Source: Rhizobiales bacterium Ga0077545
GTDB lineage: Bacteria; Pseudomonadota; Alphaproteobacteria; Rhizobiales; Methylopilaceae
Reading direction: 5' to 3'
NCBI GenBank assembly: GCA_001464335.1
Contig: LNEV01000003.1
Location: forward strand, 1 to 64,000
Length of the DNA stretch: 64,000 bases
The notes below the pieces were generated by a model. It worked only from the letters and a program-made list of their open reading frames with translations, was not told the DNA's origin and did no database searches. Positions 1 to 64,000 of the stretch are shown in pieces. The stretch's first letter is position 1, and the number at the start of each line of letters is the position of its first letter. The translations under genes and the position numbers were made by a program.

Positions 1-122
1 GGCACAATAAACTCAACCGTCTTCGTCGGCTTCCATTCCGCCGAAGCAGGCCCGGCAACAACAAAGCCCGCCGCGACAATCGCCGCAACGCAAGACAAGC
101 CCCGAGTCTGAGTATAATTCAT
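1..122 (-). CDS. TTT-family (Bug/TctC) substrate-binding protein, N-terminal part only
   Basis: Only the first 40 or so codons lie in the window; the gene runs off the left edge. The protein begins MNYTQTRGLSC, continues with a hydrophobic Ala/Val-rich signal-peptide core and a cleavage region ending ASA, and then reads EWKPTKTVEFIV. That opening is typical of mature Bug proteins, the periplasmic binding components of tripartite tricarboxylate transporters. A closely similar opening (EWTPQKPITIIVPYPPGG) occurs in the complete binding protein at 62381-63403. The family captures carboxylates or related small acids in the periplasm and delivers them to a TctA/TctB membrane pair, which must lie outside the window if it is adjacent. 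The start is the ATG at 120-122. The ligand cannot be told. Confidence 0.75.
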   Translation of the reverse strand, partial: MNYTQTRGLSCVAAIVAAGFVVAGPASAEWKPTKTVEFIV

Positions 123-340
123 CGCGTCTCTCTCCCTTTCGCCTCGTCCGCTTATTGGTCGCTTATGTCGTGCGAGGCGGTATCGAGTTGCCGTCGGCAG
201 AAGGCCGACCGCTGGCATGCACTATATGATCTGCCACAGATAAGGCAACAATTGAATCGAAAGGCGGCCATCCCGTGGCGCCGCAAAGCCCTCCGATTTC
301 AGATGCTTAACAGGCATCGGGACAAACGGTCACTGCACAA

Positions 341-365
341 TGCCCGCCCGCGGACAACGCGGGCA
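341..365. terminator. GC-rich hairpin beyond the quinone oxidoreductase stop
   Basis: TGCCCGC (341-347) pairs with GCGGGCA (359-365); an alternative inner pairing is CCCGCG/CGCGGG around GACAA. It lies 20-45 bases past the stop of the leftward gene ending at 388. There is no U-run on the minus strand, so it may only be a 3' end hairpin. The rest of 123-387 shows nothing else I can identify. Confidence 0.3.
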
Positions 366-387
366 GGCCCATTTTCCGTCTCAAGAC

Positions 388-1386
388 TCAGCGCACCTGA
401 AGGGCGATCTTGCCGATATGCTCGCTCGATTCCATCAGGGCATGGGCCTTTTCGGCCTCGGCCAGCGGAAAGGTCTTGTAGATGAGCGGCGCGATCTTCT
501 TCTGAGACAGCAGCGGCCAGACCTTTTCCTTCAGCGCCTCGGCGATGGCCTTCTTGTCGGCGACCGGACGCGCGCGCAGCGTCGACGCGGTGAGCGTCAG
601 GCGCTTTGTCATGACGGGGAAAAGGTTCAGCGACACTTTCGGGCTCTGCAGGAACGCGATGGACACATGGCGGCCTTCCATCGCCATGATCGAGATCGTG
701 CGCGGGATATAATCGCCGCCGACCATGTCGAGCACGACATCGACGCCCTTGCCGCCGGTCTCGGCCTTGATGACCTCGACGAAATCCTCGGTCTTGTAAT
801 TGATGGCGCGGTCGGCGCCGAGCTTCACGCAGGCGGCGCATTTCTCGTCGCTGCCGGCGGTCGTGAAGACCTTCGCACCGAAAGCCTTGGCGAGCGGAAT
901 GGCCGTCGTGCCGATGCCGGAGGAGCCACCGTGGACGAGGAAGGTCTCGCCCTCTTTCAGGCGGCCACGGTCGAACACATTGCTCCAGACGGTGAAGAAG
1001 GTTTCCGGCAGGCAGGCCGCCTCGATCATGGACAGGCCGTCCGGAATCGGCAGCACCTGTGCATCCGGGACGGTCGCGTATTCGGCATAGCCGCCGCCTG
1101 CGAGCAGTGCACATACTTTGTCGCCGACCTTGAAACTCGCCACGCCATCGCCGAGCGCCGCGACGACGCCCGCAACTTCGAGGCCGGGAATGTCGGTCGC
1201 GCCGGGCGGCGGCTCGTACTTGCCCATGCGCTGCAGCACATCCGGACGATTGATGCCCGCGGCGTGCACTTCGATCAGAAGTTCTCCTTTGCCGGGCTGC
1301 GGCACGGGCCGTTCCGTCGGCTTCAACGCCTCCGGGCCGCCCGGGGCGGTGATCTCGATTGCGGTCATGGTGGCGGGAATGGCCAT
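388..1386 (-). CDS. NAD(P)H-dependent quinone oxidoreductase, zinc-type MDR family (PIG3-like)
   Basis: A cytoplasmic medium-chain dehydrogenase/reductase of 332 residues, the usual length for the quinone oxidoreductase branch. The N-terminal GroES-like domain contains GELLIEVHAAGINRPDVLQR and PGATDIPGLEVAGVV. The Rossmann domain has HGGSSGIGTTAI near residue 150 as the dinucleotide loop, followed by the AGSDEKCAACVKLGAD segment typical of NADPH-dependent members. The structural-zinc Cys cluster of alcohol dehydrogenases is absent, which favours quinone or enone reduction over alcohol oxidation. The ATG at 1386 is supported by a GGAG seven bases upstream. It stands alone between the start of the partial binding protein and pbpC, all on the minus strand. 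The exact substrate is unknown. Confidence 0.85.
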   Translation of the reverse strand: MAIPATMTAIEITAPGGPEALKPTERPVPQPGKGELLIEVHAAGINRPDVLQRMGKYEPPPGATDIPGLEVAGVVAALGDGVASFKVGDKVCALLAGGGYAEYATVPDAQVLPIPDGLSMIEAACLPETFFTVWSNVFDRGRLKEGETFLVHGGSSGIGTTAIPLAKAFGAKVFTTAGSDEKCAACVKLGADRAINYKTEDFVEVIKAETGGKGVDVVLDMVGGDYIPRTISIMAMEGRHVSIAFLQSPKVSLNLFPVMTKRLTLTASTLRARPVADKKAIAEALKEKVWPLLSQKKIAPLIYKTFPLAEAEKAHALMESSEHIGKIALQVR

Positions 1387-1514
1387 TAGCGTGCTCCGGC
1401 ATCAGAATGTGCGTCGATCCGCTAACCTGATTTCGTCGCGATGGGAACCCCGCTCAGGAGCCATCCGGCCCATAACCCGCCCGGCAATAAATCAAGCCGA
1501 TCCAGGGCATACGA

Positions 1515-3689
1515 TCAGTCGATGCGGATGGTGGACGACGCGCTCTGGCCGGTTGCATCGACCACCGTGAGACGCGCGAAGCCGCGCCCTTCGGGTGTCC
1601 AAAAGGCATCCCGGCGGCGGTTCGACGCGGCCACGGGCTTGCCGTCGACGATCCAGGTGAACGGCGCGGCCCCGCCCGCGACCTTCAGCGCCAGCGCCTG
1701 CGGAGTGCCCTGCCCGATGCCGAGATCGACGCGCACGCCATCCGCCGGAAAGGCAATGGCGAGCGGCATCTCGCCGGCATCCAGCACAGGCGCCGCCGCA
1801 CCACGCGGCTGAAAGCGCTTCAGCGCGGGCGGCAGTTCCGCGAGTGTCTGACGTGCCTCAGGAGGTCCGGCCGGGAGTTTTTCCGTACGTGGGGCGATCC
1901 GGGCGAAGGCATCGAACAGGATCGGTGCCGCGTTGTCACGGCCGACAAGGCCGGGGCTCGATGCGCCATCCGGCCGTCCCGCCCATACAGCAACAACATG
2001 GCGGCCGTCGAAGCCGACCGCCCAGGCATCGCGAAAGCCGTAGGATGTGCCGGTCTTGTAGGCGATGCGGCCGGACACGGCGCTCCGGGGTGCGGGAGAG
2101 CCGAGCAGAGCCGATGCGATCTGCCATGCGGCCACCGGGTCCAGCAGACGGCGCACGGGAACATCCGGCGGCGCGCCCGTCTCGAAAAGAGGCACCGCCT
2201 CCCCGCCGCGCGCAAGCGCGGTGTAAAGCGTGGCGAGATCGAACAGGCTCGTACCGACGCCGCCGAGCCCGATCGCAAGACCCGGCACTTCCCCCTGCGG
2301 AAGCTTCAGCTCTGCTCCCGCATGCTTGAGGCGCGCCGCGAGACGGGCGGGGCCGACGGCATCGAGCACGGCGACCGCCGGCACGTTCAGCGAAAGCTGA
2401 AGCGCCTTTTCCATCGTGACCGAACCTTTGTAGTCCTCCCCGAAATTCTTCGGCGCATAGAAGCCGAAACGCGTCGGACGATCCTCGATCAGCGTCTGCG
2501 GTTGCGCGATGCCATCCTCGAACGCCATGCCATAGATGAAGGGCTTGAGGGTCGAGCCCGGTGAGCGCACCGCGCGCGCCTGATCGACATGACCGGCGCG
2601 GCGGGTGTCGAAATAATCGGACGAGCCGACATGCGCACGCACCGCGCCGCTTGTGTGATCGACGGCCAGAATGGCGAGCGAATGACCGTCGCCGAGCGTA
2701 ATCGCGCGTTCGCGCGCGAGGTTCTCAAGCCGCGCCTGAAGATCGCGATCGAAACTCGTTTTGATTACAGGACTTTCCGGCGTCTGGACACGAAGGCTTT
2801 CAGCGGCGTGCGCCGCAAAAGCCGGAAACGGTTTGCGGCCGTTCGGCACGGGTTCCGTCTTTGCGAACTCACCTTCATATTTTTCGATAACGCCTTGTCC
2901 GACCAGACGATCGATCACGCGATTGCGGGCGCGCAGCGCCGTTTCGGGGTCGCGGTCGGGGCGGCGCGTTTCCGGCGATTGAGGAAGCGCCACAAGCAAC
3001 GCGGCCTGCGCCGTCGTCAATCGCGACGGCTCCTTGCCGAAATAGGCCAAAGATGCCGCGCGTACGCCCTCAAGATTTCCACCGAACGGCGCAAGCGTCA
3101 GATAAAGATCGAGAACCCGCGCCTTGCCGACCTTGCGCTCGAGCGCGAGCGCCGCACCGACTTCCCAGATCTTGCGCGCCAGATTGCGCCCGCGCTCCGG
3201 CTCCAGAAGACGCGACGTCTGCATGGACAATGTCGACCCGCCGGAGACGATCCGTGTAGACGTCGCGGCCTGCCACCCGGCACGGGCAAAGGCGAACACA
3301 TCGGCACCCGGATGAGCGTCGAACCTCTTGTCCTCATAGGCTTTGAGAAAGGACAAATATTTGGGATCGACATCCGGCGCCGTCACCGGCAGACGCCAGA
3401 TGCCTTCCTCCGTTGTGAACGGACGCAGAAGCCGGCCCTTCGCATCGACGACGAGCGTCGAGACACGTTGTGCGCGATCGAGAGAAGGCGGCGCGGCATT
3501 CGCAAGAAAAAGGGCGGCTGCTCCAGCCAGGGCAGCGGCGGCCCCTGCGCCTGCGAAAAGGGACCGGCGAATCCATGTACGTCCCGACCGCGATCCATCG
3601 CCTCCCCTCGTCGAAGCTGCGGAGTACGGGTTCCGGACGGGCACTTGGCGCTTTCCGGAATCCACATCCTGATCCGTTTCTCCGTTCAA
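1515..3689 (-). CDS. pbpC: Penicillin-binding protein 1C, bifunctional transglycosylase/transpeptidase-like
   Basis: A peptidoglycan synthase anchored in the inner membrane, 724 residues. It has a basic N-terminal tail, one membrane segment at about 43-65, then a GT51 glycosyltransferase domain with its catalytic Glu in EDKRF (E119) and SGGSTLSMQ near 150. The transpeptidase domain has S379-T-L-K382, S433-L-N435 and K545-T-G-T-S, so all three motifs are intact. The C-terminal ~90 residues match the BiPBP_C domain that marks PBP1C. Its start codon overlaps the stop of the alpha-2-macroglobulin gene by four bases (ATGA), so the two are translationally coupled. This pairing is well known in proteobacteria, where PbpC is thought to repair wall damage after the macroglobulin has trapped invading proteases. 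Confidence 0.95.
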   Translation of the reverse strand: MNGETDQDVDSGKRQVPVRNPYSAASTRGGDGSRSGRTWIRRSLFAGAGAAAALAGAAALFLANAAPPSLDRAQRVSTLVVDAKGRLLRPFTTEEGIWRLPVTAPDVDPKYLSFLKAYEDKRFDAHPGADVFAFARAGWQAATSTRIVSGGSTLSMQTSRLLEPERGRNLARKIWEVGAALALERKVGKARVLDLYLTLAPFGGNLEGVRAASLAYFGKEPSRLTTAQAALLVALPQSPETRRPDRDPETALRARNRVIDRLVGQGVIEKYEGEFAKTEPVPNGRKPFPAFAAHAAESLRVQTPESPVIKTSFDRDLQARLENLARERAITLGDGHSLAILAVDHTSGAVRAHVGSSDYFDTRRAGHVDQARAVRSPGSTLKPFIYGMAFEDGIAQPQTLIEDRPTRFGFYAPKNFGEDYKGSVTMEKALQLSLNVPAVAVLDAVGPARLAARLKHAGAELKLPQGEVPGLAIGLGGVGTSLFDLATLYTALARGGEAVPLFETGAPPDVPVRRLLDPVAAWQIASALLGSPAPRSAVSGRIAYKTGTSYGFRDAWAVGFDGRHVVAVWAGRPDGASSPGLVGRDNAAPILFDAFARIAPRTEKLPAGPPEARQTLAELPPALKRFQPRGAAAPVLDAGEMPLAIAFPADGVRVDLGIGQGTPQALALKVAGGAAPFTWIVDGKPVAASNRRRDAFWTPEGRGFARLTVVDATGQSASSTIRID

Positions 3690-6600
3690 TTCGTCGTCAC
3701 CTCGACCACCCCCACGCCTGTCCGCGCGAAGCGGTCCGGGCGGTACATATCTTCGACCGTGGCCGGCGGGTGAACATACTTGCCCGGCGCCACCGCACGC
3801 ACGACATAGGCCGCGATCATCTGCGTGTCCGTATCCTCCGTCCGGTCGAAGGCGCCGACGAAGCGATCGTCCCTGAACTCCGAATGCTGGGGCGCCGACT
3901 GTTGATCGAGCCAGGCGAAATTCTTGACCTCGGCGCTGGTCACGATGCGCGGATTGTCGATTTCGAAACCGGCCGGCAGATGATCGACGACAAGGAAGCG
4001 GCTCGCCTGTGCATCCGCCTGCTGCGCCGTCAGAACGACGACAAGACGCGTGTTCTGCGCGACAGTCGATGGATCGACCTCATTGCCCGCAAGCGTGTAA
4101 TAGACGCGCTTCAGCGAAACGCCCTGCTCCGCCGCTTCGGGCATCACGTTCGGCGATCCGCGCAACGTGATCGCGGCGCTGACCTCGGTGCCGCCGGCAT
4201 TGCCAAGCTTGATCGGGGTGGAAAGCGCGCTGCCATCGAGCGTGCGGTTGAACACGCCTTTCTGCAGCGCGCCGTTCACCGTCAGCGTCAGGGTTTCGGC
4301 CTCGGCCTTGAGCGCGCGGCTTGCACGCAGAAGCCAGGCATTTTCCTGTGTCGAGAAGCTGATGCGCGAACCGCGCACGTCCTCGAACTTGCGCGACACA
4401 GCCGGAATGACGGACGCGATCGAGGTTTCGGCCGCAAGCGCCAGCACGCCCGCGCCATCGCGCAAACGCGATCCGAAGTCCAGACGCGAGGCCTCGTCCA
4501 CCGTCTCGGCGCCGAGAGCGGTGTCGGCGGCGGCGAATGCCTTCACGGCACGCGTGTGATCGCCCGCGAGGGCAAGCGCCGCGCCGATCTGCGCGCGGGC
4601 CAGAGGAGACGCGATCTCATTGATGCGCGAATCCGCGAGATAACGCAGATCGCCGACGATCGGCCGTCCGTTGCGGGCCAGCACGTAATGGGCGTAGGCG
4701 AAATCCTGCGCCTGTTTCTCGTCGTCGAACTCGCCCTGATAGCCGAGCACGTTTTTCAACCGCGCGAGAGCCTGCGAGATCGCACGCTCCGGCACCTGAT
4801 AATTCTTTTCGCGGGCACGCGTCAGTACGTCCGTGACATAGGCATCGAGCCACAGATCATCGCCACCTGCCGACCACAGTCCGAACCCGCCGGAGGAGGA
4901 TTGACGCGCGAGCACGCGACCGATCATTTCCTGAGCGCGATCACGGACATCGTCCGAGAGCTTCACGCCGAAATCCTCGGCGTAGAGGATAGCAACGAGG
5001 CGGCTGGAGAGCTGCTCGGAGCAGCCATAGGCATAGGTCTCCAGCGCGCCGATGAACGCCGCGGGCTCGAACGCCGCGTTCGGCCCGACAGACAGCGCGA
5101 CCGACCCGGTGCCGGGCACGAAATCCTTCAAGAGATCGGACGAGACGGTGATGCTCCCGGCTTTCGGCGCAAGACGCGCAACCGTTCGCGTCGTAATGAC
5201 CGGCGCGGCCGGCTTGACCGGCAGAACAAGATTCTGCGCGAAGCTCGTTCCGTCCGGTGCCGTCAGGGTGACGCTAAATGCGGCATGTCCGACGCTCTTT
5301 GCCGCAAGCGCGAGATCGAGTGACGAGCGCTCACCCTCCTTCAGAACGAGATTGCGATCGGCAGCGGCAAACGAAACCGCCTCGCCCTCCGCCGCAACGT
5401 TCAGCGCATAATTGCCGGCCGGGCCGGACACGTTGTGAATATCGAGGCGCAGGCGCGATGTGTCTCCGGCCGACAGGAAGCGCGGCAGCGAAGCTGTCAC
5501 GACAACGGGATCGGCAACGACGACATCCTTTTCCGCATGGCCGAGCTTGTCCTTGGTCCAGGCCATGGCCATGAGTTTCACGGTTCCGTTGAAAGCCGGA
5601 ATGTCGAAGGCCACCTCCGCCGTTCCGTCCGCCACGACGGGCACCACACCCGAGAACAGAGCCAGAGGTGCCTGCGTGGGCGGCTCGCCCATGCCCATGC
5701 CGCCCATTTCGTCGCCGCCGGTGCGCACCGTGCCGCGCGCGGCGCGCATGCCGTCGATGAGCTGGCCGTACAGATCGCGGACCTCCGTCGAGAGCCTGCG
5801 CTGCGCGAATGCGTCTTCGTCCGGCGCCGGAACCGTGAAGCCCGTGAGATTGAGGATGCCGACATCGACGGCGGCAACGACCACATGCGCCTTCTCGCCG
5901 GGGGCGAGATTGGCGAGCTTGATCGGCACGCGGAGCGTGCCGCGCGGCGCGGCCTTTTCGGGAGCATCAAGAGCGATGCCGAGCGTCTGCGGCGCGGGAT
6001 CGATCTGCGCATGAGCGAGGCCGATGGCGCGGCCGGGCATGCGGCTTGCGGCGGCATCGAGCGGGCGGTGCAGGAACGCCATGACATAGGCGCCGGGACG
6101 CCAGTCCTCGGTGACATCGAGTTCGGTCTCGTTGACGCCCTCAGTCACGTCGAGCACACGGCTTGCCACAAGACCGTTGCCGACCACCGTGACGGTGGCC
6201 TTTCCGGCAAATGGCGCGTCAATACGCAGAGTGGCCTTGTCGCCCGGCGCATAGAGCGGCTTGTCGAGCGCGACATCGAGCTTGTCCGGCGTCTCCGCAT
6301 TCTCGGCGGAGACATTCCAGCCGGAATTGAAGATCACGCTGGTTGCCGGGCCGTTCGGCTCGTCGCTCATGATGTCGAGGCGGTAGCGGCCATAGCCGAG
6401 CTTCGCCTCGATCCTTGCCGCAGCATCCGCGCCGACATCGACCACGCCGTCGGCTTCGCGTGTTGTCGTCGTGACCGTCTCGTAATTCCAGCTTGAACCT
6501 TCAGAATACCATTGATAGCGCGTGTTGAGGCGCGAGATTTCCCAGCGCAGCCCCTTCATCGCCGTGAAGGAGGCGTCGGCGCCAAGCGCGCGGACGTCGA

Positions 6601-8878
6601 ACTGCGCCACCTCGCCTTCGCCAAGCCGCGTGCCGAAGAGCGGCTTCACGCCGATGCGCGGCTGTGTGCCCGCCACGGGCAGCGTGATCGAACGCTCGAT
6701 GGCGCGGCCACCCGGCTCGCGCAGGCGGATTGCGATATCCGCTTCGAGCGGCTTTCCGGTCGAAGGCAGCGACGGGCGCGCGATGGCGACGGCGGCCTTG
6801 CCGTCAGCGTCCGTGCGGGCGATCTCGCCGAGATCGGAGCGGACCGGCGCGACGTCCTCATCAGCAAAGCCGAATGTGTAGCCCGTGAGACCGGCCAGCG
6901 GCGCGTCGGATGTCCTGATCGTCACCCCCGCCTCGACCGCAAGATCGGCGGCTGCGGCGCCATAGAGCCAGCGCCCGTCGATGCTCACAGGAATACCAGG
7001 CGCTGCCATTTCTTTCGCATCGGATGAGACATCGAGCGCAAGCCGTTCGGGGACGTAATCCTCGACGAGAAAGCTTGCTTCGCCGATGGCGGGCTGCTTG
7101 ACCTCGGCGTGGATCTTGACGCGCCAGGTGCCGGTGGTGGCATCCGAGACAAGCGGCAAAGCGAATGTGCGTCCGCCCGCGCCGGCATCGGCAACGACTT
7201 CGCGGCGCTCTTCCGCTCCGTCCGGACGCTCGAAAATAAAGGTGAGAGGCAGATTCTCGACGCCGCGGCCATCGGCATCGCGCAGCAATGCCGTGACATG
7301 CACCGTTTCACCCGGACGGTAGACGCCGCGTTCCGTATAGACGAGCGCATCCAGCGGACCCGGCGCCGTGCGGCCCTCGACGCCGCGATCGGACAGATCA
7401 AAGCCTGCAGCCGTCAGCACAAGGAAACCGTAATCGTCGCCCGCCGCCGCGGTGATCAGCGCGGGCGCAAGGCCGTCCTCACCGCGCGTGAGACCCCCAT
7501 CGAACCGCACATACCCGCTGTCATCGGTCGTCGACGTGGCAAGCACTTCGTTGTTGCGCGCAACGAGCTTCAACTCGACGCCGGACAGGGGTTCGGCGCT
7601 GGCAAGTGATCGCACAAACGCGTGCACGCCATCGCCGCCCGAAAGGGCCGTCAGGCCGAGATCCGACACGACGAACCATTGCGTCGCCTGCGCGTCGTAA
7701 TAGTCCGGCTCCTTGTCGGAGGGGCGCGCAACCATGACATAGGCGCCGGGTTCGAGCGTCTTCACCGTTTCATCGAGCGGAACGGCGGTCGTAATCTCGG
7801 TGTTCAGCCTCTTCGCGACATCGACCTCGCCTTCGAAAACCCGGGCGGCGGAATTGCGGCGCAGGGTATTGATGTCGTCGCGGTCGAACTGACGCTGGAA
7901 TTTGTTGTCGGTGATCTGGCTGCTTAAGGCACGGTCGCCGACGCGGAATACCTCCACCGCAACACGGTCCACATTGACCGAAACGAAGGGAATGCCCTGC
8001 TGGCCGGTGCGCGGCAGAACGTAATTACGACCCGTGAAACGGACCGAAGGCGTGCGGTCGCGGACATAGACGGTCGCGATCGCGGGCTTGAGGCTCGGCT
8101 CGTCCGGAATGGAAGACGGCACGCCCGCGCGCACGGTGATCTCATAGGTCTCGCCATGCTTAAGGCCGTCGACGCAGAGCTTGTCGCCGTCGGCGGTGAC
8201 GGCAGGCCTGTCCATCCCGACGACAGACACATAGGGCGAAAAATCGACCCGGCCCGACGCCAGCGGCTCGGAAAATTCGATGCAGGCGCGCGGCGACGCC
8301 GTGTCGGCATCCACCTTGTCGTCGGTGACGCGGAACCCGTGCTCCTCGCGTGTCTGCATATAGGCCTGCTCGACCTCGGGATTGGGGGCAAGGCGCAGGC
8401 TTTCCTTGTAGGCGGTGAGCGCGGAACGGTATTCTCTGGCACGGTCATAGGCTTCGGCCAGAAGCGCGAGCGCCCGGCCTTCCGCCTTCGCGTCCTTCGA
8501 CAGGGCATAGGCGCGGTAGGCCGCCGCTTTCGCCCGATCGGGGAAGAGATAGGTCTCCTCGTTCTTGGCCTCCATACGCAGCAGCGCCACGGCATAATTG
8601 CGCCAGGCCTGCTCGCTCTGCGGATCGAGCGCGATCGCATTGCCGAACGCCGCATAGGCCGCGCGCCAGTCCCCCGTTTTCGCAGCGTCGACACCCTGTT
8701 TCAGCCATTCCGCAAGGGAAGTCTGCCCTGCGGACGATGTGCGCCCGATGTCCCGCTCATAGCGCAGCGCGTCTTTGGCCAGAGTGGGCCGGTCGAAGCT
8801 CTTGGCCTCGGCAAGCCCCGGAAGAGCGGACAGGCCAAGCGCCAGGGCGCCGAACAGGAAAAGGTGCGCGGGTTTCAT
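3686..8878 (-). CDS. Bacterial alpha-2-macroglobulin with intact thioester (protease trap)
   Basis: A giant periplasmic protein of about 1730 residues with a signal peptide (hydrophobic FLFGALALGLSALPG, then AEA). The first ~170 mature residues hold TPR-like helices (GDWRAAYAAFGNAIALDP). A long series of macroglobulin beta domains follows. The thioester motif C-S-E-Q is seen as YGCSEQ near residue 1286, with the alpha/alpha toroid after it. The family traps proteases by covalent attachment after bait cleavage. I see no lipobox Cys at the signal cleavage site, unlike the lipoprotein form YfhM of E. coli, so it may be soluble or differently anchored. I chose the ATG at 8878 because GGAG sits nine bases before it; the ATG at 8887 has GGAG directly abutting. 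It is coupled to pbpC. Confidence 0.92.
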   Translation of the reverse strand: MKPAHLFLFGALALGLSALPGLAEAKSFDRPTLAKDALRYERDIGRTSSAGQTSLAEWLKQGVDAAKTGDWRAAYAAFGNAIALDPQSEQAWRNYAVALLRMEAKNEETYLFPDRAKAAAYRAYALSKDAKAEGRALALLAEAYDRAREYRSALTAYKESLRLAPNPEVEQAYMQTREEHGFRVTDDKVDADTASPRACIEFSEPLASGRVDFSPYVSVVGMDRPAVTADGDKLCVDGLKHGETYEITVRAGVPSSIPDEPSLKPAIATVYVRDRTPSVRFTGRNYVLPRTGQQGIPFVSVNVDRVAVEVFRVGDRALSSQITDNKFQRQFDRDDINTLRRNSAARVFEGEVDVAKRLNTEITTAVPLDETVKTLEPGAYVMVARPSDKEPDYYDAQATQWFVVSDLGLTALSGGDGVHAFVRSLASAEPLSGVELKLVARNNEVLATSTTDDSGYVRFDGGLTRGEDGLAPALITAAAGDDYGFLVLTAAGFDLSDRGVEGRTAPGPLDALVYTERGVYRPGETVHVTALLRDADGRGVENLPLTFIFERPDGAEERREVVADAGAGGRTFALPLVSDATTGTWRVKIHAEVKQPAIGEASFLVEDYVPERLALDVSSDAKEMAAPGIPVSIDGRWLYGAAAADLAVEAGVTIRTSDAPLAGLTGYTFGFADEDVAPVRSDLGEIARTDADGKAAVAIARPSLPSTGKPLEADIAIRLREPGGRAIERSITLPVAGTQPRIGVKPLFGTRLGEGEVAQFDVRALGADASFTAMKGLRWEISRLNTRYQWYSEGSSWNYETVTTTTREADGVVDVGADAAARIEAKLGYGRYRLDIMSDEPNGPATSVIFNSGWNVSAENAETPDKLDVALDKPLYAPGDKATLRIDAPFAGKATVTVVGNGLVASRVLDVTEGVNETELDVTEDWRPGAYVMAFLHRPLDAAASRMPGRAIGLAHAQIDPAPQTLGIALDAPEKAAPRGTLRVPIKLANLAPGEKAHVVVAAVDVGILNLTGFTVPAPDEDAFAQRRLSTEVRDLYGQLIDGMRAARGTVRTGGDEMGGMGMGEPPTQAPLALFSGVVPVVADGTAEVAFDIPAFNGTVKLMAMAWTKDKLGHAEKDVVVADPVVVTASLPRFLSAGDTSRLRLDIHNVSGPAGNYALNVAAEGEAVSFAAADRNLVLKEGERSSLDLALAAKSVGHAAFSVTLTAPDGTSFAQNLVLPVKPAAPVITTRTVARLAPKAGSITVSSDLLKDFVPGTGSVALSVGPNAAFEPAAFIGALETYAYGCSEQLSSRLVAILYAEDFGVKLSDDVRDRAQEMIGRVLARQSSSGGFGLWSAGGDDLWLDAYVTDVLTRAREKNYQVPERAISQALARLKNVLGYQGEFDDEKQAQDFAYAHYVLARNGRPIVGDLRYLADSRINEIASPLARAQIGAALALAGDHTRAVKAFAAADTALGAETVDEASRLDFGSRLRDGAGVLALAAETSIASVIPAVSRKFEDVRGSRISFSTQENAWLLRASRALKAEAETLTLTVNGALQKGVFNRTLDGSALSTPIKLGNAGGTEVSAAITLRGSPNVMPEAAEQGVSLKRVYYTLAGNEVDPSTVAQNTRLVVVLTAQQADAQASRFLVVDHLPAGFEIDNPRIVTSAEVKNFAWLDQQSAPQHSEFRDDRFVGAFDRTEDTDTQMIAAYVVRAVAPGKYVHPPATVEDMYRPDRFARTGVGVVEVTTN

Positions 8879-9099
8879 CGGGTGCATCTCCGGCCGTGGG
8901 GCGGCTCTTCAGGGTCACAGGTCTGCATCTGGGCGATTGTGTGCCGCCCGGGAGGCGTCTCGCAACCTGCATACCCGGTTCAGATTTCGCCTGTATTTCG
9001 TCGGCGATAATGGCCGGGCCTGCCACCGAGGCAAACAGCAAACACCTGCCGCCAGCCCATCCCGGCTTTAGATTGGGCTTTGACAGGCTGAAGTTAGGG

Positions 9100-9128
9100 T
9101 TGCGGCCAGACGCGGCCCCGTCTATATC
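9100..9128 (+). promoter_or_regulatory. Probable sigma-70 promoter of tRNA-Pro
   Basis: TTGCGG (9100-9105), a 17-base spacer and TATATC (9123-9128), placing the transcription start about ten bases before the mature tRNA. A second TTGACA at 9080-9085 has no good partner. Confidence 0.45.
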
Positions 9129-9144
9129 GGCGGTCCGCTGGTGA

Positions 9145-9221
9145 CGGAGTGTAGCGCAGCCTGGTAGCGCACCTCGTTCGGGACGAGGGGGTCGTAGGTT
9201 CAAATCCTATCACTCCGACCA
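9145..9221 (+). tRNA. tRNA-Pro, anticodon CGG
   Basis: A complete 77-base cloverleaf. The acceptor CGGAGTG (9145-9151) pairs with CACTCCG (9211-9217), followed by discriminator A and an encoded CCA. The D-arm contains GCGC AGCCTGGTA GCGC. The anticodon stem CCTCG/CGAGG encloses TTCGGGA, so the anticodon is CGG, reading CCG proline codons. The T-arm has the canonical GGTTCAAATCC. The flanks 8879-9144 and 9222-9354 hold no gene that I can see. Confidence 0.97.
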
Positions 9222-9354
9222 GTGCTTAGCCGGTTCCCGACCGCCTCCGTCGAAAGCTTCGTCGAAAAACATATGCCGAGCCTGTCGCGCGCGAACCGTG
9301 GCGCAGACCCGATCTATTGTGCGAGACTGTTCGTGGGGGTCGAAGGAGATCGAC

Positions 9355-10707
9355 ATGACCTTCTCATACCTGCGACGTTCACTGGTGCTGGCGGCGTGTG
9401 TGTCTCCTCTGCTCGCCGGAGACCTTCAGGCGCAGACGGCCGATGCGGTTTTGTTCAGCAATGTCCGGGTGTTTGACGGGAAGACCCCGTCCCTGTCGGA
9501 GCCGGTCAATGTGCTCGTCCGCGGCAATCTGATCGACGAGATTTCAACGACACCGATCAGCGTCGAACCCGCAGCATCTCCTCGCACGATCGACGGCAGC
9601 GGACGCACCCTGATGCCGGGCCTGATCGACATGCACTGGCACGCAATGTTCGCGCGGCCGACACCGGCGGTCATGCTTGCCAGCGATGTCGGCTACACGA
9701 CCCTTCTCGCCGGCGCCGAAGCCACCGCCACATTGATGCGCGGCTTCACGACCGTCCGCGATCTGGGCGGACCGTCCTTCTCGCTGAAGCGCGCAATCGA
9801 TGAAGGCGTGCTGCCCGGCCCGCGCATTTATCCGTCCGGCGCCATGATCACGGTCACCAGCGGCCACGGCGATTTTCGCCAGTTGACGGAACTCCCGCGG
9901 GCCATCGGCGGCACACCGAGCCGCATCGAGCAACTCGGCGCGAGTGCCATCGCCGACAGTCCCGACGAGGTGCGCGTGCGTGTCCGCGAACAGCTCATGC
10001 AGGGGGCTTCGCAGGTGAAGCTGACGGCAGGCGGCGGCGTGGCCTCCCCCTTCAGCCCGCTCGATGTCGCCACCTTCACCGAGGACGAACTCCGAGCCGC
10101 GGTGGAGGCCGCCGAAAACTGGGGCACCTATGTCTGCACGCACGCCTATACAACCGTTGCGATCCAGCGTTCGATCGCCGCCGGCGTGACATGCATCGAG
10201 CACGGCCATCTGATGGACGAGGCCACGGCGAGACTCATGGCCGAAAAGGGGATCTGGCTGAGCACGCAGCCTTTCGTCGATCTCGGCGGCGCCGCGGCCC
10301 TTCCTGCTCCCCAGCAGGCCCAGAAGCGGCAGGTGATCGCCGGCACCGACAGAGTTTACGCCCTTGCGAAGAAATACGGGATCAAGACCGCCTTCGGTAC
10401 GGACATCCTGTTCTCGCAGGAACTGGCGCAACGCCAAGGACACGCTCTGGTCGATCTGACACGCTGGTTCACTCCAGCCGAAGCACTGATCATGGCGACC
10501 TCGACAAACGGCGATCTGCTCGCGATGTCCGGCGCCCGCAACCCGTATCCCGGCAGACTGGGCGTGATAGAAAAAGGCGCGCTTGCCGATCTTCTCCTGG
10601 TCGACGGTGACCCCTTGAACGACCTTGCGCTCGTCACAGACCCGGAGCGGAATTTTCGCGTCATCATGAAAGACGGGAAGATCTACAAAGACACGCTTTC
10701 GAACTGA
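9355..10707 (+). CDS. Secreted imidazolonepropionase-like amidohydrolase (metal-dependent)
   Basis: A 450-residue member of the amidohydrolase superfamily, in the imidazolonepropionase/Xaa-Pro dipeptidase-like branch. A signal peptide (MTFSYLRRSLVLAACVSPLL, cleaved after LQAQ) indicates periplasmic export. The metal-site motifs are present in order: DMHWH (HxH) near 95, QVKLTAGGG with the likely carboxylated Lys near 215, THAYTTVAIQR and CIEHGH with the two His ligands, and FGTDILF with the catalytic Asp. The C-terminus shows the usual GVIEKGALADLLLVDGDPL. The ATG at 9355 is chosen because AAGGAG lies eight bases upstream and it begins the signal peptide. Family members cleave dipeptides, organophosphates or cyclic amides; no neighbour narrows the choice. 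Confidence 0.85.
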   Translation: MTFSYLRRSLVLAACVSPLLAGDLQAQTADAVLFSNVRVFDGKTPSLSEPVNVLVRGNLIDEISTTPISVEPAASPRTIDGSGRTLMPGLIDMHWHAMFARPTPAVMLASDVGYTTLLAGAEATATLMRGFTTVRDLGGPSFSLKRAIDEGVLPGPRIYPSGAMITVTSGHGDFRQLTELPRAIGGTPSRIEQLGASAIADSPDEVRVRVREQLMQGASQVKLTAGGGVASPFSPLDVATFTEDELRAAVEAAENWGTYVCTHAYTTVAIQRSIAAGVTCIEHGHLMDEATARLMAEKGIWLSTQPFVDLGGAAALPAPQQAQKRQVIAGTDRVYALAKKYGIKTAFGTDILFSQELAQRQGHALVDLTRWFTPAEALIMATSTNGDLLAMSGARNPYPGRLGVIEKGALADLLLVDGDPLNDLALVTDPERNFRVIMKDGKIYKDTLSN

Positions 10708-10874
10708 GCCCGGTCACCGCCCGTGTCTCCACAAGGATGCGGGTGCGCTCTCCCGATAAGCACGCGGGCAACGCATCGTAAGTCGGCATTCCTGTTCCAA
10801 AGGCCCGCGTCGGCCCTATGGCCGCGAAACTTGCCAACCGGCTATCCCCTCTGCTGCCTGCCGAGAGTGGGCCG

Positions 10875-10948
10875 TTGGGGAACAGTTCAACGGTAGAACA
10901 GAGGCTTTGACTCGGTTAATCTTGGCTCGAATCCAGGCTCCCGAGCCA
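10875..10948 (+). pseudogene. Degenerate tRNA-Gln(TTG)-like remnant
   Basis: The stretch keeps the D-arm (GTTC AACGGTA GAAC), a T-arm (CTTGG CTCGAAT CCAGG), a 3' CCA and an anticodon loop CTTTGAC that would give TTG (Gln). However, the acceptor stem has two mismatches, the anticodon stem (AGAGG versus TCGGT) is largely unpaired and about one base short, and the T-loop has C instead of the conserved T. It therefore looks like a decayed tRNA gene, possibly left by an integration or rearrangement at the edge of the accessory region. A divergent but functional tRNA cannot be fully excluded. Confidence 0.55.
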
Positions 10949-11020
10949 ACCGGCTCTTCAAACATGAAGAGTACTTACTATAAACCTTGATCTCCGGCGT
11001 TGCACCAGGCTCAATATTTA

Positions 11021-11034
11021 GTTAGCATACTGAC
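11021..11034. promoter_or_regulatory. Island operator, copy 1 (coxG)
   Basis: GTTAGCATACTGAC, 11 of 14 matches to the palindrome GTTAGTATACTAAC shared by the catabolic promoters. It ends 23 bases before the coxG start, so a protein bound here would cover the -10 region or the start site. The probable ligand is the MarR protein at 31065-31565. Confidence 0.65.
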
Positions 11035-11057
11035 TTATTTAATTGCGCGGTGCTCGC

Positions 11058-11672
11058 ATGGAAATTCGCAACAGCTTTGATGTTCCCCTACCCCCAGCGC
11101 AGGCGTGGGCCGTGTTGATGGACGTGCCGCGCATAGCGCCCTGCATGCCGGGCGCGGAGCTTATCGAATCCATCGACGAGCGGACCCATAAGGGCAAGGT
11201 TTCGGTGAAACTTGGTCCTGTCGCTCTTGCCTTCACCGGCACGGCGAACTTCGAGGAAATCGACAACGACGCCAAACGGGCGCGCCTTAAGGCACAAGGC
11301 TCGGACACGAAGGGACGCGGCCGGGCCGAAGCCGGCGTTTCCTTTCACCTTGAAGAAATCCCGGAAGGCAGTCGCGTCAATGTCGTGACAGATGTCACGC
11401 TAAGCGGCGCCGTCGCCCAGTATGGTCGTGGTGCAGGCCTGATCCAGAACGTGGCGACCCAGCTCGTCGGTCAGTTCGCCGGTTGCCTGCGCGACATGCT
11501 CGAGCAGGAAAAGCGAGCCGCCAGCCCTTCGGCTGAAGAAGGCACGACCGGCGCGGGAGCATCGGCTCCCGAATCGCCGCGCCCCGTCGCGGCCAAGCCG
11601 ATTTCCGGTTTCTCTCTCGTTTTCAGCGCAATCTGGAACATGATCGTCGGTCTCTTCCGTCCGGCGCGCTAG
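11058..11672 (+). CDS. coxG: CoxG-like SRPBCC protein (molybdenum hydroxylase accessory)
   Basis: A protein of 204 residues. The first ~145 form the CoxG/SRPBCC fold, opening MEIRNSFDVPLPPAQAWAVL and continuing with DVPRIAPCMPGAELIE and the GKVSVKLGPVALAF segment that marks the family. A Ser/Ala/Pro/Glu-rich linker follows, then a C-terminal hydrophobic segment (GFSLVFSAIWNMIVGLF) that could attach it to the membrane. In CO dehydrogenase systems CoxG recruits the enzyme to the membrane, and homologues accompany many molybdenum hydroxylases. Here it belongs to the same operator-defined set as the two hydroxylases. The ATG at 11058 is preferred over an in-frame TTG at 11043 because it matches the conserved family start. 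Its promoter carries one palindrome copy. Confidence 0.88.
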   Translation: MEIRNSFDVPLPPAQAWAVLMDVPRIAPCMPGAELIESIDERTHKGKVSVKLGPVALAFTGTANFEEIDNDAKRARLKAQGSDTKGRGRAEAGVSFHLEEIPEGSRVNVVTDVTLSGAVAQYGRGAGLIQNVATQLVGQFAGCLRDMLEQEKRAASPSAEEGTTGAGASAPESPRPVAAKPISGFSLVFSAIWNMIVGLFRPAR

Positions 11673-11708
11673 ACACGCCGGCTTTCGATCACGTCCCAGA
11701 CAACAAAA

Positions 11709-11743
11709 AGGCCACGCCCGGCATCAGGAGCCGAGCGTGGCCT
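11709..11743. terminator. Bidirectional rho-independent terminator
   Basis: AGGCCACGC (11709-11717) pairs perfectly with GCGTGGCCT (11735-11743), with further GGC/GCC pairing inside. CAATTTTC follows on the plus strand and CTTTTTG on the minus strand. It separates coxG from the convergent amidohydrolase gene. Confidence 0.85.
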
Positions 11744-11767
11744 CAATTTTCTGTAACGTCCAAGCAG

Positions 11768-11793
11768 TGCCCCGCGTGCTTACACGCGGGGCA
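11768..11793. terminator. Perfect 11-bp hairpin at the end of the amidohydrolase gene
   Basis: TGCCCCGCGTG (11768-11778), loop CTTA, then CACGCGGGGCA (11783-11793), eight bases beyond the stop at 11801. No U-run follows on the minus strand, so it probably protects the 3' end or pauses polymerase before the terminator at 11709-11743. Confidence 0.5.
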
Positions 11794-11800
11794 GTTCAGT

Positions 11801-12808
11801 TCAGGAATCCATCTTCATAAGGCGGCGCGCGTTGCCGCCCATGATCTTGTCGAGATCCTCTTTCGGAAGGCCGAGATCCTCGAGCACCTTGATGGTCTCG
11901 CGGATGAACATGTAGCCGCCCTCGGGATCGAAAGGACAGTCGCTGGCGAACACCACCTGGTCGGCGCCGAAGAAGTCGAGGCCGCATTTGGTGCCGGAGA
12001 CCGAGCCGAACAGAGCCGTGTCGGCATAAAACATCTTGAAGTAATCCAGCGGGCGCTTCTTCATGCTCTTGAGAAGGCCCTCGTAATCCTCATCGGCGGT
12101 GCGGGTTCCGAGCTGGTCCCAGCCCGGGCCGACGCGGCCTTCGAAGAACGGGATCATCGCACCCATATGGTGCGTGATGACCTTCATGTTCGGCAGCTTC
12201 TCGAACATTTTCGAGAACACGATGTGGGACATGGCGGCGCTCGTCTCGTAGGGCCAGCCCAAGGTCCACCAGATCTCGTATTTGGACTTCTCTTCATCCT
12301 TGTAATCGGCGAAATCCGCACCGCGCACCGGGTGCAGCCAGAGCGGCAGGTCGTGATGCACCATGCGCTCGAAGATCGGGAAATATTCCGGTCGGTCGAG
12401 CGGCGCTCCCTTCACGTTCGAGAAGATCTGCACGCCACGCGCGCCCAGTTGCGTCACCGCGCGATCGATTTCCTCGACCGCAGCATCCGGATTGTTCATC
12501 GGCAGCGAGGCGATGAAGGTTGGGAAATGATCGGGATATTTCGCGCAGAGCTCGGCAAAACCGTCATTGGCGATCCGCGCCAGTTCCGGCGACACATCCG
12601 GGCCGGCCACCACTTCGAGCGGCGGCATCGAGTTCGACAGGACCTGCTGATAATCGCCGAAACTGTCGATCATGCGAAGGCGCTCCTCGACGTTCCAGAG
12701 CGTCGGGATGTTGAGCCACCTCTTGATCGGGCCCTTGTTCGGGATGAGTTCCTGCATGCGCTCGAAGTAGCGCGGCGGGAACAGATGCGTGAAAGCGTCA
12801 AGACGCAT
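11801..12808 (-). CDS. ACMSD-like amidohydrolase (probable decarboxylase)
   Basis: A 335-residue cytoplasmic protein of the amidohydrolase_2 family, which includes aminocarboxymuconate-semialdehyde decarboxylase (ACMSD) and gamma-resorcylate decarboxylase. The N-terminus reads MRLDAFTHLFP, where ACMSD has an HxH pair, so the first metal His is replaced by Phe. Downstream ligands look intact: LWLHPVRG, VITHHMGAMIPFFEGR, and the Asp in FASDCPFDPEGG. Members remove a carboxyl group from aromatic or muconate-type intermediates, or hydrate them. The ATG at 12808 has GAGG six bases upstream and is preferred over 12820. It follows the monooxygenase gene with a short gap on the same strand, so hydroxylation and decarboxylation may be consecutive. 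Hydratase or hydrolase activity is the alternative. Confidence 0.8.
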   Translation of the reverse strand: MRLDAFTHLFPPRYFERMQELIPNKGPIKRWLNIPTLWNVEERLRMIDSFGDYQQVLSNSMPPLEVVAGPDVSPELARIANDGFAELCAKYPDHFPTFIASLPMNNPDAAVEEIDRAVTQLGARGVQIFSNVKGAPLDRPEYFPIFERMVHHDLPLWLHPVRGADFADYKDEEKSKYEIWWTLGWPYETSAAMSHIVFSKMFEKLPNMKVITHHMGAMIPFFEGRVGPGWDQLGTRTADEDYEGLLKSMKKRPLDYFKMFYADTALFGSVSGTKCGLDFFGADQVVFASDCPFDPEGGYMFIRETIKVLEDLGLPKEDLDKIMGGNARRLMKMDS

Positions 12809-12856
12809 ATTGGACCTCATCTATCGGTAGCTTGCGTTGATCCCCTGGCGTCGCGG

Positions 12857-14089
12857 TCACTCGACCTCGTTCGCCATGCGCAGGCTGTCGAAGAGCGAGC
12901 TTCGATAGATGAACTGCTTGTGGAGATTGATGTCCTCCGACATGCGCCGGAGATTGTCGAGGTTCTTGCGGCGGATCGCCGGATCCTTCTCCTCGAGGCT
13001 CTTCTTGTTCGCGATCGACTGCGCCTGCACGAAATCGATCTGCGCCTTGCGGCGCTGGCGCGAATAGCGGTCGAACACATTGTCGTCCGCACGCTTGAAC
13101 CAAACATCAGCGAGCTTCTCGGCAAGGTTGACGGCATCGTGGATGCCGCCGTTCATGCCCATGCCGCCGATCGGGTTGTTCACATGGGCGCTGTCGCCCG
13201 CGAGAAACACCCGGCCCTTGTTGTATGTCGCGGCGACACGCTGATGGACCTGATAAAGGGCGTGGTAGGCGATGTCGTAATCGCCGCTCTTCGGATAGAG
13301 GTTCTGCAGGCGGCGCTGCACGCCCTCGACGCTCATCGCGCTCTCGTCGGGCTCGTCGGCCGGAACCGGGAAGATGCCGCGCCAGATGCCCTTGCCGCCA
13401 TTTCCCTTCACCTGAAACAGGTTCAGCCACTCGTCGGGATCCGAGAAGTAGTTACGCGTGCAATAGCCGCGATCGGTGTCGAGATAATCGAACGTCGTGC
13501 CGATCTTGATGAAGCGCTCCGGCCATGTGAAGCCTTCGAGCTCGATGTCCGCGAGGCGGCGCACCGAGCTGCGGAAGCCGTCCGTGCCGATGACATAGCG
13601 TCCGCGCAGGATTTCGCTCTCGCCAGCAGCGTTCGTGACCGTCAGTTGGACCTCGTCTTCGGTCTGCTTGAGATCGGTGAGGCGCGTCGAGAAGCGGACC
13701 TCGGCGTTCGGGTCCCCTTCCATCTTCTTCAGGGCCGCCCGGACAAGCTTGTACTGCTCCCACTGAAGCACAAACGGATAGGCGACTTCGCCTTTCAACA
13801 CGTTCACGTCGAAGACAGCGACCAGCTCGTTGTCGATGCGGTTGCGGTAGTGAAAGATCGGGGACTGGAGGCCGCCAGACGGCTCGTCCGAGAACGCCTC
13901 CTCTTCAAGACCGAGCTCGGCCAGCATTTCGACCGTCGGCGGATGCACGGTTGCCGCGCGCTGGTCTTCGATCGGCTCTTTCTCGGACTCGATCAGCGTG
14001 ACTGGTATGTTTCGGCGGCTCAGCGCCAGCGCCATGACGGCTCCGACCGGCCCGGCCCCGACCACGAAAACCCGATCCAAACTGGACAT
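12857..14089 (-). CDS. FAD-dependent aromatic-ring monooxygenase (PHBH fold)
   Basis: A 410-residue class A flavoprotein hydroxylase. It carries the N-terminal FAD-binding VFVVGAGPVGAVMALAL, the DG motif in YVIGTDGFRSSVRR near 160, and the GD motif in VFLAGDSAHVNNPIGGMGMN near 285. It is shorter than MhpA-type enzymes and lacks their thioredoxin-like C-terminal domain. Such enzymes use NAD(P)H and O2 to place a hydroxyl on an activated aromatic or hydroxypyridine ring. The ATG at 14089 is preferred over 14104 because GGGAG lies six bases upstream. It is the first gene of a two-gene operon with the ACMSD-like amidohydrolase. Two copies of the island palindrome lie just upstream, so it is probably repressed without inducer. 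The substrate is not known; a hydroxylated N-heteroaromatic acid is my inference. Confidence 0.88.
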   Translation of the reverse strand: MSSLDRVFVVGAGPVGAVMALALSRRNIPVTLIESEKEPIEDQRAATVHPPTVEMLAELGLEEEAFSDEPSGGLQSPIFHYRNRIDNELVAVFDVNVLKGEVAYPFVLQWEQYKLVRAALKKMEGDPNAEVRFSTRLTDLKQTEDEVQLTVTNAAGESEILRGRYVIGTDGFRSSVRRLADIELEGFTWPERFIKIGTTFDYLDTDRGYCTRNYFSDPDEWLNLFQVKGNGGKGIWRGIFPVPADEPDESAMSVEGVQRRLQNLYPKSGDYDIAYHALYQVHQRVAATYNKGRVFLAGDSAHVNNPIGGMGMNGGIHDAVNLAEKLADVWFKRADDNVFDRYSRQRRKAQIDFVQAQSIANKKSLEEKDPAIRRKNLDNLRRMSEDINLHKQFIYRSSLFDSLRMANEVE

Positions 14090-14115
14090 CCACAACTCCC
14101 GCATAAGGCAATATT

Positions 14116-14129
14116 GTCAGTATACATAC
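14116..14129. promoter_or_regulatory. Island operator, copy 2 (monooxygenase, proximal)
   Basis: GTCAGTATACATAC inside a longer inverted repeat, ATTGTCAGTATACATACAAT (14113-14132), 24 bases upstream of the monooxygenase start. Twelve of 14 positions match the shared palindrome. Confidence 0.7.
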
Positions 14130-14158
14130 AATAATGCGGACGGCATCACAACGGTTTT

Positions 14159-14172
14159 GTTCGTATACTAAC
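14159..14172. promoter_or_regulatory. Island operator, copy 3 (monooxygenase, distal)
   Basis: GTTCGTATACTAAC, 13 of 14 matches, within TGTTCGTATACTAACA. Its centre is 43 bp from copy 2, close to four helical turns, which suits cooperative binding on one DNA face. Confidence 0.75.
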
Positions 14173-14347
14173 ACTTTGTGCGGAATCGGCGTCTCTGGCG
14201 AGGGAAAAACGATATAAATTAACACCTTAATGCAACCGGCTCGATCCCGGCGTGGGCACGCGAAGCGTTCTGTCGCTCATCAAACGCGGCCACTCCGCCA
14301 TCACCGTGGGTCGGAGACCAGGGCCCACAACCGCGCCCTTGCGAGAT

Positions 14348-15154
14348 TCAGGCCTTCTGAAAGTAGCGTCCCGGCGTTACGCCAAACCCGGCCTTGAACA
14401 TGGCGATGAAAGTGCTGGGCGCTTCGAAGCCGAGCGCATCGGAAATGTCGTTGATCGACATATCCTGACTGAGCATTTCAAGAGCGCGAAACAATTTCGC
14501 CTGATTTCGGAAGGCGCGCATGGTCATGCCCGTTTCCTTCTTGAAAGAGCGCTCGAGCGTGCGCGTCGAGTACCCCAGACGCCCGGCCCACAGACCGAGC
14601 GACAGATGTGCCGCAGGGTTTCGGAGGATGCCCTCGGCCATATCGCGAAGCGGCCCATGGCCGGGCAGAGGTATATGCAACGGCAATTCATTCGACGCGG
14701 CGATCTGGTCCAGCAGAACGCCCATAAGACGCCCTTCGGCACCCTCCTCGTCATAATCGCGCGGCAACGTCATGCAGGCATCGATCAGACAGCGCAGGAG
14801 ATGGCCGACATGAACGACCCCCGTCCGCGACGGGAGATCGGGCGCCGCGTCCTTGTCTATATAAAGAGTGCGCAGCCGCGTCGCCGCGAGATGCCGCGTT
14901 TCATGCTCCACGCCGGCCGGAATCCAGAGGGCGCGCTCGGGAGGCACGACATAGGTACCCGCCTGCGTCGTGACGGCGATCGAGCCGGCGACCGTCGCCA
15001 GCAATTGCGCCCGCTCGTGGCTGTGCGGCGCAACCCCGCCTCCCCGTGGAAGCTCGGCCGCATAAGCGATGACGCGCCTCGCCGCAGGCACGTCGGGCTG
15101 GTGCAGCACGTCGGGGTGGACGCGGTCCAGGAAAGGTTGTCGCTTCACCGACAT
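14348..15154 (-). CDS. AraC-family transcriptional regulator with N-terminal cupin
   Basis: A 268-residue DNA-binding regulator. Residues ~30-110 form a cupin-like sensor (LPRGGGVAPHSHERAQLL, with VPPERALWIPAGVEHE). The last ~100 residues are the double HTH of AraC proteins, with LGYSTRTLERSFKKETG and the family signature ISDALGFEAPSTFIAMFKAG ending in GVTPGRYF. It is transcribed away from the ring-cleavage operon and shares a ~90-base intergenic region holding a palindrome copy. It may therefore be a second, substrate-responsive regulator of the dioxygenase operon and itself subject to the palindrome-binding repressor. The ATG at 15154 is the only good start. The region 14173-14347 between it and the monooxygenase promoter has no other visible gene. 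Confidence 0.93.
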   Translation of the reverse strand: MSVKRQPFLDRVHPDVLHQPDVPAARRVIAYAAELPRGGGVAPHSHERAQLLATVAGSIAVTTQAGTYVVPPERALWIPAGVEHETRHLAATRLRTLYIDKDAAPDLPSRTGVVHVGHLLRCLIDACMTLPRDYDEEGAEGRLMGVLLDQIAASNELPLHIPLPGHGPLRDMAEGILRNPAAHLSLGLWAGRLGYSTRTLERSFKKETGMTMRAFRNQAKLFRALEMLSQDMSINDISDALGFEAPSTFIAMFKAGFGVTPGRYFQKA

Positions 15155-15195
15155 TATCTGGCAATTTAGCAGTAACGCGTCCTCCGCGAAAGTGG

Positions 15196-15209
15196 TTAGC
15201 CTACTGACA
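15196..15209. promoter_or_regulatory. Island operator, copy 4 (dioxygenase / AraC divergent promoter)
   Basis: GTTAGCCTACTGAC, 11 of 14 matches to the shared palindrome, midway between the divergent araC-type gene and the dioxygenase gene, so one bound protein could affect both. Confidence 0.65.
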
Positions 15210-15246
15210 ATCCAGCCGCCTGCGCGGCACTATCAGGAGGCCCCAC

Positions 15247-16314
15247 ATGCAATCGACGGTCATCGGCGGAGCCATGCTTCCGCATGCCCCGCAATTCTTC
15301 ACGCTGCCCGACACCGAGGACAAGGACACGGTGATGCGCGTCAAGAAAGCGGCGGCCGATATCGGCGCAAAGCTGAACGCGCTGAACCCCGATCTGTGGA
15401 TCATCTTCTCGAATGACCACGCCGAGCAGTTCTTCCACAATTCAGCGCCGCCCTTCACCATCCATGTCGGTGGCGAGGCCTCCGGCGATTTCGCCGGCCA
15501 CAAATTCCATTGGCAGGTGCCGAGCCAGATCGGTTTCGAGCTTGTCCGCGAAATGTACAAGCAGGGCTTTGACCCCGCCTTCACCTCGACCGCGCACATC
15601 GATTATGCGATCGGCATTCCGCTGACCCATCTCGGCGTGACCGCGCCTGTCCTGCCGATCTACGTCAACGCCTATCTGCCGCCGCAGCCGAGCATGGAAC
15701 GCTGCTATGCGTTCGGCCAGGCGATCGCGCGCGCGGTCACGTCCATGGGTCTGCGCACCGCCGTCATTTCGAGTGGCGGCATGTCCCATTTCCCCGGCAC
15801 CGACCGTTACGGCAATCCGGAACTCAGCTGGGATGAAAAGGCGCTCACAAAGCTTGCCGACGGCAATCTCAAATCCTTGATCGGCTATGACGAGGCCGAA
15901 CTCGACGACACCGGAAACATCGAACTGCGCTGCTGGGCCTGCGGCGCTGGGGCTCTGGGCGAGCGCAAGCCGGATCTCGTGTCGATGGAGCCAAGCTGGC
16001 ATCATAATTACGCATCGCTCGGCTGGTTCGAGCCGAAGAGCGCGGACCGCGAGGCGCATTACCCGAGCATCAAGCCCGAACTTGTCGCACTGACGAGTGC
16101 ACTTCACGCCCTCGCGCACGATGCCGACAAGCGCCAGAGCTATGTCGAGAACCCGGCAGACTATTCATCCAGGCTCGATCTTTCGCCGGAGCACAAGGCG
16201 GCCCTCGTCGCGCTGGACGTTCCCGCGCTCGTCGAGATGGGCGTGCACCCGCTCGTTCCGTTCCTTGCCAATATGCACATACAGCGCATCCGCAAGTCGA
16301 AAGCAACCGCATGA
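15247..16314 (+). CDS. Extradiol ring-cleavage dioxygenase, LigB domain fused to a LigA-like C-terminus
   Basis: A 355-residue class III (LigB-superfamily) extradiol dioxygenase. The likely Fe(II) ligands are H13 (MLPHAPQF), H58 (FSNDHAEQFF) and E226 (GNIELRCW), with H181 (GGMSHFPG) as the catalytic base; all are present. The last ~45 residues (SSRLDLSPEHKAALVALDVP and on to MGVHPLVPFLAN) match the small LigA subunit of LigAB, so both parts sit in one chain, as in gallate dioxygenases. It would open a dihydroxylated aromatic or heteroaromatic ring with O2. It is the first gene of a rightward operon and overlaps the aldehyde dehydrogenase by four bases (ATGA), which implies that the cleavage product is a semialdehyde. 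An island palindrome lies 38 bases upstream. Confidence 0.88.
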   Translation: MQSTVIGGAMLPHAPQFFTLPDTEDKDTVMRVKKAAADIGAKLNALNPDLWIIFSNDHAEQFFHNSAPPFTIHVGGEASGDFAGHKFHWQVPSQIGFELVREMYKQGFDPAFTSTAHIDYAIGIPLTHLGVTAPVLPIYVNAYLPPQPSMERCYAFGQAIARAVTSMGLRTAVISSGGMSHFPGTDRYGNPELSWDEKALTKLADGNLKSLIGYDEAELDDTGNIELRCWACGAGALGERKPDLVSMEPSWHHNYASLGWFEPKSADREAHYPSIKPELVALTSALHALAHDADKRQSYVENPADYSSRLDLSPEHKAALVALDVPALVEMGVHPLVPFLANMHIQRIRKSKATA

Positions 16315-17750
16315 GCGAGGACCGGCTGGAACAGCTTGTGCCTTTCGTCGGTGGAAAGCCCCTTCCCCCCCGGGAAGCGGGTTTTCCGCTCGTCCGCCCG
16401 GAAGACGGCAAAACGACGGCGTTTCTTGTCGAAGCGGGAGCCGAGGGCGTTGCAGCAGCGGTCGAGAGCGCCAAACCGGCCGCCCGCATCGCGCGCAAGG
16501 CGACATTGCATCAGCGGAGCCAATGGCTGACCGCCGCCGCGAACGCGCTGAAAGAGCAAGCGGACGCGATTGCCGAGCTGATCTCGGAGGATGTCGGCAA
16601 GCCGATCCGTGCGGCGCGTTTTGAGACGCGGCGCGGCGTCGAATTCATCGAAGCCTGCGCGGGAGCGGTCCTGCATCTGTCCGGCGGCGAGGTTGTCCCG
16701 GTCGATGCCGCACCGAACGGTGCAGGCCATTTCGGGTTCACCCGGCGTGTTCCCTACGGCGTGGTCGGTGCCATTACGCCCTTCAACGCGCCGATCAATC
16801 TTCTTGTCCAGAAAGTGGCACCGGCGATCGCGGCCGGCAATGCCGTGGTCGTCAAGCCCGCGCCGGCCGGCACGCGCGCCGCGCTTGCGTTGGCGCAGCT
16901 TTGCCTTGAGGCCGGCTGGCCGGAAGGCCTGTTCAATGTGGTAACAGGCGACCGCGAGACGGCGCTCGCTCTCGCCTCTCATCCGGACGTCGCGCTTGTG
17001 ACGTTCACCGGAGGCACGACGGCGGGCGAGGCACTCGTGCGTGCGGCAGGCGTCAAGAAATTCGTCTCCGAGCTCGGGTCCAACGCGGCCAATATCGTGT
17101 TCAAGGATGCCGACATCGAAGACGCCGCGAAGAAGATCGCGGCGGCGGCCTTCGAGGCAAGCGGGCAGCAATGCATTTCCGCCCAGCGTGTCCTCGTCGA
17201 AAAAGACGTGCTCGATGCCTTCCTCGCCGCCTTCAAGACCGCCGCATCGGCGCTGAAGGTCGGTGCGGCCGGAGATCCGTCCACCGATGTCGGCCCGATG
17301 GTCCATCGGGCATCCGCAGACCGCGTCATGGCGATGAGCAAGGATGCCATCGACCACGGTGCGCGTTACGTGCTCGAACCGGTACAGAATGCGTGCGTGC
17401 TTTCCCCGGCGATCCTGACGGATGTCCCCAAAGAGGCGCGGCTGTGGACCGAGGAAGTGTTCGGCCCCGTTGCCATCGTCGTGCCGTTCGAGGGCATCGA
17501 AGAGGCCCTCGCGCTTGCCAATGACAGCCCGTTCGGGCTTCAGGGCGCCGTCTTTACAACCTCGCTTTCGGCCGCGATGCGCTGTTCGGAAGACTTCGAT
17601 GTCGGCGCGCTCTGGGTCAACGAAGCAAGCCGTTTCCGGCTCGATATGTATCCGTTTGGCGGCATGAAGCTGAGCGGAACGGGCCGCGAGGGCGTGCGCT
17701 ACGCCATCGAGGAAATGGGACAGATAAAGTTCACCGGCCTGAAGGTCTGA
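16311..17750 (+). CDS. NAD(P)-dependent aldehyde dehydrogenase
   Basis: A cytoplasmic ALDH-superfamily enzyme of 479 residues with all catalytic residues visible: N159 (ITPFNAPINLL), the cofactor Lys in VVKPAPAG (K182), the general base E254 (FVSELGSNAANIV) and the nucleophile C288 (ASGQQCISAQRV). The DNA overlaps the dioxygenase gene, so the natural substrate is most likely the muconate-type semialdehyde formed by ring cleavage, oxidised to the dicarboxylate. This would be analogous to 2-aminomuconate or 2-hydroxymuconate semialdehyde dehydrogenases. Sequence reading alone does not separate NAD from NADP preference. It is the second gene of the operon, four bases before the Ntn-hydrolase gene. 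Confidence 0.9.
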   Translation: MSEDRLEQLVPFVGGKPLPPREAGFPLVRPEDGKTTAFLVEAGAEGVAAAVESAKPAARIARKATLHQRSQWLTAAANALKEQADAIAELISEDVGKPIRAARFETRRGVEFIEACAGAVLHLSGGEVVPVDAAPNGAGHFGFTRRVPYGVVGAITPFNAPINLLVQKVAPAIAAGNAVVVKPAPAGTRAALALAQLCLEAGWPEGLFNVVTGDRETALALASHPDVALVTFTGGTTAGEALVRAAGVKKFVSELGSNAANIVFKDADIEDAAKKIAAAAFEASGQQCISAQRVLVEKDVLDAFLAAFKTAASALKVGAAGDPSTDVGPMVHRASADRVMAMSKDAIDHGARYVLEPVQNACVLSPAILTDVPKEARLWTEEVFGPVAIVVPFEGIEEALALANDSPFGLQGAVFTTSLSAAMRCSEDFDVGALWVNEASRFRLDMYPFGGMKLSGTGREGVRYAIEEMGQIKFTGLKV

Positions 17751-17754
17751 GCGG

Positions 17755-19155
17755 ATGTCGGCTTTTGACAGATTAAAGGAGAATGCCGTTGCCGTCGGGC
17801 CGAAGGTCATCTCGGCGGGGCACGCTGCCGCAGCATCGGCGGGCGCAACGGCCTATGCGAAAGGCGGCAATGCCTTCGACGCGGCGCTTGCCGCCTGCTT
17901 CATGGAGCACATCGTGCTGCCGATGAAGTGCGGGCTTGCCGGCGATCTCGTCGCGCTGTTCCGCACCAATGGCGGTGAATTCCAGTCTCTCGTCAGCATC
18001 GGCGCCGGAGCGCGGGGGCTCGCGAAAGGTGCAAGCATCGAGCGCACGGGCCCGAATTCGGTCGGCGTTCCCGGCGCGCCGCACGGTTACGCCATTCTTC
18101 AGGCCTACGGGCGGCTGGCGCTCGGAGACCTCGCGCGGCCCGCGATACGTGCGGCGTCCGAAGGGGTGCCGTGGACGCGCGTTGCCCGTTCCTATGTTGT
18201 CGAAGGCGCGGCGCTTCTCGCGCGCCACAGCCCCTACAATCCTTACGCGCCCGGCGGCCGGATTCCGGAGATCGGTGAAGTCCGTCGTCTGCCGGGGCTT
18301 GGCAGCCTTCTCGAAGCATTTATCGACATGCGCGAGGCCGTTCTCGAAAGCGAGATCGGGGATCGCATCGCCGCACGCGTGCAGGAGCTCGGCGGCTTTC
18401 TCACGCGGGAGGATTTCGCCCAGCGTCCGGGCCGGATCGCCGAAGCCGTGAGCGGAAGCATCGCTGCGGGCCTGACCCTGCGCGTTCCCTCTGCCCCGAC
18501 CCATGGCCCCCAGCTGATCGACATCGCGCGCCGCTTCCTTGCGCGCGAGGCGGATCTTCCGTCCATCGTCCGCGCGGCGCGGGTGGACGCCAAGGCGCGC
18601 GGACGCGAGACCGCCGATGGTGGCACATCCGTGGTGACGGCGGCCGACGACGAGGGCAATGCGGTCGTGATCCTGCATTCGAATTCGTTCCCGCAATTTG
18701 CCTCGGGCGTCGTGCTCGACGACGGCCTTATTCTCAACAACCGCCCCGGCCGCGGTTTCGATCTGCAAGCCCCGCCCGATGCCGCCAATGCGCCGGGCGC
18801 CGGCAAAGTGCCGTGGACGACGCTTCATGCATGGTCGCTGGCTTATGAAAGCGGGGAAACGCTCCTCGGCGCGACGCCGGGCGGCGTCAATCAATTGCCC
18901 TGGAACGCGCAGACCGTCACGGAACTCGCGCGCGGCCCGGACATCGCCGCTGCGATGACCAATCCGCGGTGGTCGCTTGATGCTGAAAACATGTTGTCCG
19001 CCGAGGACGGCGTCGACCCCGCAATTGTTGCGGACAAGCGTATCGAGGCCCTCAGCCTGCGGTCGGCGCAGCAGGTGATCCATCTGGCGAAGAACGGTCC
19101 GCACCGGATCGCGGCCGATCCGCGAACCGGCGCCACCGCAATTTCGGTGTACTGA
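17755..19155 (+). CDS. Gamma-glutamyltransferase-like Ntn hydrolase, cytoplasmic
   Basis: A 466-residue protein of the gamma-glutamyltranspeptidase family. The large-subunit part begins ISAGHAAAASAGATAYAKGG and contains GNAFDAALAACF. The presumed autocleavage nucleophile is in DGGTSVVTAADDEGNAVV near residue 290, where classical enzymes have a TTHF-type motif. GVVLDDGLILNN and the glycine-rich LLGATPGGVNQLPWNAQT follow. It is shorter than typical GGT (about 580) and has no signal peptide, so it should work in the cytoplasm rather than on periplasmic glutathione. Its place between the aldehyde dehydrogenase and the aspartate-dehydrogenase-like gene suggests hydrolysis of an amide or lactam in the pathway. 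A glutathione-related role or an unprocessed paralogue is possible. Confidence 0.8.
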   Translation: MSAFDRLKENAVAVGPKVISAGHAAAASAGATAYAKGGNAFDAALAACFMEHIVLPMKCGLAGDLVALFRTNGGEFQSLVSIGAGARGLAKGASIERTGPNSVGVPGAPHGYAILQAYGRLALGDLARPAIRAASEGVPWTRVARSYVVEGAALLARHSPYNPYAPGGRIPEIGEVRRLPGLGSLLEAFIDMREAVLESEIGDRIAARVQELGGFLTREDFAQRPGRIAEAVSGSIAAGLTLRVPSAPTHGPQLIDIARRFLAREADLPSIVRAARVDAKARGRETADGGTSVVTAADDEGNAVVILHSNSFPQFASGVVLDDGLILNNRPGRGFDLQAPPDAANAPGAGKVPWTTLHAWSLAYESGETLLGATPGGVNQLPWNAQTVTELARGPDIAAAMTNPRWSLDAENMLSAEDGVDPAIVADKRIEALSLRSAQQVIHLAKNGPHRIAADPRTGATAISVY

Positions 19156-19156
19156 T

Positions 19157-19963
19157 ATGAGCATTCTGAAAGTCGGCATCATAGGCTATGGCGCCATTGG
19201 GCCGACACTCCACACGCTTCTGAAAAAGCATGCGCGGAATGTGCAGGTCGTCGCCATCCTCGATCGCGAGGCGTCGGTCGAAGCGGCCCGTGCGCGCGCG
19301 GGCGAAACACCCGTCACCCATCAGCTCGCCGACTTCCTCGCCTTCGAACCTGATATTGTTGTTGAATGCGCGGGCCACGCCGCCCTCCGCGCCCACGGCA
19401 TCGCCGTCCTCGATGGCGGGTGCGACCTGATCGTATCTTCCGTCGGCGCGCTCGCCGACACTGAGATCGAAGCCGCACTGCGCAGCGCCGCCCAGCGCAC
19501 ACGCAACCGGCTTGTGATCCCTTCAGGAGCCGTCGGTGGCCTCGACGCTCTTGCGGCGGCCCGCCCATCCGGCATCGACGAAGTATCGTACACGTCGCGC
19601 AAGAAGCCGATTGCCTGGACCGGTACGCCTGCCGAGAAGATGATCGATCTCTCCGCGATAGCCGAACCGACGCCTTTCTTTTCCGGCAACGCCCGGGAGG
19701 CGTGCCTCACCTTCCCGCAGAACGCAAACGTCGTTGCCGCCATTGCCATTGCCGGCATCGGTTTCGAGAAAACGCGCGTTACCCTGATGGCCGATCCTGA
19801 CACGCCTGGAAATCGCCACGACATTGTCGCTCATGGCACTTTCGGGACCATTTCGAGCTCAGTGGTGACGCGCACTTTGCCTGAAAACCCCAAAACCTCC
19901 ATGCTCGCTCCCTACAGCGTGATGCGGTCCATCCTGAACATGGCCGGACCGGTCATCATCTAA
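19157..19963 (+). CDS. Aspartate dehydrogenase-like oxidoreductase
   Basis: A 268-residue NAD(P)-binding protein of the aspartate dehydrogenase family (NadX/DUF108). The N-terminal Rossmann domain begins VGIIGYGAIGPTLHTLL. The C-terminal domain contains IPSGAVGGLDALAAAR and FPQNANVVAAIAIAGIGF, and ends with the ENPKTSMLAPYSV segment typical of the family. Known members interconvert aspartate and oxaloacetate/iminoaspartate. Here it starts one base after the Ntn-hydrolase gene, inside a ring-cleavage operon, so it probably handles an amino or imino dicarboxylate released from the pathway, perhaps as an imine reductase or deaminating dehydrogenase. A relative is encoded at 47217-48023 in the other catabolic locus. 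The physiological substrate is not established. Confidence 0.83.
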   Translation: MSILKVGIIGYGAIGPTLHTLLKKHARNVQVVAILDREASVEAARARAGETPVTHQLADFLAFEPDIVVECAGHAALRAHGIAVLDGGCDLIVSSVGALADTEIEAALRSAAQRTRNRLVIPSGAVGGLDALAAARPSGIDEVSYTSRKKPIAWTGTPAEKMIDLSAIAEPTPFFSGNAREACLTFPQNANVVAAIAIAGIGFEKTRVTLMADPDTPGNRHDIVAHGTFGTISSSVVTRTLPENPKTSMLAPYSVMRSILNMAGPVII

Positions 19964-19981
19964 AAAGAACCCAGAGAACAC

Positions 19982-21061
19982 GTGAAACCGGCCGATCTCG
20001 ATCTCTCCGTGAACCACCCTGCCCTCGATCAGGCGCGCGGCGACTGGCCAGGTTTCGGTCTGAGCGACGACATCCGGCCGGCCCTCGCTGCCGCTCGCGA
20101 CGCGGGCGAAACCTGTGCGCTGGCGACACTCTTCGATGCGCGTGGCGGCACGCCACGCGGCGTTGGCGCGCAGATGCTGGTGCGGCGCGCCTGCGTCTCA
20201 GGTTTTCTGTCCGGTGGATGCATCGAAGCCGACGTTACCCTCAACGCCCTCGCCGTTCTCGATGGTGGACAAGCCCGCCGTCTCGTCTATGGCGAAGGTG
20301 GACCCATCGACATCCGGCTGCCGTGCGGCGGTTGCGTCAACATACTCGTCGAGAGGATACTGCCGGACGATCCGGCCGTGGGCGAGTTGCTGAAGGCATG
20401 GCATGAACGCCGGCCTGCAATCTGGCTGAGCGATGGCGATGCCCGATCCTGCCAAGACGGCACATCGTCAAACCCCGCGTTTCCGGAAATGGCCGGCATG
20501 TCTGCTGCCGATCCACAAATGACGATCTATCGTCGGTACTTCCCTCAGCCACGGCTGATCGTGTTCGGTTCCGATCCGATGGTTCTCGCCCTGTCCAGCA
20601 TGGCCGCGCAGAGCGGTATCGACACCGCGATCGCGCGCCCGAAAGGCCCACTCGCCGCCCCGCCTGTGGCCGGTATCCGTTATCTTCGCGGCATGCCTGC
20701 CGACAATCTGACGAAGATCGGCGTCGACCGATGGACCGGTATTGTGGTCGCGGCCCACGACGATATCGACGATCGGGACGCGTTGTTCGCGGCCCTGCAG
20801 TCGGACGCGGGCTATGTCGGCCTTCTTGGGGCAAAACGGCATCTGCAGCGCAAGCTTGAGCATCTTCGCCTCAAAGGTGTCGACGACGCTTTTCTTGCGC
20901 GGCTCAGGGCACCTGTCGGACTTCCTGGAGGCGGGCGCTCACCTTGGCAGATTGCCATTTCCATTCTCGCCGAATTCGCACAGTGGTCGAATGCCGAACA
21001 GAATAGTTACGTCGGTGTAGCGCCGCACCTGCCTGATTCAGCTTCCCGCACCGCCAGCTAA
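19982..21061 (+). CDS. XdhC/CoxI-family molybdenum-cofactor maturation protein
   Basis: A 359-residue protein. An N-terminal XdhC_CoxI domain at about 40-110 includes ATLFDARGGTPRGVGAQMLV and FLSGGCIEADVTLNAL. A C-terminal Rossmann-like XdhC_C domain begins near 190 (PRLIVFGSDPMVLALSSMAA) and ends LRAPVGLPGGGRSPWQIAIS. Such proteins bind molybdenum cofactor and insert or sulphurate it in xanthine-dehydrogenase-type hydroxylases; the two hydroxylases nearby are the obvious clients. The start is a GTG at 19982, because no ATG fits the conserved N-terminus. It closes the dioxygenase operon, so enzyme maturation is co-expressed with ring cleavage. Confidence 0.88.
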   Translation: MKPADLDLSVNHPALDQARGDWPGFGLSDDIRPALAAARDAGETCALATLFDARGGTPRGVGAQMLVRRACVSGFLSGGCIEADVTLNALAVLDGGQARRLVYGEGGPIDIRLPCGGCVNILVERILPDDPAVGELLKAWHERRPAIWLSDGDARSCQDGTSSNPAFPEMAGMSAADPQMTIYRRYFPQPRLIVFGSDPMVLALSSMAAQSGIDTAIARPKGPLAAPPVAGIRYLRGMPADNLTKIGVDRWTGIVVAAHDDIDDRDALFAALQSDAGYVGLLGAKRHLQRKLEHLRLKGVDDAFLARLRAPVGLPGGGRSPWQIAISILAEFAQWSNAEQNSYVGVAPHLPDSASRTAS

Positions 21062-21120
21062 CTCCTCGGCTTAAAAACATGCCGCCAAGCGCCGATACAA
21101 TGACCAGCCCTCAAATTTAT

Positions 21121-21134
21121 GTTAGTATACTTAC
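21121..21134. promoter_or_regulatory. Island operator, copy 5 (ridA-like gene)
   Basis: GTTAGTATACTTAC, 13 of 14 matches to the shared palindrome, 20 bases upstream of the RidA-family start codon and overlapping a TATACT that could serve as -10. Confidence 0.75.
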
Positions 21135-21154
21135 ATTATTCAGGAGGTGGCATC

Positions 21155-21619
21155 ATGGTCAGTGTCGAAGACAAACTCGCCGCAATGGGTCTGAAACTGC
21201 CGACGGAAATTCCTCCCGCCGGTAATTACCTGCGTTATTATCAGGCGGGCAATCTGCTGTTCCTGTCCGGCCATTTGCCCGATTCCGATGGCACGCCGCG
21301 CTATATGGGGCGGCTTGGCGAGAACCTCACGACCGAGCAGGGTTACGAGGCGGCGCGGGCGGCAACGCTGAACGCGCTCGGCTCGGTCCGCAACGCAATC
21401 GGCGATTTCGGGCGGGTACGCCATTTCGTGAAGCTGCTCGGCATGGTCAACAGCACGCCGGACTTCATCGAACAGCCGCGCGTCATGAATGGCGCGTCGG
21501 ATCTTCTGGCTGAACTCTTTGGCCCCAAAATCGCGCCGCATGCGCGCTCAGCTGTCGGCATGGCGGTTCTGCCTCGCGGGAACTCGGTCGAGATCGAAAT
21601 GATCCTCGACATCGCCTGA
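21155..21619 (+). CDS. RidA/YjgF-family protein (possible aminomuconate-type deaminase)
   Basis: A 154-residue protein of the RidA superfamily, in the slightly longer branch with an N-terminal helix (SVEDKLAAMGLKLP). The core shows LLFLSGHLPDSDG, and HARSAVGMAVLPRGNSVEIEMIL near the end, with the conserved Arg that contacts imine substrates. RidA proteins hydrolyse enamines/imines to ketones and ammonia; 2-aminomuconate deaminases belong to the same superfamily. The ATG at 21155 has a strong AGGAGG eight bases upstream, and the conserved sequence starts here. It has its own promoter with a palindrome copy, so it is a separate unit of the island regulon. A perfect terminator palindrome follows. 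Assignment as a pathway deaminase is inference from context. Confidence 0.88.
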   Translation: MVSVEDKLAAMGLKLPTEIPPAGNYLRYYQAGNLLFLSGHLPDSDGTPRYMGRLGENLTTEQGYEAARAATLNALGSVRNAIGDFGRVRHFVKLLGMVNSTPDFIEQPRVMNGASDLLAELFGPKIAPHARSAVGMAVLPRGNSVEIEMILDIA

Positions 21620-21631
21620 CGTCGAATGAAT

Positions 21632-21655
21632 GCCCGCGTCGGTACCGACGCGGGC
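21632..21655. terminator. Perfect 24-bp palindrome between convergent genes
   Basis: The 12-base arm GCCCGCGTCGGT is followed directly by its reverse complement. It lies between the RidA-family stop (21619) and the stop of the leftward gene at 21664, so it can terminate both. No U-run follows, which makes it an unusual terminator. Confidence 0.6.
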
Positions 21656-21663
21656 GGTGCATG

Positions 21664-22650
21664 TCAGGTGCGGAACACGCCGCGCTTGCGGCCCTGTGAC
21701 GTGCTCATGAACAACTCTTCGAGCGGAATCTTCCGGCTGATAAGCCCCTGCTCGTGGGAATATCCGACCAGCGTCTCGAAATTGTGCCGGTTACGCTCTC
21801 CAAGTCCGTACTCCCACGGATCCTCGCCGAGAATCTGCTCCTGCTCTTCCCACGCCTCCTGATACCAGGCGAGCGGGACGAGACGCGGATTGCGCATGCG
21901 CTTCATCGCAATCGTCTTCGACCGCTGAAACGCATCGTAGAGGTTCGGCACAATCCAGGGATGTTCCTCGACCAGTTCCTGCTTGAAACCGAGCACGTGC
22001 ATGATCGGGAAGATGCCGGTCTTGGCGTAGTATTTCTCTTCCTCTTCCTTGTAGTTCGGAAACAGGCGCCCGACGCGCGGATCTTTGTTCAAGAAAGGTT
22101 CGATGATGTCGGGATGCAGAAGAGCGTCGATCTCACCCTCGGCCAGCATGGTCTCGATCGATTTGTCCTGCGCAATCTTGGTCAGCTTCAGGCCTTCCGG
22201 AGGCGTGAACTCGATGTCCTCGTCAAGCTCCGCAAACCATTCGATGGATTTGTGCGGCACGCCATAATCGTGTTCGAGAATGCCACGCAGCCACAGGACG
22301 GCGGTCACCTGATAGGATTTCACACCGATCTTCTTTCCGATGAGATCGGTTGGTTTCGAAATACCTTTTGTCGTGTTCGTAAAGATAAAGCCGTGGCGGA
22401 AGCGTCGGTGCAGGAAGACCGGCAGCGCACGGAACGGAAGGTCGCGGTCGCGCGCGACGATGTATGACGAGCCGGAGCATTCCGCGACGTCGTATTCGCG
22501 TCCGCGCAAGAAGCGCCAATGGCGCGTTGCCGAATCCGCCCCCGTCAGAATGTTCAGATCGATACCGTCCGGCTTGACGATGCCTTCCTTAAGCGGGCGT
22601 ATGATTTCGTAATCACCGCAGGCAAGCGTCAGATGCAGTTTCTTGGTCAT
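21664..22650 (-). CDS. Pht5-like decarboxylase / NMT1-type protein, cytoplasmic
   Basis: A 328-residue protein with the periplasmic-binding-protein type II fold of the 4,5-dihydroxyphthalate decarboxylase (Pht5) family. The opening LHLTLACGDYEIIRPLKEGI is followed by VKPDGIDLNIL and EYDVAECSGSSYIVARDRD, typical of that group. There is no signal peptide, which argues for a cytoplasmic enzyme rather than a transport protein. The ATG overlaps the molybdenum-hydroxylase stop (ATGA), so it is translationally coupled and ends a long leftward operon with the TTT transporter. A natural role is to remove a carboxylate from the hydroxylated ring made by the neighbouring enzyme. A binding protein that is not exported remains the alternative. 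Confidence 0.8.
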   Translation of the reverse strand: MTKKLHLTLACGDYEIIRPLKEGIVKPDGIDLNILTGADSATRHWRFLRGREYDVAECSGSSYIVARDRDLPFRALPVFLHRRFRHGFIFTNTTKGISKPTDLIGKKIGVKSYQVTAVLWLRGILEHDYGVPHKSIEWFAELDEDIEFTPPEGLKLTKIAQDKSIETMLAEGEIDALLHPDIIEPFLNKDPRVGRLFPNYKEEEEKYYAKTGIFPIMHVLGFKQELVEEHPWIVPNLYDAFQRSKTIAMKRMRNPRLVPLAWYQEAWEEQEQILGEDPWEYGLGERNRHNFETLVGYSHEQGLISRKIPLEELFMSTSQGRKRGVFRT

Positions 22651-25004
22651 GAGATGGCTTCCCCCCGGGCCGCCATTTCCGCGCGGCCTTTCTGAATGAG
22701 ATTGAACAGAGTTTCCGGAACGATCGGTGTCTGCGAAATGCGTACAGCGAACGGCTTCAGCGCGTCCTCCACCGCTGAGATGATCGCAGCGGCGGCGGGA
22801 ATCGTGCCCGCTTCGCCGACGCCCTTGGCGCCGAGCGGGTTCATCGGAGACGGCGTTTCAAGATAGATGGTTTCGAATCGAGGCAGCTCCGTCGCCGTGA
22901 CAAGGAGGTATTCGGCAAAGGTTGTGGTCAGCGGCTGTCCGGATTCGTCGTATCCCATGACTTCGAACAGCGCATTGCCGATGCCGTGAGCGATGCCGCC
23001 ATGGATCTGCCCGTCGACAATCATCGGATTGATCAGCTTCCCGGAATCGTGCAGCGCGACATAGCGATTGATGGTCACATGTCCGACTTCGACATCCACC
23101 TCGACTTCGACGACATGGCATGCATTCGCGTAGGCGAGCGCATCCGTCTTCCACTGGATGCTGGATTCGAGACCGGGATCCACGTCCGCCGGAAACGCAT
23201 AGCCGGGTGCGCCGCGCAGCCGCGTCGCGACCTCGGCGAGGCTCATACCTCTGTTCGAGTTGCCTTTGACGCGGACGTGACCGCCCGAGAGCTCAAGCTC
23301 CTCTTCCGGAACGTCGAGCATATGGCTCGCCGCCTTGATCGCCTTGGCCGCCACCGCTTTCGAGGCGATATGCACAGACGAGCCTGCCGTCACGAGCTGG
23401 CGGCTCGCAAATCCACCAAGACCAAGCGGCGAGAAAGCCGTGTCTCCCGCGATCACCGTCACCTGCTCGGCTTCGATGCCGAGTTCCTCGGCACAGATCT
23501 GTGCCAGCGCGGTCGCAAGGCCCTGCCCCATCGCGGTCGCGCCCGTAAATACGCTGACACGGCCGGATGGCGCAATACGAACGGTGCCGCTCTCGAACGG
23601 CCCACGCCCGGTTCCCTTGACCGCGTTTGCCATGCCGATACCGATATGGCGGCCTTCGGCCAGTGCCGCAGCCTGCCGCTGCGGAAAGTCAGTCCAGCCC
23701 GCAGCGGCCAGCGCTTCCGCCTGCGAGGCGGGATAGTCGCCGGAATCGTAGACCATAGCAGCGCCCGAACGCGCCTTGAGCGGCTTTGTGTAGGGCATTT
23801 TCGACGGCGGAATGAGATTGCGGGCGCGAACCTCCGCGCGGTCGATGCCAAGCTCTGTCGCAATAAGGTCCATCATGCGCTCCATCGCGAAAGCGGCCTG
23901 AGGATAACCCGCACCTCGCACCGAGGAGACCGGAACCTTGTTGGTGTGCACGATCGAAACATCGACCGAATAGGCCGGAACGATATAGGGACCCGTCGCG
24001 GCCGTCGCCGAATTATAGGGCAGGTTCACGGGCTTCGGGGCGTAGGCTCCCTGATCGTGGATCAGGCTCCCTTTCATCCCGAGCACGCGGCCGTCTGCAT
24101 CCGTGGCGACATCGAGCGACCAGTACTGGTCGCGCTCCTGGATGGCCGCAAGGAAGTTTTCGCGGCGGTCCTCGATCCATTTGAGATTGCGCCCCAGGAT
24201 CGTCGCTGCGGCAGGCAGCGCGAACTCCTCGGGATAGAGACAATATTTTGGGCCGAACCCGCCGCCGACGTCGGGTGTAATAACACGAAGCCGGTTCTCG
24301 TCGAGATCGAGCATCGCAGACAACGCATGAAAGAGATCGTGCGGCATCTGTGTCGAAGACCAGACGCAAAGCGAATTCCCACCGGGCCGAACTTCGACGA
24401 GAACTCCGCGTCCTTCCATCGGATGCCCGCAGCCGCGGTGCTGCAGAAGATCGTCGTGGAAGACATGAGCCGCATCGGAAAAGGCGGCTTCGATATCGCC
24501 GAATTCGACCTTGAGCTTGTTGAGGACATTGGAAGCAAGTTCCGTACGGACGACTGGCGCTCCCACCACCGCTCCCACGCGTGCGTCGGTGACCACCGGT
24601 AGCGTATCGTAATCCACGATCACCGCAGCCACGGCGTCCTCTGCTTCATAACGCGAGTGTGCTACGACCATGGCGATGGGTTCGCCGACATAGGCCACTT
24701 CCTTGTCGGAAAGAACAAAGGGTGTGCTCGAATTCTGCGCCGAGCTCGGGCTCGCCCCCAGCGGCATTCGCAACGACATCAACGCAGGCTTGAGATCTTT
24801 TGCCTGCATCACCGCGTGGACGCCGGGCATGTCTTTGGCGATTTCAACGTCGACACCGATTATACGCGCATGCGCGACGGTGCTTCGCACGAACGCGACG
24901 TGCAGGAGATCCGGCAAAGCGATGTCATCGACAAAACGTCCATTACCCCTCAGCAGCGCCGGATCTTCAATGCGGTGTTTCGGGTGCCCGACAACTCGGC
25001 TCAT
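22647..25004 (-). CDS. Molybdenum hydroxylase large (molybdopterin) subunit, system 1
   Basis: A 785-residue xanthine-dehydrogenase-family catalytic subunit. The N-terminal hammerhead domain (HPKHRIEDPALLRGNGRFVDD) precedes the cofactor-binding part with GGGFGPKYCLYPEE, SSVRGAGYPQAAFAMER, TGATAMGQGLATALAQICAE and GGFASRQLVTAGS. The catalytic Glu is in GVGEAGTIPAAAAI near residue 745. Such enzymes add an oxygen from water next to a ring nitrogen or oxidise aldehydes. It lacks the AYRCSFR loop of true CO dehydrogenase, so hydroxylation of an N-heterocycle is more likely than CO oxidation. The gene order is FAD subunit, 2Fe-2S subunit, then this subunit, all overlapping by one to four bases, with the Pht5-like gene after it. 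Confidence 0.92.
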   Translation of the reverse strand: MSRVVGHPKHRIEDPALLRGNGRFVDDIALPDLLHVAFVRSTVAHARIIGVDVEIAKDMPGVHAVMQAKDLKPALMSLRMPLGASPSSAQNSSTPFVLSDKEVAYVGEPIAMVVAHSRYEAEDAVAAVIVDYDTLPVVTDARVGAVVGAPVVRTELASNVLNKLKVEFGDIEAAFSDAAHVFHDDLLQHRGCGHPMEGRGVLVEVRPGGNSLCVWSSTQMPHDLFHALSAMLDLDENRLRVITPDVGGGFGPKYCLYPEEFALPAAATILGRNLKWIEDRRENFLAAIQERDQYWSLDVATDADGRVLGMKGSLIHDQGAYAPKPVNLPYNSATAATGPYIVPAYSVDVSIVHTNKVPVSSVRGAGYPQAAFAMERMMDLIATELGIDRAEVRARNLIPPSKMPYTKPLKARSGAAMVYDSGDYPASQAEALAAAGWTDFPQRQAAALAEGRHIGIGMANAVKGTGRGPFESGTVRIAPSGRVSVFTGATAMGQGLATALAQICAEELGIEAEQVTVIAGDTAFSPLGLGGFASRQLVTAGSSVHIASKAVAAKAIKAASHMLDVPEEELELSGGHVRVKGNSNRGMSLAEVATRLRGAPGYAFPADVDPGLESSIQWKTDALAYANACHVVEVEVDVEVGHVTINRYVALHDSGKLINPMIVDGQIHGGIAHGIGNALFEVMGYDESGQPLTTTFAEYLLVTATELPRFETIYLETPSPMNPLGAKGVGEAGTIPAAAAIISAVEDALKPFAVRISQTPIVPETLFNLIQKGRAEMAARGEAIS

Positions 25005-25489
25005 GCGCGGCGTCCCTTGCGCAGCTCTGCCGCTGCCTGCATCGCCGCGGCGACGATGCTCTGATAGCCGGTACAGCGGCAGATGTTGCCCGAAATCGCG
25101 TCGCGCACATCCGCTTCTGTTGGGTCGGGTTGCTCATCGAGCAGCTCCATCAACGTCATCAGAATTCCGGGCGTGCAGAAGCCGCACTGAAGGCCGTGAT
25201 TGTCTCGGAACGCCGTCTGAAGCGGGTGCAAATCTCCGTTCGGTTCCGCCAATCCCTCGATCGTGCGGACATCCGATCCTTCGGCCTGCACCGCGAGCAT
25301 GAGGCAACTGCGCGCGCTTACCCCATCGACAAGGATCGTGCAGGCACCACAAACGCCGTGCTCACAGCCCAGATGCGTGCCGGTCAATCCGAGACCATGG
25401 CGCAGAAAGTCTGCCAATGTGGTGCGCACGTCTGCCGTGCCGCTGTAGCTACGGCCATTGACAGTGAGTTCGATGCTGCGCTCCGACAT
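25001..25489 (-). CDS. Molybdenum hydroxylase 2Fe-2S subunit, system 1
   Basis: A small electron-transfer subunit of 162 residues. The plant-type ferredoxin cluster is in LGCEHGVCGACTILVDG, with the fourth Cys in SARSCLMLAV. The second, helical cluster has LQCGFCTPGI and ICRCTGYQSIV. All eight cluster cysteines can be counted. It passes electrons from the molybdenum centre to the FAD subunit. The start codon overlaps the FAD subunit stop by one base (TGATG), and its stop overlaps the large-subunit start by four (ATGA), so the three are made together in a fixed ratio. Confidence 0.96.
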   Translation of the reverse strand: MSERSIELTVNGRSYSGTADVRTTLADFLRHGLGLTGTHLGCEHGVCGACTILVDGVSARSCLMLAVQAEGSDVRTIEGLAEPNGDLHPLQTAFRDNHGLQCGFCTPGILMTLMELLDEQPDPTEADVRDAISGNICRCTGYQSIVAAAMQAAAELRKGRRA

Positions 25490-26370
25490 CAGTTGAGCCC
25501 TCCTAGGCGGTCTCTGGCTCGAGAGATCGCGGTCTTCAACGTCTTGCGGAGCACCGAACGCGCGACATGCTTGCGGTAATCGGCGCTCCCGTGGAAATCG
25601 CCGAGCACATCCAAACCGTCGCAGAATGAGAGCGCTGCCTCGACGGTTGCATCGTCGCCAGACGTGCCGGAGAGGACCTCTTCGGCCTCGACGCCGCGCA
25701 GCGGAACCGTGCTGACGCCGCCAACAGCTATCGCGATCTTATCGATTGTCCCCGACGCGTCGCAGGTCACCAGGCAGCCAGCAGATGCAACGGCAAAATC
25801 GCCATGACGGCGAGTGAATTCGTGGAAGCAATAGCCGTGGCCGTCCTGCCAGAGCGGGATTTCCACCGCGACGACAACCTCATTCGGTTCGATGCCCGGC
25901 GTCATGTAATCGACGATAAAATCGGCGATCGGCAGAGTTCGCCGTCCGCCCTCTTTGGCAATCTCGATTTCGGCATCGTGCAGCAACGCGATGGTCGGAA
26001 GCTCGGCTGCCGGATCGAGATGGCAAAGGCTACCGCCGATCGTGCCACGATTGCGAGTCTGCCGGTGGCCGACGAGATGCAGCGCCTCCGCAACGATGGG
26101 AGCGCGCTCGTTGACGAGCGGATCCAGTTCGATCTTACGCTGCCGGGTCATCGCCCCAATCCTGAGCCGGTCACGCTTGATTTCGATACCTGCAAGGCCG
26201 GGCACGCGGTTGATGTCGATCAGCACATCCGGGAAGACATAACGCAAATTGAGCATCGCCATCAAAGACTGGCCGCCCGCGAGAATCTTGGCATTTTCCG
26301 TTCCCGCCAGCATGACACACAGCTCGTCGAGGCTTTCGGGACGCAGATACTCAAACGGTGGCGGCTTCAT
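25489..26370 (-). CDS. Molybdenum hydroxylase FAD-binding subunit, system 1
   Basis: A 293-residue CoxM-type FAD subunit. The PCMH-type FAD site is seen as AKILAGGQSLMAMLNLRY near 35 and RNRGTIGGSLCHLDPAAELP near 105-125, followed by the CO_deh_flav_C domain (residues ~175-280) ending DYRKHVARSVLRKTL. It hands electrons to the final acceptor. It is the first of three overlapping subunit genes and lies 112 bases downstream of the TctB gene on the same strand, without a palindrome copy of its own. I infer that it is transcribed from the operator-controlled TTT promoter at about 30.9 kb. Confidence 0.94.
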   Translation of the reverse strand: MKPPPFEYLRPESLDELCVMLAGTENAKILAGGQSLMAMLNLRYVFPDVLIDINRVPGLAGIEIKRDRLRIGAMTRQRKIELDPLVNERAPIVAEALHLVGHRQTRNRGTIGGSLCHLDPAAELPTIALLHDAEIEIAKEGGRRTLPIADFIVDYMTPGIEPNEVVVAVEIPLWQDGHGYCFHEFTRRHGDFAVASAGCLVTCDASGTIDKIAIAVGGVSTVPLRGVEAEEVLSGTSGDDATVEAALSFCDGLDVLGDFHGSADYRKHVARSVLRKTLKTAISRARDRLGGLN

Positions 26371-26482
26371 CTTGACCTTTGAAACTAGAAACTCGTGTGA
26401 TGCGGCAATCCAGCAGCACGAGTGGAAGGTCCACTCTTATCCGCCCGGCGGTTGCGCTTGCCAATTCGTCGGGACGGCTCTC

Positions 26483-27064
26483 TCACTCGCCTGAGAACAG
26501 GATTCCTTCCGGCAGGGGCAGGTGCAGGAACAGTTCGAAGACGGCGTACATGACGCCCGCCGTTCCAATCACATAGATGATGCAGACACGCCAGGGCGCC
26601 TTCGCCACGACCCTCAGATAGGCAATGATGAACACCGGCAGGATGACGAGCAGCCCGACGAGATACATCCCGCCGAAGAACATCACGACCCAACCCATGA
26701 CTTCCGCCCAGGTGCGCCTGTCGGCACGGGCGAAGACTTTGTGGAACTCGTCTTCGTTGCCCTGATCCTCGTCTCCCTCGGCCGCGAGGGCCACCTCCCC
26801 GTTGCTGTGCGCCGCCTTCGACGCCGATGCGCCTCCGAGAGCGGCACGGCCGCCGAACGTTGTCCAGGCGAGCGAAGCCAACTTCATCAGAAGGAAGAGG
26901 ATGCCTGCGATGCTGAGCAGTTCGGGAAAGAAAGCAGTGCTGGCCGGCCAGTTGAACGTCATCACATAGGCCGCGATCATCACACCAAGCAGCGCAAGCG
27001 TGAATATCCAGTCGCCGAGCTCGGCGCGCTTTTGCGGCTTTGTTGCCATAGGTGCGTTTGTCAT
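26483..27064 (-). CDS. tctB: TTT transporter small membrane subunit TctB
   Basis: A 193-residue inner-membrane protein with four hydrophobic segments: WIFTLALLGVMIAAYVM, FFPELLSIAGILFLLMKLA, then after a hydrophilic, acidic stretch (about 85-105) VMGWVVMFFGGMYLVGLLVI and the last helix in CIIYVIGTAGVMYAVFEL. This is the pattern of TctB. The acidic insert EGDEDQGNEDEF is longer than in most relatives. The ATG at 27064 overlaps the TctA stop by four bases. With TctA and the two binding proteins upstream it forms a complete uptake system for an organic acid, presumably the substrate of the coupled hydroxylase. Confidence 0.88.
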   Translation of the reverse strand: MTNAPMATKPQKRAELGDWIFTLALLGVMIAAYVMTFNWPASTAFFPELLSIAGILFLLMKLASLAWTTFGGRAALGGASASKAAHSNGEVALAAEGDEDQGNEDEFHKVFARADRRTWAEVMGWVVMFFGGMYLVGLLVILPVFIIAYLRVVAKAPWRVCIIYVIGTAGVMYAVFELFLHLPLPEGILFSGE

Positions 27065-28554
27065 GCCCGAACCTCCGAGGAACGGCGGATGCTTTTGCGT
27101 ACATCCCACACCGTCTTGAAAAGAATGGCGACGATGATCATGCCGAGAAGGATGACCAGCGGACGCTGAATCCACGACCAGCCATAGAGAGAAGTCGAAA
27201 GGAACAGATAACGTTCGCACAGATCTCCAAGCACCGCACCGAGAAGAAGCGGAACGCGCGGCCAGTTGAAGCGAAGGCAGACGATGCCGACCGCCGCCGC
27301 GCCGAGCATGACCCATACATCGAACATGCTGTTGTTTTCGGCGTAAGCGCCGAGGACGGTGAGCACAAGAAGGAAAGGTACGAGAATTGGCCCCTCGGTG
27401 AAGGTCAGCCGCGCGAGCGGCTTCAGGAGAGGCAAAGCGAGAATGACCACGATGATGTTGGCGATGATCATGATCCAGACCATCGAGAACGTGACATCGA
27501 GATGTGTCGTAAGCATTTCCGGACCTGGGTTGAGCCCCGAAATCAGGAAGGCGTTGAGCAGAATCGCGGTGCTGACGCTGCCGGGCAAACCAATCGCGAT
27601 CATCGGAACCAGCGAACCGCCGTCTTTGGCATTGTTGTTACCGCCGGCAGCCAGAAGACCTTCGATGCTTCCCTTGCCGAACTCCTCCGGCGTTTTCGAC
27701 ATCTGCTTGGCCTGTCCATAGGCGATAAACTGGGAGACAGAGCCGCCGACGCCGGGGATGACGCCAATCGCCGAACCGATGGCACCCGCCCATGCAACCA
27801 CTTTCCAGTGGCGGAATGTGTCCAGCATACCTTGCCAGACGCCGTCGATATTTCGGCTCACGGCCTTTCCGGCGATGCTTTCCTTGCTCAGCATCAATTG
27901 TACAATTTCCGGGCCGCCGAAAAGGCCGATAACGATCGGCACGAGACCAAGCCCTTCCCAAAGCTCAAGCTGGCCGAACACATAGCGCGGAACGCCAGCC
28001 TGCGGATCGATGCCGATCAGCGCGATCAGGAGCCCGGCGCAGCCCATGATCATGCCCTTCAGCATCTGCCCCCGCGACAGCGAGGCCATGAAGATGAGGC
28101 CGACGACCGTCAGCATGAAGAATTCCGGCGGACCGAACGCGAGAACAATGGGACGAATGATCGGGATCGAGAGCGCGAGCACGACTGCGCCGATGATCGC
28201 GCCGACGAGCGAACTCATGAGCACCGCTCCAAGCGCCCTGCCCGCCTGCCCTTTGCGTGCCATGGGATGGCCATCGAGCACGGTCGCGGCCGATGTTGCC
28301 TCTCCCGGTATGCCGAACAGGACTGCGGTAATATCGCCGGTCGTCGATGTAACGACTTTCATGCCGAGCAGAAAAGCGAAGACGTGGATGGGTTCCATAC
28401 CGAACGTAAACGGCAGCATAAGCGCCATCGCGACGGGGCCGCCTATCCCGGGCAGAACGCCGACAACAAATCCGATCAAGATTCCAATGAGCATCAGACC
28501 CATCGAATGCGGGCTGAGGACGTCGAGAAGCCCGGTCATCGCGGCGTCAAACAT
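27061..28554 (-). CDS. tctA: TTT transporter large membrane subunit TctA
   Basis: A 497-residue polytopic membrane protein with about twelve predicted helices. Family signatures include GVLPGIGGPVAMALMLP near 30, ATSAATVLDGHPMARKGQAG near 95, IGVIPGVGGSVSQFIAYG near 265 and GGNNNAKDGGSLVPMIAIGLPGS (residues ~300-325; the motif is the Gly/Asn-rich loop). It moves the solute with a cation gradient after delivery by a Bug protein. It is placed after the two binding-protein genes and overlaps TctB, so this is a self-contained transporter. Confidence 0.95.
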   Translation of the reverse strand: MFDAAMTGLLDVLSPHSMGLMLIGILIGFVVGVLPGIGGPVAMALMLPFTFGMEPIHVFAFLLGMKVVTSTTGDITAVLFGIPGEATSAATVLDGHPMARKGQAGRALGAVLMSSLVGAIIGAVVLALSIPIIRPIVLAFGPPEFFMLTVVGLIFMASLSRGQMLKGMIMGCAGLLIALIGIDPQAGVPRYVFGQLELWEGLGLVPIVIGLFGGPEIVQLMLSKESIAGKAVSRNIDGVWQGMLDTFRHWKVVAWAGAIGSAIGVIPGVGGSVSQFIAYGQAKQMSKTPEEFGKGSIEGLLAAGGNNNAKDGGSLVPMIAIGLPGSVSTAILLNAFLISGLNPGPEMLTTHLDVTFSMVWIMIIANIIVVILALPLLKPLARLTFTEGPILVPFLLVLTVLGAYAENNSMFDVWVMLGAAAVGIVCLRFNWPRVPLLLGAVLGDLCERYLFLSTSLYGWSWIQRPLVILLGMIIVAILFKTVWDVRKSIRRSSEVRA

Positions 28555-28577
28555 TGGGCACTATCCTATCGCGTTTA

Positions 28578-28609
28578 CCACCAGCTCGGCCAAAGAACGC
28601 GGCTGGTGG
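28578..28609 (-). promoter_or_regulatory. Intercistronic hairpin between binding-protein and TctA genes
   Basis: CCACCAGC (28578-28585) pairs with GCTGGTGG (28602-28609) across a 16-base loop in the 74-base gap. It lacks a U-run, so a role in mRNA stability or processing, keeping binding-protein mRNA more abundant, is the likeliest reading. Confidence 0.4.
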
Positions 28610-28628
28610 GGTGCTTTTCGTTTCCAGT

Positions 28629-29654
28629 CTATTGCGCGAATGAACTGCGCAGCAGATCAAGATATTCTTTTTGGGCCTCGCTTGCGCCCCGAACCAGATC
28701 TGCGACCGCCGCTCCTGAAAGAGGCTCAACCGGCCTGTTCAACTGCCTAGATTCCGCCAGGAATTCCGGGCTTGAAATCGTCCGGTCGAACACGTCGCGC
28801 AGGCATTTCAGGCGATCTTCCGACAATCCGGGTGGCGCGGCGATGGCGCGTCCAGCTGCCACGGCGCTCGCATGCGCCTTGATCAGAGGAAGAAACTTTG
28901 CATCGACCATTTCTGAAATCGGACGGATTTCCGGACGTCCGGCAACGGCCTCGGTGCCGAGCAGCCAGATGGTCTGGCCGGTCTGCGCTTTCTCGGCCGC
29001 GTCCGCAGCACTTAGCGAGGACGAGAACAGATCGAGTTCTCCGCGCCCGAGCGAGGCATAGACTTCGGGCGACCCGCTAAACCCCGTAATGACGTTTGCG
29101 TTGGTCTCGATAACCGTTTCGAGGAGCTTCGCACTGATGTACTGCGGCGATCCCAGGCCCGTCGAACCGATGCGCACAGCACGCTCCGCACCGAGCTTCT
29201 GCGCATCGTCCACGGTTTTGATCGTTCCGCCCGGATTCGTGGCCACGACATCGGGTTCGCCGGAAACGCGGCCGACCCACGAAAATTCGTTGGTTTTAAA
29301 ACGGACGCCGGGCGCGTCGCCGAGTTCGGCGGCGAGCATGCCACTGACGGCAATCAGTTGAAGCTTCAGACCGTCGGGTTTTTCTGTCCAAGTCTGGTTG
29401 GTTGCCAGCAAGCCGCCCGCGCCAGGCTGATTGCGCACGATCATGCTCGCTGCACCGAGCTGCGGCCCCATATACTTCGCGACCATTCGCCCATACACGT
29501 CGAAGCCGCCACCGGCCGAGAACGGAATGACAAGTTCGACGGTCTCATTTTCAAAGAAAGCGCAAGTCTTGTCCATCTGGGCTGATGCGGACGACGCGAT
29601 CATGATTGCGATCGATGCACTCAAAAGCCTGGAAAATATCGAGGTTCTGCTCAT
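28629..29654 (-). CDS. TTT substrate-binding protein, tandem copy 2
   Basis: A 341-residue periplasmic Bug-type protein with a signal peptide cleaved after SASAQ. The mature N-terminus ENETVELVIPFSAGGGFDVY carries the beta-strand and Gly-rich loop that contact the ligand carboxylate. It resembles its upstream neighbour along the whole length, sharing segments such as ASLGRGELDLFS, VDAKFLPLIK and SEDRLKCLRD, yet with many substitutions, so the duplication is old. Both have Cys residues at equivalent places (TCAFF and LKCLRD), which may form a disulphide. It sits between the other binding protein and TctA. The two may recognise related ligands for one membrane complex. Confidence 0.88.
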   Translation of the reverse strand: MSRTSIFSRLLSASIAIMIASSASAQMDKTCAFFENETVELVIPFSAGGGFDVYGRMVAKYMGPQLGAASMIVRNQPGAGGLLATNQTWTEKPDGLKLQLIAVSGMLAAELGDAPGVRFKTNEFSWVGRVSGEPDVVATNPGGTIKTVDDAQKLGAERAVRIGSTGLGSPQYISAKLLETVIETNANVITGFSGSPEVYASLGRGELDLFSSSLSAADAAEKAQTGQTIWLLGTEAVAGRPEIRPISEMVDAKFLPLIKAHASAVAAGRAIAAPPGLSEDRLKCLRDVFDRTISSPEFLAESRQLNRPVEPLSGAAVADLVRGASEAQKEYLDLLRSSFAQ

Positions 29655-29737
29655 CTTTAATCATCCCGCATTCGAAAGGGGCTGACCGCAACAAGAGTTA
29701 CCGCCAGCCCGGACAATGACGGCCCGAAAATATCCCG

Positions 29738-30820
29738 TTACTTTCCGAAGGATTTGCGGAGAACATCCACATATTCTTGCGGAGCGCGCGTCGCTTCTTC
29801 AACGACAGCGGCCATCTCAGCCCCCGTCAGCGGCTGCACCGGACGATTCAATTGCTTGGATTCAGCGACGAACGCTTCGCTCGCGACCGTGCGGTCGTAG
29901 GCGTCGCGCAGGCACTTCAACCTGTCTTCCGGCAGTTTCGGCGGACCGGCGATCGCACGCCCGGCAGCAACTACCGCTTCCTGTACCTTGATGAGAGGCA
30001 GGAACTTGGCGTCGACGAAGTCGGCCAAAGGCTTGATCTCGGGCATTCCCTCGACACCCTTCGTCGAGAACGTCCAGAGCATATTGGCCGTTTCCGCCTT
30101 CTGCGCAGAGATGGCAGACGACAACGAGGTCGAGAACAGATCGAGCTCGCCGCGACCGAGCGACGAATAGACTTCCGAGGAATTGCTGAAGCCCGTAACG
30201 ACATCCACCTTGTCGTCAAGCATCATGCTCATGAGGTTTCCTTCGATGTAGTCGATGTCGCCGACCCCGGAGGAGCCGTAACGGATCTTCCGTTCGGCAC
30301 CGATCTTCTTCAGGTCATCGATGGTCCTGATCGATCCCGTTGGCGAGACGGAAATAACATCGGGCTCTCCCGTGATGCGGCCGATCCACGAGAACTCTCC
30401 GGTCTTGAACGAAACGCCCTCGGCGCCGCCAAGCTCGGACGTGACCATGCCGGAGACCGACATCACCTGGATACGCAGGCCATCGGGCTTTGCCGCCCAG
30501 GTCTGGTTCGTACCGAGAAGGCCGCCGGCTCCGGGCTGGTTGCGGACGATCATGTTCGCAGCGCCGAGCTCGGGGCCCATGTGTTTGGCGACCATTCGCC
30601 CATAAATGTCGAACCCACCGCCCGGCGAGAACGGGACGATCAGTTCGACCGTCTTGTTCTTGAAGAACTCGCAGCTGGCGGCGTCCTGCGCATACACAGG
30701 GGATGCTGCGGCGACAACCAACGCCATCGAAGCCGGAAGTGCGAGTTTCTGCATCCGAGGTCCCTTGGCCGTCACGATTGCGCGCGACACGCCAGTCCTG
30801 CCCGAGAAAAATTTGCTCAT
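29738..30820 (-). CDS. TTT substrate-binding protein, tandem copy 1
   Basis: A 360-residue Bug-family protein with a long N-terminal region before the signal core (LPASMALVVAAASPVYAQ). The mature part opens CEFFKNKTVELIVPFSPGGG and ends YVDVLRKSFGK. The ATG at 30820 is well supported by GGGGAG six bases upstream, so the ~22-residue extension before a second Met (30754) seems real. It is the first gene of the leftward operon that continues through the second binding protein, TctA, TctB, the hydroxylase and the Pht5-like gene. Its promoter carries a near-perfect palindrome copy and an additional inverted repeat in the leader. Confidence 0.88.
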   Translation of the reverse strand: MSKFFSGRTGVSRAIVTAKGPRMQKLALPASMALVVAAASPVYAQDAASCEFFKNKTVELIVPFSPGGGFDIYGRMVAKHMGPELGAANMIVRNQPGAGGLLGTNQTWAAKPDGLRIQVMSVSGMVTSELGGAEGVSFKTGEFSWIGRITGEPDVISVSPTGSIRTIDDLKKIGAERKIRYGSSGVGDIDYIEGNLMSMMLDDKVDVVTGFSNSSEVYSSLGRGELDLFSTSLSSAISAQKAETANMLWTFSTKGVEGMPEIKPLADFVDAKFLPLIKVQEAVVAAGRAIAGPPKLPEDRLKCLRDAYDRTVASEAFVAESKQLNRPVQPLTGAEMAAVVEEATRAPQEYVDVLRKSFGK

Positions 30821-30840
30821 TTTCTGCTCCCCACGAACGC

Positions 30841-30856
30841 GTTGACTTCAGTCAAC
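30841..30856. promoter_or_regulatory. Inverted repeat in the leader of the TTT operon
   Basis: GTTGACT TC AGTCAAC, perfect 7-base arms, between the operator and the Shine-Dalgarno of the first binding protein. It is unlike the shared palindrome, so it could be a site for a different regulator or a short leader hairpin. Confidence 0.45.
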
Positions 30857-30871
30857 GATGGCTCGGAAATA

Positions 30872-30900
30872 GACAGTATACTGACTATTTGGACTGTCAA
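30872..30900 (-). promoter_or_regulatory. TTT operon promoter with island operator, copy 6
   Basis: Read on the minus strand, TTGACA (30900-30895) is followed by GTCAGTATACTGTC (30885-30872). In plus orientation the latter is GACAGTATACTGAC, 11 of 14 matches to the shared palindrome. The operator lies over the expected -10 position, as expected for a repressor that blocks polymerase. Confidence 0.7.
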
Positions 30901-31064
30901 CGCGCCCCCGTGCGGACAAACACTTTAGAGCCACCTGGAAAGTCTATGTTTTAAGCAGCAGGTCAGGCAGTTGCTGGTATTTCAGTCGAAATATCGGGAG
31001 CTTGGCTCGTCAGCAGCCAAGTACATGCCGTCGAATTGAGCAGAAAATAAAATTTGACGGACCG

Positions 31065-31565
31065 CTATACAGCCGGCTCAGAGCGCGGATCGAGCCGCAA
31101 TTCCGCCCGCCCGAGGGAGTTGTTTCCTTCGATCAGACGCACGAGGAGATCCAGGAAAACTTCGCGCTCCTCGCCCGAAAGAGGGCCGAGAAGTCGACGG
31201 TGAACCCGGCTAAAGCAGGCGCTGGCCTGCTTGAGGTGCTCATCGCCCGACAGCGTCATTCGCAGGCTCTTGGCGCGACGATCGCGCAAGGATGGTCGGC
31301 GCTCGATGTGGCCTGCGGCGGACAAGCGCGCGACGACATCTGCCACATTTGCACGGTCGATTCCCAGCTCGCGCGCGAGCGCGGACTGGTCGATCCCGGG
31401 ATTGGCGGAGATCACACTCAGAGCGCCGAACTGGACGGGCGTGATATCCAGATCACCCATCTCGTCCATGAAGATCGCAACGCTGATCTGGTGCAGACGG
31501 CGGACCAGAAAACCCGGTCTGTCCCAGAGCGAAAGCGCCTCTGAACGTCGACGATCCTTCGGCAC
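31065..31565 (-). CDS. MarR-family transcriptional regulator
   Basis: A 166-residue winged-helix regulator. The helical dimerisation region includes DRPGFLVRRLHQISVAIFMD. The HTH is ITPVQFGALSVISANPGIDQ and SALARELGIDRANVADVVAR, and the wing is SLRDRRAKSLRMTLS. MarR proteins bind short palindromes as dimers and usually release DNA when an aromatic ligand binds; NicR and PicR are MarR-type regulators of pyridine-carboxylate degradation. Its place in the middle of the island, and the 14-bp two-fold symmetric sites around it, make it the best candidate for the shared operator. I chose the GTG at 31565 with GGGAG upstream, because residues before it (from 31670) look like untranslated leader. A weaker operator copy lies in that leader. 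Confidence 0.9.
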   Translation of the reverse strand: MPKDRRRSEALSLWDRPGFLVRRLHQISVAIFMDEMGDLDITPVQFGALSVISANPGIDQSALARELGIDRANVADVVARLSAAGHIERRPSLRDRRAKSLRMTLSGDEHLKQASACFSRVHRRLLGPLSGEEREVFLDLLVRLIEGNNSLGRAELRLDPRSEPAV

Positions 31566-31631
31566 ACTACATCTCCCAGTTAACCCGTTGCAGCAATCAG
31601 CAATTGCGGACGGGCGCGTCAACGTCAAAGT

Positions 31632-31645
31632 GCCAGCATACCAAC
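31632..31645. promoter_or_regulatory. Island operator, weak copy 9 (marR leader)
   Basis: GCCAGCATACCAAC, 10 of 14 matches to the shared palindrome with one good half-site, about 67 bases upstream of the MarR start codon. It may mediate weak autoregulation. Confidence 0.4.
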
Positions 31646-31689
31646 AAGGAAAGGCTCTAAGGCCTTTCAACGTCCAACCCGCTAGCGCC

Positions 31690-32439
31690 TCAAAGAATGG
31701 CAGAAAGAGCCGAATAAATGAGATTCGCGGCGATCAACGCCAGGATGGCGATGAACAGTTTGTCGAAAGCCGAAGGGCTTATCACCCGGCCCAGCCAGTT
31801 TCCCACCGGCATCATGAGTGTCACGGGAATGAGCGCGAGCAAGCCCTCGACGAAGAAACGCATTTCGTAGAGACCTGCGAAGATCAGCGAAAACAGTTGC
31901 ACAAGCGAGAAGGCGAGAAACATCGCCGAGACTGAAAAAACGAGATCGTCCCGCGACAGCCGCATCGCGTGGATGAACGGAACACCGACAGGACTCGACA
32001 ATCCCGTGGCACCCTGCACCGTTCCGGCCACGAAGCCGACAGGCTTCGCCAGGCGTCGCCCCCTGTCCATACTCAGAACGAATGACGGGCTGAAGAGCCG
32101 CAGAGCTATATAGCCCGCAAGCATGAGCCCCAGGAAAAGTGAGCTCCACGACGACGGGAGAATTTTCAAAAGGAAAGTCCCCGCGACGATCCCGACGGCC
32201 CCGAGCAGAAGCATCGGGCCGAGAAAGGGTGTCCGGTGACGGCTCTCGCGCAGTTGCCAGACCTGCCAGATGTTCGTGACAATGATAGGAAGCGCAAGGA
32301 TCGCGATGGCGTGAGGCACACCGAGGAAACTGGCAAGGACGGGCATCGCGACGATCGGAAGCCCAAGCCCCGTCGCTCCTTTGACGACCGCGCCCACGCC
32401 AAGCGCAAACGAGACGAGCATCAGGAGCTGAATGCTCAT
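31690..32439 (-). CDS. TauE/SafE-type membrane permease
   Basis: An integral membrane protein of about 249 residues with seven or eight hydrophobic segments. It has the TauE/SafE repeat signatures KGATGLGLPIVAMPVLASFL near 20 and VQGATGLSSPVGVPFIHAMR near 140. The family moves sulphonates, sulphite or small organic acids, usually outward. It follows the ABC permease gene on the same strand and precedes marR. The start is uncertain: the ATG at 32439 fits the family start, but GGGGGA lies just before an in-frame TTG at 32451. It might export a toxic intermediate or assist uptake; the solute is unknown. Confidence 0.85.
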   Translation of the reverse strand: MSIQLLMLVSFALGVGAVVKGATGLGLPIVAMPVLASFLGVPHAIAILALPIIVTNIWQVWQLRESRHRTPFLGPMLLLGAVGIVAGTFLLKILPSSWSSLFLGLMLAGYIALRLFSPSFVLSMDRGRRLAKPVGFVAGTVQGATGLSSPVGVPFIHAMRLSRDDLVFSVSAMFLAFSLVQLFSLIFAGLYEMRFFVEGLLALIPVTLMMPVGNWLGRVISPSAFDKLFIAILALIAANLIYSALSAIL

Positions 32440-32528
32440 GCCGTAAACCAAGATTTCCCCCTGAATTTTCACGCGACAGAGTTTGCAGATCCATGCATCC
32501 CCGTTCGCCACGGGATCCGCATGACCGA

Positions 32529-33320
32529 TCAGCCGCCGCCCGCAGCCTGAAGGTTTCGGCCGCGCGTGGCCCACCCCGTCATGCGCTTTTCGATATAGGC
32601 GAAGACAAGAAAAGTGGCGATCCCCATCAGAGCGATGACGAACACACCCGCGAACATCAGCGGGATCCGAAACTGCGAAGACGCCTGCAGCATCAGATAG
32701 CCGATGCCATCGTTCGACGCGATCGTTTCAGCAATGACCGCACCAATAAACGCAAGCGTAATCGACACCTTCAGCGAAGCGAAGAAGTAGGGCATGGCGC
32801 GCGGCAAACCGACCTTGAACAGCAGATCGCGCTTGGTCGCGCCGAGTGAACGGAGCACGTCCTCCAGTTCCGGCTCGACCGTCGCAAGGCCAGTCGCCAC
32901 ATTAACCGCAATCGGGAAGAAACTGAGAAGGAATGCCGTCGCGATTGCTGTCGGCTGGCCGATGCCGAGCCACAGGACGAGGATCGGCACGACTGCCACT
33001 TTCGGGATCGAGTTGAAGCCAATCAGAACGGGATAGAGGCCGACATAAATCAGCCGGGAGGATCCGATTACGACACCGAGCGTAACCCCGAAGAGAATGC
33101 CACAGGCAAATCCGATCATCGTGTTCATCAGCGTGAACGATGCGTGCTGCAGGATTGGATCGTGATATTGGATGAGTGCACCGAAGATCGCGACCGGTGA
33201 CGGCAGAACGAATGGCCGAATTCCGAACAGCATGACGGCGAGCTGCCAGACGATCAGGATCCCGGCGATGACGAGCCAAGGCATCACCAGTTCAAGCCGA
33301 CGCTGAGAAGACGCGTTCAT
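32529..33320 (-). CDS. ABC transporter permease, SsuC/TauC/NrtB type
   Basis: A 263-residue inner-membrane permease with six hydrophobic segments and the EAA-like loop ATVEPELEDVLRSLGATKRD facing the ATPase, followed by the family segment ASLKVSITLAFIGAVIAET. These permeases work with an NMT1-type binding protein and a single ATPase to import sulphonates, nitrate, pyrimidine precursors, aromatic acids and similar solutes. It starts two bases before the stop of the ATPase gene ends the preceding frame, so translation is coupled. It completes the second uptake system of the island. Confidence 0.93.
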   Translation of the reverse strand: MNASSQRRLELVMPWLVIAGILIVWQLAVMLFGIRPFVLPSPVAIFGALIQYHDPILQHASFTLMNTMIGFACGILFGVTLGVVIGSSRLIYVGLYPVLIGFNSIPKVAVVPILVLWLGIGQPTAIATAFLLSFFPIAVNVATGLATVEPELEDVLRSLGATKRDLLFKVGLPRAMPYFFASLKVSITLAFIGAVIAETIASNDGIGYLMLQASSQFRIPLMFAGVFVIALMGIATFLVFAYIEKRMTGWATRGRNLQAAGGG

Positions 33321-33321
33321 C

Positions 33322-34143
33322 TCATGCCACCTTCAGGTTTTTTTCGGCTTGCACTTTGCTTTCATTGCGGATTTGCGCGATCTCGTTTCGGATCGCATGT
33401 ACAATCTCGATGAACTTCGGATCGAATGTGGTTTCGATCGTGCGCGGCCGCGGGAGATCGACCTTGTGGGTTGCGATCACCTTTCCCGGGCGGGCGCTCA
33501 TGACAAAGATCACATCGGCAAGATATGCTGCTTCGCGAAGATCGTGTGTCACCAGAATGGTCGTGAACTGGCGTGTCATCCAGATCGACTGCAAGACGCC
33601 CCAGAGTTCTTCGCGCGTAAAGGCATCGAGAGCTCCGAACGGCTCGTCGAGCATCAGAAGTTCGGGCTCATGAATAAGCGAACGGCACAGATTTGCACGC
33701 TGCTGCATGCCGCCCGACAGCATCCAGGGATGCTTGTCCTCGAAGTCTTCAAGGCCGACGGTGCGCAGAAGATTGCGCGCCCTGGCCGTGTATTCGGCGA
33801 TGTGCGAACGCAGGCGCCCACGGTGCGGCTCGACGATTTCAAGCGGCAGCATGACATTGGACAGCAGCGGCCGCCACGGCAGAAGGGTCGGGTTCTGGAA
33901 CGCCATACCGACTATTTTGAGCGGGCCGGAAACCTTCTCGCCTGCGACCGAGACAGATCCCTCCGAAACCGGATTGAGACCGGTTACCAGCTTCATCAGG
34001 GAGGACTTTCCACATCCCGAAGGACCGACGACCGCGGCGAACTGCCCCTTTTCGATCGACATGGATGTACCCTGCAGCGCCAGCGTCCCTTCAGGACCGC
34101 CATAACGCAGCGCAACATCGTCCAGCCTTACAAACTCGGTCAT
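33322..34143 (-). CDS. ABC transporter ATP-binding protein, SsuB/TauB type
   Basis: A 273-residue cytoplasmic ATPase with Walker A VVGPSGCGKSSLMKLV, the Q-loop in AFQNPTLLPWRP, the signature LSGGMQQRANLCRSL, Walker B LLMLDEPFGALDAFTRE, and the switch His in ILVTHDLREAAYLAD. The length and the ALDAFTR sequence place it with nitrate/sulphonate-type importers. The ATG at 34143 has GGAG six bases upstream and is preferred over 34179. A strong hairpin with a U-run lies immediately before its Shine-Dalgarno, so expression should be lower than that of the upstream binding-protein gene. Confidence 0.95.
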   Translation of the reverse strand: MTEFVRLDDVALRYGGPEGTLALQGTSMSIEKGQFAAVVGPSGCGKSSLMKLVTGLNPVSEGSVSVAGEKVSGPLKIVGMAFQNPTLLPWRPLLSNVMLPLEIVEPHRGRLRSHIAEYTARARNLLRTVGLEDFEDKHPWMLSGGMQQRANLCRSLIHEPELLMLDEPFGALDAFTREELWGVLQSIWMTRQFTTILVTHDLREAAYLADVIFVMSARPGKVIATHKVDLPRPRTIETTFDPKFIEIVHAIRNEIAQIRNESKVQAEKNLKVA

Positions 34144-34158
34144 CCCAATCTCCGGCGC

Positions 34159-34187
34159 AAAAACGCCTGCGATTTTCATCGCAGGCG
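34159..34187 (-). terminator. Intra-operon rho-independent terminator/attenuator
   Basis: On the minus strand a 9-bp stem (GCCTGCGAT with ATCGCAGGC, arms at 34165-34173 and 34178-34186) is followed by GTTTTTG (U-run from 34163 to 34159). It lies between the binding-protein stop at 34196 and the ATPase Shine-Dalgarno, so most transcripts would stop after the binding-protein gene. Confidence 0.8.
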
Positions 34188-34195
34188 CCAGGCAT

Positions 34196-35251
34196 TCAGA
34201 TCATTTTTAGTTCGGAAGCCGCCGGCAGAAAACGATCATCGTAATAGAGAGAAAGCTCGGGAACCTCGTCCAGCTCGAAGCCCTCCTTGATGATCTGGCT
34301 GCCTTTTTCCATGCGCGCCGGATCGACATAACCCAGACCATTCTGTTTCACGTTTTCCGTCATGATGTGCTTGTCCAGCACCCACTGGAAACGCGGGAGT
34401 TCAACCTTTTCCTGCAGAAGGGATTCGCGCTTCACCACCGCGGCAACAGCTGCCGCCGGATCCTTGTATGCAGCTTTCCACGCGCGGGCTGCACCGAGCG
34501 CCATCGCCTTGCAAAGATCCGGCTGTTCCTCCAGCATTCTCTGGCTGGCGATCAGGGACTGGGCCGGGAAATTGAAACCGTAGTCCGAATAATACAGCAG
34601 GCCGATATCGTCCTGATTTGCACCGGCCTCAACAAGATTGAAGATCGAGGTGTAGTCGAAGCCGATGATGGCATCGATCTCGTTGCGCAGCAGAAGGCTG
34701 TCGCGAAGCTTTACGTCGACCGTAACGTATTCGATCTTGCTTTCGTCCACATCATTCAGCTTCAGCAAGGCGGGAAGCAGCTTGGTCGCGCCGGATGCCG
34801 CACCGACACCGATACGCGCACCTTCAAGGTCCTTCGGCTTTTCAATGGGCCTTTTGTTCATGCTGATGAGGCAGGCCGGAAAATGATCGAAGATGGACAG
34901 AATGGCCTTCGGCGCGGCCTTCGGATTACGCGCCGCGAATTCCACGAGGGTTGATATATCGGCAAAGCCGAAATCGTGGGTTCCTGTCGCAACACGCCGC
35001 ACCGACTCCGCGGACCCCGGCGAGCCGTCGATCGCTAGCGAGTAGCCCAACTCCTTGTAAATGCCCTGCTCTTCGCCAAGCAGGAAGGGACAGTTCCCGC
35101 CATAAATGCGGATATCCAGAGTGAACGGAATTGTCTTTTCCTGCGCTCTCACGATAGCAGGCATGCCGATAGCCGCCGCCCCCGTCATCGCCGCGCCTCC
35201 GAGAAGCGCCGCACGACGCGTCACGAAACTGTTTCGAATGCCGCTCTCCAT
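34196..35251 (-). CDS. ABC transporter substrate-binding protein, NMT1/SsuA type, Tat-exported
   Basis: A 351-residue periplasmic binding protein. The N-terminus has a twin-arginine motif (TRRAALLGGAA) and a weakly hydrophobic stretch ending IVRAQE, so export by Tat is likely. The mature part shows the NMT1/THI5-like fold: NCPFLLGEEQGIYKELGYS, GTHDFGFADISTLVEFA, DLEGARIGVGAASGATKLLP and DAIIGFDYTSIFN. The ATG at 35251 is preceded by AGGAGG at a six-base spacing. It heads the leftward ABC operon and shares a 463-base divergent promoter region with the second molybdenum hydroxylase, suggesting that both act on the same or consecutive compounds. Confidence 0.92.
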   Translation of the reverse strand: MESGIRNSFVTRRAALLGGAAMTGAAAIGMPAIVRAQEKTIPFTLDIRIYGGNCPFLLGEEQGIYKELGYSLAIDGSPGSAESVRRVATGTHDFGFADISTLVEFAARNPKAAPKAILSIFDHFPACLISMNKRPIEKPKDLEGARIGVGAASGATKLLPALLKLNDVDESKIEYVTVDVKLRDSLLLRNEIDAIIGFDYTSIFNLVEAGANQDDIGLLYYSDYGFNFPAQSLIASQRMLEEQPDLCKAMALGAARAWKAAYKDPAAAVAAVVKRESLLQEKVELPRFQWVLDKHIMTENVKQNGLGYVDPARMEKGSQIIKEGFELDEVPELSLYYDDRFLPAASELKMI

Positions 35252-35313
35252 CTTACGCCTCCTGGGGCCGGATCCGACCATCCACTCGCTGCATTATTGG
35301 CAGAAAATTTTCC

Positions 35314-35333
35314 ACGTATGCACAGTAATACGT
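35314..35333. promoter_or_regulatory. Inverted repeat ACGTAT-N8-ATACGT
   Basis: Perfect 6-base arms separated by eight bases, 63 bases upstream of the ABC binding-protein start. Unlike the shared palindrome in sequence and spacing, so perhaps the site of another regulator. Confidence 0.4.
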
Positions 35334-35384
35334 ACATTTTCATCGAGATCCTGGAACGTCGATGAAAGCCTACCAACCAAATTA

Positions 35385-35398
35385 GTTAGCACGCTAAC
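35385..35398. promoter_or_regulatory. Island operator, copy 7 (ABC operon side)
   Basis: GTTAGCACGCTAAC, a nearly perfect palindrome with 11 of 14 matches to the shared consensus; it deviates in the centre. Confidence 0.65.
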
Positions 35399-35639
35399 AA
35401 ATTATTGGACGAGCGCAAGTGGCTATAAATCTATCCCCTCGACCTCGACTGCATGTTGGAAAAGTATTGAGCAAAAAGGAGCCTTTCTGGGTAATGAGCA
35501 GCCCCAAATTACGAGCGTAGAGAGCGCGTTATGAAAAGCTTTTGGGCATATGCCAAAATTGTTTGCAGCAACTGCATCTACCGCTGGCAAGCGCCGGTGC
35601 GCTTCGAAGGCGCGATTGCGGGTTGCGTTCGCCTTTTTT

Positions 35640-35653
35640 GTAAGTGTACTAAT
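35640..35653. promoter_or_regulatory. Island operator, copy 8 (hydroxylase system 2)
   Basis: GTAAGTGTACTAAT, 11 of 14 matches, lying across the putative -10 TGTACT of the rightward promoter, so binding would block transcription of the hydroxylase genes. Confidence 0.65.
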
Positions 35654-35714
35654 AATTGACACGTGACGCGACTGAATCCGGAACGAATTGCAGGCGACGC
35701 AGACGGAGCCGTTC

Positions 35715-38066
35715 ATGAGCATCTCACCCGAGACCGAAACCTGGATCGGGAAAAGTTTGCTGCGAAAAGAGGATATCCGGCATCTTGCGGGTGCGGGCAT
35801 GTTCGTCGCCGACATTCGCATGCCGAACATGCAGGATGTGGCTTTTGTCCGTAGTCCGATCGCACACGGACACCTTCTCGGCATCGAGAAGCCGGCGGGG
35901 CGCGAGGCCAGCGTTTTTACACTCGTCGATCTTGGTGCCGTGCGGTGCATCGATGCCGGCCCGGAACTCGCAAGTTTTCGTACGACCCCCTACCCTCCCC
36001 TTGCCGGAGACCGGGTGCGCTTTGTCGGCCAGACAGTCGCGGCCTGCATCGCACCAACCCGGGCCGAGGCCGAAGACATAGCGGAACAGGTCATCGTCAA
36101 TACGGATGATCTCCCCACCGTCGTCGATGCCGTCGCCGCACTGCAGCCCGGGACCGCAACCCTGTACGACGGCTGGTCCAACAACGCCTTTATTCACGCG
36201 ACCATTGCCGAAGGCGATATTGCGAGCGTGGCGAACGCGCCGGTCCAGATGCACCGCACCCTGAAGATGAACCGGCAGGCGACGGTAGCCCTCGAAGCAC
36301 GAGGCGTTCTTGCCTATTGGGATCACCGGCTCGACGAACTGGTCGTCTACACGTCGACGCAAGGGCCGCATGTCATGCGGCTCGGGATCGCGCAATCGCT
36401 TGGGCTCCCCGAGCACAAGCTGCGCGTCATCGCTCCGGATGTCGGTGGCGGCTTCGGCGGCAAGAATCGGCTTATGCCGGAGGAAATCGCGATTGCTGCG
36501 CTTGCGCTCAAGCTCGGCCATCCCGTCCGCTGGATCGAAGATCGGCGCGAGCATCTCATCGCGTCCGTCCACGCGCGCGAGCACCACTATGACCTGACGC
36601 TGTTCGCAGAGACCGATGGACGTGTGCTGGGCATCAAGGGCGCGCTGCATGTCGATGCCGGCGCTTACGCGCTCTGGCCTTCGGGACCGTTCATGGAATC
36701 GAGCATGGCAGCGCGGAACCTGCCTGGTCCCTACCGAATCAAACACCTGCACATCGACACGCACACGGTCGCCACCAACAAGGCGCCGCTCGGCCCTTAT
36801 CGTGGCGTCGCCCGTCCGGGCGCATGCTTCGCGATTGAGCGCGCGATGGATGAACTTGCGCATGAGCTCGGCATGGACCCATCGGAACTCCGTCGCATCA
36901 ATCTCGTGTCGGCGGCGGATATGCCTTACCGCACGGCGGGTGGGCTTCTTCTCGACACAGGCGATTATCCGACGGCGCTCGAAGCTGCCGTGGAGATGAT
37001 CGATCTTCCTGCCATCCGTGAGCGCCAGAAAACGCCGGAGCCCGACGGACGGAAGATCGGTGTCGGCTTTGCCGTCTACACCGAGCAAAGCGGGCACGGA
37101 ACGGTCGAATGGACGAAGCGAAAATCGCGTGTCGTGCCTGGCTATGAATCGGCCACGGTCCGCATGCTGCCGGACGGGACCGTGCACTTGATGGTCGGCA
37201 TACTCAATCACGGCCAGGGCCTCGAAACCTCGCTCGCGCAGATCGCGGCGTCGGAACTTGGAATGCACCCCGACAACATCTCGGTTCGACACGGCGACAC
37301 CGGATCGACGCCCTACGGCTTCGGCACCTTCGCTTCCCGCAGCATTGTTTTCTCGGGTGGCGCGGTCGCCAAGGCCTGCCGGCAACTCGCCATCAAGATA
37401 TGTAGGATCGGCGCGCATCTGATGCAGACGGACACAGCCGAAACCGCCTTGCGCGACAATGCGGTCCACGGCCCATCCGGCAGCGTCTCTTTGGCCGAAA
37501 TTGCCCGCGCCGCGAACACGCGTCCCGAACTCCTTCCGCAGGGCACAGAGCCCGGCCTCGAAGTCACAGCAACCTACGAGCCGCCGGATTCAGGAGGCGT
37601 GTTTTCCTATGGCGTTCATGCCGCGCTCGTTGCCGCGGACCCGAAAACGGGGATCGTCGAAATTCTGAAATACGCTGTCGCCGAAGACTGCGGAACCATG
37701 ATCAATCCGCTGATCGTCGACGGCCAGATCATCGGTGGCGTCGCACAGGGGATCGGTACCGCACTTTATGAGGAACTTCCCTACGACGAGGCCGGACAAC
37801 CTCTCGCGACGACATTCGGCGATTATATGATGCCGTGCGCGACGGAGATCCCTCACTTCGAAATCCGGCACTTCGTCACGCCCGCGCGGAATACCGAATA
37901 TGGCGTGAAAGGTATGGGCGAAGGCGGCGCGATTGCCCCGCCGGCAACCATCGCAAATGCGTTGACAGATGCGTTTCGCGATATCGGGGCAAAGTTTCTC
38001 GAGACCCCTATGACGCCCCGCCGCGTTTCCGAGGCGGTTGCACGCGCTCACGGAGAGAACGGGTGA
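35715..38066 (+). CDS. Molybdenum hydroxylase large (molybdopterin) subunit, system 2
   Basis: A 783-residue xanthine-dehydrogenase-family catalytic subunit, clearly related to but different from system 1. Visible elements are KEDIRHLAGAGMFVADIRMP at the start, VGGGFGGKNRLMPEE near 245, APLGPYRGVARPGACFAIER near 360, ILNHGQGLETSLAQIAASEL near 495 and the catalytic Glu in GMGEGGAIAPPATIANAL near 735. It probably hydroxylates an N-heteroaromatic ring or oxidises an aldehyde. The ATG at 35715 has GGAG six bases upstream and is preferred to a TTG at 35688. The subunit order is large, FAD, 2Fe-2S, the reverse logic of system 1, so the two were not formed by a recent local duplication. Confidence 0.92.
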   Translation: MSISPETETWIGKSLLRKEDIRHLAGAGMFVADIRMPNMQDVAFVRSPIAHGHLLGIEKPAGREASVFTLVDLGAVRCIDAGPELASFRTTPYPPLAGDRVRFVGQTVAACIAPTRAEAEDIAEQVIVNTDDLPTVVDAVAALQPGTATLYDGWSNNAFIHATIAEGDIASVANAPVQMHRTLKMNRQATVALEARGVLAYWDHRLDELVVYTSTQGPHVMRLGIAQSLGLPEHKLRVIAPDVGGGFGGKNRLMPEEIAIAALALKLGHPVRWIEDRREHLIASVHAREHHYDLTLFAETDGRVLGIKGALHVDAGAYALWPSGPFMESSMAARNLPGPYRIKHLHIDTHTVATNKAPLGPYRGVARPGACFAIERAMDELAHELGMDPSELRRINLVSAADMPYRTAGGLLLDTGDYPTALEAAVEMIDLPAIRERQKTPEPDGRKIGVGFAVYTEQSGHGTVEWTKRKSRVVPGYESATVRMLPDGTVHLMVGILNHGQGLETSLAQIAASELGMHPDNISVRHGDTGSTPYGFGTFASRSIVFSGGAVAKACRQLAIKICRIGAHLMQTDTAETALRDNAVHGPSGSVSLAEIARAANTRPELLPQGTEPGLEVTATYEPPDSGGVFSYGVHAALVAADPKTGIVEILKYAVAEDCGTMINPLIVDGQIIGGVAQGIGTALYEELPYDEAGQPLATTFGDYMMPCATEIPHFEIRHFVTPARNTEYGVKGMGEGGAIAPPATIANALTDAFRDIGAKFLETPMTPRRVSEAVARAHGENG

Positions 38067-38896
38067 AAGCCTCCGCCTTCCAGTACGTGCGTCCGGAAAA
38101 TCTGACGGAAGCAATTGAGCTTCTTTCGGGTGATCCCGATGGCGGCGCGATGGCAATTTCGGGCGGTCAGTCGCTGCTCGTGCTGATGGGGCTGCGCTTT
38201 GCAATGGCGAACACACTGGTAGATATTTCGCGCCTTCCCGAATTGCACAGGGTTTCGGAATCCGCAGATCGTGTTTTTCTCGGCGCGGCCACCACGCATG
38301 CGATGATCGAGGACCGCAAAGTGCCCGATCCGTCCTCCGGGCTCATGCCGCGGGTTGCGAGCAAGATTGCCTATCGGTCTGTTCGCAATCTCGGCACTAT
38401 CGGCGGCAGCATGGCGCTTGCGGACAGCGCCGCCGATTGGCCGGCCTGCCTGATCGCGCTGGACGCCGACATCGTCATCATGGGGGCTCACGGAGAGCGC
38501 CGCGAAAAGGCCGAAGACTTCGTGCGCGGTCCCTACGAAACCGCGCTTCTTCCTGCGGAGTTGGTCGTGGGTATCGACATTCCACATCGGAGAACGGCGC
38601 GCTGGGGAACCAACAAGGTTGCGCGCAAAAGTGGAGCTTTTGCGGATTCATTGGCGGTGTTTGTCGATTCATCGAATGACGGCCCAGCCCGTCTTGCGCT
38701 GACGGGAACGGCCTCACATGCCCGCCTTCTCCCCAGAACGAGCACTTACGCTCATGAGAACCGGATATTAGACAACGCCGATCTGCGAGCGACCATTCTG
38801 GCCGATCTGGAGGACGTGGATCCTCTTGCCGACGCCTATCGCCAACGATGCCACGTCGCCACCGCAATGCGGGCGATCGCCGAGGCCAGACTATGA
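38063..38896 (+). CDS. Molybdenum hydroxylase FAD-binding subunit, system 2
   Basis: A 277-residue CoxM-type subunit. The FAD-binding segments are AMAISGGQSLLVLMGLRFAM near 35 and RNLGTIGGSMALADSAADWP near 105, with a short C-terminal domain. The GTG at 38063 overlaps the stop of the large-subunit gene and has GGAGAG about six bases upstream; the family start VKASAFQYVRPENLTEAIEL confirms it. It accepts electrons from the 2Fe-2S subunit and passes them on. The gene ends by overlapping the next by four bases. Confidence 0.93.
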   Translation: MKASAFQYVRPENLTEAIELLSGDPDGGAMAISGGQSLLVLMGLRFAMANTLVDISRLPELHRVSESADRVFLGAATTHAMIEDRKVPDPSSGLMPRVASKIAYRSVRNLGTIGGSMALADSAADWPACLIALDADIVIMGAHGERREKAEDFVRGPYETALLPAELVVGIDIPHRRTARWGTNKVARKSGAFADSLAVFVDSSNDGPARLALTGTASHARLLPRTSTYAHENRILDNADLRATILADLEDVDPLADAYRQRCHVATAMRAIAEARL

Positions 38897-39360
38897 CCAG
38901 CACTTCCTTTTGCCTGAACGGTCGCGAAATCGCTCAGGAGATCGATTCGCGCCAGAGCCTCGCCGATTATGTGCGTGAGACGCTCAACCTGACGGGCACC
39001 CATCTCGGCTGCGAACACGGAGCATGCGGTGCCTGTACCGTCGAGGTCGACGGCACGCCAGTGCGCTCGTGCCTGGTTCTTGCGGTCATGTGCGACGGCA
39101 AGAATGTCGAAACGATCGAAGGAACGCGCACGGACGAGGCGATGAACATCATCCGCCGGAATTTCCGCGAGAAGCACGCCCTCCAATGCGGTTTCTGTAC
39201 GCCCGGAATGCTCCTGACCGCCCGCGACATCATCCGCCGCCATCGGGCGCCAAACGACGCTGAGATACGCGCCGAACTGAGCGGCCAGATATGCCGGTGT
39301 ACGGGCTATATGGGAATTGTGGCTGCGATAAAGTCCGCAGCTGTTGAGATCAACGGTTAG
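38893..39360 (+). CDS. Molybdenum hydroxylase 2Fe-2S subunit, system 2
   Basis: A 155-residue iron-sulphur subunit. The first cluster is bound by LGCEHGACGACTVEVDG and the Cys in VRSCLVLAV; the second by LQCGFCTPGM and ICRCTGYMGIV. All eight cysteines are present. The ATG at 38893 overlaps the FAD-subunit stop (ATGA). Its stop lies 12 bases from the end of the convergent LysR gene, with no room for an obvious terminator. Confidence 0.96.
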   Translation: MTSTSFCLNGREIAQEIDSRQSLADYVRETLNLTGTHLGCEHGACGACTVEVDGTPVRSCLVLAVMCDGKNVETIEGTRTDEAMNIIRRNFREKHALQCGFCTPGMLLTARDIIRRHRAPNDAEIRAELSGQICRCTGYMGIVAAIKSAAVEING

Positions 39361-39372
39361 CGGCGTCAGATG

Positions 39373-40332
39373 TCAGGCTGCGACCGCATCGTCGAGCCTC
39401 GTCAGTGTCTGCCGTGCATAGGCCATCAGCCAGGCCTTGAATTCCAGCACCGCCGGATGCGATGCATTGCTTTCGTGCATCAGCAGATAATAGTTTCCGT
39501 CGCTGTCGATCCGACGCGACGACAGGGCGACGAGGTCACGATCTCTCGGATCGACAAGAACATCCGGCACGAGCGCAATGCCGAGCCCGTCCTTTGCCGC
39601 CGAGATCGACATGAACATATGGCTGAAGACAAGTTCGGGACGCGGCATGATCATGCCCTGAACGCCAAGCCAGTCCTCCCAAGCCGTCATCCTGGTTCCC
39701 GTATGGATCAAGGGATAACGCAAGATATCTTCAATGTTTTGGGGAATTCTTCCATCAAACAACCACCGGGACGCAATCGGCACCAGCCGGTCCCGTAACA
39801 GAAAGTCGGCCGAAATTCCGTCCCAGTTTTCGATCATCCGCAGAGTAAGCCGTGGCCCATCAGACTGGCCGATGTGACCAGGCAGCCGTCCGACCCGAAG
39901 CGCAACCGCGCCTTCGGTGCGCAATTCACGCGCCGGCTCAGTCGACGTTTTGAACCGAAGCTCGATATTCTTGTGCTGGCTCGAAAACTCGGTCAGCCGT
40001 GGCATCAGCCACATGGATGCCAATGTCGGCAGAATTGATATTTTCAGAATGTGCCTTTCGGACGCTGTCTTTACCCGCTCTCCCGCGACGGCCAGAGATC
40101 GCAATGCGGGACGAATGGCGGTGACATACTGAACTCCAGCAGGGGTAAGCTCGATCTGCCGGGTTCCACGTAAAAAAAGCTCAGTGCCGAGCATATCCTC
40201 AAGCTCGCGTATCTGCCGGCTGATCGCGCCCTGGGTCAGATGCAGCTCGTTGGCGGCGGCCGTAAACGATTTCAATCGCGCGGCAGCCTCGAACCCCCTC
40301 AGAGTTGACGTTGACGGTAGCCTTTCAACCAT
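39373..40332 (-). CDS. LysR-family transcriptional regulator, GcvA-like
   Basis: A 319-residue regulator with an N-terminal winged HTH (LPSTSTLRGFEAAARLKSFT and AAANELHLTQGAISRQIREL), the linker helix, and a LysR substrate-binding domain from about residue 90. The opening is characteristic of the GcvA/AmpR-like branch. The ATG at 40332 begins the conserved HTH; an in-frame start at 40386 would add 18 unconserved residues. It lies downstream of the SDR gene on the same strand and convergent with hydroxylase system 2. It could control the locus at 40.5-48 kb; no LysR-type T-N11-A site was securely located. Confidence 0.92.
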   Translation of the reverse strand: MVERLPSTSTLRGFEAAARLKSFTAAANELHLTQGAISRQIRELEDMLGTELFLRGTRQIELTPAGVQYVTAIRPALRSLAVAGERVKTASERHILKISILPTLASMWLMPRLTEFSSQHKNIELRFKTSTEPARELRTEGAVALRVGRLPGHIGQSDGPRLTLRMIENWDGISADFLLRDRLVPIASRWLFDGRIPQNIEDILRYPLIHTGTRMTAWEDWLGVQGMIMPRPELVFSHMFMSISAAKDGLGIALVPDVLVDPRDRDLVALSSRRIDSDGNYYLLMHESNASHPAVLEFKAWLMAYARQTLTRLDDAVAA

Positions 40333-40507
40333 CCTCGGAACTCCGTTGACCGGATCGACAAGCCGATCGAACACACAGGTTTCCAAAGCAATAGTCGTGC
40401 CTGAGAAGGCTCACATGTCAATAGTATTACAGCGTCCACCCTGCAGCATGTCCGCGCAATCTTATCGATTGCATTTGGAACTGAAGCTCCATCCTTGAAC
40501 CGGAAAG

Positions 40508-41293
40508 CTAAATGCCAGCCACCAGCCCGCCGTCGACGCGGATTATGGAGCCCGTGACATAGGAAGCGCGTTCGCTTGCCAGAAACGTCACGACATCGGC
40601 AAACTCTTCCGGGTCGCCATAGCGCCCGGCCGGTATCGCAGATGTGCTTTCCCGCTGTACCTCGGAAACATCCCTGCCCTCCCGCTCTGCCCTTTTTTGA
40701 TCGAGAAAGCTTATCCTGTCGGTCGCGATACGTCCGGGAGCAACAACATTTGCCGTGACGCCATCGCCTGCGACCTCGCGCGCGAGAGTTTTAGACCACC
40801 CAACCAGAGACAGCCGCAAGGCATTGGAAATGGCCAGATTCGGAATGGGTGCGACAACGCCCGAAGACGTGAGAGTGAGAATGCGTCCCCATTTCCGCTC
40901 ACGCATGCCGGGTAGAACGCGATCGCTTATCGCAAGAACCGAGAGCACCATGGTACGAAAATTCTCTTCCCACACGGCAAGGTTTGCGCCGGCCGCAGCG
41001 GTAGGAGGCGGACCTCCGGTGTTGTTGATCAGGACCTCCACCGGGCCGAGTTGCTTTTCGATCTCCGCAATATTGCGATCAATCAATGAAAGATCACCAA
41101 GATCCCACTGCAAAGCGATGCACCGCGCACCCTGTGCGGACAGAAGTTCATACGTTTTTTCGAGCCTGTCCGCCGACCGGTTTGCCACGGCGACATGAGC
41201 GCCCTCCCGCGCAAGCGAGAGGGCGACTGCACGTCCGAGACCACCGCCGGCCCCCAGCACCAGAGCCGTCTTGTTCTTCAACCCCAAATCCAT
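40508..41293 (-). CDS. Short-chain dehydrogenase/reductase family protein lacking the YxxxK pair
   Basis: A 261-residue SDR-fold protein. The cofactor loop LVLGAGGGLGRAVALSLA is good, NNTGG replaces the usual NNAG, and the C-terminal VTGSIIRVDGGLVAGI is typical of 3-oxoacyl-ACP-reductase-like SDRs. At the active site the Ser is present (LTLTSSGVVAPIPN) but the following AISNALRLSLVGWSKTLA has Ser and Arg where Tyr and Lys are normally found. Similar atypical SDRs form a recognised subgroup of uncertain activity. It follows the ABC binding-protein gene by 30 bases and probably ends that operon. Whether it reduces anything is open. Confidence 0.88.
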   Translation of the reverse strand: MDLGLKNKTALVLGAGGGLGRAVALSLAREGAHVAVANRSADRLEKTYELLSAQGARCIALQWDLGDLSLIDRNIAEIEKQLGPVEVLINNTGGPPPTAAAGANLAVWEENFRTMVLSVLAISDRVLPGMRERKWGRILTLTSSGVVAPIPNLAISNALRLSLVGWSKTLAREVAGDGVTANVVAPGRIATDRISFLDQKRAEREGRDVSEVQRESTSAIPAGRYGDPEEFADVVTFLASERASYVTGSIIRVDGGLVAGI

Positions 41294-41323
41294 AGACTGC
41301 TCCGATGCCGGTGACGCTCGACC

Positions 41324-42358
41324 TTACTGGAAGATCTCAGCGAATTTTTTCTTGGTCGCCTGATTGTTCTCTTTGACGTACTTATAGTCGATCTGGCGCA
41401 CTTTCATGTCCGCGAGGCGCGGGCTGTTCGGCGGAGGTTCGACATCGGTGCGTGCCGCGTAATTGCCGCTCGCTGGGAACACATCCTGCGCCTCCTTGCT
41501 CACAAGGAATTCTGCAAGCAATTTTGCGGCGTTCGGGCTCTTGGCCTTGGCAAGCACCGCCGAAGGTGCCGGAACGACGAATACGCCGTCATCCGGATAG
41601 ATCACTTCGAGCGGCTCTCCTGCCATTTTGGCGGCATTCGCATACGACATGTCGGTGCCTCCGGCGACCTGCCGTTCTCCGCGCTTGACCGTATCGAACG
41701 CCTGCTGACCGCCGCGGACAATCATGACGCCATTGTCATTCAGCTTCTCGAAATAGTCCCATCCGAATTCCTTGGCTATCATTGCCACCGTGTAGAGCTG
41801 CAGCACGGTGCTCGCCGGATCTGTAATAACGATCTGTCCCTTATAATCGTCCTTGAGCAAATCTGACCAAGCTTTCGGAGCCTTGTCGACCGGAAGGATT
41901 TTCGTGTTCGTATAGAAGGCAACGATGTTCAACCGCTGCGCGACATACATCCCATCCGGATCTTTGAGATAATCCGGAATGTTGGCGCTGCCCTCCGGAA
42001 CAAACTTCGTGAAGATTCCACGCTCGCCGAAATCACCCATCGCCTCGGGATCGGACGTCGTCAAAACATCCGCCGCAACCTGCCCCGCATCCAGCTCGGT
42101 ATTGAAGCGACGCAGGAGCTCGCTACCGCTTGCGCGAAACAGCTCGACCGTCACGCCATACTTCTGTTCGAAGATCGCTACGATCTTGTTGGCCTGGTCG
42201 ATCGGCGTCGAGGAATACCACACGACCCGGCCTTCCTTCTTGGCCGCCTCGACATCCACCGCGTCCGCGGCCGATGCGAGGGATGGGATGCACAGCATTG
42301 CCGCCGCGATTCCCGTGCAGGCAATTCGCCTGGTAAGACCTGTTCCTATGGCACTCAT
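41324..42358 (-). CDS. ABC transporter substrate-binding protein, Fbp/AfuA-like
   Basis: A 344-residue extracellular solute-binding protein with a signal peptide ending PSLASA. The mature part opens EAAKKEGRVVWYSSTPIDQA, then VTVELFRASGSELLRRF, NIVAFYTNTK and TDMSYANAAKMAGEPLEVI, the pattern of the family that includes iron(III), thiamine, phosphonate and some aromatic-acid binders. I see no adjacent Tyr-Tyr pair as used by FbpA for iron, so an organic ligand is plausible. It is co-transcribed with the fused permease and the ATPase upstream. Confidence 0.88.
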   Translation of the reverse strand: MSAIGTGLTRRIACTGIAAAMLCIPSLASAADAVDVEAAKKEGRVVWYSSTPIDQANKIVAIFEQKYGVTVELFRASGSELLRRFNTELDAGQVAADVLTTSDPEAMGDFGERGIFTKFVPEGSANIPDYLKDPDGMYVAQRLNIVAFYTNTKILPVDKAPKAWSDLLKDDYKGQIVITDPASTVLQLYTVAMIAKEFGWDYFEKLNDNGVMIVRGGQQAFDTVKRGERQVAGGTDMSYANAAKMAGEPLEVIYPDDGVFVVPAPSAVLAKAKSPNAAKLLAEFLVSKEAQDVFPASGNYAARTDVEPPPNSPRLADMKVRQIDYKYVKENNQATKKKFAEIFQ

Positions 42359-42400
42359 GGCAGACCCCTTTGTAATGTTACAAGCCGCACTCCTGCAAAC

Positions 42401-43474
42401 TCATGCAGATGTGAAGATCGAGCCGCGTTCGTTCGCGATCTTCAAGAAAACCTCTTTACCCGTCGGGAATAGATCGCGTGGATGGGTCTGAACCCGAATG
42501 GATTGGCCATCTTCCAGCGTGACGACGTATTCGCACATGTTTCCGAGGAAGGTGACATCCGCGATCACACCGGGCAGTCCCTGCCCGGACAGCTGAATCG
42601 CGACGTCTTCCGGGCGCACCGCAAGATCGACCTTCGACCCGATCGGGAGATCGGTCGAGGACGGCAGCATGATTTTCGTTCCCGACACATCGAGTGTAAC
42701 GTCAGAGGCTGTACGTGCCGTTACGCGACAGCTGATGAAATTGATAAGCCCCATGAAGTCAGCAACAATCCGGTTGCTCGGCCGGTCGTAGACGTCAAGA
42801 GGAGATCCGTACTGCTGAAGAATGCCGCTGTTCATCACGGCAATACGATCCGACAACGCAAGCGCCTCGGCCTGATCGTGCGTCACGTAGACGAAAGTGA
42901 TGCCGGTGCGCCGTTGCAGCTGCTTCAGTTCGGCGCGCATCTTCTCGCGCAGTTTGGCATCGAGATTGCTGAGCGGCTCATCAAGCATGAGGATCGCGGG
43001 CTCGACGACGAGGCTGCGTGCGAGCGCGACACGCTGCTGCTGGCCGCCCGACAACTGCGAGGGATAGCGTTCCCCAAAACCGCCGAGGCCGGTAAGTTCG
43101 AGCATGCTCTCGACGCGCCGCCGCTGCTCGGTGGCCGATACGCGCCTGATCTTGAGCCCGAACACAACGTTCTCGTACACGGTCTTGTGCGGCCACACGG
43201 CGTAGTTCTGGAACACCATGCCCATGCCGCGATCTTCAGGAAGAACAACCCCGCCGCTGGACGAAATGACACGCCCCTTCACCGAAATTGTTCCCTGATC
43301 CGGCGTGATATAGCCGGCGAGCATGCGCAGTGTGGTGGTCTTCCCGCAGCCGCTTGGCCCCAGCAGGGTGACGAACTGGTTCTCCTCGATCGTCAGACTG
43401 AGATCGTTGACGGCAGCGGCGTTGGCCTTCGACGCGAAGTTTTTGGTAAGATTGCGAATTTCAATAAGAGCCAT
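42401..43474 (-). CDS. ABC transporter ATP-binding protein, PotA/FbpC-like
   Basis: A 357-residue ATPase. Walker A is LLGPSGCGKTTTLRML, the Q-loop GMVFQNYAVWPHKTV, the signature LSGGQQQRVALARSLVV, Walker B AILMLDEPLSNLDAKLRE, and the switch His VTHDQAEALAL. A C-terminal TOBE domain (residues ~270-350) is present, as in PotA, FbpC and related importers. The ATG at 43474 starts the conserved MALIEIRNLTKNF; an upstream in-frame start would lie inside the permease stop. It energises the fused permease encoded just before it. Confidence 0.95.
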   Translation of the reverse strand: MALIEIRNLTKNFASKANAAAVNDLSLTIEENQFVTLLGPSGCGKTTTLRMLAGYITPDQGTISVKGRVISSSGGVVLPEDRGMGMVFQNYAVWPHKTVYENVVFGLKIRRVSATEQRRRVESMLELTGLGGFGERYPSQLSGGQQQRVALARSLVVEPAILMLDEPLSNLDAKLREKMRAELKQLQRRTGITFVYVTHDQAEALALSDRIAVMNSGILQQYGSPLDVYDRPSNRIVADFMGLINFISCRVTARTASDVTLDVSGTKIMLPSSTDLPIGSKVDLAVRPEDVAIQLSGQGLPGVIADVTFLGNMCEYVVTLEDGQSIRVQTHPRDLFPTGKEVFLKIANERGSIFTSA

Positions 43475-43488
43475 TGCCGCCGCCCTGG

Positions 43489-45189
43489 TCAGGTCACTAT
43501 GTCCGTACCCGGCCGGCGCGCGCCGAACCAACGTACAACGAGAATTGCCAATCCGATCACCGCCATGTTGACCATTGCGAGCGCCGCGACGGGCTCAGGC
43601 CTCCCCACCTCGTAGAGATTGTAGACAGCCACCGCGAGCGTGATCGAATTCGAACTGAAGAGCAGAATCGAGGCACTCAGTTCCTGGATAACGGGAACGA
43701 AGACGAGTAACCAACCGGCAAACAGCCCGGGCCGAATAAGCGGCACCACGATCTCGCGCATGGTACGCCCCCAACCCGCACCGAGAATGCGGGACGCCTC
43801 CTCAAGGGACGGATCGATCTGCCGGAAGGAGGCGTTTGCTGCGCGAACACCGAGAGGTATGTACCTTCCGACATACGCCAGAAGAAGAATACCGAGCGTT
43901 CCGTAAAGCGCGACCGGCATCCGTAGCCAGAACTGCACAAGCGCAACCGCCATGACGATGCCCGGGAGCCCAAGCGGGATCAACGACACGTAGTCGAGGA
44001 TCTGACGGCTCTTCAGTTTCGTGCGAAGTTCGACCCAGCTGATCCCCGTTCCGAGAATGATGGTGATCGTCGCCGCCGCCGTCGCCAGAATAAGGCTATT
44101 GAAGATCGCGCGGCGGGTGATGGAATAGTCGAACAGGATGAAACGGTAATGTTCGAGCGAAAGACCGAACATGCCAGGCTCGCTCGTCGCGCGGAACGAC
44201 ATCAGAATCAGCGTGCTGAAGGGCAGTACGACAGCGAGCATGAACGCCACGACCACAAAACCGATGACAAGCCATCGCCATCCGCCAAGATCGATGAGTT
44301 GCGGCCGCGCGCCTTTCCCCGACAGCGTAACAAAGGAGCGGCGGGCAAGGTAGGCACGCTGCAGATAGAGCGCGAGCACGGTGATTGCGATGAACACCAG
44401 AGACAATGCGGATGCGAGACCGAACTGCGGCGGATAATCGAACAACGTGTAGATGCGCGTCGGCAACGTGTAGATGCGGCCTGGCATACCGATGATCGCC
44501 TGCGATCCGAACAGGGCTATCGCGTTGACAAACGACATCAGGGTGCCCGACAGGATCGCGGGAGCAACCAGCGGCGCCGTTATGACAAGTGCCGTGCGCA
44601 ATTTGCGCGCACCGAGGATCTGCGCCGCTTCCTCATAGGACGAGTCGATGGATTCGAATGCCGATGCCGCGAGCAGGTACACGAAGGGGAACGTGTGCAA
44701 CACTGTCACGAAGACAAGCCCGGTCATCGTGTAGATGTCGAAAGGTGAGAAGCTTAAACCCAGCAGATCGCGCAGAAAGACATTGATGATGCCTGCATTG
44801 GGGCTAAACAGATTCACGAAGGCGATCGCTGTCAGGAACGGCGGCGCGAGATAGGAAAGCGCCACCGTGATGCGGATCAGCCATTTGCCCGGCACATTTG
44901 TACGCCCCACCGCCCAAGCCAACGGCACACCGAGCACGACGCTGAACAGCGCCGTAAAGAAGCCGAGGATCAGGGAATTCTGCAGGGCGCGAAGATAAAG
45001 CCGCCCCGTCAATGCCTCCTCGAAATATTCGAGGCTGAACCCAGTCTCAGACAGAATGCTGCCGAGCAGCAGCGATCCGACAGGAAGTACGACGAGAATG
45101 AGCAGGCTCAGAAACGCGAGCGCTGTGACGCCTCGCTCGATCCACGAGCTCCCGGAACGAACGGGACGCAGATCGCTCGCCAGCGCCAT
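43489..45189 (-). CDS. Fused two-domain ABC permease, FbpB/ThiP-like
   Basis: A 566-residue inner-membrane protein in which two permease domains are joined. Each half has about six helices and its own EAA loop: SYEEAAQILGARKLRTALVI near 190 and SLEEASRILGAGWGRTMREI near 475. Such fusions are normal in iron and thiamine importers and let one chain form the whole channel. The ATG at 45189 overlaps the stop of the LVIVD gene by one base (TGATG). It works with the adjacent ATPase and binding protein. Confidence 0.94.
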   Translation of the reverse strand: MALASDLRPVRSGSSWIERGVTALAFLSLLILVVLPVGSLLLGSILSETGFSLEYFEEALTGRLYLRALQNSLILGFFTALFSVVLGVPLAWAVGRTNVPGKWLIRITVALSYLAPPFLTAIAFVNLFSPNAGIINVFLRDLLGLSFSPFDIYTMTGLVFVTVLHTFPFVYLLAASAFESIDSSYEEAAQILGARKLRTALVITAPLVAPAILSGTLMSFVNAIALFGSQAIIGMPGRIYTLPTRIYTLFDYPPQFGLASALSLVFIAITVLALYLQRAYLARRSFVTLSGKGARPQLIDLGGWRWLVIGFVVVAFMLAVVLPFSTLILMSFRATSEPGMFGLSLEHYRFILFDYSITRRAIFNSLILATAAATITIILGTGISWVELRTKLKSRQILDYVSLIPLGLPGIVMAVALVQFWLRMPVALYGTLGILLLAYVGRYIPLGVRAANASFRQIDPSLEEASRILGAGWGRTMREIVVPLIRPGLFAGWLLVFVPVIQELSASILLFSSNSITLAVAVYNLYEVGRPEPVAALAMVNMAVIGLAILVVRWFGARRPGTDIVT

Positions 45190-46499
45190 CAACGCAGCTC
45201 CAGAATTTCGAGCCCGATTTCGCGGTCGATTAGGTAGATCAGGCCGCGATCATCAATATCAACATCATTGCTCTGGGGAGCCGGGAACCCTTGTGCGGGT
45301 TCGGGCAGATAGGATGCGATCTCGGTTGGCGCCGCGGGATTGGAGATGTCCACGACACGCAGGCCCGCTGAGAACCACGCGCAGTACAGAAGATTGTCCG
45401 GACCGAATTTCTCCTGGAACTGATGAAGCCCCGGTCCGTAGACGTCGTGGCCGTAATCGCCGTTCTCATCCAGATGCGCCCGCCGCCAGGGCGCGTCGAA
45501 ATCCGTGACATGAAACTGAGAGATCGGCTTTATGTTGCTGTAGTCGCTGACATCGAAGACCCACATAAAAGCATGCGGCTGCCCGTTGGCGTGCGGATGC
45601 TCCTCATCGGCGACGACCGCGATGTCCTTGCCGTCCAGCCGATGCGGCACGCGCAGCGCCGTGTGAGTGCCTTCCGGATAGGGCGGATGGTAATTATAAT
45701 GCCCGATTGTTTTCGGCTTCGAGATATCGCTGACATCGATGATGTAGAACCCGCCATGCCAGCATGCAGCCCACATCTCGTCTTTGTAGCGAAGGGCGTG
45801 GTGGAGGCGATGCTGCATCGCGGGCCATGACGGCTTCTCTCCGGCGGCAAGGTTCTGGCCCGGCATCCACCACCGGGAGACTTCCTTGACGTCCGACACA
45901 TCTGCAAGGTCGTAGATGACGAGGATGTTGCCGATATATCCTTCCATCTCGGTCGAGATGTACGCATAGCGGTCGCAGACATCGAACCGGTGAACACCCA
46001 CACCGCCCGTCTTCTGGTAATGAACCAGCTTCGGATTTCCAGGGTCCTTGATGTCGTAGACCTTGAAGCCGCCTTCGTCATATCCGTTGTCGCCGAAATA
46101 GCGGAGCTCACTCACCCGCTCCACCGGGACCTTCAGTTCCGTAGCGATTTCGTCATCCGTAATCGGGCGACCTTCCTTCGCGAGAACGGCCGCGTTCAGC
46201 GCGGGAATCTGGAAGCCCTTGCGTCGAAAATGCCGATCGTGCATCTCGACATTGACGACCATCAGATCGCCCATGACACGCACTTTGTGCGTATGGGAGC
46301 GATCGTTGTCGAGCATGATCTGCGACAGGATCCGGGGGTTCTTCGGATCCGCGATGTCGATGATCGTCGTTCCGTAAGGCGGCGAAAGATGGCCGACGAA
46401 AGCAAGATTGCCTTCGACGCGCACCTGTCCGCCGCCGGGAATGTCAAGGCGCGCGAGGGAGACGATCTCACGGCGCGGACGTGATTTCGCGTGCGCCAT
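45189..46499 (-). CDS. LVIVD-repeat beta-propeller protein
   Basis: A 436-residue protein made of repeated blades of the LVIVD type: NLAFVGHLSPPYGTTIIDIA, DPKNPRILSQIM, YDEGGFKVYDIKDPGNPKLV, GNILVIYDLADVSDVKEV, GGFYIIDVSDISKPKTIGHY and GLRVVDISNPAAPTEIASYL. These are recognised in surface or periplasmic propellers, yet no signal peptide is visible at the N-terminus (MAHAKSRPRREIVSLARLDI), so it may be cytoplasmic. It is placed between an RraA/aldolase-like gene and the ABC permease with a one-base overlap to the latter, so it belongs to this locus. Its function is unknown; a ligand-binding or enzymatic lactonase-like role is possible. Confidence 0.8.
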   Translation of the reverse strand: MAHAKSRPRREIVSLARLDIPGGGQVRVEGNLAFVGHLSPPYGTTIIDIADPKNPRILSQIMLDNDRSHTHKVRVMGDLMVVNVEMHDRHFRRKGFQIPALNAAVLAKEGRPITDDEIATELKVPVERVSELRYFGDNGYDEGGFKVYDIKDPGNPKLVHYQKTGGVGVHRFDVCDRYAYISTEMEGYIGNILVIYDLADVSDVKEVSRWWMPGQNLAAGEKPSWPAMQHRLHHALRYKDEMWAACWHGGFYIIDVSDISKPKTIGHYNYHPPYPEGTHTALRVPHRLDGKDIAVVADEEHPHANGQPHAFMWVFDVSDYSNIKPISQFHVTDFDAPWRRAHLDENGDYGHDVYGPGLHQFQEKFGPDNLLYCAWFSAGLRVVDISNPAAPTEIASYLPEPAQGFPAPQSNDVDIDDRGLIYLIDREIGLEILELR

Positions 46500-46502
46500 G
46501 AA

Positions 46503-47201
46503 TCACACATGTCCATATTTGGCGAGGGCTTCGGCAAGCGTGAGACCGCTCTTCAATTCCTTGCGGATCGCGACCTCCGTCGCCGTCAGCTTTTCGGCTT
46601 CGACGAGAACCTGAACCGAAATGTCTCTCGGCACGACGATGGCGCCGTCGATATCGGCGAGGATAAAATCGCCGGGTTCGATGCTTACCAGACGCGACGT
46701 CGCTCCGTTGAGCGTGACGGGAACCTGCCAGGCATTCACCTTCCAGCGGCTGATCGACTGGGTCGGCGTCCTGTACCGGGCGAAAACCGGGAAATTGTGC
46801 TCGGCCATCCAGCGGATGTCCCGGATGCCGCCGTCGATCATCGCACCGACGCACCCCTGCTCCTGCATGCCGATGGCGATGAGTTCGCCGAAATAGCAGA
46901 TCCCCTCTCCGTCTCCGCTCCACACGGAGATTTCGCCGGCGGACAATCCCTGGCAGGCCTTCATCTTTTCCGGATCGCCGCCGAGCGGATAGGGCGTCAT
47001 CTGCCCGCGGATCGTGTAGGCCCAGCCGGCAAGCCGCTCCATGTCGTTCGGAAACGGACGAAATTCACCCGAGAGCGCCTGATCGGGAAAACCGAGATTG
47101 TCGAGCACATCCGCGACATTCGACGTGTCGACCGCAAGATAACGTTGCCGTATCCCTTCGCGCGCTTCGGCGCTGGTGAGGTCGATCGTGCTCTCGCTCA
47201 T
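46503..47201 (-). CDS. RraA-fold protein, possible 4-hydroxy-4-methyl-2-oxoglutarate/CHA aldolase family
   Basis: A 232-residue protein of the RraA/dimethylmenaquinone-methyltransferase-like family. The aldolase signature is visible: CYFGELIAIGMQEQGCVGAM followed by IDGGIRDIRWM with R127 and D128, the residues that bind substrate and metal in class II pyruvate aldolases of this fold. Those enzymes split 4-carboxy-4-hydroxy-2-oxoadipate or a related oxo acid at the end of meta-cleavage pathways. The RNase-E-inhibitor RraA has the same fold, but the catabolic context favours an aldolase or decarboxylase. It sits three bases from the LVIVD gene and 15 from the AspDH-like gene. Confidence 0.85.
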   Translation of the reverse strand: MSESTIDLTSAEAREGIRQRYLAVDTSNVADVLDNLGFPDQALSGEFRPFPNDMERLAGWAYTIRGQMTPYPLGGDPEKMKACQGLSAGEISVWSGDGEGICYFGELIAIGMQEQGCVGAMIDGGIRDIRWMAEHNFPVFARYRTPTQSISRWKVNAWQVPVTLNGATSRLVSIEPGDFILADIDGAIVVPRDISVQVLVEAEKLTATEVAIRKELKSGLTLAEALAKYGHV

Positions 47202-47216
47202 ATGTACGTCTCTCGT

Positions 47217-48023
47217 TCAGGTTCCGACACGCAGCGGCGCGCCGATTTTTCGCAGGGACGCGATGACGGACAGTGCCGTGATGCGTCCGGTTTTGGGGTT
47301 TTCGGTCGGAATGTTCTCGATCGACATCGAGAACCGCGCGGAATCGGATTCGACTTCGATGCGATGCGTGTTCCTGTCGATGCCGGGATCGGCCCAGATT
47401 TCCAGCGTCGTCCTGTCGGGACCGATGCCCGCCAGCGACAGCGCCACCGCAACGTTGAGGTTGGCCGGGAAGCCCTTGATGGCCTCGCGCGGGCTGCCGG
47501 AAAACAAAAGAAGCGGCTTCTCGATGTCCGATATCGAAATCCGGTTCTGCGTCAGGAACGGCGCCCCCTGAAGGCCTTTGACCGGCTTTCGCGTGACCAT
47601 ACGCACGGACTTGATCTCGCCCTCGGCGGCAGCAGACACCGCATCGAGACCGAGCAGCGCGCCGCTCGGGACGATGATCTGCCCACCGTTCTTCTTCGCC
47701 GTTTCGACAAGCTCGGGATGTTCGAGAAGAGCGCCGACACTGAGGACGATCGCGATTTTGCCCGCCTCGAGAAACGGAATGCAGATGTCCGGCAGAAGGT
47801 TCGACGGCGCGCTTTCGATGACGATGTCGGCGAGCGGTTCAAGATCCTTGATGTCGACGACCGGCGTGCCGGCCAGACGCGCCGGAAGGCGATGTGCGGC
47901 TCTTGCCTTGTCGTTGGCGGAGACGGCTGCGAGTTCGCATCCCTCGATCCCTGCATCGAGTGCTTCGACGACCTTCAGGCCGACCGTACCGAGACCTGCT
48001 ATTGCAACTCGCCTGACAGACAT
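47217..48023 (-). CDS. Aspartate dehydrogenase-like oxidoreductase, second copy
   Basis: A 268-residue NAD(P)-binding protein of the same family as 19157-19963. The Rossmann opening is VAIAGLGTVGLKVVEALDAG, with IIVPSGALLGLDAVSAAAEG in the middle and FPANLNVAVALSLAGIGPDR plus ENPKTGRITALSV in the C-terminal domain. The two proteins have equal length and matching motifs but low overall identity by eye. It is the first gene of the leftward locus that contains the RraA-like protein, LVIVD protein and ABC transporter. The substrate is probably an amino/imino dicarboxylate; true aspartate dehydrogenase activity is unproven. The 180 bases upstream hold only a short direct repeat. Confidence 0.83.
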   Translation of the reverse strand: MSVRRVAIAGLGTVGLKVVEALDAGIEGCELAAVSANDKARAAHRLPARLAGTPVVDIKDLEPLADIVIESAPSNLLPDICIPFLEAGKIAIVLSVGALLEHPELVETAKKNGGQIIVPSGALLGLDAVSAAAEGEIKSVRMVTRKPVKGLQGAPFLTQNRISISDIEKPLLLFSGSPREAIKGFPANLNVAVALSLAGIGPDRTTLEIWADPGIDRNTHRIEVESDSARFSMSIENIPTENPKTGRITALSVIASLRKIGAPLRVGT

Positions 48024-48203
48024 GACGCCGATCCGAAGTGTGAGCCTTCTGGCAATGCACGTGAATGCACGCGCTCATCACACCCGCAGCCGTCCGCCCC
48101 GACAAACGATTTTCATGACATGGGCGCATGAGTGCAGCTCATGCGTTCCCGCTTACCCGATTGCCGCCGTGTATATTTCAGCACTGAGCGATCCGGCCGC
48201 CCT

Positions 48204-49196
48204 TCAGCGGTTCCCGTAAAGGGCGAAGCATTGCCGGATATCCTGCATCCCGGTGCCGCGCATCAAAAGCAGGATGAGAAGCAAGCGGGCCTTCAGGGCC
48301 GACAGGCTGCCCGCCGGTATCAACCCCTTGGCGAGGAGATCCATCTCGGACCCAGCAAATCCATATGTGCGCTCGAAGACCGGCCCGGAAGGGACACGGC
48401 TTGCCAGGACGACCGGCATGCTGCGGGCCAGCTCCTCGAGCATTGCAACCTGGACGGCGGGAACATGGCCAGCCCCCATGCCTGCAATGACGAGGCCACG
48501 ATATCCAAGCCCCTCCAGACTCCCCAGAACGCGACCGTCATCGCCAAGCCCCGGCAGGTGCAGCGCAACCGGAGCATCGGCATCCGACAAGGCCCCTTCG
48601 GGAAGAGGCCTTTGCTCACAGCGCAGAAGAATGCGCGCACGCCCCTCGACCACATATCCGACAGGTCCCGCTTCCGGTGAAGCGAAGGCGGATGGCAAGC
48701 TGGTGCTCTGCTTCGCCGCATAGCGTGCTGCATGGATCTGATCGTTGAGGACAACGAGCGTCCCGAGGCCTGCGGCCTGCGGGCTTGCCGCGGTAATAAC
48801 GGCCGCCAGCATGTTCGCAGGACCATCCGCACCTGTCGCATCGGCTCCCCGCATCGCTCCCGTCACCACAACAGGTTTGCGGGCGCGGACCAGAAGATCG
48901 AGGACGAACGCGGTCTCTTCGATCGTGTCGGTTCCCTGAACGACGACGGCCCCGTCAAAATCGCCCGCCAGCTCCCGGTTTAGAAGGTCGGCAACGGAAA
49001 CGAGATGCCCCAACGTCAGCGAGGCGCTGGGCAAACTCAACGGCGAGCGCGGGTGAATCTCGGCGATGTCCTGAAGCCCGGGAACGCCAGCCATGAGGTC
49101 CGCAGCATCAAGCGATGGCGTTATGCCTCCCGCCTCGGAACGTGTCATCGTGATCGTCCCGCCCAGCGAGACAATGAGAATATCTGGTTTCGTCAC
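48204..49196 (-). CDS. L-asparaginase family amidohydrolase
   Basis: A 330-residue asparaginase. The first catalytic Thr is in IVSLGGTITMT, and the second triad part is VVQGTDTIEETAFVLDLL near 85-100, with VVVTGAMRGADATGADGPAN after it. The C-terminal domain is shorter and more divergent than in E. coli enzymes, and no signal peptide is present, so it should be cytoplasmic. It hydrolyses asparagine or a related beta-amide to release ammonia. The start is a GTG at 49196 with GAGG five bases upstream. It lies upstream of the AspDH-like gene on the same strand, and asparagine hydrolysis would supply aspartate, so a joint role is conceivable. Confidence 0.88.
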   Translation of the reverse strand: MTKPDILIVSLGGTITMTRSEAGGITPSLDAADLMAGVPGLQDIAEIHPRSPLSLPSASLTLGHLVSVADLLNRELAGDFDGAVVVQGTDTIEETAFVLDLLVRARKPVVVTGAMRGADATGADGPANMLAAVITAASPQAAGLGTLVVLNDQIHAARYAAKQSTSLPSAFASPEAGPVGYVVEGRARILLRCEQRPLPEGALSDADAPVALHLPGLGDDGRVLGSLEGLGYRGLVIAGMGAGHVPAVQVAMLEELARSMPVVLASRVPSGPVFERTYGFAGSEMDLLAKGLIPAGSLSALKARLLLILLLMRGTGMQDIRQCFALYGNR

Positions 49197-49308
49197 AGCA
49201 GCCTCGGATCAAACCCTTCACCGATTTCGCGGTGATCTGATTTCTAGTGTGCGAGGCATGGATAGCATCGAACGTTCTGTTTCGCGATCTCGCCCGAGGC
49301 CAGGTGTC

Positions 49309-52300
49309 TCAGTGCGGAACCTGCGCGCCTGCTGCCTCCGACGGCCCGATCTCGACCGGCGTACCATGCTGTGCCAGAGGACGATTGCCGCTAAGCAGAC
49401 GCATCAGCACATAGAAGACGGGCGTCAGGAACAGGCCGAACAGGGTCACGCCGATCATGCCGGAGAAAACCGCGACCCCCATGGCATGGCGCATTTCCGC
49501 GCCCGCTCCGCTCGACAGAACCAGCGGCAGAACGCCCATGATGAAGGCAAGCGATGTCATGAGAATCGGCCGCAATCTCAGCCGGCTTGCCTCGATGGCC
49601 GCCTGAACCGGCGTGCGGCCGTTGAACTCGAGCTCGCGGGCGAATTCGACGATCAGGATCGCGTTTTTTGCCGACAGGCCGACAAGAACGATGAGGCCGA
49701 TCTGCGTAAATACGTTGTTGTCGCCCGCCGTCAGCCAGACGCCGAACATGGCGGCGAGAAGCGCCATCGGCACGATGAGAAGGATCGCGACCGGCAGCGC
49801 AAGGCTTTCATATTGCGCGGCGAGAACCAGGAAAACCAGGAGCAGCGCGAGCGGAAAAACCACCAGCGAGGAATTGCCCGCAATGATCTGCTGGTAGGTC
49901 AGTTCCGTCCATTCGTAGGCGATGCCTTTCGGCAGCGTTTCGGCAGCGATGCGCGCAACGGCATCCTGCGCCTGCCCGGTGGAAAATCCGGGAGCTGCGC
50001 CGCCGTTGATGTCCGCCGAGAGATAGCCGTTGTAACGCATCGCCCTTTCCGGACCAGCGCTCCAGTCGACGTTCAGCACAGCCGACAGCGGGATCATCTC
50101 GCCGCGCGCGGAGCGCACTTTCAGCCGCCCGACATCCTCGGCGCGCGCCCTGTATTCGGCATCGGCCTGCACGCGGACGGAATAGGTACGCCCGAATTTG
50201 TTGAAGTCGTTGACGTAGAGCGAACCGAGATAGATCTGCATCGTCTCGAAGACGTCCGTGACCCGCACTCCGAGCTGGCGCGCCTTCGTGCGATCGATGT
50301 CGGCGTAAAGCTGCGGCACGTTGATCTGCAGGCTCGAGAACAGGCCGGCAAGCTCCGGTGCCTGGGAGGCCCCTGCGAGGAAGGCTTTGACGGCCTCATC
50401 CAGCGCCTGATAACCGAGGCCCGCGCGATCCTCGATCTGCAGCTTGAAGCCGCCGATCGTGCCGAGGCCCTGCACGGGCGGCGGCGGGAACATCGCGATG
50501 AACGCCTCGCCAATGCCGGCAAACTTCTTGTTGAGTTCCAGCGCAATCGCACCGCCGCTGAGTTCGGGGGTTGTGCGCTCATCGAACGGCTTCAGGCCGA
50601 CAAAGACGATGCCGGAATTGGACGAGTTCGTGAAACCGTTGATGGAAAGACCGGGAAACTGGATCGCGTTTTCGACGCCCGGCTGCGCGAGCGTGATCTC
50701 GCCCATTTTCCGGATGACGTCTTCCGTACGGTCGAGCGTCGCACCATCGGGAAGCTGCGCGAAGCCGACAAGATATTGCTTGTCCTGACCGGGCACGAAA
50801 CCGCCCGGAACGCGGTTGAAGAGCACGACCGTGAGGCCGACAAGCCCGACATAGACGATCATCATGATCGTCTTGCGGCCGAGGAGACCCGACACGCTGC
50901 GGCTGTATCCTTCCGATCCCCGCGCGAACATGCGGTTGAACCCGCGGAACAGCCAGCCGAACGCCTTGTCCATACCGCGTGTCAGCAGATCCTTCGGCGC
51001 ATCGTGGCCGCGCAGAAGCAGCGCGGCGAGAGCCGGCGACAGGGTCAGCGAATTGATCGCCGAGATGACGGTGGAGATCGCGATCGTCAGCGCAAACTGC
51101 CGATAGAACTGGCCCGTGAGACCCGAGATGAAGGCCAGCGGCACGAACACCGCGACCAGAACGAGCGCGATCGCGATGATGGGACCGGAAACCTCTCGCA
51201 TGGCCTGATAGGTCGCCATGCGCGGCGACAGGCCGTTTTCGATGTTGCGCTCGACGTTCTCGACCACAACGATGGCGTCGTCGACCACGATGCCGATGGC
51301 CAGAACGAGCCCGAAGAGACTGAGCGCGTTCACCGAAAAGCCCAGCAGATACATCACGGCGAATGTGCCGACGATGGAAACGGGCACCGCCAGAAGCGGG
51401 ATGATCGAGGCGCGCCATGTCTGCAGGAACAGCACGACAACGACGACGACGAGCGCGATCGCCTCGAGCAATGTATGGATGACGGCTTCGATCGAGGCGC
51501 GCACGAACTGCGTCGTGTCGTAGATGATGTCGTAGTCCATGCCGTCCGGCATGTTCTCCTTGATCTCCTCCATCGCGCTTCGGGCATTGTCGGCGATCTC
51601 GATCGCATTCGAGCCGGGCGCGGCGAAGATGGGAACGGCGACAGCGTCCTTGTTGTTCAAGAGCGAGCGAAGCGCGTAATCGGATGCGCCCATCTCGATG
51701 CGCGCCACATCGCGCAGACGCGTGATCTCGCCGTTTTCGCCGGTTTTCACGACGATGTCGCCGAACTCCTCTTCACTCGTAAGGCGGCCCTGCGCGTTTA
51801 CCGACAACTGCAGGTCGAGATCGGGAAGCCCAGGAGAGGCGCCGACCACCCCCGCCGCCGCCTGCACGTTCTGGGCGCGGATTTCAGCAACGATGTCGCT
51901 TGCGGACAGGCCATGCTCGGCGACTTTCGGCGCATCGAGCCAGATGCGCATGGAATAATCGCCCGAACCGAACAACTGGACATCGCCGACGCCGTCGATG
52001 CGTTTCAGCCGGTCGCGGACGTTGAGCACGGCGTAATTTCGTAGATAGGTCATGTCGTAGCGCCCGTTGGGCGAGACGAGATGCACGACGAGCGTCAGAT
52101 CGGGAGAGCTCTTGATCGTCGTGACGCCGAGGCGCTGCACTTCTTCGGGCAGCCGGGGAAGCGCCTGCGACACGCGGTTCTGGACGAGCTGCTGGGCCTG
52201 GTCGGGATCGGTGCCGAGGCGGAATGTGACCGTCAGCGTCATCAGGCCGTCGGTCGTCGCCTGGCTGGCCATATAGAGCATGCCCTCGACACCGTTGACC

Positions 52301-52509
52301 TGCTCCTCGATGGGCGTCGCGACGGTCTCAATGTTCACCTTCGGATTGGCCCCGGGATAATTTGCGCGCACCACGACCTGCGGCGGCACGACTTCGGGAT
52401 ATTCCGAGATCGGCATCGCGAACATCGAGATCAGTCCGGCCACGAAAATGAGGACGGACAGGACGCCGGCGAAGATCGGCCGGTCGATGAAGAATCGGGA
52501 GAGGTTCAC
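49309..52509 (-). CDS. RND multidrug efflux pump permease (HAE1, AcrB/MexB-like)
   Basis: A 1066-residue inner-membrane trimeric exporter subunit. The N-terminus MNLSRFFIDRPIFAGVLSVL is characteristic. The proton-relay pair is in AIGIVVDDAIVVVENVERNI, and the partner Lys in GLSAKNAILIVEFARELEF near the C-terminal half. Twelve membrane helices and two large periplasmic loops fit the family. It exports hydrophobic compounds from membrane or periplasm through an outer-membrane channel that is not encoded nearby. It follows the adaptor gene by 33 bases and is controlled by the divergent TetR-type gene. Confidence 0.96.
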   Translation of the reverse strand: MNLSRFFIDRPIFAGVLSVLIFVAGLISMFAMPISEYPEVVPPQVVVRANYPGANPKVNIETVATPIEEQVNGVEGMLYMASQATTDGLMTLTVTFRLGTDPDQAQQLVQNRVSQALPRLPEEVQRLGVTTIKSSPDLTLVVHLVSPNGRYDMTYLRNYAVLNVRDRLKRIDGVGDVQLFGSGDYSMRIWLDAPKVAEHGLSASDIVAEIRAQNVQAAAGVVGASPGLPDLDLQLSVNAQGRLTSEEEFGDIVVKTGENGEITRLRDVARIEMGASDYALRSLLNNKDAVAVPIFAAPGSNAIEIADNARSAMEEIKENMPDGMDYDIIYDTTQFVRASIEAVIHTLLEAIALVVVVVVLFLQTWRASIIPLLAVPVSIVGTFAVMYLLGFSVNALSLFGLVLAIGIVVDDAIVVVENVERNIENGLSPRMATYQAMREVSGPIIAIALVLVAVFVPLAFISGLTGQFYRQFALTIAISTVISAINSLTLSPALAALLLRGHDAPKDLLTRGMDKAFGWLFRGFNRMFARGSEGYSRSVSGLLGRKTIMMIVYVGLVGLTVVLFNRVPGGFVPGQDKQYLVGFAQLPDGATLDRTEDVIRKMGEITLAQPGVENAIQFPGLSINGFTNSSNSGIVFVGLKPFDERTTPELSGGAIALELNKKFAGIGEAFIAMFPPPPVQGLGTIGGFKLQIEDRAGLGYQALDEAVKAFLAGASQAPELAGLFSSLQINVPQLYADIDRTKARQLGVRVTDVFETMQIYLGSLYVNDFNKFGRTYSVRVQADAEYRARAEDVGRLKVRSARGEMIPLSAVLNVDWSAGPERAMRYNGYLSADINGGAAPGFSTGQAQDAVARIAAETLPKGIAYEWTELTYQQIIAGNSSLVVFPLALLLVFLVLAAQYESLALPVAILLIVPMALLAAMFGVWLTAGDNNVFTQIGLIVLVGLSAKNAILIVEFARELEFNGRTPVQAAIEASRLRLRPILMTSLAFIMGVLPLVLSSGAGAEMRHAMGVAVFSGMIGVTLFGLFLTPVFYVLMRLLSGNRPLAQHGTPVEIGPSEAAGAQVPH

Positions 52510-52542
52510 GTATGCACCCGCTGGGAAGGAAAGCGCCGCGCC

Positions 52543-53757
52543 TTAGCGCGCGGCGGAGATTGAGGAGACGTCGTTCATGGCGGAGCGGTCCATCGACACC
52601 GGGCGAGGCTCGACGAGTGCGCCGGGCCGGATGTGCTGGAGCCCGTTCACGACGATGCGTTCGCCGGGATTGAGGCCCGTTGTCACGACACGCAGACCAT
52701 CGGCGGCCTTGCCGATCTGGATTTCCCGGTAGACGGCCTTGTTGTCGTCGCCGACGACCAGAACGAACTTCTTGTTCTGGTCGGTCCCGATCGCCCGTTC
52801 GCTGATCGCGATCGCATCCTCGGCTTTTGCACGGCCGAGGCGGACACGCGCGAACTGTCCGGCCATGAGGCGGCCATGGGGGTTGTCGAAGATGGCGCGC
52901 ATGCGCACCGTGCCGCTGTCTGGATCGACCTGATTGTCGACGAAGTGCAGTCTGCCCTGCGCCTGGTAGCCGGTGCCGGTCGTGATCTCGACCGGGATCT
53001 GCGCCAGATCGATGCCATCATCTCCGATGGGCGTTGTTTCCAGCGCGCTCGCGAGAACATTCTCGTCGGCATTGAACTGAACATAGATCGGATCGACGGA
53101 AACGAGATCGGTCAGGACAGGCGATCCGGGCCCCGCCGCGACGAGATTTCCAGTGGTGATTTCGAGCCTGCCCACGCGCCCGGAGACAGGCGCACGGACT
53201 TCGGTGTAATCGAGATTGAGCTGAGCGGCTTTCAGCGCGGCAGAAGCCGCTTCAAGGCTCGCGTCCGCCTCGCTGTAATTGTTCGTCCGCTGGTCGAGAT
53301 CGCTCTTGGAGAGATAGCTGTTGCCGCTGAGCTGCTTGCCGCGCTCAAGCTCGCTGCGTGTCAGCGCCACCCGCGCCCGCGCAGCGGAAACGGCAGCTTT
53401 CTGGCGCGCGACCTCGGCGGCATAGGGATCGGGATCGATGGACACCAGCAGGTCGCCCGCCTTGACGAGCGCGCCTTCGCGGAAATGGGCGGCAAGCACG
53501 GCCCCCGAGACCCGCGAGCGCACCTCGACACGTTCGATGGCTTCGAGGCGGCCCGAGAAGTCGTCCCAGGCCGTTGTCTCCTTCGGCTGGACAGAAGCGA
53601 CCGAGACCGGCACGGCGGCCACAGGAGCGGGATCGCTGGCCTTTGCACCTCCCCCCGTGAATGCAAAAAAGCCCCAGGCGCTCACCAGGGCCAGCACGGA
53701 AGCGCTCGCGACAATAATGACCCGGCGACGCCCGCCTTTGCTAACAGTGTCGTCCAT
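52543..53757 (-). CDS. RND efflux periplasmic adaptor (membrane fusion protein)
   Basis: A 404-residue adaptor of the AcrA/MexA type. A single N-terminal membrane segment (VIIVASASVLALVSAWGFFA) lacks a lipobox Cys, so it is anchored by this helix. The lipoyl halves are VEVRSRVSGAVLAAHFREGA and YTEVRAPVSGRVGRLEITTG, flanking an alpha-helical hairpin rich in Ala/Glu (about 115-180). Beta-barrel and membrane-proximal domains complete it. The ATG at 53757 starts the sequence before the membrane helix; longer upstream frames would run into the TetR promoter. It is the first gene of the pump operon. Confidence 0.94.
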   Translation of the reverse strand: MDDTVSKGGRRRVIIVASASVLALVSAWGFFAFTGGGAKASDPAPVAAVPVSVASVQPKETTAWDDFSGRLEAIERVEVRSRVSGAVLAAHFREGALVKAGDLLVSIDPDPYAAEVARQKAAVSAARARVALTRSELERGKQLSGNSYLSKSDLDQRTNNYSEADASLEAASAALKAAQLNLDYTEVRAPVSGRVGRLEITTGNLVAAGPGSPVLTDLVSVDPIYVQFNADENVLASALETTPIGDDGIDLAQIPVEITTGTGYQAQGRLHFVDNQVDPDSGTVRMRAIFDNPHGRLMAGQFARVRLGRAKAEDAIAISERAIGTDQNKKFVLVVGDDNKAVYREIQIGKAADGLRVVTTGLNPGERIVVNGLQHIRPGALVEPRPVSMDRSAMNDVSSISAAR

Positions 53758-53761
53758 GAAC

Positions 53762-53806
53762 CCAGACCCTTCAATTTTGTATCGAGCGACACAGATGTGG
53801 GTCTGG
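53762..53806. promoter_or_regulatory. Wide inverted repeat in the pump/TetR promoter region
   Basis: CCAGACCC (53762-53769) and GGGTCTGG (53799-53806) form perfect 8-base arms 29 bases apart, just upstream of the adaptor start. It could be an operator region or a leader hairpin of the pump mRNA. Confidence 0.4.
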
Positions 53807-53865
53807 CAAGCGGCGTTCAAGGACTTATGTAACAAATAATATAAAAGACAGAGGAGAGACGCAAA

Positions 53866-54456
53866 ATGGCAATTGGTCGCCCCCGGGAGTTCGACACCGA
53901 CGAAGCGCTGGAGCGAGCGCAGAAGGTTTTCTGCGCCAAAGGCTATGACGCGGCCTCCATTGCCGAACTCACCAAGGCCATGGGGATCAGCTCGCCGAGC
54001 CTCTATGCCGCGTTCGAGAGCAAGGAGGGACTTTTCCGCGCCGTCCTCGACCACTACGGCCAGCAGCGCGTGCAATATCTCGAGGAGGCGCTGAACGCGC
54101 CGACGGCCCGCGAGACGGTCAAGCGCGTGCTTGAGACGGCGGCCCGCCTCTACAGCGAAGACAAGGATCAGGCGTCCTGGCTGGTCATGCGGGGCGGGGT
54201 CGCCTGCGGCTGCGAGGCCATCGCCGACGATTTGTCCAAGCGACGCGAGCGGATCGAGCTTGCCCTCCGCGACCGCTTTCAGAAGGCGGCCGATGAGGGC
54301 GAGTTTTCCGGCCGGGAGGTCAATCCGACAGCCTTGGCCCGCTACGTTCTGTCCGTCCTGACAGGGATGGGCATTCAGGCCGCCTCCGGCGCGGGCCGCG
54401 CGGAACTGGAGGAAATCGCGGGCATTGCGACAAGCAGCTTTCCGGCAGGCGCCTGA
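53866..54456 (+). CDS. TetR/AcrR-family repressor of the RND pump
   Basis: A 196-residue regulator. The N-terminal HTH domain is GRPREFDTDEALERAQKVFC, YDAASIAELTKAMGISSPSL and YAAFESKEGLFRAVLDHY. The C-terminal ligand domain resembles the TetR_C branch found in NemR/AcrR-like repressors. It contains a CGC triplet (MRGGVACGCEAIADD) near residue 115 that could, speculatively, sense thiol-reactive compounds. It is divergent from the pump operon with 108 bases between the starts, the classical layout for local repression. GAGGAGAG precedes the ATG. Confidence 0.93.
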   Translation: MAIGRPREFDTDEALERAQKVFCAKGYDAASIAELTKAMGISSPSLYAAFESKEGLFRAVLDHYGQQRVQYLEEALNAPTARETVKRVLETAARLYSEDKDQASWLVMRGGVACGCEAIADDLSKRRERIELALRDRFQKAADEGEFSGREVNPTALARYVLSVLTGMGIQAASGAGRAELEEIAGIATSSFPAGA

Positions 54457-54499
54457 AACGTCGCAACATCTCCGGTAGACGCCGGTCGGCTTTTCCCGA

Positions 54500-55264
54500 T
54501 CAGGCGCTCAATGCGGACCATATGAAGGATATGCCGCTGAACGTGACCATCACCTCGATCAGCACCGTATGTGCACGCACATGCAGGCGGTCGATCAGCC
54601 AACGGGCGCCGTAGGCACCCGGCACCATGCACAGGCCGACGAGCAGGCCCGCAAGCAGAATATCGAGATCGACAAGATCGAGCGTTCCGAACATCGCGAC
54701 TTTCAGCATGTTCACGGCGATGCCGATCACGGCATCCGTCCCGACCAGACCGCCCCCCGAAAGCCCCATTCCGAGGAGAAGCGGCATCAGAACGACGCCC
54801 CCGCCGGGAAGCGCCCCGGAGATGAGACCGAACACCGTCGAAAAGCCGATCACCGAGCCCGGCGTCGGCGTGACCTTGCGATGAGCCAGCCAGCGGCGAA
54901 GCGGAATCGACATAAGCAGAAAAACGCCGATGCAGGCAGCAAGCGGCCGCTGCGGCAGCAGATCGTAGAGGATCGTGCCGAGGATCACGCACGGGATCGC
55001 CGGAATGAGGATCTTCGCGATGACGCTGCGATCGAGCCGTGCGCGATAGACCCACAGTCGCGACAGATTCCCCAACAGCATCGCAATCGACATCACCGGA
55101 ATGACGGCCTTCACGCCGACGACCGGGAGCAGAAAGGGCGTGACGATGAGCCCTGCCCCAAAGCCGCTGAGGCCGCCGAAAACCGCGCCCACACAGGCGA
55201 TGAGCCCGATCAGCAGGAACTGGAGAGGCTCCAGTCCCTGCACGCCGTTCGCCACAAAATCCAT
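54500..55264 (-). CDS. TauE/SafE-type membrane permease
   Basis: A 254-residue polytopic membrane protein with about eight hydrophobic segments and the paired signatures FGGLSGFGAGLIVTPFLLPV near 30 and SGALPGGGVVLMPLLLGMGL near 150. Family members export or import sulphite, sulphonates or organic acids. It begins six bases after the second amidase gene on the same strand and probably is the last cistron of the operon that starts near 63.4 kb, so it may move a product of amide hydrolysis. It is distinct from the TauE-like protein at 31690. Confidence 0.88.
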   Translation of the reverse strand: MDFVANGVQGLEPLQFLLIGLIACVGAVFGGLSGFGAGLIVTPFLLPVVGVKAVIPVMSIAMLLGNLSRLWVYRARLDRSVIAKILIPAIPCVILGTILYDLLPQRPLAACIGVFLLMSIPLRRWLAHRKVTPTPGSVIGFSTVFGLISGALPGGGVVLMPLLLGMGLSGGGLVGTDAVIGIAVNMLKVAMFGTLDLVDLDILLAGLLVGLCMVPGAYGARWLIDRLHVRAHTVLIEVMVTFSGISFIWSALSA

Positions 55265-55270
55265 GTTCGC

Positions 55271-56578
55271 TCAGACCCTCCCGAACACCCGCTCGGCAGA
55301 GGATGCGACGGCGAACAGCTTCTCGTCCTCGAAACGCCTGCCGACAAGCTGCACACCAAGGGGCATACCCGCTGGCCCGACACCGTAGGGCAGGGTGATG
55401 CACGGCGTATAGGTGAGCGTCCAGAGGGAGTTGAACGTGGCGCTGCCGGTGTTCGCAAGCCCGATAGGCGCTTCGCCGGCGGTGGACAGAGTCAGGATGG
55501 CATCGAAACCTTCAAACGCCTCGTCGACGAACGCGCGCATCGCCTCCCCGCGCCTTTGGGCGGCGATGTAATCCTCGACGCTGCATTTTTCGCCGTCGAG
55601 GATGTGCCCTTCGTACAGGTCCTTGCTGATCTTGTCCCTGAAATGCGTTTTCTCGTGTGCGAAATTGCGCGACGTCTCGAAGTTGGCAATGCGGCGATGA
55701 TCCGTAATCCAGCCAGCGAAAAACTCGTCCGGAAGGACGAATTCGCTGACGACCACGCCCGCGTGCGCGAGGTCCTGCGCTGCCTTCTCCACAGCGTCGC
55801 GCGCACAGGCTTCCGCCTGATCCCATTCCGGCGGGCGGCACAGCGCGATGCGCATCGCCGAGGCCGGTTCCTCGGGCTTGTAATCGACGCCGACAAGCGC
55901 CGCGCGGAAGAGTTCCGCATCGCCCACCGTGCGTGCGAACAGGCCGAGCGTGTCGAGTGTCCCCGATTGCTGCTTCACGCCGACACGGCTCATTTCGCCG
56001 AAGCTCGGCTTGTAGCCGACCACGCCACAATACGCCGCCGGCCGGATGATCGAGCCGCCGGTCTGCGTACCGATCGACACCGGAACCTGCCCGTCGGCAA
56101 CCGCCGCCGCAGAGCCTTGCGAGGAGCCTCCCGGCGTGCGCGCCGGATCGTGCGGATTGCGCGTGGACCCCGGATGACGGTTTGCGAATTCCGTCGTGAC
56201 TGTCTTGCCGAGAACGAAGCCTCCGGCCTTGCGGATCATCGCAACGCAGGCCGCGTCGGCATCGGGAACATATCCGGGGTAGATCGGCGAATTGAACCCG
56301 GTCGGCATTCCGGCGACATCGATGATGTCCTTGATGCCGACCGGAATTCCGTGGAGCACGCCGGAGGGCGTTGCTGCATCCGCGGACCGCGCTTCGGCCA
56401 TGGCCTGCTCGGTATCGATATAGGCCCACGCCTTTACATCGTCGTCCCGCTCGGCGATGCGCTCAAGCAGGCTTGCCACAAGATCCTGCGACGTCAATTC
56501 GCCGCGCGCGATTGCCGAGGCGGCTTCGACCACCGGAAGATCGCAGGGAGGCGTCGCCGCGTTCAATACATTGCTCAT
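55271..56578 (-). CDS. Amidase signature enzyme, tandem copy 2
   Basis: A 435-residue amidase. The Ser-cisSer-Lys triad is visible: Lys in PVGIKDIIDVAGMPTGF near 80, the cis-Ser in TPGGSSQGSAAAVADG near 150 and the nucleophile in IGTQTGGSIIRPAAYCG near 172. It hydrolyses a carboxamide to acid and ammonia. It resembles the upstream amidase along its whole length, including the GKTVTTEFANRHPG and YCGVVGYKPSFG segments, so the pair arose by duplication. The ATG at 56578 has AGG upstream at suitable distance and is preferred over 56596 and 56623. The substrate is unknown; the operon context suggests an amide of a hydroxy or cyclic amino acid. Confidence 0.9.
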   Translation of the reverse strand: MSNVLNAATPPCDLPVVEAASAIARGELTSQDLVASLLERIAERDDDVKAWAYIDTEQAMAEARSADAATPSGVLHGIPVGIKDIIDVAGMPTGFNSPIYPGYVPDADAACVAMIRKAGGFVLGKTVTTEFANRHPGSTRNPHDPARTPGGSSQGSAAAVADGQVPVSIGTQTGGSIIRPAAYCGVVGYKPSFGEMSRVGVKQQSGTLDTLGLFARTVGDAELFRAALVGVDYKPEEPASAMRIALCRPPEWDQAEACARDAVEKAAQDLAHAGVVVSEFVLPDEFFAGWITDHRRIANFETSRNFAHEKTHFRDKISKDLYEGHILDGEKCSVEDYIAAQRRGEAMRAFVDEAFEGFDAILTLSTAGEAPIGLANTGSATFNSLWTLTYTPCITLPYGVGPAGMPLGVQLVGRRFEDEKLFAVASSAERVFGRV

Positions 56579-56592
56579 CGTGATTGCCTGTC

Positions 56593-57900
56593 TCATCGGG
56601 CGGCCAGAGCCCTGTCGGCCCATGCGGAGAAACTCAGATGCCGGTCGTCCTCATAGCGGCGTCCGACAAACTGCACGCCCACCGGAAGCCCGTTCGGGCC
56701 CTGGAAGTGAGGCAGAGTGACCGCGGGCATGTGCAGATGGGTCCATGTGAAGTTGAAGATTGCGCTGCCGGTCTCGGCAAGCCCCAGCGGGGCCTCGCCC
56801 GGCGCGCTCGGTGTCAGCACGGCATCCACGCCGGCGGCCATTTTCGCATCCATCCAGGCGCGCGCGCGGATGCCCAGTCTGAGCGCGTCCCTGAAATCCT
56901 GAAGACTGGATGCATGCCCGACATCGACGCGCTCCTCGATGAAATCAAGGCTCACCAGATCGGGATAACGGCGCAGTTCGTCCGCGTAATTGCGGACCGA
57001 TTCAAAACCGCAGACCACGCGGTGGGCCTTGTTGAGACCCGCGAAGAAATCCGGCAGGTCGAGATCGAAAAGCTCTGCCCCCGCTTTCGTCAATGCCCGG
57101 CAGCTCTCCTCGATGGCCGCGCGCGTTTCCGGCTGCGCGCTGTCCCAATGGTGGGTGCGAACGATTGCGATGCGCGGGCGCGCAATCTTCTCCGGCTCGG
57201 CAGGCGTGTAGGGCAGTTCCGACAGCGCCGCCTTGAACATCGCCAGATCGTCCACGGAGCGGGCCATCACGCCGACCGTATCGTACTGCTCCGTGTTTGT
57301 GCGTACGCCCGCATTTCCGAACAGCTGGAAGCTCGGCTTGTAGCCATAGGCGCCGCAATAGGACGACGGACGCAGCACGGAGCCGCCCGTCTGCGTGCCG
57401 ATCGCAAGCGGCACATGGCAATCGGCAACCGCCGCCGCCGACCCGGACGAAGAACCGCCCGGCGTGTGCGCGGCGTTGTTGGGGTTGCGGGTCTTGCCGG
57501 CATGGCGGTTCGCAAATTCCGTCGTGACAGTCTTGCCGACCAGAATGCCGCCCTGCGCGCGCGGCAGAGCCGCCGTCGAGCCGTCCCATGGCGGGCGGTG
57601 GTCCTTGTAGATCGGCGACCCATAGCCCGACGGCTGGTCGGCGGTGTCGATGATGTCTTTCACACCGAACGGAATGCCGTGCAGGATGCCGCGCGCGGGA
57701 CCGGCATCGAGCGCGCGCGCCGTGGCCCGCGCCCCCTCCCGGTCGATGAATTCCCATGCCTGGACGTCCGGCTCGCGCATGTCGATGCGCTCGAAGCAGG
57801 CTTCGAGCAATTGTGTTGCCGTCAGCGTGCCCGCGTCCATGCGCTTGCGCGCGTCGAGCGCCGTGAGACTGGCAATCTCGTTTCGAACGACGATGTTCAC
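56593..57900 (-). CDS. Amidase signature enzyme, tandem copy 1
   Basis: A 435-residue amidase with Lys81 (PFGVKDIIDTADQPSG), the cis-Ser region at about 150 (PGGSSSGSAAAVADCH) and nucleophile Ser174 (GTQTGGSVLRPSSYCG). No signal peptide is seen, so it is cytoplasmic. The start is a GTG at 57900 with GGAAAGG upstream. It is separated from TctA by 209 bases that hold an inverted repeat but no gene, so it may have its own promoter or continue the TTT operon. It is the paralogue of the next gene; two amidases suggest different amide substrates entering one route. Confidence 0.9.
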   Translation of the reverse strand: MNIVVRNEIASLTALDARKRMDAGTLTATQLLEACFERIDMREPDVQAWEFIDREGARATARALDAGPARGILHGIPFGVKDIIDTADQPSGYGSPIYKDHRPPWDGSTAALPRAQGGILVGKTVTTEFANRHAGKTRNPNNAAHTPGGSSSGSAAAVADCHVPLAIGTQTGGSVLRPSSYCGAYGYKPSFQLFGNAGVRTNTEQYDTVGVMARSVDDLAMFKAALSELPYTPAEPEKIARPRIAIVRTHHWDSAQPETRAAIEESCRALTKAGAELFDLDLPDFFAGLNKAHRVVCGFESVRNYADELRRYPDLVSLDFIEERVDVGHASSLQDFRDALRLGIRARAWMDAKMAAGVDAVLTPSAPGEAPLGLAETGSAIFNFTWTHLHMPAVTLPHFQGPNGLPVGVQFVGRRYEDDRHLSFSAWADRALAAR

Positions 57901-57962
57901 ATCACACCTTTCCGATTAAATTCCGCGCTCATGCCACTTTCCACGTCGTGATATGACCTGTG

Positions 57963-57976
57963 CACGACACGTCGTG
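57963..57976. promoter_or_regulatory. Inverted repeat CACGAC-AC-GTCGTG upstream of the amidases
   Basis: Perfect 6-base arms with a two-base centre, 63 bases upstream of the first amidase start; a possible operator. The rest of 57901-58109 shows nothing else. Confidence 0.35.
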
Positions 57977-58109
57977 TCAATGCGGCGTGCAGGGATGCTC
58001 GGGATGGACAGGCACAGGCGCGGCCGGCCCCGTCTCGACGATGCGACCGTCATAGTCGCAAGTTGATGATTCAAGCAGGCGCGATGAAATTTCACGCAGG
58101 CGCAGATAC

Positions 58110-59636
58110 TTAAAGGCCAGCGCCCACTTTGGTTGCGGCTTCCGGCTTCCGCGCCCAGAGCGCGGATACGGGTTTGCGAAGCATGAGAACAATCGCAAGG
58201 CATGACAGCACGACGAAGAACAGGCTGAGCGGGCGCGTGACGAATGTGGTGGGATCGCCCTGCGACAGGAGCATCGCGCGACGTAGGTACTCCTCGACCA
58301 TCGGTCCGAGCACGAAGGCAAGGATCAGCGGGGCGGGTTCGATCGAGCATTTGAGAAGCAGATATCCGAACAGCCCAAACCCCAGCATCACGTAGACATC
58401 GAAAACGCTGTTGTTCACGCTGTAGGCGCCAATACAGCAGAAGACGAGAATGGCCTGATAGAAGTAGCGGTACGGCACCCGCAACAGCACGATCCAGAAG
58501 CGGATCAGTGGAAGATTGATGATGACGAGCAGCACATTGCCGACGAACATGCTTGCGATCAGACCCCAGAAAAGATCCGGATTGTTCGTCATGATCTGTG
58601 GTCCGGGTTGAATTCCCTGGATCATCATTGCGCCCGCCATCATCGCGATGGTCGGATTTGCGGGAAGCCCGAGCGTCAACAGAGGAATGAACGAGGTCTG
58701 CGCGCTGGCATTGTTTGCGGCCTCGGGGGCGGCCACTCCTTCGGGAATGCCGGTGCCGAACTCCTCCGGCCGTTTGGAGATCTTCTTTTCGAACATATAG
58801 GCCGCAAAAGAGCCAAGCGTCGGCCCGCCACCCGGCAACAGTCCGAGCACCGAACCGATGAGCGTGCCGCGCGCCGTTGCCGGTATCGAACGGCGCACCT
58901 CTTCCTTGTTCGGCCAAAGGGATCCCACGGTCCCCGTCATGACAACGCGCGACTCGGGAAGTTCGAGGTTCCGCAGGATTTCGGCAACCGCGTAAAGCCC
59001 CATCGCAACGGGAACGAAATCAAACCCGTCTCCGAGTCGAAAGCTGCCGAATGTGAGACGCGCGACCCCTGTCGACACGTCATTGCCGACAAGCGAGAGC
59101 GCAAATCCCAGAAGAACAAGCGCCAGCCCGATCAGGAGCGAACCCTCCGACAGCATGATGGCCGCGATCAGACCGAGCATCATCAGCGAAAAATACTCGG
59201 CCGGGCCGAAGAACATGCTGAGCTCGAGCAGCGAGATGGCGAACATCCCCATGAGGAACGTTGCGAAAATACCGGCCGCCAACGAGCCGAGCGCGGCGAT
59301 CGAGAGTGCCGCACCTGCCCTTCCCTTCCTCGCCATCTTGTAGCCGTCGAGGCACGTAATGACGGATGAACTTTCGCCCGGCAGGTTCACAAGGATGGCG
59401 GTGGTCGAGCCGCCATATTGCGCTCCGTAATAGATGCCCGCCAGCATGACGAGGGCGGGAATGGGTTCGAGCTGGAACGTGATCGGCATCAGGATCGCGA
59501 TGGTCGCAACCGGGCCAAGACCCGGAAGCACCCCGATCAGGGTGCCGATCAGGGCACCGACAAAACAGTAAAAAAGATTCTCCCACTGAAGAGCGACCTC
59601 AAGACCGCCAGCGAGTTGGGTGAGGGAATCAAGCAT
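58110..59636 (-). CDS. tctA: TTT transporter large membrane subunit TctA, third locus
   Basis: A 508-residue membrane protein with the family signatures IGVLPGLGPVATIAILMPIT near 40, NLPGESSSVITCLDGYKMAR near 90, LGLLPGGGPTLGSFAAYMFE near 265 and the Ala/Asn-rich loop followed by FIPLLTLGLPANPTIAMM near 330. It starts immediately after the TctB stop. Together with TctB and the Bug protein at 62381 it forms a second complete tripartite transporter in the window, here wrapped around two enzymes. Confidence 0.95.
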   Translation of the reverse strand: MLDSLTQLAGGLEVALQWENLFYCFVGALIGTLIGVLPGLGPVATIAILMPITFQLEPIPALVMLAGIYYGAQYGGSTTAILVNLPGESSSVITCLDGYKMARKGRAGAALSIAALGSLAAGIFATFLMGMFAISLLELSMFFGPAEYFSLMMLGLIAAIMLSEGSLLIGLALVLLGFALSLVGNDVSTGVARLTFGSFRLGDGFDFVPVAMGLYAVAEILRNLELPESRVVMTGTVGSLWPNKEEVRRSIPATARGTLIGSVLGLLPGGGPTLGSFAAYMFEKKISKRPEEFGTGIPEGVAAPEAANNASAQTSFIPLLTLGLPANPTIAMMAGAMMIQGIQPGPQIMTNNPDLFWGLIASMFVGNVLLVIINLPLIRFWIVLLRVPYRYFYQAILVFCCIGAYSVNNSVFDVYVMLGFGLFGYLLLKCSIEPAPLILAFVLGPMVEEYLRRAMLLSQGDPTTFVTRPLSLFFVVLSCLAIVLMLRKPVSALWARKPEAATKVGAGL

Positions 59637-60089
59637 TCAGTTTCCAAACTTCCAAAGCGGGAGCGGAAGCCCGAGCAGGTACACAAAAAGCACCGACGAA
59701 AAGATCGTCAGTGCGATGGCAACGGCAAGGATCGGAACCGGCCTCAGGTCCCTGTCGCCTAGGCTGACAAGCACGACCAGAACGGGAATGGCGATGAGCA
59801 GTCCCGCATGGCTCACAAGGAGCGCGAACGCGAGGAGCCCCGAGACGATCGCCGCAAGCGCACGGTAGGGAACGGCCCCGACCGGCTCCCCCTCCATCAC
59901 GAAGGATCTGGCCAGCATCGCAACGCCAACGAAGGCAATCGCCATTGCGACAAGACGGGGCATATACCCGGGACCCATGCGGGCCGCGCGCCCGACCGAA
60001 AGGTCTCCCGATCCCCACCAAAGCGTGATCGCGACAGCGAGGAGGAGGACCGCCAGGATTGCTGACGCGGGATGCCTTATCGTGATCAC
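59637..60089 (-). CDS. tctB: TTT transporter small membrane subunit TctB, third locus
   Basis: A 150-residue membrane protein with four hydrophobic segments: SAILAVLLLAVAITLWWGSG, LVAMAIAFVGVAMLARSFVM, AIVSGLLAFALLVSHAGLLI, and IPVLVVLVSL with ILAVAIALTIFSSVLFVYLL. This is the normal size for TctB. The start is a GTG at 60089 that overlaps the stop of the alpha-hydroxy-acid oxidase gene by four bases (GTGA), so transporter and enzyme are translated together. Confidence 0.9.
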   Translation of the reverse strand: MITIRHPASAILAVLLLAVAITLWWGSGDLSVGRAARMGPGYMPRLVAMAIAFVGVAMLARSFVMEGEPVGAVPYRALAAIVSGLLAFALLVSHAGLLIAIPVLVVLVSLGDRDLRPVPILAVAIALTIFSSVLFVYLLGLPLPLWKFGN

Positions 60090-61312
60090 AGATCTCTCCC
60101 CGCACGCGCCAACGCCATTACGTTTTTATGAGAAGAAAACCCTGTGGAAGGGATAAAGCCATCGGGATCGAAGAGAATCCGCGCATCGATATCCCTTGTT
60201 GATCCGACCCCCGACAGGATCATTGCGCGGACGAATTCGCTTCTCAGGATGTCAATAGCTGTATTGACGCCGTCTGGCCCACCGGCGGCGAGGCCATAAA
60301 GCATCGCGCGGCCTGAAAGAACGCCATCCGCGCCCCGCGCGAGGGCCTTCAGAATGTCCGAGCCACGGCGAACGCCGCTGTCCATGAGCAACGCGCAATC
60401 GCCTCCCACACGGCTCCGCACCTGATCAAGAACCCGCAAAGGGCTCGGTGCACCATCGAGCTGACGCCCGCCATGATTGGAAACGACGATGGCATCCGCT
60501 CCCAACCGGACGGCATCGGCGGCTTCCTCCGGGTGCAACAGCCCCTTGACGACAAGGCGATGCGGCCAGATATCCCGCAGCCATTCGATGTCCCGCCACG
60601 AGAGCGCGCCCTGCATTTCTCGCGCGATGTACGTCGCGCCATCCAGCGCCCCTGCCCCCTTCGGCAGAAACTCCCTCAAATTACCGAAATCCGGCAAGCC
60701 CGGCAGCGCGACATTGAGACACCAGTGAAAACGCCGCGCGATGTCCAGACGCGCACGAAGAGACAACACCTGGGGACGGACGAAGTGCCGCTTGTCCCGC
60801 TCGCGATTGCCCAGCGCCGCCACATCGGTCGTAACGACAAGAGCCTCGCACCCTGCTTGTCTCGCACGCTCGACAAGCGTGCGCGTCGCCTCGCGATCCT
60901 TCAGGACATACAGCTGAAACCAATGCCGCAATCCGGGAGCCGCCTCGGCGACGTCCTCGACGGAGCTGCTGGACATCGTGCTTTGCGTGAATATCAAGCC
61001 GGAATTCGCAGCCTGCCGGGCAAGCACGACATCGCCTTTGCGCCAGAGAAGGCCGTTATAGCCCGTCGGCGCAATGGCCAGAGGAAACGCCCATTCCTTT
61101 CCGAACAGGCTCGTCGACGGGTCCGCTTCGGATATTCCCGTCAACTGCCGCGGGACGATCTTCGCGTCGTCGAACGCCCGCCGATTGTCCGCGCCGGAAA
61201 TTTCATCCTCCGCCGACCCATCCACGTAATCGAACGAGAAGGCAGGCAGGCGCCTTTTCGCCAGGCGACGAAGCCCGGCGATGTTGACGGCCCTGTCCAC
61301 CCCTCGTGTCAT
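60086..61312 (-). CDS. FMN-dependent alpha-hydroxy-acid oxidase/dehydrogenase (LldD-like)
   Basis: A 408-residue TIM-barrel flavoenzyme. FMN- and substrate-binding elements are visible: PAFSFDYVDGSAEDEISGAD near 25, FPLAIAPTGYNGLLWRKGDV near 80, FTQSTMSSSSVEDVAE near 110, HWFQLYVLKDRE, and the active-site His with the following Arg in IVVSNHGGRQLDGAPSPL near 280. The loop GSDILKALARGADGVLSGRA near 330 closes the FMN site. It oxidises an L-2-hydroxy acid to the 2-oxo acid. It lies between the racemase-like gene and TctB, so its substrate is probably what the transporter brings in or the racemase-like enzyme produces. Confidence 0.92.
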   Translation of the reverse strand: MTRGVDRAVNIAGLRRLAKRRLPAFSFDYVDGSAEDEISGADNRRAFDDAKIVPRQLTGISEADPSTSLFGKEWAFPLAIAPTGYNGLLWRKGDVVLARQAANSGLIFTQSTMSSSSVEDVAEAAPGLRHWFQLYVLKDREATRTLVERARQAGCEALVVTTDVAALGNRERDKRHFVRPQVLSLRARLDIARRFHWCLNVALPGLPDFGNLREFLPKGAGALDGATYIAREMQGALSWRDIEWLRDIWPHRLVVKGLLHPEEAADAVRLGADAIVVSNHGGRQLDGAPSPLRVLDQVRSRVGGDCALLMDSGVRRGSDILKALARGADGVLSGRAMLYGLAAGGPDGVNTAIDILRSEFVRAMILSGVGSTRDIDARILFDPDGFIPSTGFSSHKNVMALARAGRDL

Positions 61313-61314
61313 GG

Positions 61315-62331
61315 TCAGACCGTGCTGATCACATAGCCCTTGCCGACCTCGTCATGAGGATCAAGGTGCCATTTCGTGAAGCCGATCAGAGTGGAGCGCC
61401 CCTTGATCGTCGGGACGACGGCGCGATGCTCGCCGATGGTCGTTTCCCGAACGATGCAGCCCTCGAACGTGCCCGAGCCAAGAAGGCCCTCCGCCAGAAT
61501 GGGCTGGCCGATCTTGATCCGTCCTTTTGCCTCCAGCATTGCGAGCATCGCCGACGTTCCCGTGCCGCCCGGAGAGCGGTCCATCTTGCCTTGCCGGTAT
61601 GTATGGACGCAGCGATAAAAGGCTTCCGGTCGCGTCGGCTTCTGGTAGAAGGTGACGAGATCGATCTCGGTGATGTGCGGCTTGGTCGGATGCTGCAGCG
61701 TGATCTTCTCGTTGATCTGCTGCTTGGCGATGACGCCAAGCTTCGCCAGCCTGGCGCCGTTTTCCGGACCGATCCGGCAGTAATCCTCCGGAAGGTCGAT
61801 GTTCACGAAGTAATTGCCGCCGAATGAGATATCCGCCAGCACTTCCCCGATATCCGGAAGCTGAACCGGAATATCGCGCATCGCAAGATAGGCCGGGACA
61901 TTCTCGAAGCGGCACCATTTCGCCTCGTCGCCCTCGACTTCGACTTCCGACACCACGATGCCCGCGGGCGTCTCGATCCTGATGCGGTTCGTCCCGGCAT
62001 CCAGCGGCGTCAGATCGAATGCCGTCAGAACCATGGATGTCGCGATCGTGCCATGACCGCACATATCGCCATAGCCGTCACCGTCGAGCCAGATGATCCC
62101 GACATCGGCGTCCGGCGTCGATGTCGGGACAATCAGGGCACCGAAGAGATCGTTGTGCCCGCGAGGCTCGTTGAGGATGGCGTGCCGAACCCAGTCGAAA
62201 CGCTTCTTGAAGTGCTCCCGCTTCTCCAGAAGAGTCGTCCCTCCCGGGAAATGGAACTGCCCGTTGATGATGCAGGTCGTCTCACCTTCTGTCTGCGTGT
62301 AGACGGCATCGACAAATGTTGCTCTCTTCAC
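61315..62331 (-). CDS. Proline racemase/hydroxyproline epimerase family protein with one catalytic Cys
   Basis: A 338-residue protein of the proline racemase fold. The first catalytic motif GDMCGHGTIATSM (C91) is intact. The second motif reads DRSPGGTGTSAM, with Gly255 where racemases have Cys and trans-3-hydroxy-L-proline dehydratases have Thr. It should therefore not act as an ordinary two-base racemase, although dehydration or one-base chemistry remains possible. Start: a GTG at 62331 with GAGG about nine bases upstream, matching the family opening; an upstream TTG at 62361 is less likely. Neighbours are the Bug binding protein upstream and the alpha-hydroxy-acid oxidase three bases downstream, suggesting catabolism of a hydroxy-amino or hydroxy acid. 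Confidence 0.9.
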   Translation of the reverse strand: MKRATFVDAVYTQTEGETTCIINGQFHFPGGTTLLEKREHFKKRFDWVRHAILNEPRGHNDLFGALIVPTSTPDADVGIIWLDGDGYGDMCGHGTIATSMVLTAFDLTPLDAGTNRIRIETPAGIVVSEVEVEGDEAKWCRFENVPAYLAMRDIPVQLPDIGEVLADISFGGNYFVNIDLPEDYCRIGPENGARLAKLGVIAKQQINEKITLQHPTKPHITEIDLVTFYQKPTRPEAFYRCVHTYRQGKMDRSPGGTGTSAMLAMLEAKGRIKIGQPILAEGLLGSGTFEGCIVRETTIGEHRAVVPTIKGRSTLIGFTKWHLDPHDEVGKGYVISTV

Positions 62332-62380
62332 TGGATCCAGCCTCGTTACGTACAACCCCAAATGTGCTGCGGCGTGCCGC

Positions 62381-63403
62381 TTATTCGATCTTGATGTTCG
62401 CCGCCGCGACGAGTTCCTTGAAGCGCACGATTTCGGATCGGACGAAGGCGTCGAACTCTTCCGGCGTCGATGTCACGACCTCGATGCCCTGCGCCGTCAT
62501 CGGATCGGCGAAGGCCGGATCTTTCAGTTGCTTGATCAGGGCGACATTGAGGGTCTTCACGGCCTCGGCGGGCATCTTCGCGGGGCCGACAATGCCATAC
62601 CATTCATAGACAGGGTCTGTGGCGATCCCCACCTCGATCATGGTCGGGACATCGGGGAGCTGCGGAAGCCGCTTTTCAAGCGAGACGACGAGCGGGCGCA
62701 CCTTGCCGGCCTCGATGGACGGCATGACGGAGGACACGGCATTGTACATCATCGGGATCTGCCCGGCGATGACATCCGAAAGACCTGGAGCGCCGCCCTT
62801 GTAGGGAACATGGGTCATGTCCACCTTCGCCGCGAGCTTCATGGCCTCGCCCGCAAAATGGCTCGACTGCCCGTTTCCGGCCGTTCCAAAGGCGTATTTG
62901 CCGGGATTGGCTTTCGCCAACGCTATGAGTTCCTGAATGGTCTTGGCCTCGAAGCCCGGATTGACCACCAGCGCCGTACCAACACGCATGGTCGGCGTGA
63001 TGCCCGTGAAGTCGCCTGCGGGATCGAACGGCAAGGACGGCAGCAGAGCCGCCGTCGAGGCGTGGGAGCTGGAGACGATGCCGATCGTGTATCCGTCGGG
63101 CTCCGCTCCCGCGATGGCCTGCGTGCCGGTGATGCCGTTTGCGCCGGGCTTATTTTCGACGATGACCGACTGACCGAGATCCTTGCTCATGCCCTGCGCA
63201 AGAAGGCGCGCAACGCGGTCGCTGGTTCCACCCGGCGGATAGGGCACGATGATCGTGATCGGCTTCTGCGGTGTCCATTCCGCATGTACAGCGGACACAT
63301 CGGCACCAAGCCCGGCGAGCACCGCTGCAAATCCGCCGAGAACCACCCTGCGGCTCACACCGAGATGAACCGTCAAAGCCTGAAATTTTTCTGCGCCAAC
63401 CAT
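62381..63403 (-). CDS. TTT-family (Bug/TctC) substrate-binding protein, third locus
   Basis: A 340-residue periplasmic binding protein. A signal sequence with an RR pair (GVSRRVVLGGFAAVLAGLGA) ends near AVHAE, and the mature protein opens EWTPQKPITIIVPYPPGGTS, the classical Bug N-terminus. Further signatures are PGANGITGTQAIAGAEPDGY and MYNAVSSVMPSIEAGKVRPL, and DVPTMIEVG. The ATG at 63403 has GGGGG upstream; earlier in-frame starts would prolong the leader unnaturally. It probably heads the long leftward operon with the racemase-like enzyme, oxidase, TctB, TctA, amidases and TauE. Confidence 0.93.
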   Translation of the reverse strand: MVGAEKFQALTVHLGVSRRVVLGGFAAVLAGLGADVSAVHAEWTPQKPITIIVPYPPGGTSDRVARLLAQGMSKDLGQSVIVENKPGANGITGTQAIAGAEPDGYTIGIVSSSHASTAALLPSLPFDPAGDFTGITPTMRVGTALVVNPGFEAKTIQELIALAKANPGKYAFGTAGNGQSSHFAGEAMKLAAKVDMTHVPYKGGAPGLSDVIAGQIPMMYNAVSSVMPSIEAGKVRPLVVSLEKRLPQLPDVPTMIEVGIATDPVYEWYGIVGPAKMPAEAVKTLNVALIKQLKDPAFADPMTAQGIEVVTSTPEEFDAFVRSEIVRFKELVAAANIKIE

Positions 63404-63744
63404 CGGAACCCCCGTCGAACATGTCGTTCGCCCAAACGATACGGTGATGCGCGGTCCCAGCAAGTGGAGTGCGGGTGCGTTCGGTTTTAGACCAGCTAAA
63501 ATGAAGGAGGAGCGCGCGGAAGTTCAAGAAAGCGATTGACCGTTTTCTTTGCAGCCGCAGCACCCGCAAGTGCTTCTAATCGCGAAGACAGCCCCTCTGC
63601 GATCCACGAAACGCCTATTTTATCAGCGCCGCGCCGATTACTTTTTAGACGCCCGGCTGCATTCCATTTGTTGATTTACAGGAGTGGCAAAACGAATTTG
63701 AGTTTCCGCAGTAGACTGGAACTCGCTATTGCCGCGGAGAAAAG
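63404..63744. promoter_or_regulatory. Divergent promoter region, 341 bases
   Basis: Between the leftward Bug-protein gene and the rightward PotD-like gene. It contains an inverted repeat TTTTAG-N5-CTAAAA (63485-63501) that could be an operator. A short frame at 63501 encodes only 12 residues without a Shine-Dalgarno and is not taken as a gene. Nothing else is recognisable. Confidence 0.45.
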
Positions 63745-64000
63745 ATGCGCAAAATTGTATTTACTGCTGTCGCCGGATCCCTTGTCGGTCTCGGAGGCAT
63801 CCCGTCTTTCGCTGCGGCGGACGATCTCAAGGTCAGCGTCTGGGGCGGCAACTGGCAGGAGCTGACGCAGGACACAGCCGGGGCCTGCTACGAGAAGAAG
63901 ACGGGCGAAAAGATCACCTACATCACCGGAGGAACGATCGACCGTCTGACCAAGGCAAAGCTCGCCGCCGGCAGTCCCGAGACGGACGTGACGATCACCA
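63745..64000 (+). CDS. PotD-like ABC substrate-binding protein, N-terminal part
   Basis: The gene runs off the right edge; 85 residues are visible. A signal peptide (MRKIVFTAVAGSLVGLGGIP, cleaved after SFAAA) is followed by DDLKVSVWGGNWQELTQDTA, CYEKKTGEKITYITGGTIDR and LTKAKLAAGSPETDVTIT. This is the extracellular solute-binding protein family of spermidine/putrescine-type ABC importers, where the VWGGNW segment lies at the start of the first lobe. GGAG lies five bases before the ATG at 63745. The ligand and partner genes are outside the window. Confidence 0.85.
   Translation, partial: MRKIVFTAVAGSLVGLGGIPSFAAADDLKVSVWGGNWQELTQDTAGACYEKKTGEKITYITGGTIDRLTKAKLAAGSPETDVTIT

Follow-up and report, generated by a model that had tools for sequence, protein, structure and literature searches.

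A tyrosine-variant LigB-LigA dioxygenase clade of Proteobacteria and its candidate role in opening a pyridine carboxylate ring

The first 64,000 nucleotides of contig LNEV01000003.1 of Rhizobiales bacterium Ga0077545 (hereafter the window) encode a single-chain dioxygenase, LigBA, followed by a compact series of nitrogen-handling genes, and the question raised by this locus is which ring such an enzyme opens. Pyridine ring-cleaving enzymes are much less understood than aromatic ones (PMC7910607). An initial annotation, made from the sequence alone, had proposed a dihydroxypyridine- or aminophenol-type substrate.

A single-chain dioxygenase in a clade of its own

15247–16314, plus strand: LigBA, single-chain LigB+LigA class III extradiol dioxygenase, predicted ring-cleavage enzyme (Pfam, DesB-like fold, own clade)

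The open reading frame encodes 355 amino acid residues, with an AGGAGG ribosome-binding site directly 5' of its ATG. The LigB domain (PF02900) was detected at 111.4 bits (cut-off 26.3), and the LigA-like C-terminal domain of LigBA itself at 21.9 bits, slightly below the Pfam cut-off of 25.3. When all 81 family members were scanned with Pfam, LigB was matched in each of them and LigA in 64 (E ≤ 1e-3; best 1.1e-8). Foldseek comparison of an AlphaFold2 model built from these 81 sequences (mean pLDDT 90.8) gave the single-chain gallate dioxygenase DesB as the top PDB match, aligned over the full length, followed by LigB, MhpB and 2-aminophenol dioxygenases. The LigA-like domain claimed by the initial annotation was thus recovered, and the model indicates that LigBA is a single-chain LigB-LigA protein of DesB-like architecture. 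By sequence, the nearest solved relative is MhpB (E = 3.8e-22), the two-chain enzyme AmnAB giving a weaker match.

When LigBA was aligned to MhpB, PmdB, annotated gallate dioxygenases and further LigB proteins, the iron ligands fell at H13, H58 and E226 and the catalytic histidine at H181. The LigB domain and this 2-His-1-carboxylate site characterize LigBA as a member of the class III extradiol dioxygenases (LigB superfamily). All LigB active-site residues had been credited to the protein; these four are indeed present, but only one histidine of the conserved active-site pair (LigB H127/H195 type) is kept, as H181, while the other, at the position of DesB H124 and MhpB H115, is replaced by Tyr120, a tyrosine in 81 of 81 family members. 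Residues R228 and W251-H252-H253 are likewise invariant in the 81 members. We treat the iron site and the fold, not both histidines, as the defining features, so that Tyr120 marks a variant within class III; the substitution is a signature of the family and possibly a sign of a different ring. The authors of the NicX study proposed that the pyridine N-H could stand in for the histidine N-H during O-O cleavage (PMC7910607), an idea whose extension to LigBA would be speculative.

A single scan of GTDB contigs yielded 293 confirmed relatives. The top 80 are 57–84% identical to LigBA over nearly the full length and belong to Alpha-, Beta- and Gammaproteobacteria. The gene is rare among close kin, being matched in two of 61 related genomes at E ≤ 1e-20 and, at class level, in eight of 385 genomes at 1e-50, the own genome included in both counts; in the plasmid collection no close LigBA was found, every match being below 60% identity. 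The maximum likelihood tree recovered the family as a single clade (support 98/95), separate from the gallate/PmdB (100/100) and MhpB (100/100) clades, with long branches that give no firm order of the groups and with PydA outside the sampling. Scores against the curated models also fell short of their cut-offs for gallate dioxygenase (NF009904, 57.4 against 412 bits), protocatechuate 4,5-dioxygenase (NF009912, 50 against 837 bits) and MhpB, 3-carboxyethylcatechol 2,3-dioxygenase (NF009910, 100.6 against 291 bits). Identity as a gallate or protocatechuate dioxygenase is ruled out by these scores and the tree; placement inside those enzymes, named by the initial annotation as contrary to its proposal, was not found.

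These results bear on a reading in which LigBA is an ordinary 4,5-type dioxygenase of a benzenoid pathway (substituted protocatechuate, gallate or dihydroxyphthalate) and its nitrogen-related neighbours are coincidental. The closeness of its fold to that of DesB is in line with such a role, but the position outside the gallate/PmdB clade, the failure of all curated models and the exchange of a conserved active-site histidine for tyrosine in every member argue against it.

Two observations concern more distant homologs. Genomes of genus g227 (L015, L020 (G269) and relatives) carry two LigBA paralogs 47–55% identical to the query; in L020 one of them lies near gyrA, and in L015 one is accompanied by a Rieske oxygenase. 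In L019 (9902–14139) a 36% identical homolog is followed downstream by a full-length gene of the GGT family, so that LigB and GGT are paired independently there.

Gene content of the catabolic region and its conservation

The following genes lie downstream of LigBA:

16311–17750, plus strand: ALDH, aldehyde dehydrogenase (Aldedh, 469 bits)
17755–19155, plus strand: GGT-like Ntn hydrolase, predicted N-oxalyl amide hydrolase, nucleophile Thr291 (Pfam, 155 bits)
19157–19963, plus strand: AspDH, aspartate dehydrogenase, NadX-type (NCBIfam equivalog NF009827)
19982–21061, plus strand: XdhC/CoxI-type molybdenum hydroxylase maturation factor (Pfam XdhC_C 88.5 bits, XdhC_CoxI 64.8 bits)
21119–21619, plus strand: Rid/YjgF-family protein, possible imine/enamine hydrolase (PF14588, 84.9 bits)

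The six genes are co-directional, with gaps of -4, 4, 1, 18 and 57 bp, the ALDH reading frame overlapping LigBA by 4 bp. The ALDH, Ntn hydrolase, AspDH-like and XdhC neighbours reported by the initial annotation are therefore all present and tightly packed (gaps of -4 to 18 bp). No Rid-family gene was seen in the LigBA clusters of relatives.

In the GGT-like protein the nucleophile Thr291 is invariant (11 of 11 aligned sequences). The catalytic half finds HpxW (5hft) as its top PDB match (E = 1.4e-6), at a low identity of 23–24%, and full-length fold matches rank 2i3o, canonical GGTs and 2nlz above HpxW. Asp433 of E. coli GGT holds the alpha-amino group of glutamate; where that enzyme carries NNQMDDFS with Asp433, both the GGT-like protein and HpxW have an NR-type sequence. 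HpxW converts oxamate to oxalate and ammonium (PMC5270733).

AspDH passes the aspartate dehydrogenase cut-off (NF009827, 244.6 against 226 bits), and in an alignment made to 2dc1 its conserved His221 is found in 12 of 12 sequences. A second aspartate dehydrogenase gene (47217–48023, minus strand) stands beside an asparaginase-family protein (48204–49196, minus strand), near an ABC transporter (41324–45192); these two are the only AspDH genes found in this genome.

The remaining catabolic genes of the window are listed below; the two molybdenum hydroxylases, the flavin monooxygenase, the two putative decarboxylases and the Rid-family protein were absent from the initial annotation.

14348–15154, minus strand: AraC-family regulator, divergent from LigBA across a 92-bp gap (HTH_18, AraC_binding)
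12857–14104, minus strand: FMO, flavin monooxygenase, HspB/PnpA-like, predicted ring hydroxylase (FAD_binding_3, 193.8 bits)
11801–12820, minus strand: AH2, Amidohydrolase_2 protein of ACMSD/PicC type, predicted decarboxylase (PF04909, 124.9 bits)
35688–38066, plus strand: CoxL2, molybdenum-binding hydroxylase subunit, ortholog of the CoxL beside LigBA in relatives
38063–38896, plus strand: CoxM2, FAD subunit of the CoxL2 hydroxylase (FAD_binding_5, 145.9 bits; start chosen from the 4-bp overlap with CoxL2)
38893–39360, plus strand: CoxS2, [2Fe-2S] subunit of the CoxL2 hydroxylase (49% to L062 CoxS; start chosen from the 4-bp overlap with the preceding gene)
22647–26370, minus strand: second molybdenum hydroxylase, CoxL1/CoxS1/CoxM1 (Pfam)
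21664–22650, minus strand: 4,5-dihydroxyphthalate decarboxylase homolog, solute-binding-protein fold, possible accessory decarboxylase (PDB 9jp7, E = 3e-56)
26483–30820 (boundaries approximate), minus strand: TctB, TctA and two TctC-type solute-binding proteins, likely carboxylate uptake (Pfam)

The PDB relatives of FMO are PnpA (6ain) and HspB (7da9), the latter from the pyridine pathway of nicotine degradation, and FMO copies 67–73% identical occur at eight LigBA loci. The relative of AH2 among solved structures is ACMSD, a kind of enzyme that, like PicC, removes carboxylates from hydroxy-picolinates, and copies 70–76% identical are found in L026 and L028; in AH2, its orthologs and the L103 copy, Phe replaces the first His of the ACMSD-type HxH metal motif (DAFTH). 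The AraC-family regulator is kept at six LigBA loci (L023, L024, L025, L026, L028 and L035).

The CoxL2M2S2 set stands 20 kb from LigBA. CoxL2 is 68–71% identical to its counterparts in L023, L026, L027 and L028 and 50–55% to those of L062-type loci, and keeps the catalytic Glu in KGMGEGG; the CSFR motif of CO dehydrogenase is absent from its sequence, by which a CO dehydrogenase reading is ruled out. The only near ortholog of CoxL1 is in L087 (59%), the CoxL proteins of LigBA loci being only 35–38% identical to it. The set at 22.6–26.4 kb was thus displaced as pathway hydroxylase, the ortholog comparison favouring that at 35.7–39.4 kb, and participation of CoxL1/CoxS1/CoxM1 in the LigBA pathway is uncertain. 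An NMT1/SsuA-type ABC transporter (32529–35281, minus strand; permease, ATPase and binding protein), divergent from CoxL2M2S2, may import the substrate of this hydroxylase.

The gene at 21664–22650 overlaps CoxL1 by 4 bp, and paralogs of its product (35–40%) adjoin LigBA in many loci; the solute-binding protein reading suggested by Pfam was set aside, as the solved relative is 4,5-dihydroxyphthalate decarboxylase. On the Sinorhizobium terangae megaplasmid (L103, 12001–14825) a 70% identical copy has as neighbours a class II aldolase and an AH2 of 56% identity, in a stretch with no LigBA; symbionts of mimosoid legumes thus carry a decarboxylase module of its own kind. A tRNA-Pro (cgg) gene (9145–9221, plus strand) borders the catabolic region on the left; elsewhere in the window, no stretch of 12 or more of its bases recurs exactly, as would be expected of the repeats that mark an island.

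In relatives, the gene that follows LigBA encodes ALDH in 22 loci, and a GGT-like gene follows in 12. Five loci (L062, L033, L013, L075 and L084) share the arrangement CoxL-CoxM-CoxS-LigBA-ALDH-GGT-CoxG with AspDH and a branched-chain-amino-acid-type ABC transporter. L026 carries FMO-CoxL-CoxM-CoxS-AH2 as a single block beside AraC and LigBA-ALDH-GGT, and the majority of these block genes are present in L023 and L028. A molybdenum hydroxylase operon with LigBA occurs in Alpha-, Beta- and Gammaproteobacteria (e.g., L062, L084 and L054). AspDH was found near LigBA in 13 of the 39 loci having at least 4 kb before and at least 6 kb after LigBA, and is kept with it over distant branches, L095–L102 included. 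The 61 related genomes (about 4 Mb each) gave about 21 AspDH matches, 44 of the genomes having none; at this density of about 0.09 AspDH genes per Mb, about 0.002 would be expected by chance per 21-kb stretch, a rough estimate since the hosts differ.

The ALDH-GGT-AspDH set is missing from the majority of LigBA loci inside their contigs, which are often short, and G120 has a 70% identical LigBA yet no close GGT ortholog. Other loci combine LigBA with a flavin monooxygenase and a dihydroxyphthalate-decarboxylase-like gene, or with a Rieske oxygenase, UbiD or class II aldolase gene; given these varied partners, the family probably spans more than one substrate and several rings, benzenoid ones possibly included. 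The same genes lend some support to a benzenoid pathway for LigBA itself, but the nitrogen genes recur beside LigBA in more than one class, several in all, and we consider this reading improbable. The clade is real and widespread, with no characterised member found in this analysis, and sits in a conserved nitrogen-handling pathway. Its members number in the hundreds, come from Proteobacteria of soil, freshwater and the sea, and share a substitution at a conserved active-site position.

The similarity of AH2 to ACMSD and of ALDH to 2-aminomuconate semialdehyde dehydrogenase (4u3w) recalls the known aminophenol-type route of dioxygenase, 2-aminomuconate semialdehyde dehydrogenase and deaminase (PMC6742747). 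In an aminophenol or 3-hydroxyanthranilate pathway of this kind, LigBA would open the aminophenol, with AH2 acting as ACMSD and the Rid protein as 2-aminomuconate deaminase. The molybdenum hydroxylase, the GGT-like protein and AspDH would be left with no job, AmnAB is a two-chain enzyme of weaker sequence match, and in the whole genome the best scores for the lower-pathway genes amnD/amnG, 4-oxalocrotonate decarboxylase (102 against 350.6 bits) and 4-hydroxy-2-oxovalerate aldolase (69.5 against 286 bits), miss the curated cut-offs. With two lower-pathway enzymes missing them genome-wide, the aminophenol pathway is disfavoured and regarded as very unlikely. Of the two ring types first suggested, the aminophenol is accordingly the weaker, whereas the dihydroxypyridine is favoured by the position outside the gallate, PmdB and MhpB clades, the molybdenum hydroxylase operon and the fit of the products.

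A candidate route from pyridine carboxylates to oxalate and aspartate

The dihydroxypyridine reading is drawn from the presence of a molybdenum hydroxylase in the LigBA operon of relatives and from the fit of the Ntn hydrolase and AspDH to the expected products. We infer, at a probability of roughly 0.5, that LigBA opens the ring in the breakdown of a pyridine carboxylate, and that this pathway most likely runs via 5,6-dihydroxypicolinate (2,3-dihydroxypyridine-6-carboxylate). Gene families, active-site residues, phylogeny, conserved neighbourhoods and the presence of frc are computed from sequence, whereas every substrate and product is predicted. The more specific proposal, that ring opening of a 2,3-dihydroxypyridine carboxylate falls to the Tyr-variant LigB-LigA enzyme and that the ring nitrogen leaves by way of an N-oxalyl amide, split by an HpxW-like Ntn hydrolase, to yield oxalate and aspartate in a widespread, undescribed route, is put forward tentatively, at a little under even odds.

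In the lower pathway, LigBA with Fe(II) and O2 would cut the C4-C5 bond beside the diol, giving OHC-CH=C(COOH)-NH-CO-COOH. This product is both an aldehyde and an N-oxalyl amide, and ALDH would oxidise its aldehyde group to give N-oxalyl-aminofumarate. The GGT-like Ntn hydrolase would then cut the oxalyl amide, as HpxW does with oxamate, to oxalate and aminofumarate/iminosuccinate. AspDH would convert iminosuccinate to L-aspartate; alternatively, hydrolysis, perhaps helped by Rid, would give oxaloacetate and ammonia. In the carbon balance of 5,6-dihydroxypicolinate, oxalate would correspond to C5 and C6, and the C4 amino acid to C2, C3, C4 and the carboxylate. Oxalate would enter the Frc/Oxc route: frc (formyl-CoA transferase) passes its cut-off on contig C6 of genome G000 (258018–259477, L138), and the C-terminal 27 residues of oxc (oxalyl-CoA decarboxylase) adjoin it, the gene being cut by the contig end.

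The carboxylate on ring carbon C6 is proposed because of AspDH, its sole ground: the piece remaining after oxalate release would be aminofumarate, a tautomer of the AspDH substrate iminosuccinate. A 2,3-dihydroxypyridine with no substituent, or with the carboxylate elsewhere, would undergo the same oxalyl-amide chemistry and give 3-aminoacrylate or aminomethylenemalonate, to be deaminated by Rid, with AspDH serving elsewhere. Such a substrate would suit LigBA, ALDH, the HpxW-like hydrolase and the molybdenum hydroxylase just as well, and a Rid-family gene is present in the operon, but that gene was not seen in the clusters of relatives, and the retention of AspDH with LigBA over distant branches is left without explanation; we regard a differently substituted ring as unlikely.

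For the 5,6-dihydroxypicolinate route, CoxL2M2S2 (matured with XdhC), FMO and AH2 would account for ring hydroxylation and removal of a surplus carboxylate, in an order that is not fixed. Xanthine oxidase-family molybdenum hydroxylases typically hydroxylate the carbon adjoining the ring nitrogen, and enzymes resembling FMO hydroxylate para to an existing OH. One possible sequence would lead from dipicolinate through 3-hydroxydipicolinate and 5-hydroxypicolinate to 5,6-dihydroxypicolinate; another from quinolinate to 6-hydroxyquinolinate, which would then be hydroxylated and decarboxylated. An enzyme that decarboxylates 6-hydroxyquinolinate has been described (PMC6644310). As 5,6-dihydroxyquinolinate is an aza-analogue of 4,5-dihydroxyphthalate, the dihydroxyphthalate-decarboxylase-like proteins would readily find a function in this scheme. 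L062-like loci, with a molybdenum hydroxylase and no FMO or decarboxylase nearby, would suit direct entry at 5-hydroxypicolinate. The chemistry of FMO fits poorly and counts against the scheme, since one sequence would require hydroxylation at the ortho position, while in the other an unactivated ring would have to be attacked; these upstream steps are less certain than the lower pathway. The low identity of the HpxW link, the 20-kb distance of CoxL2M2S2 and the absence of the ALDH-GGT-AspDH set from most loci also weigh against the pathway as a whole.

No published account of the LigBA cluster was found in a search for quinolinate, dipicolinate and dihydroxypicolinate dioxygenases, which reached few pyridine-catabolism journals, so that a prior description is possible. 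If correct, the pathway would explain genes otherwise labelled generic dioxygenase, gamma-glutamyltransferase and aspartate dehydrogenase, and would name an environmental fate for quinolinate- or dipicolinate-like compounds; it makes an assayable prediction, namely that four consecutive enzymes convert dihydroxypicolinate to oxalate and aspartate.

Comparison with characterized systems

Like DesB/GalA gallate dioxygenase, LigBA combines LigB and LigA-like domains in a single chain, with the same whole-chain fold, Fe ligands and catalytic histidine. It is 20–22% identical to these enzymes, approximately 60–80 residues shorter than those compared, and forms a separate clade, with Tyr120 in place of His124 and its own conserved R228 and W251-H252-H253 near the C-terminal side of the LigB domain. 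MhpB, a 2,3-dihydroxyphenylpropionate 1,2-dioxygenase, differs in having no LigA domain and in keeping His at the Tyr120 position. HpxW oxamate amidohydrolase of purine degradation shares with the GGT-like protein the GGT-like Ntn hydrolase family, the Thr nucleophile and the lack of the GGT Asp433 region, whereas the latter, at 23–24% identity, is encoded in a ring-degradation operon rather than a purine operon.

Among pyridine pathways, that of picolinate (picABCD...) shares with the proposed LigBA pathway the pyridine carboxylate substrate class. PicA is a molybdenum hydroxylase and PicC an amidohydrolase-2 protein. In Alcaligenes/Bordetella, hydroxylation by PicA and PicB is followed by the decarboxylase PicC (PMC10142695). 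Ring opening differs: PicD converts 2,5-dihydroxypyridine to N-formylmaleamate, whereas the proposed LigBA pathway would proceed through a LigB-type enzyme, then ALDH, an HpxW-like hydrolase and AspDH. Finally, in the 4-hydroxypyridine pathway of Arthrobacter IN13 (KpiABC), a flavin hydroxylase yields a vicinal dihydroxypyridine that undergoes extradiol cleavage (PMC7356986), but KpiC belongs to the amidohydrolase family, not to LigB, and the Kpi product is an N-formyl amide, whereas that predicted for LigBA is an N-oxalyl amide.
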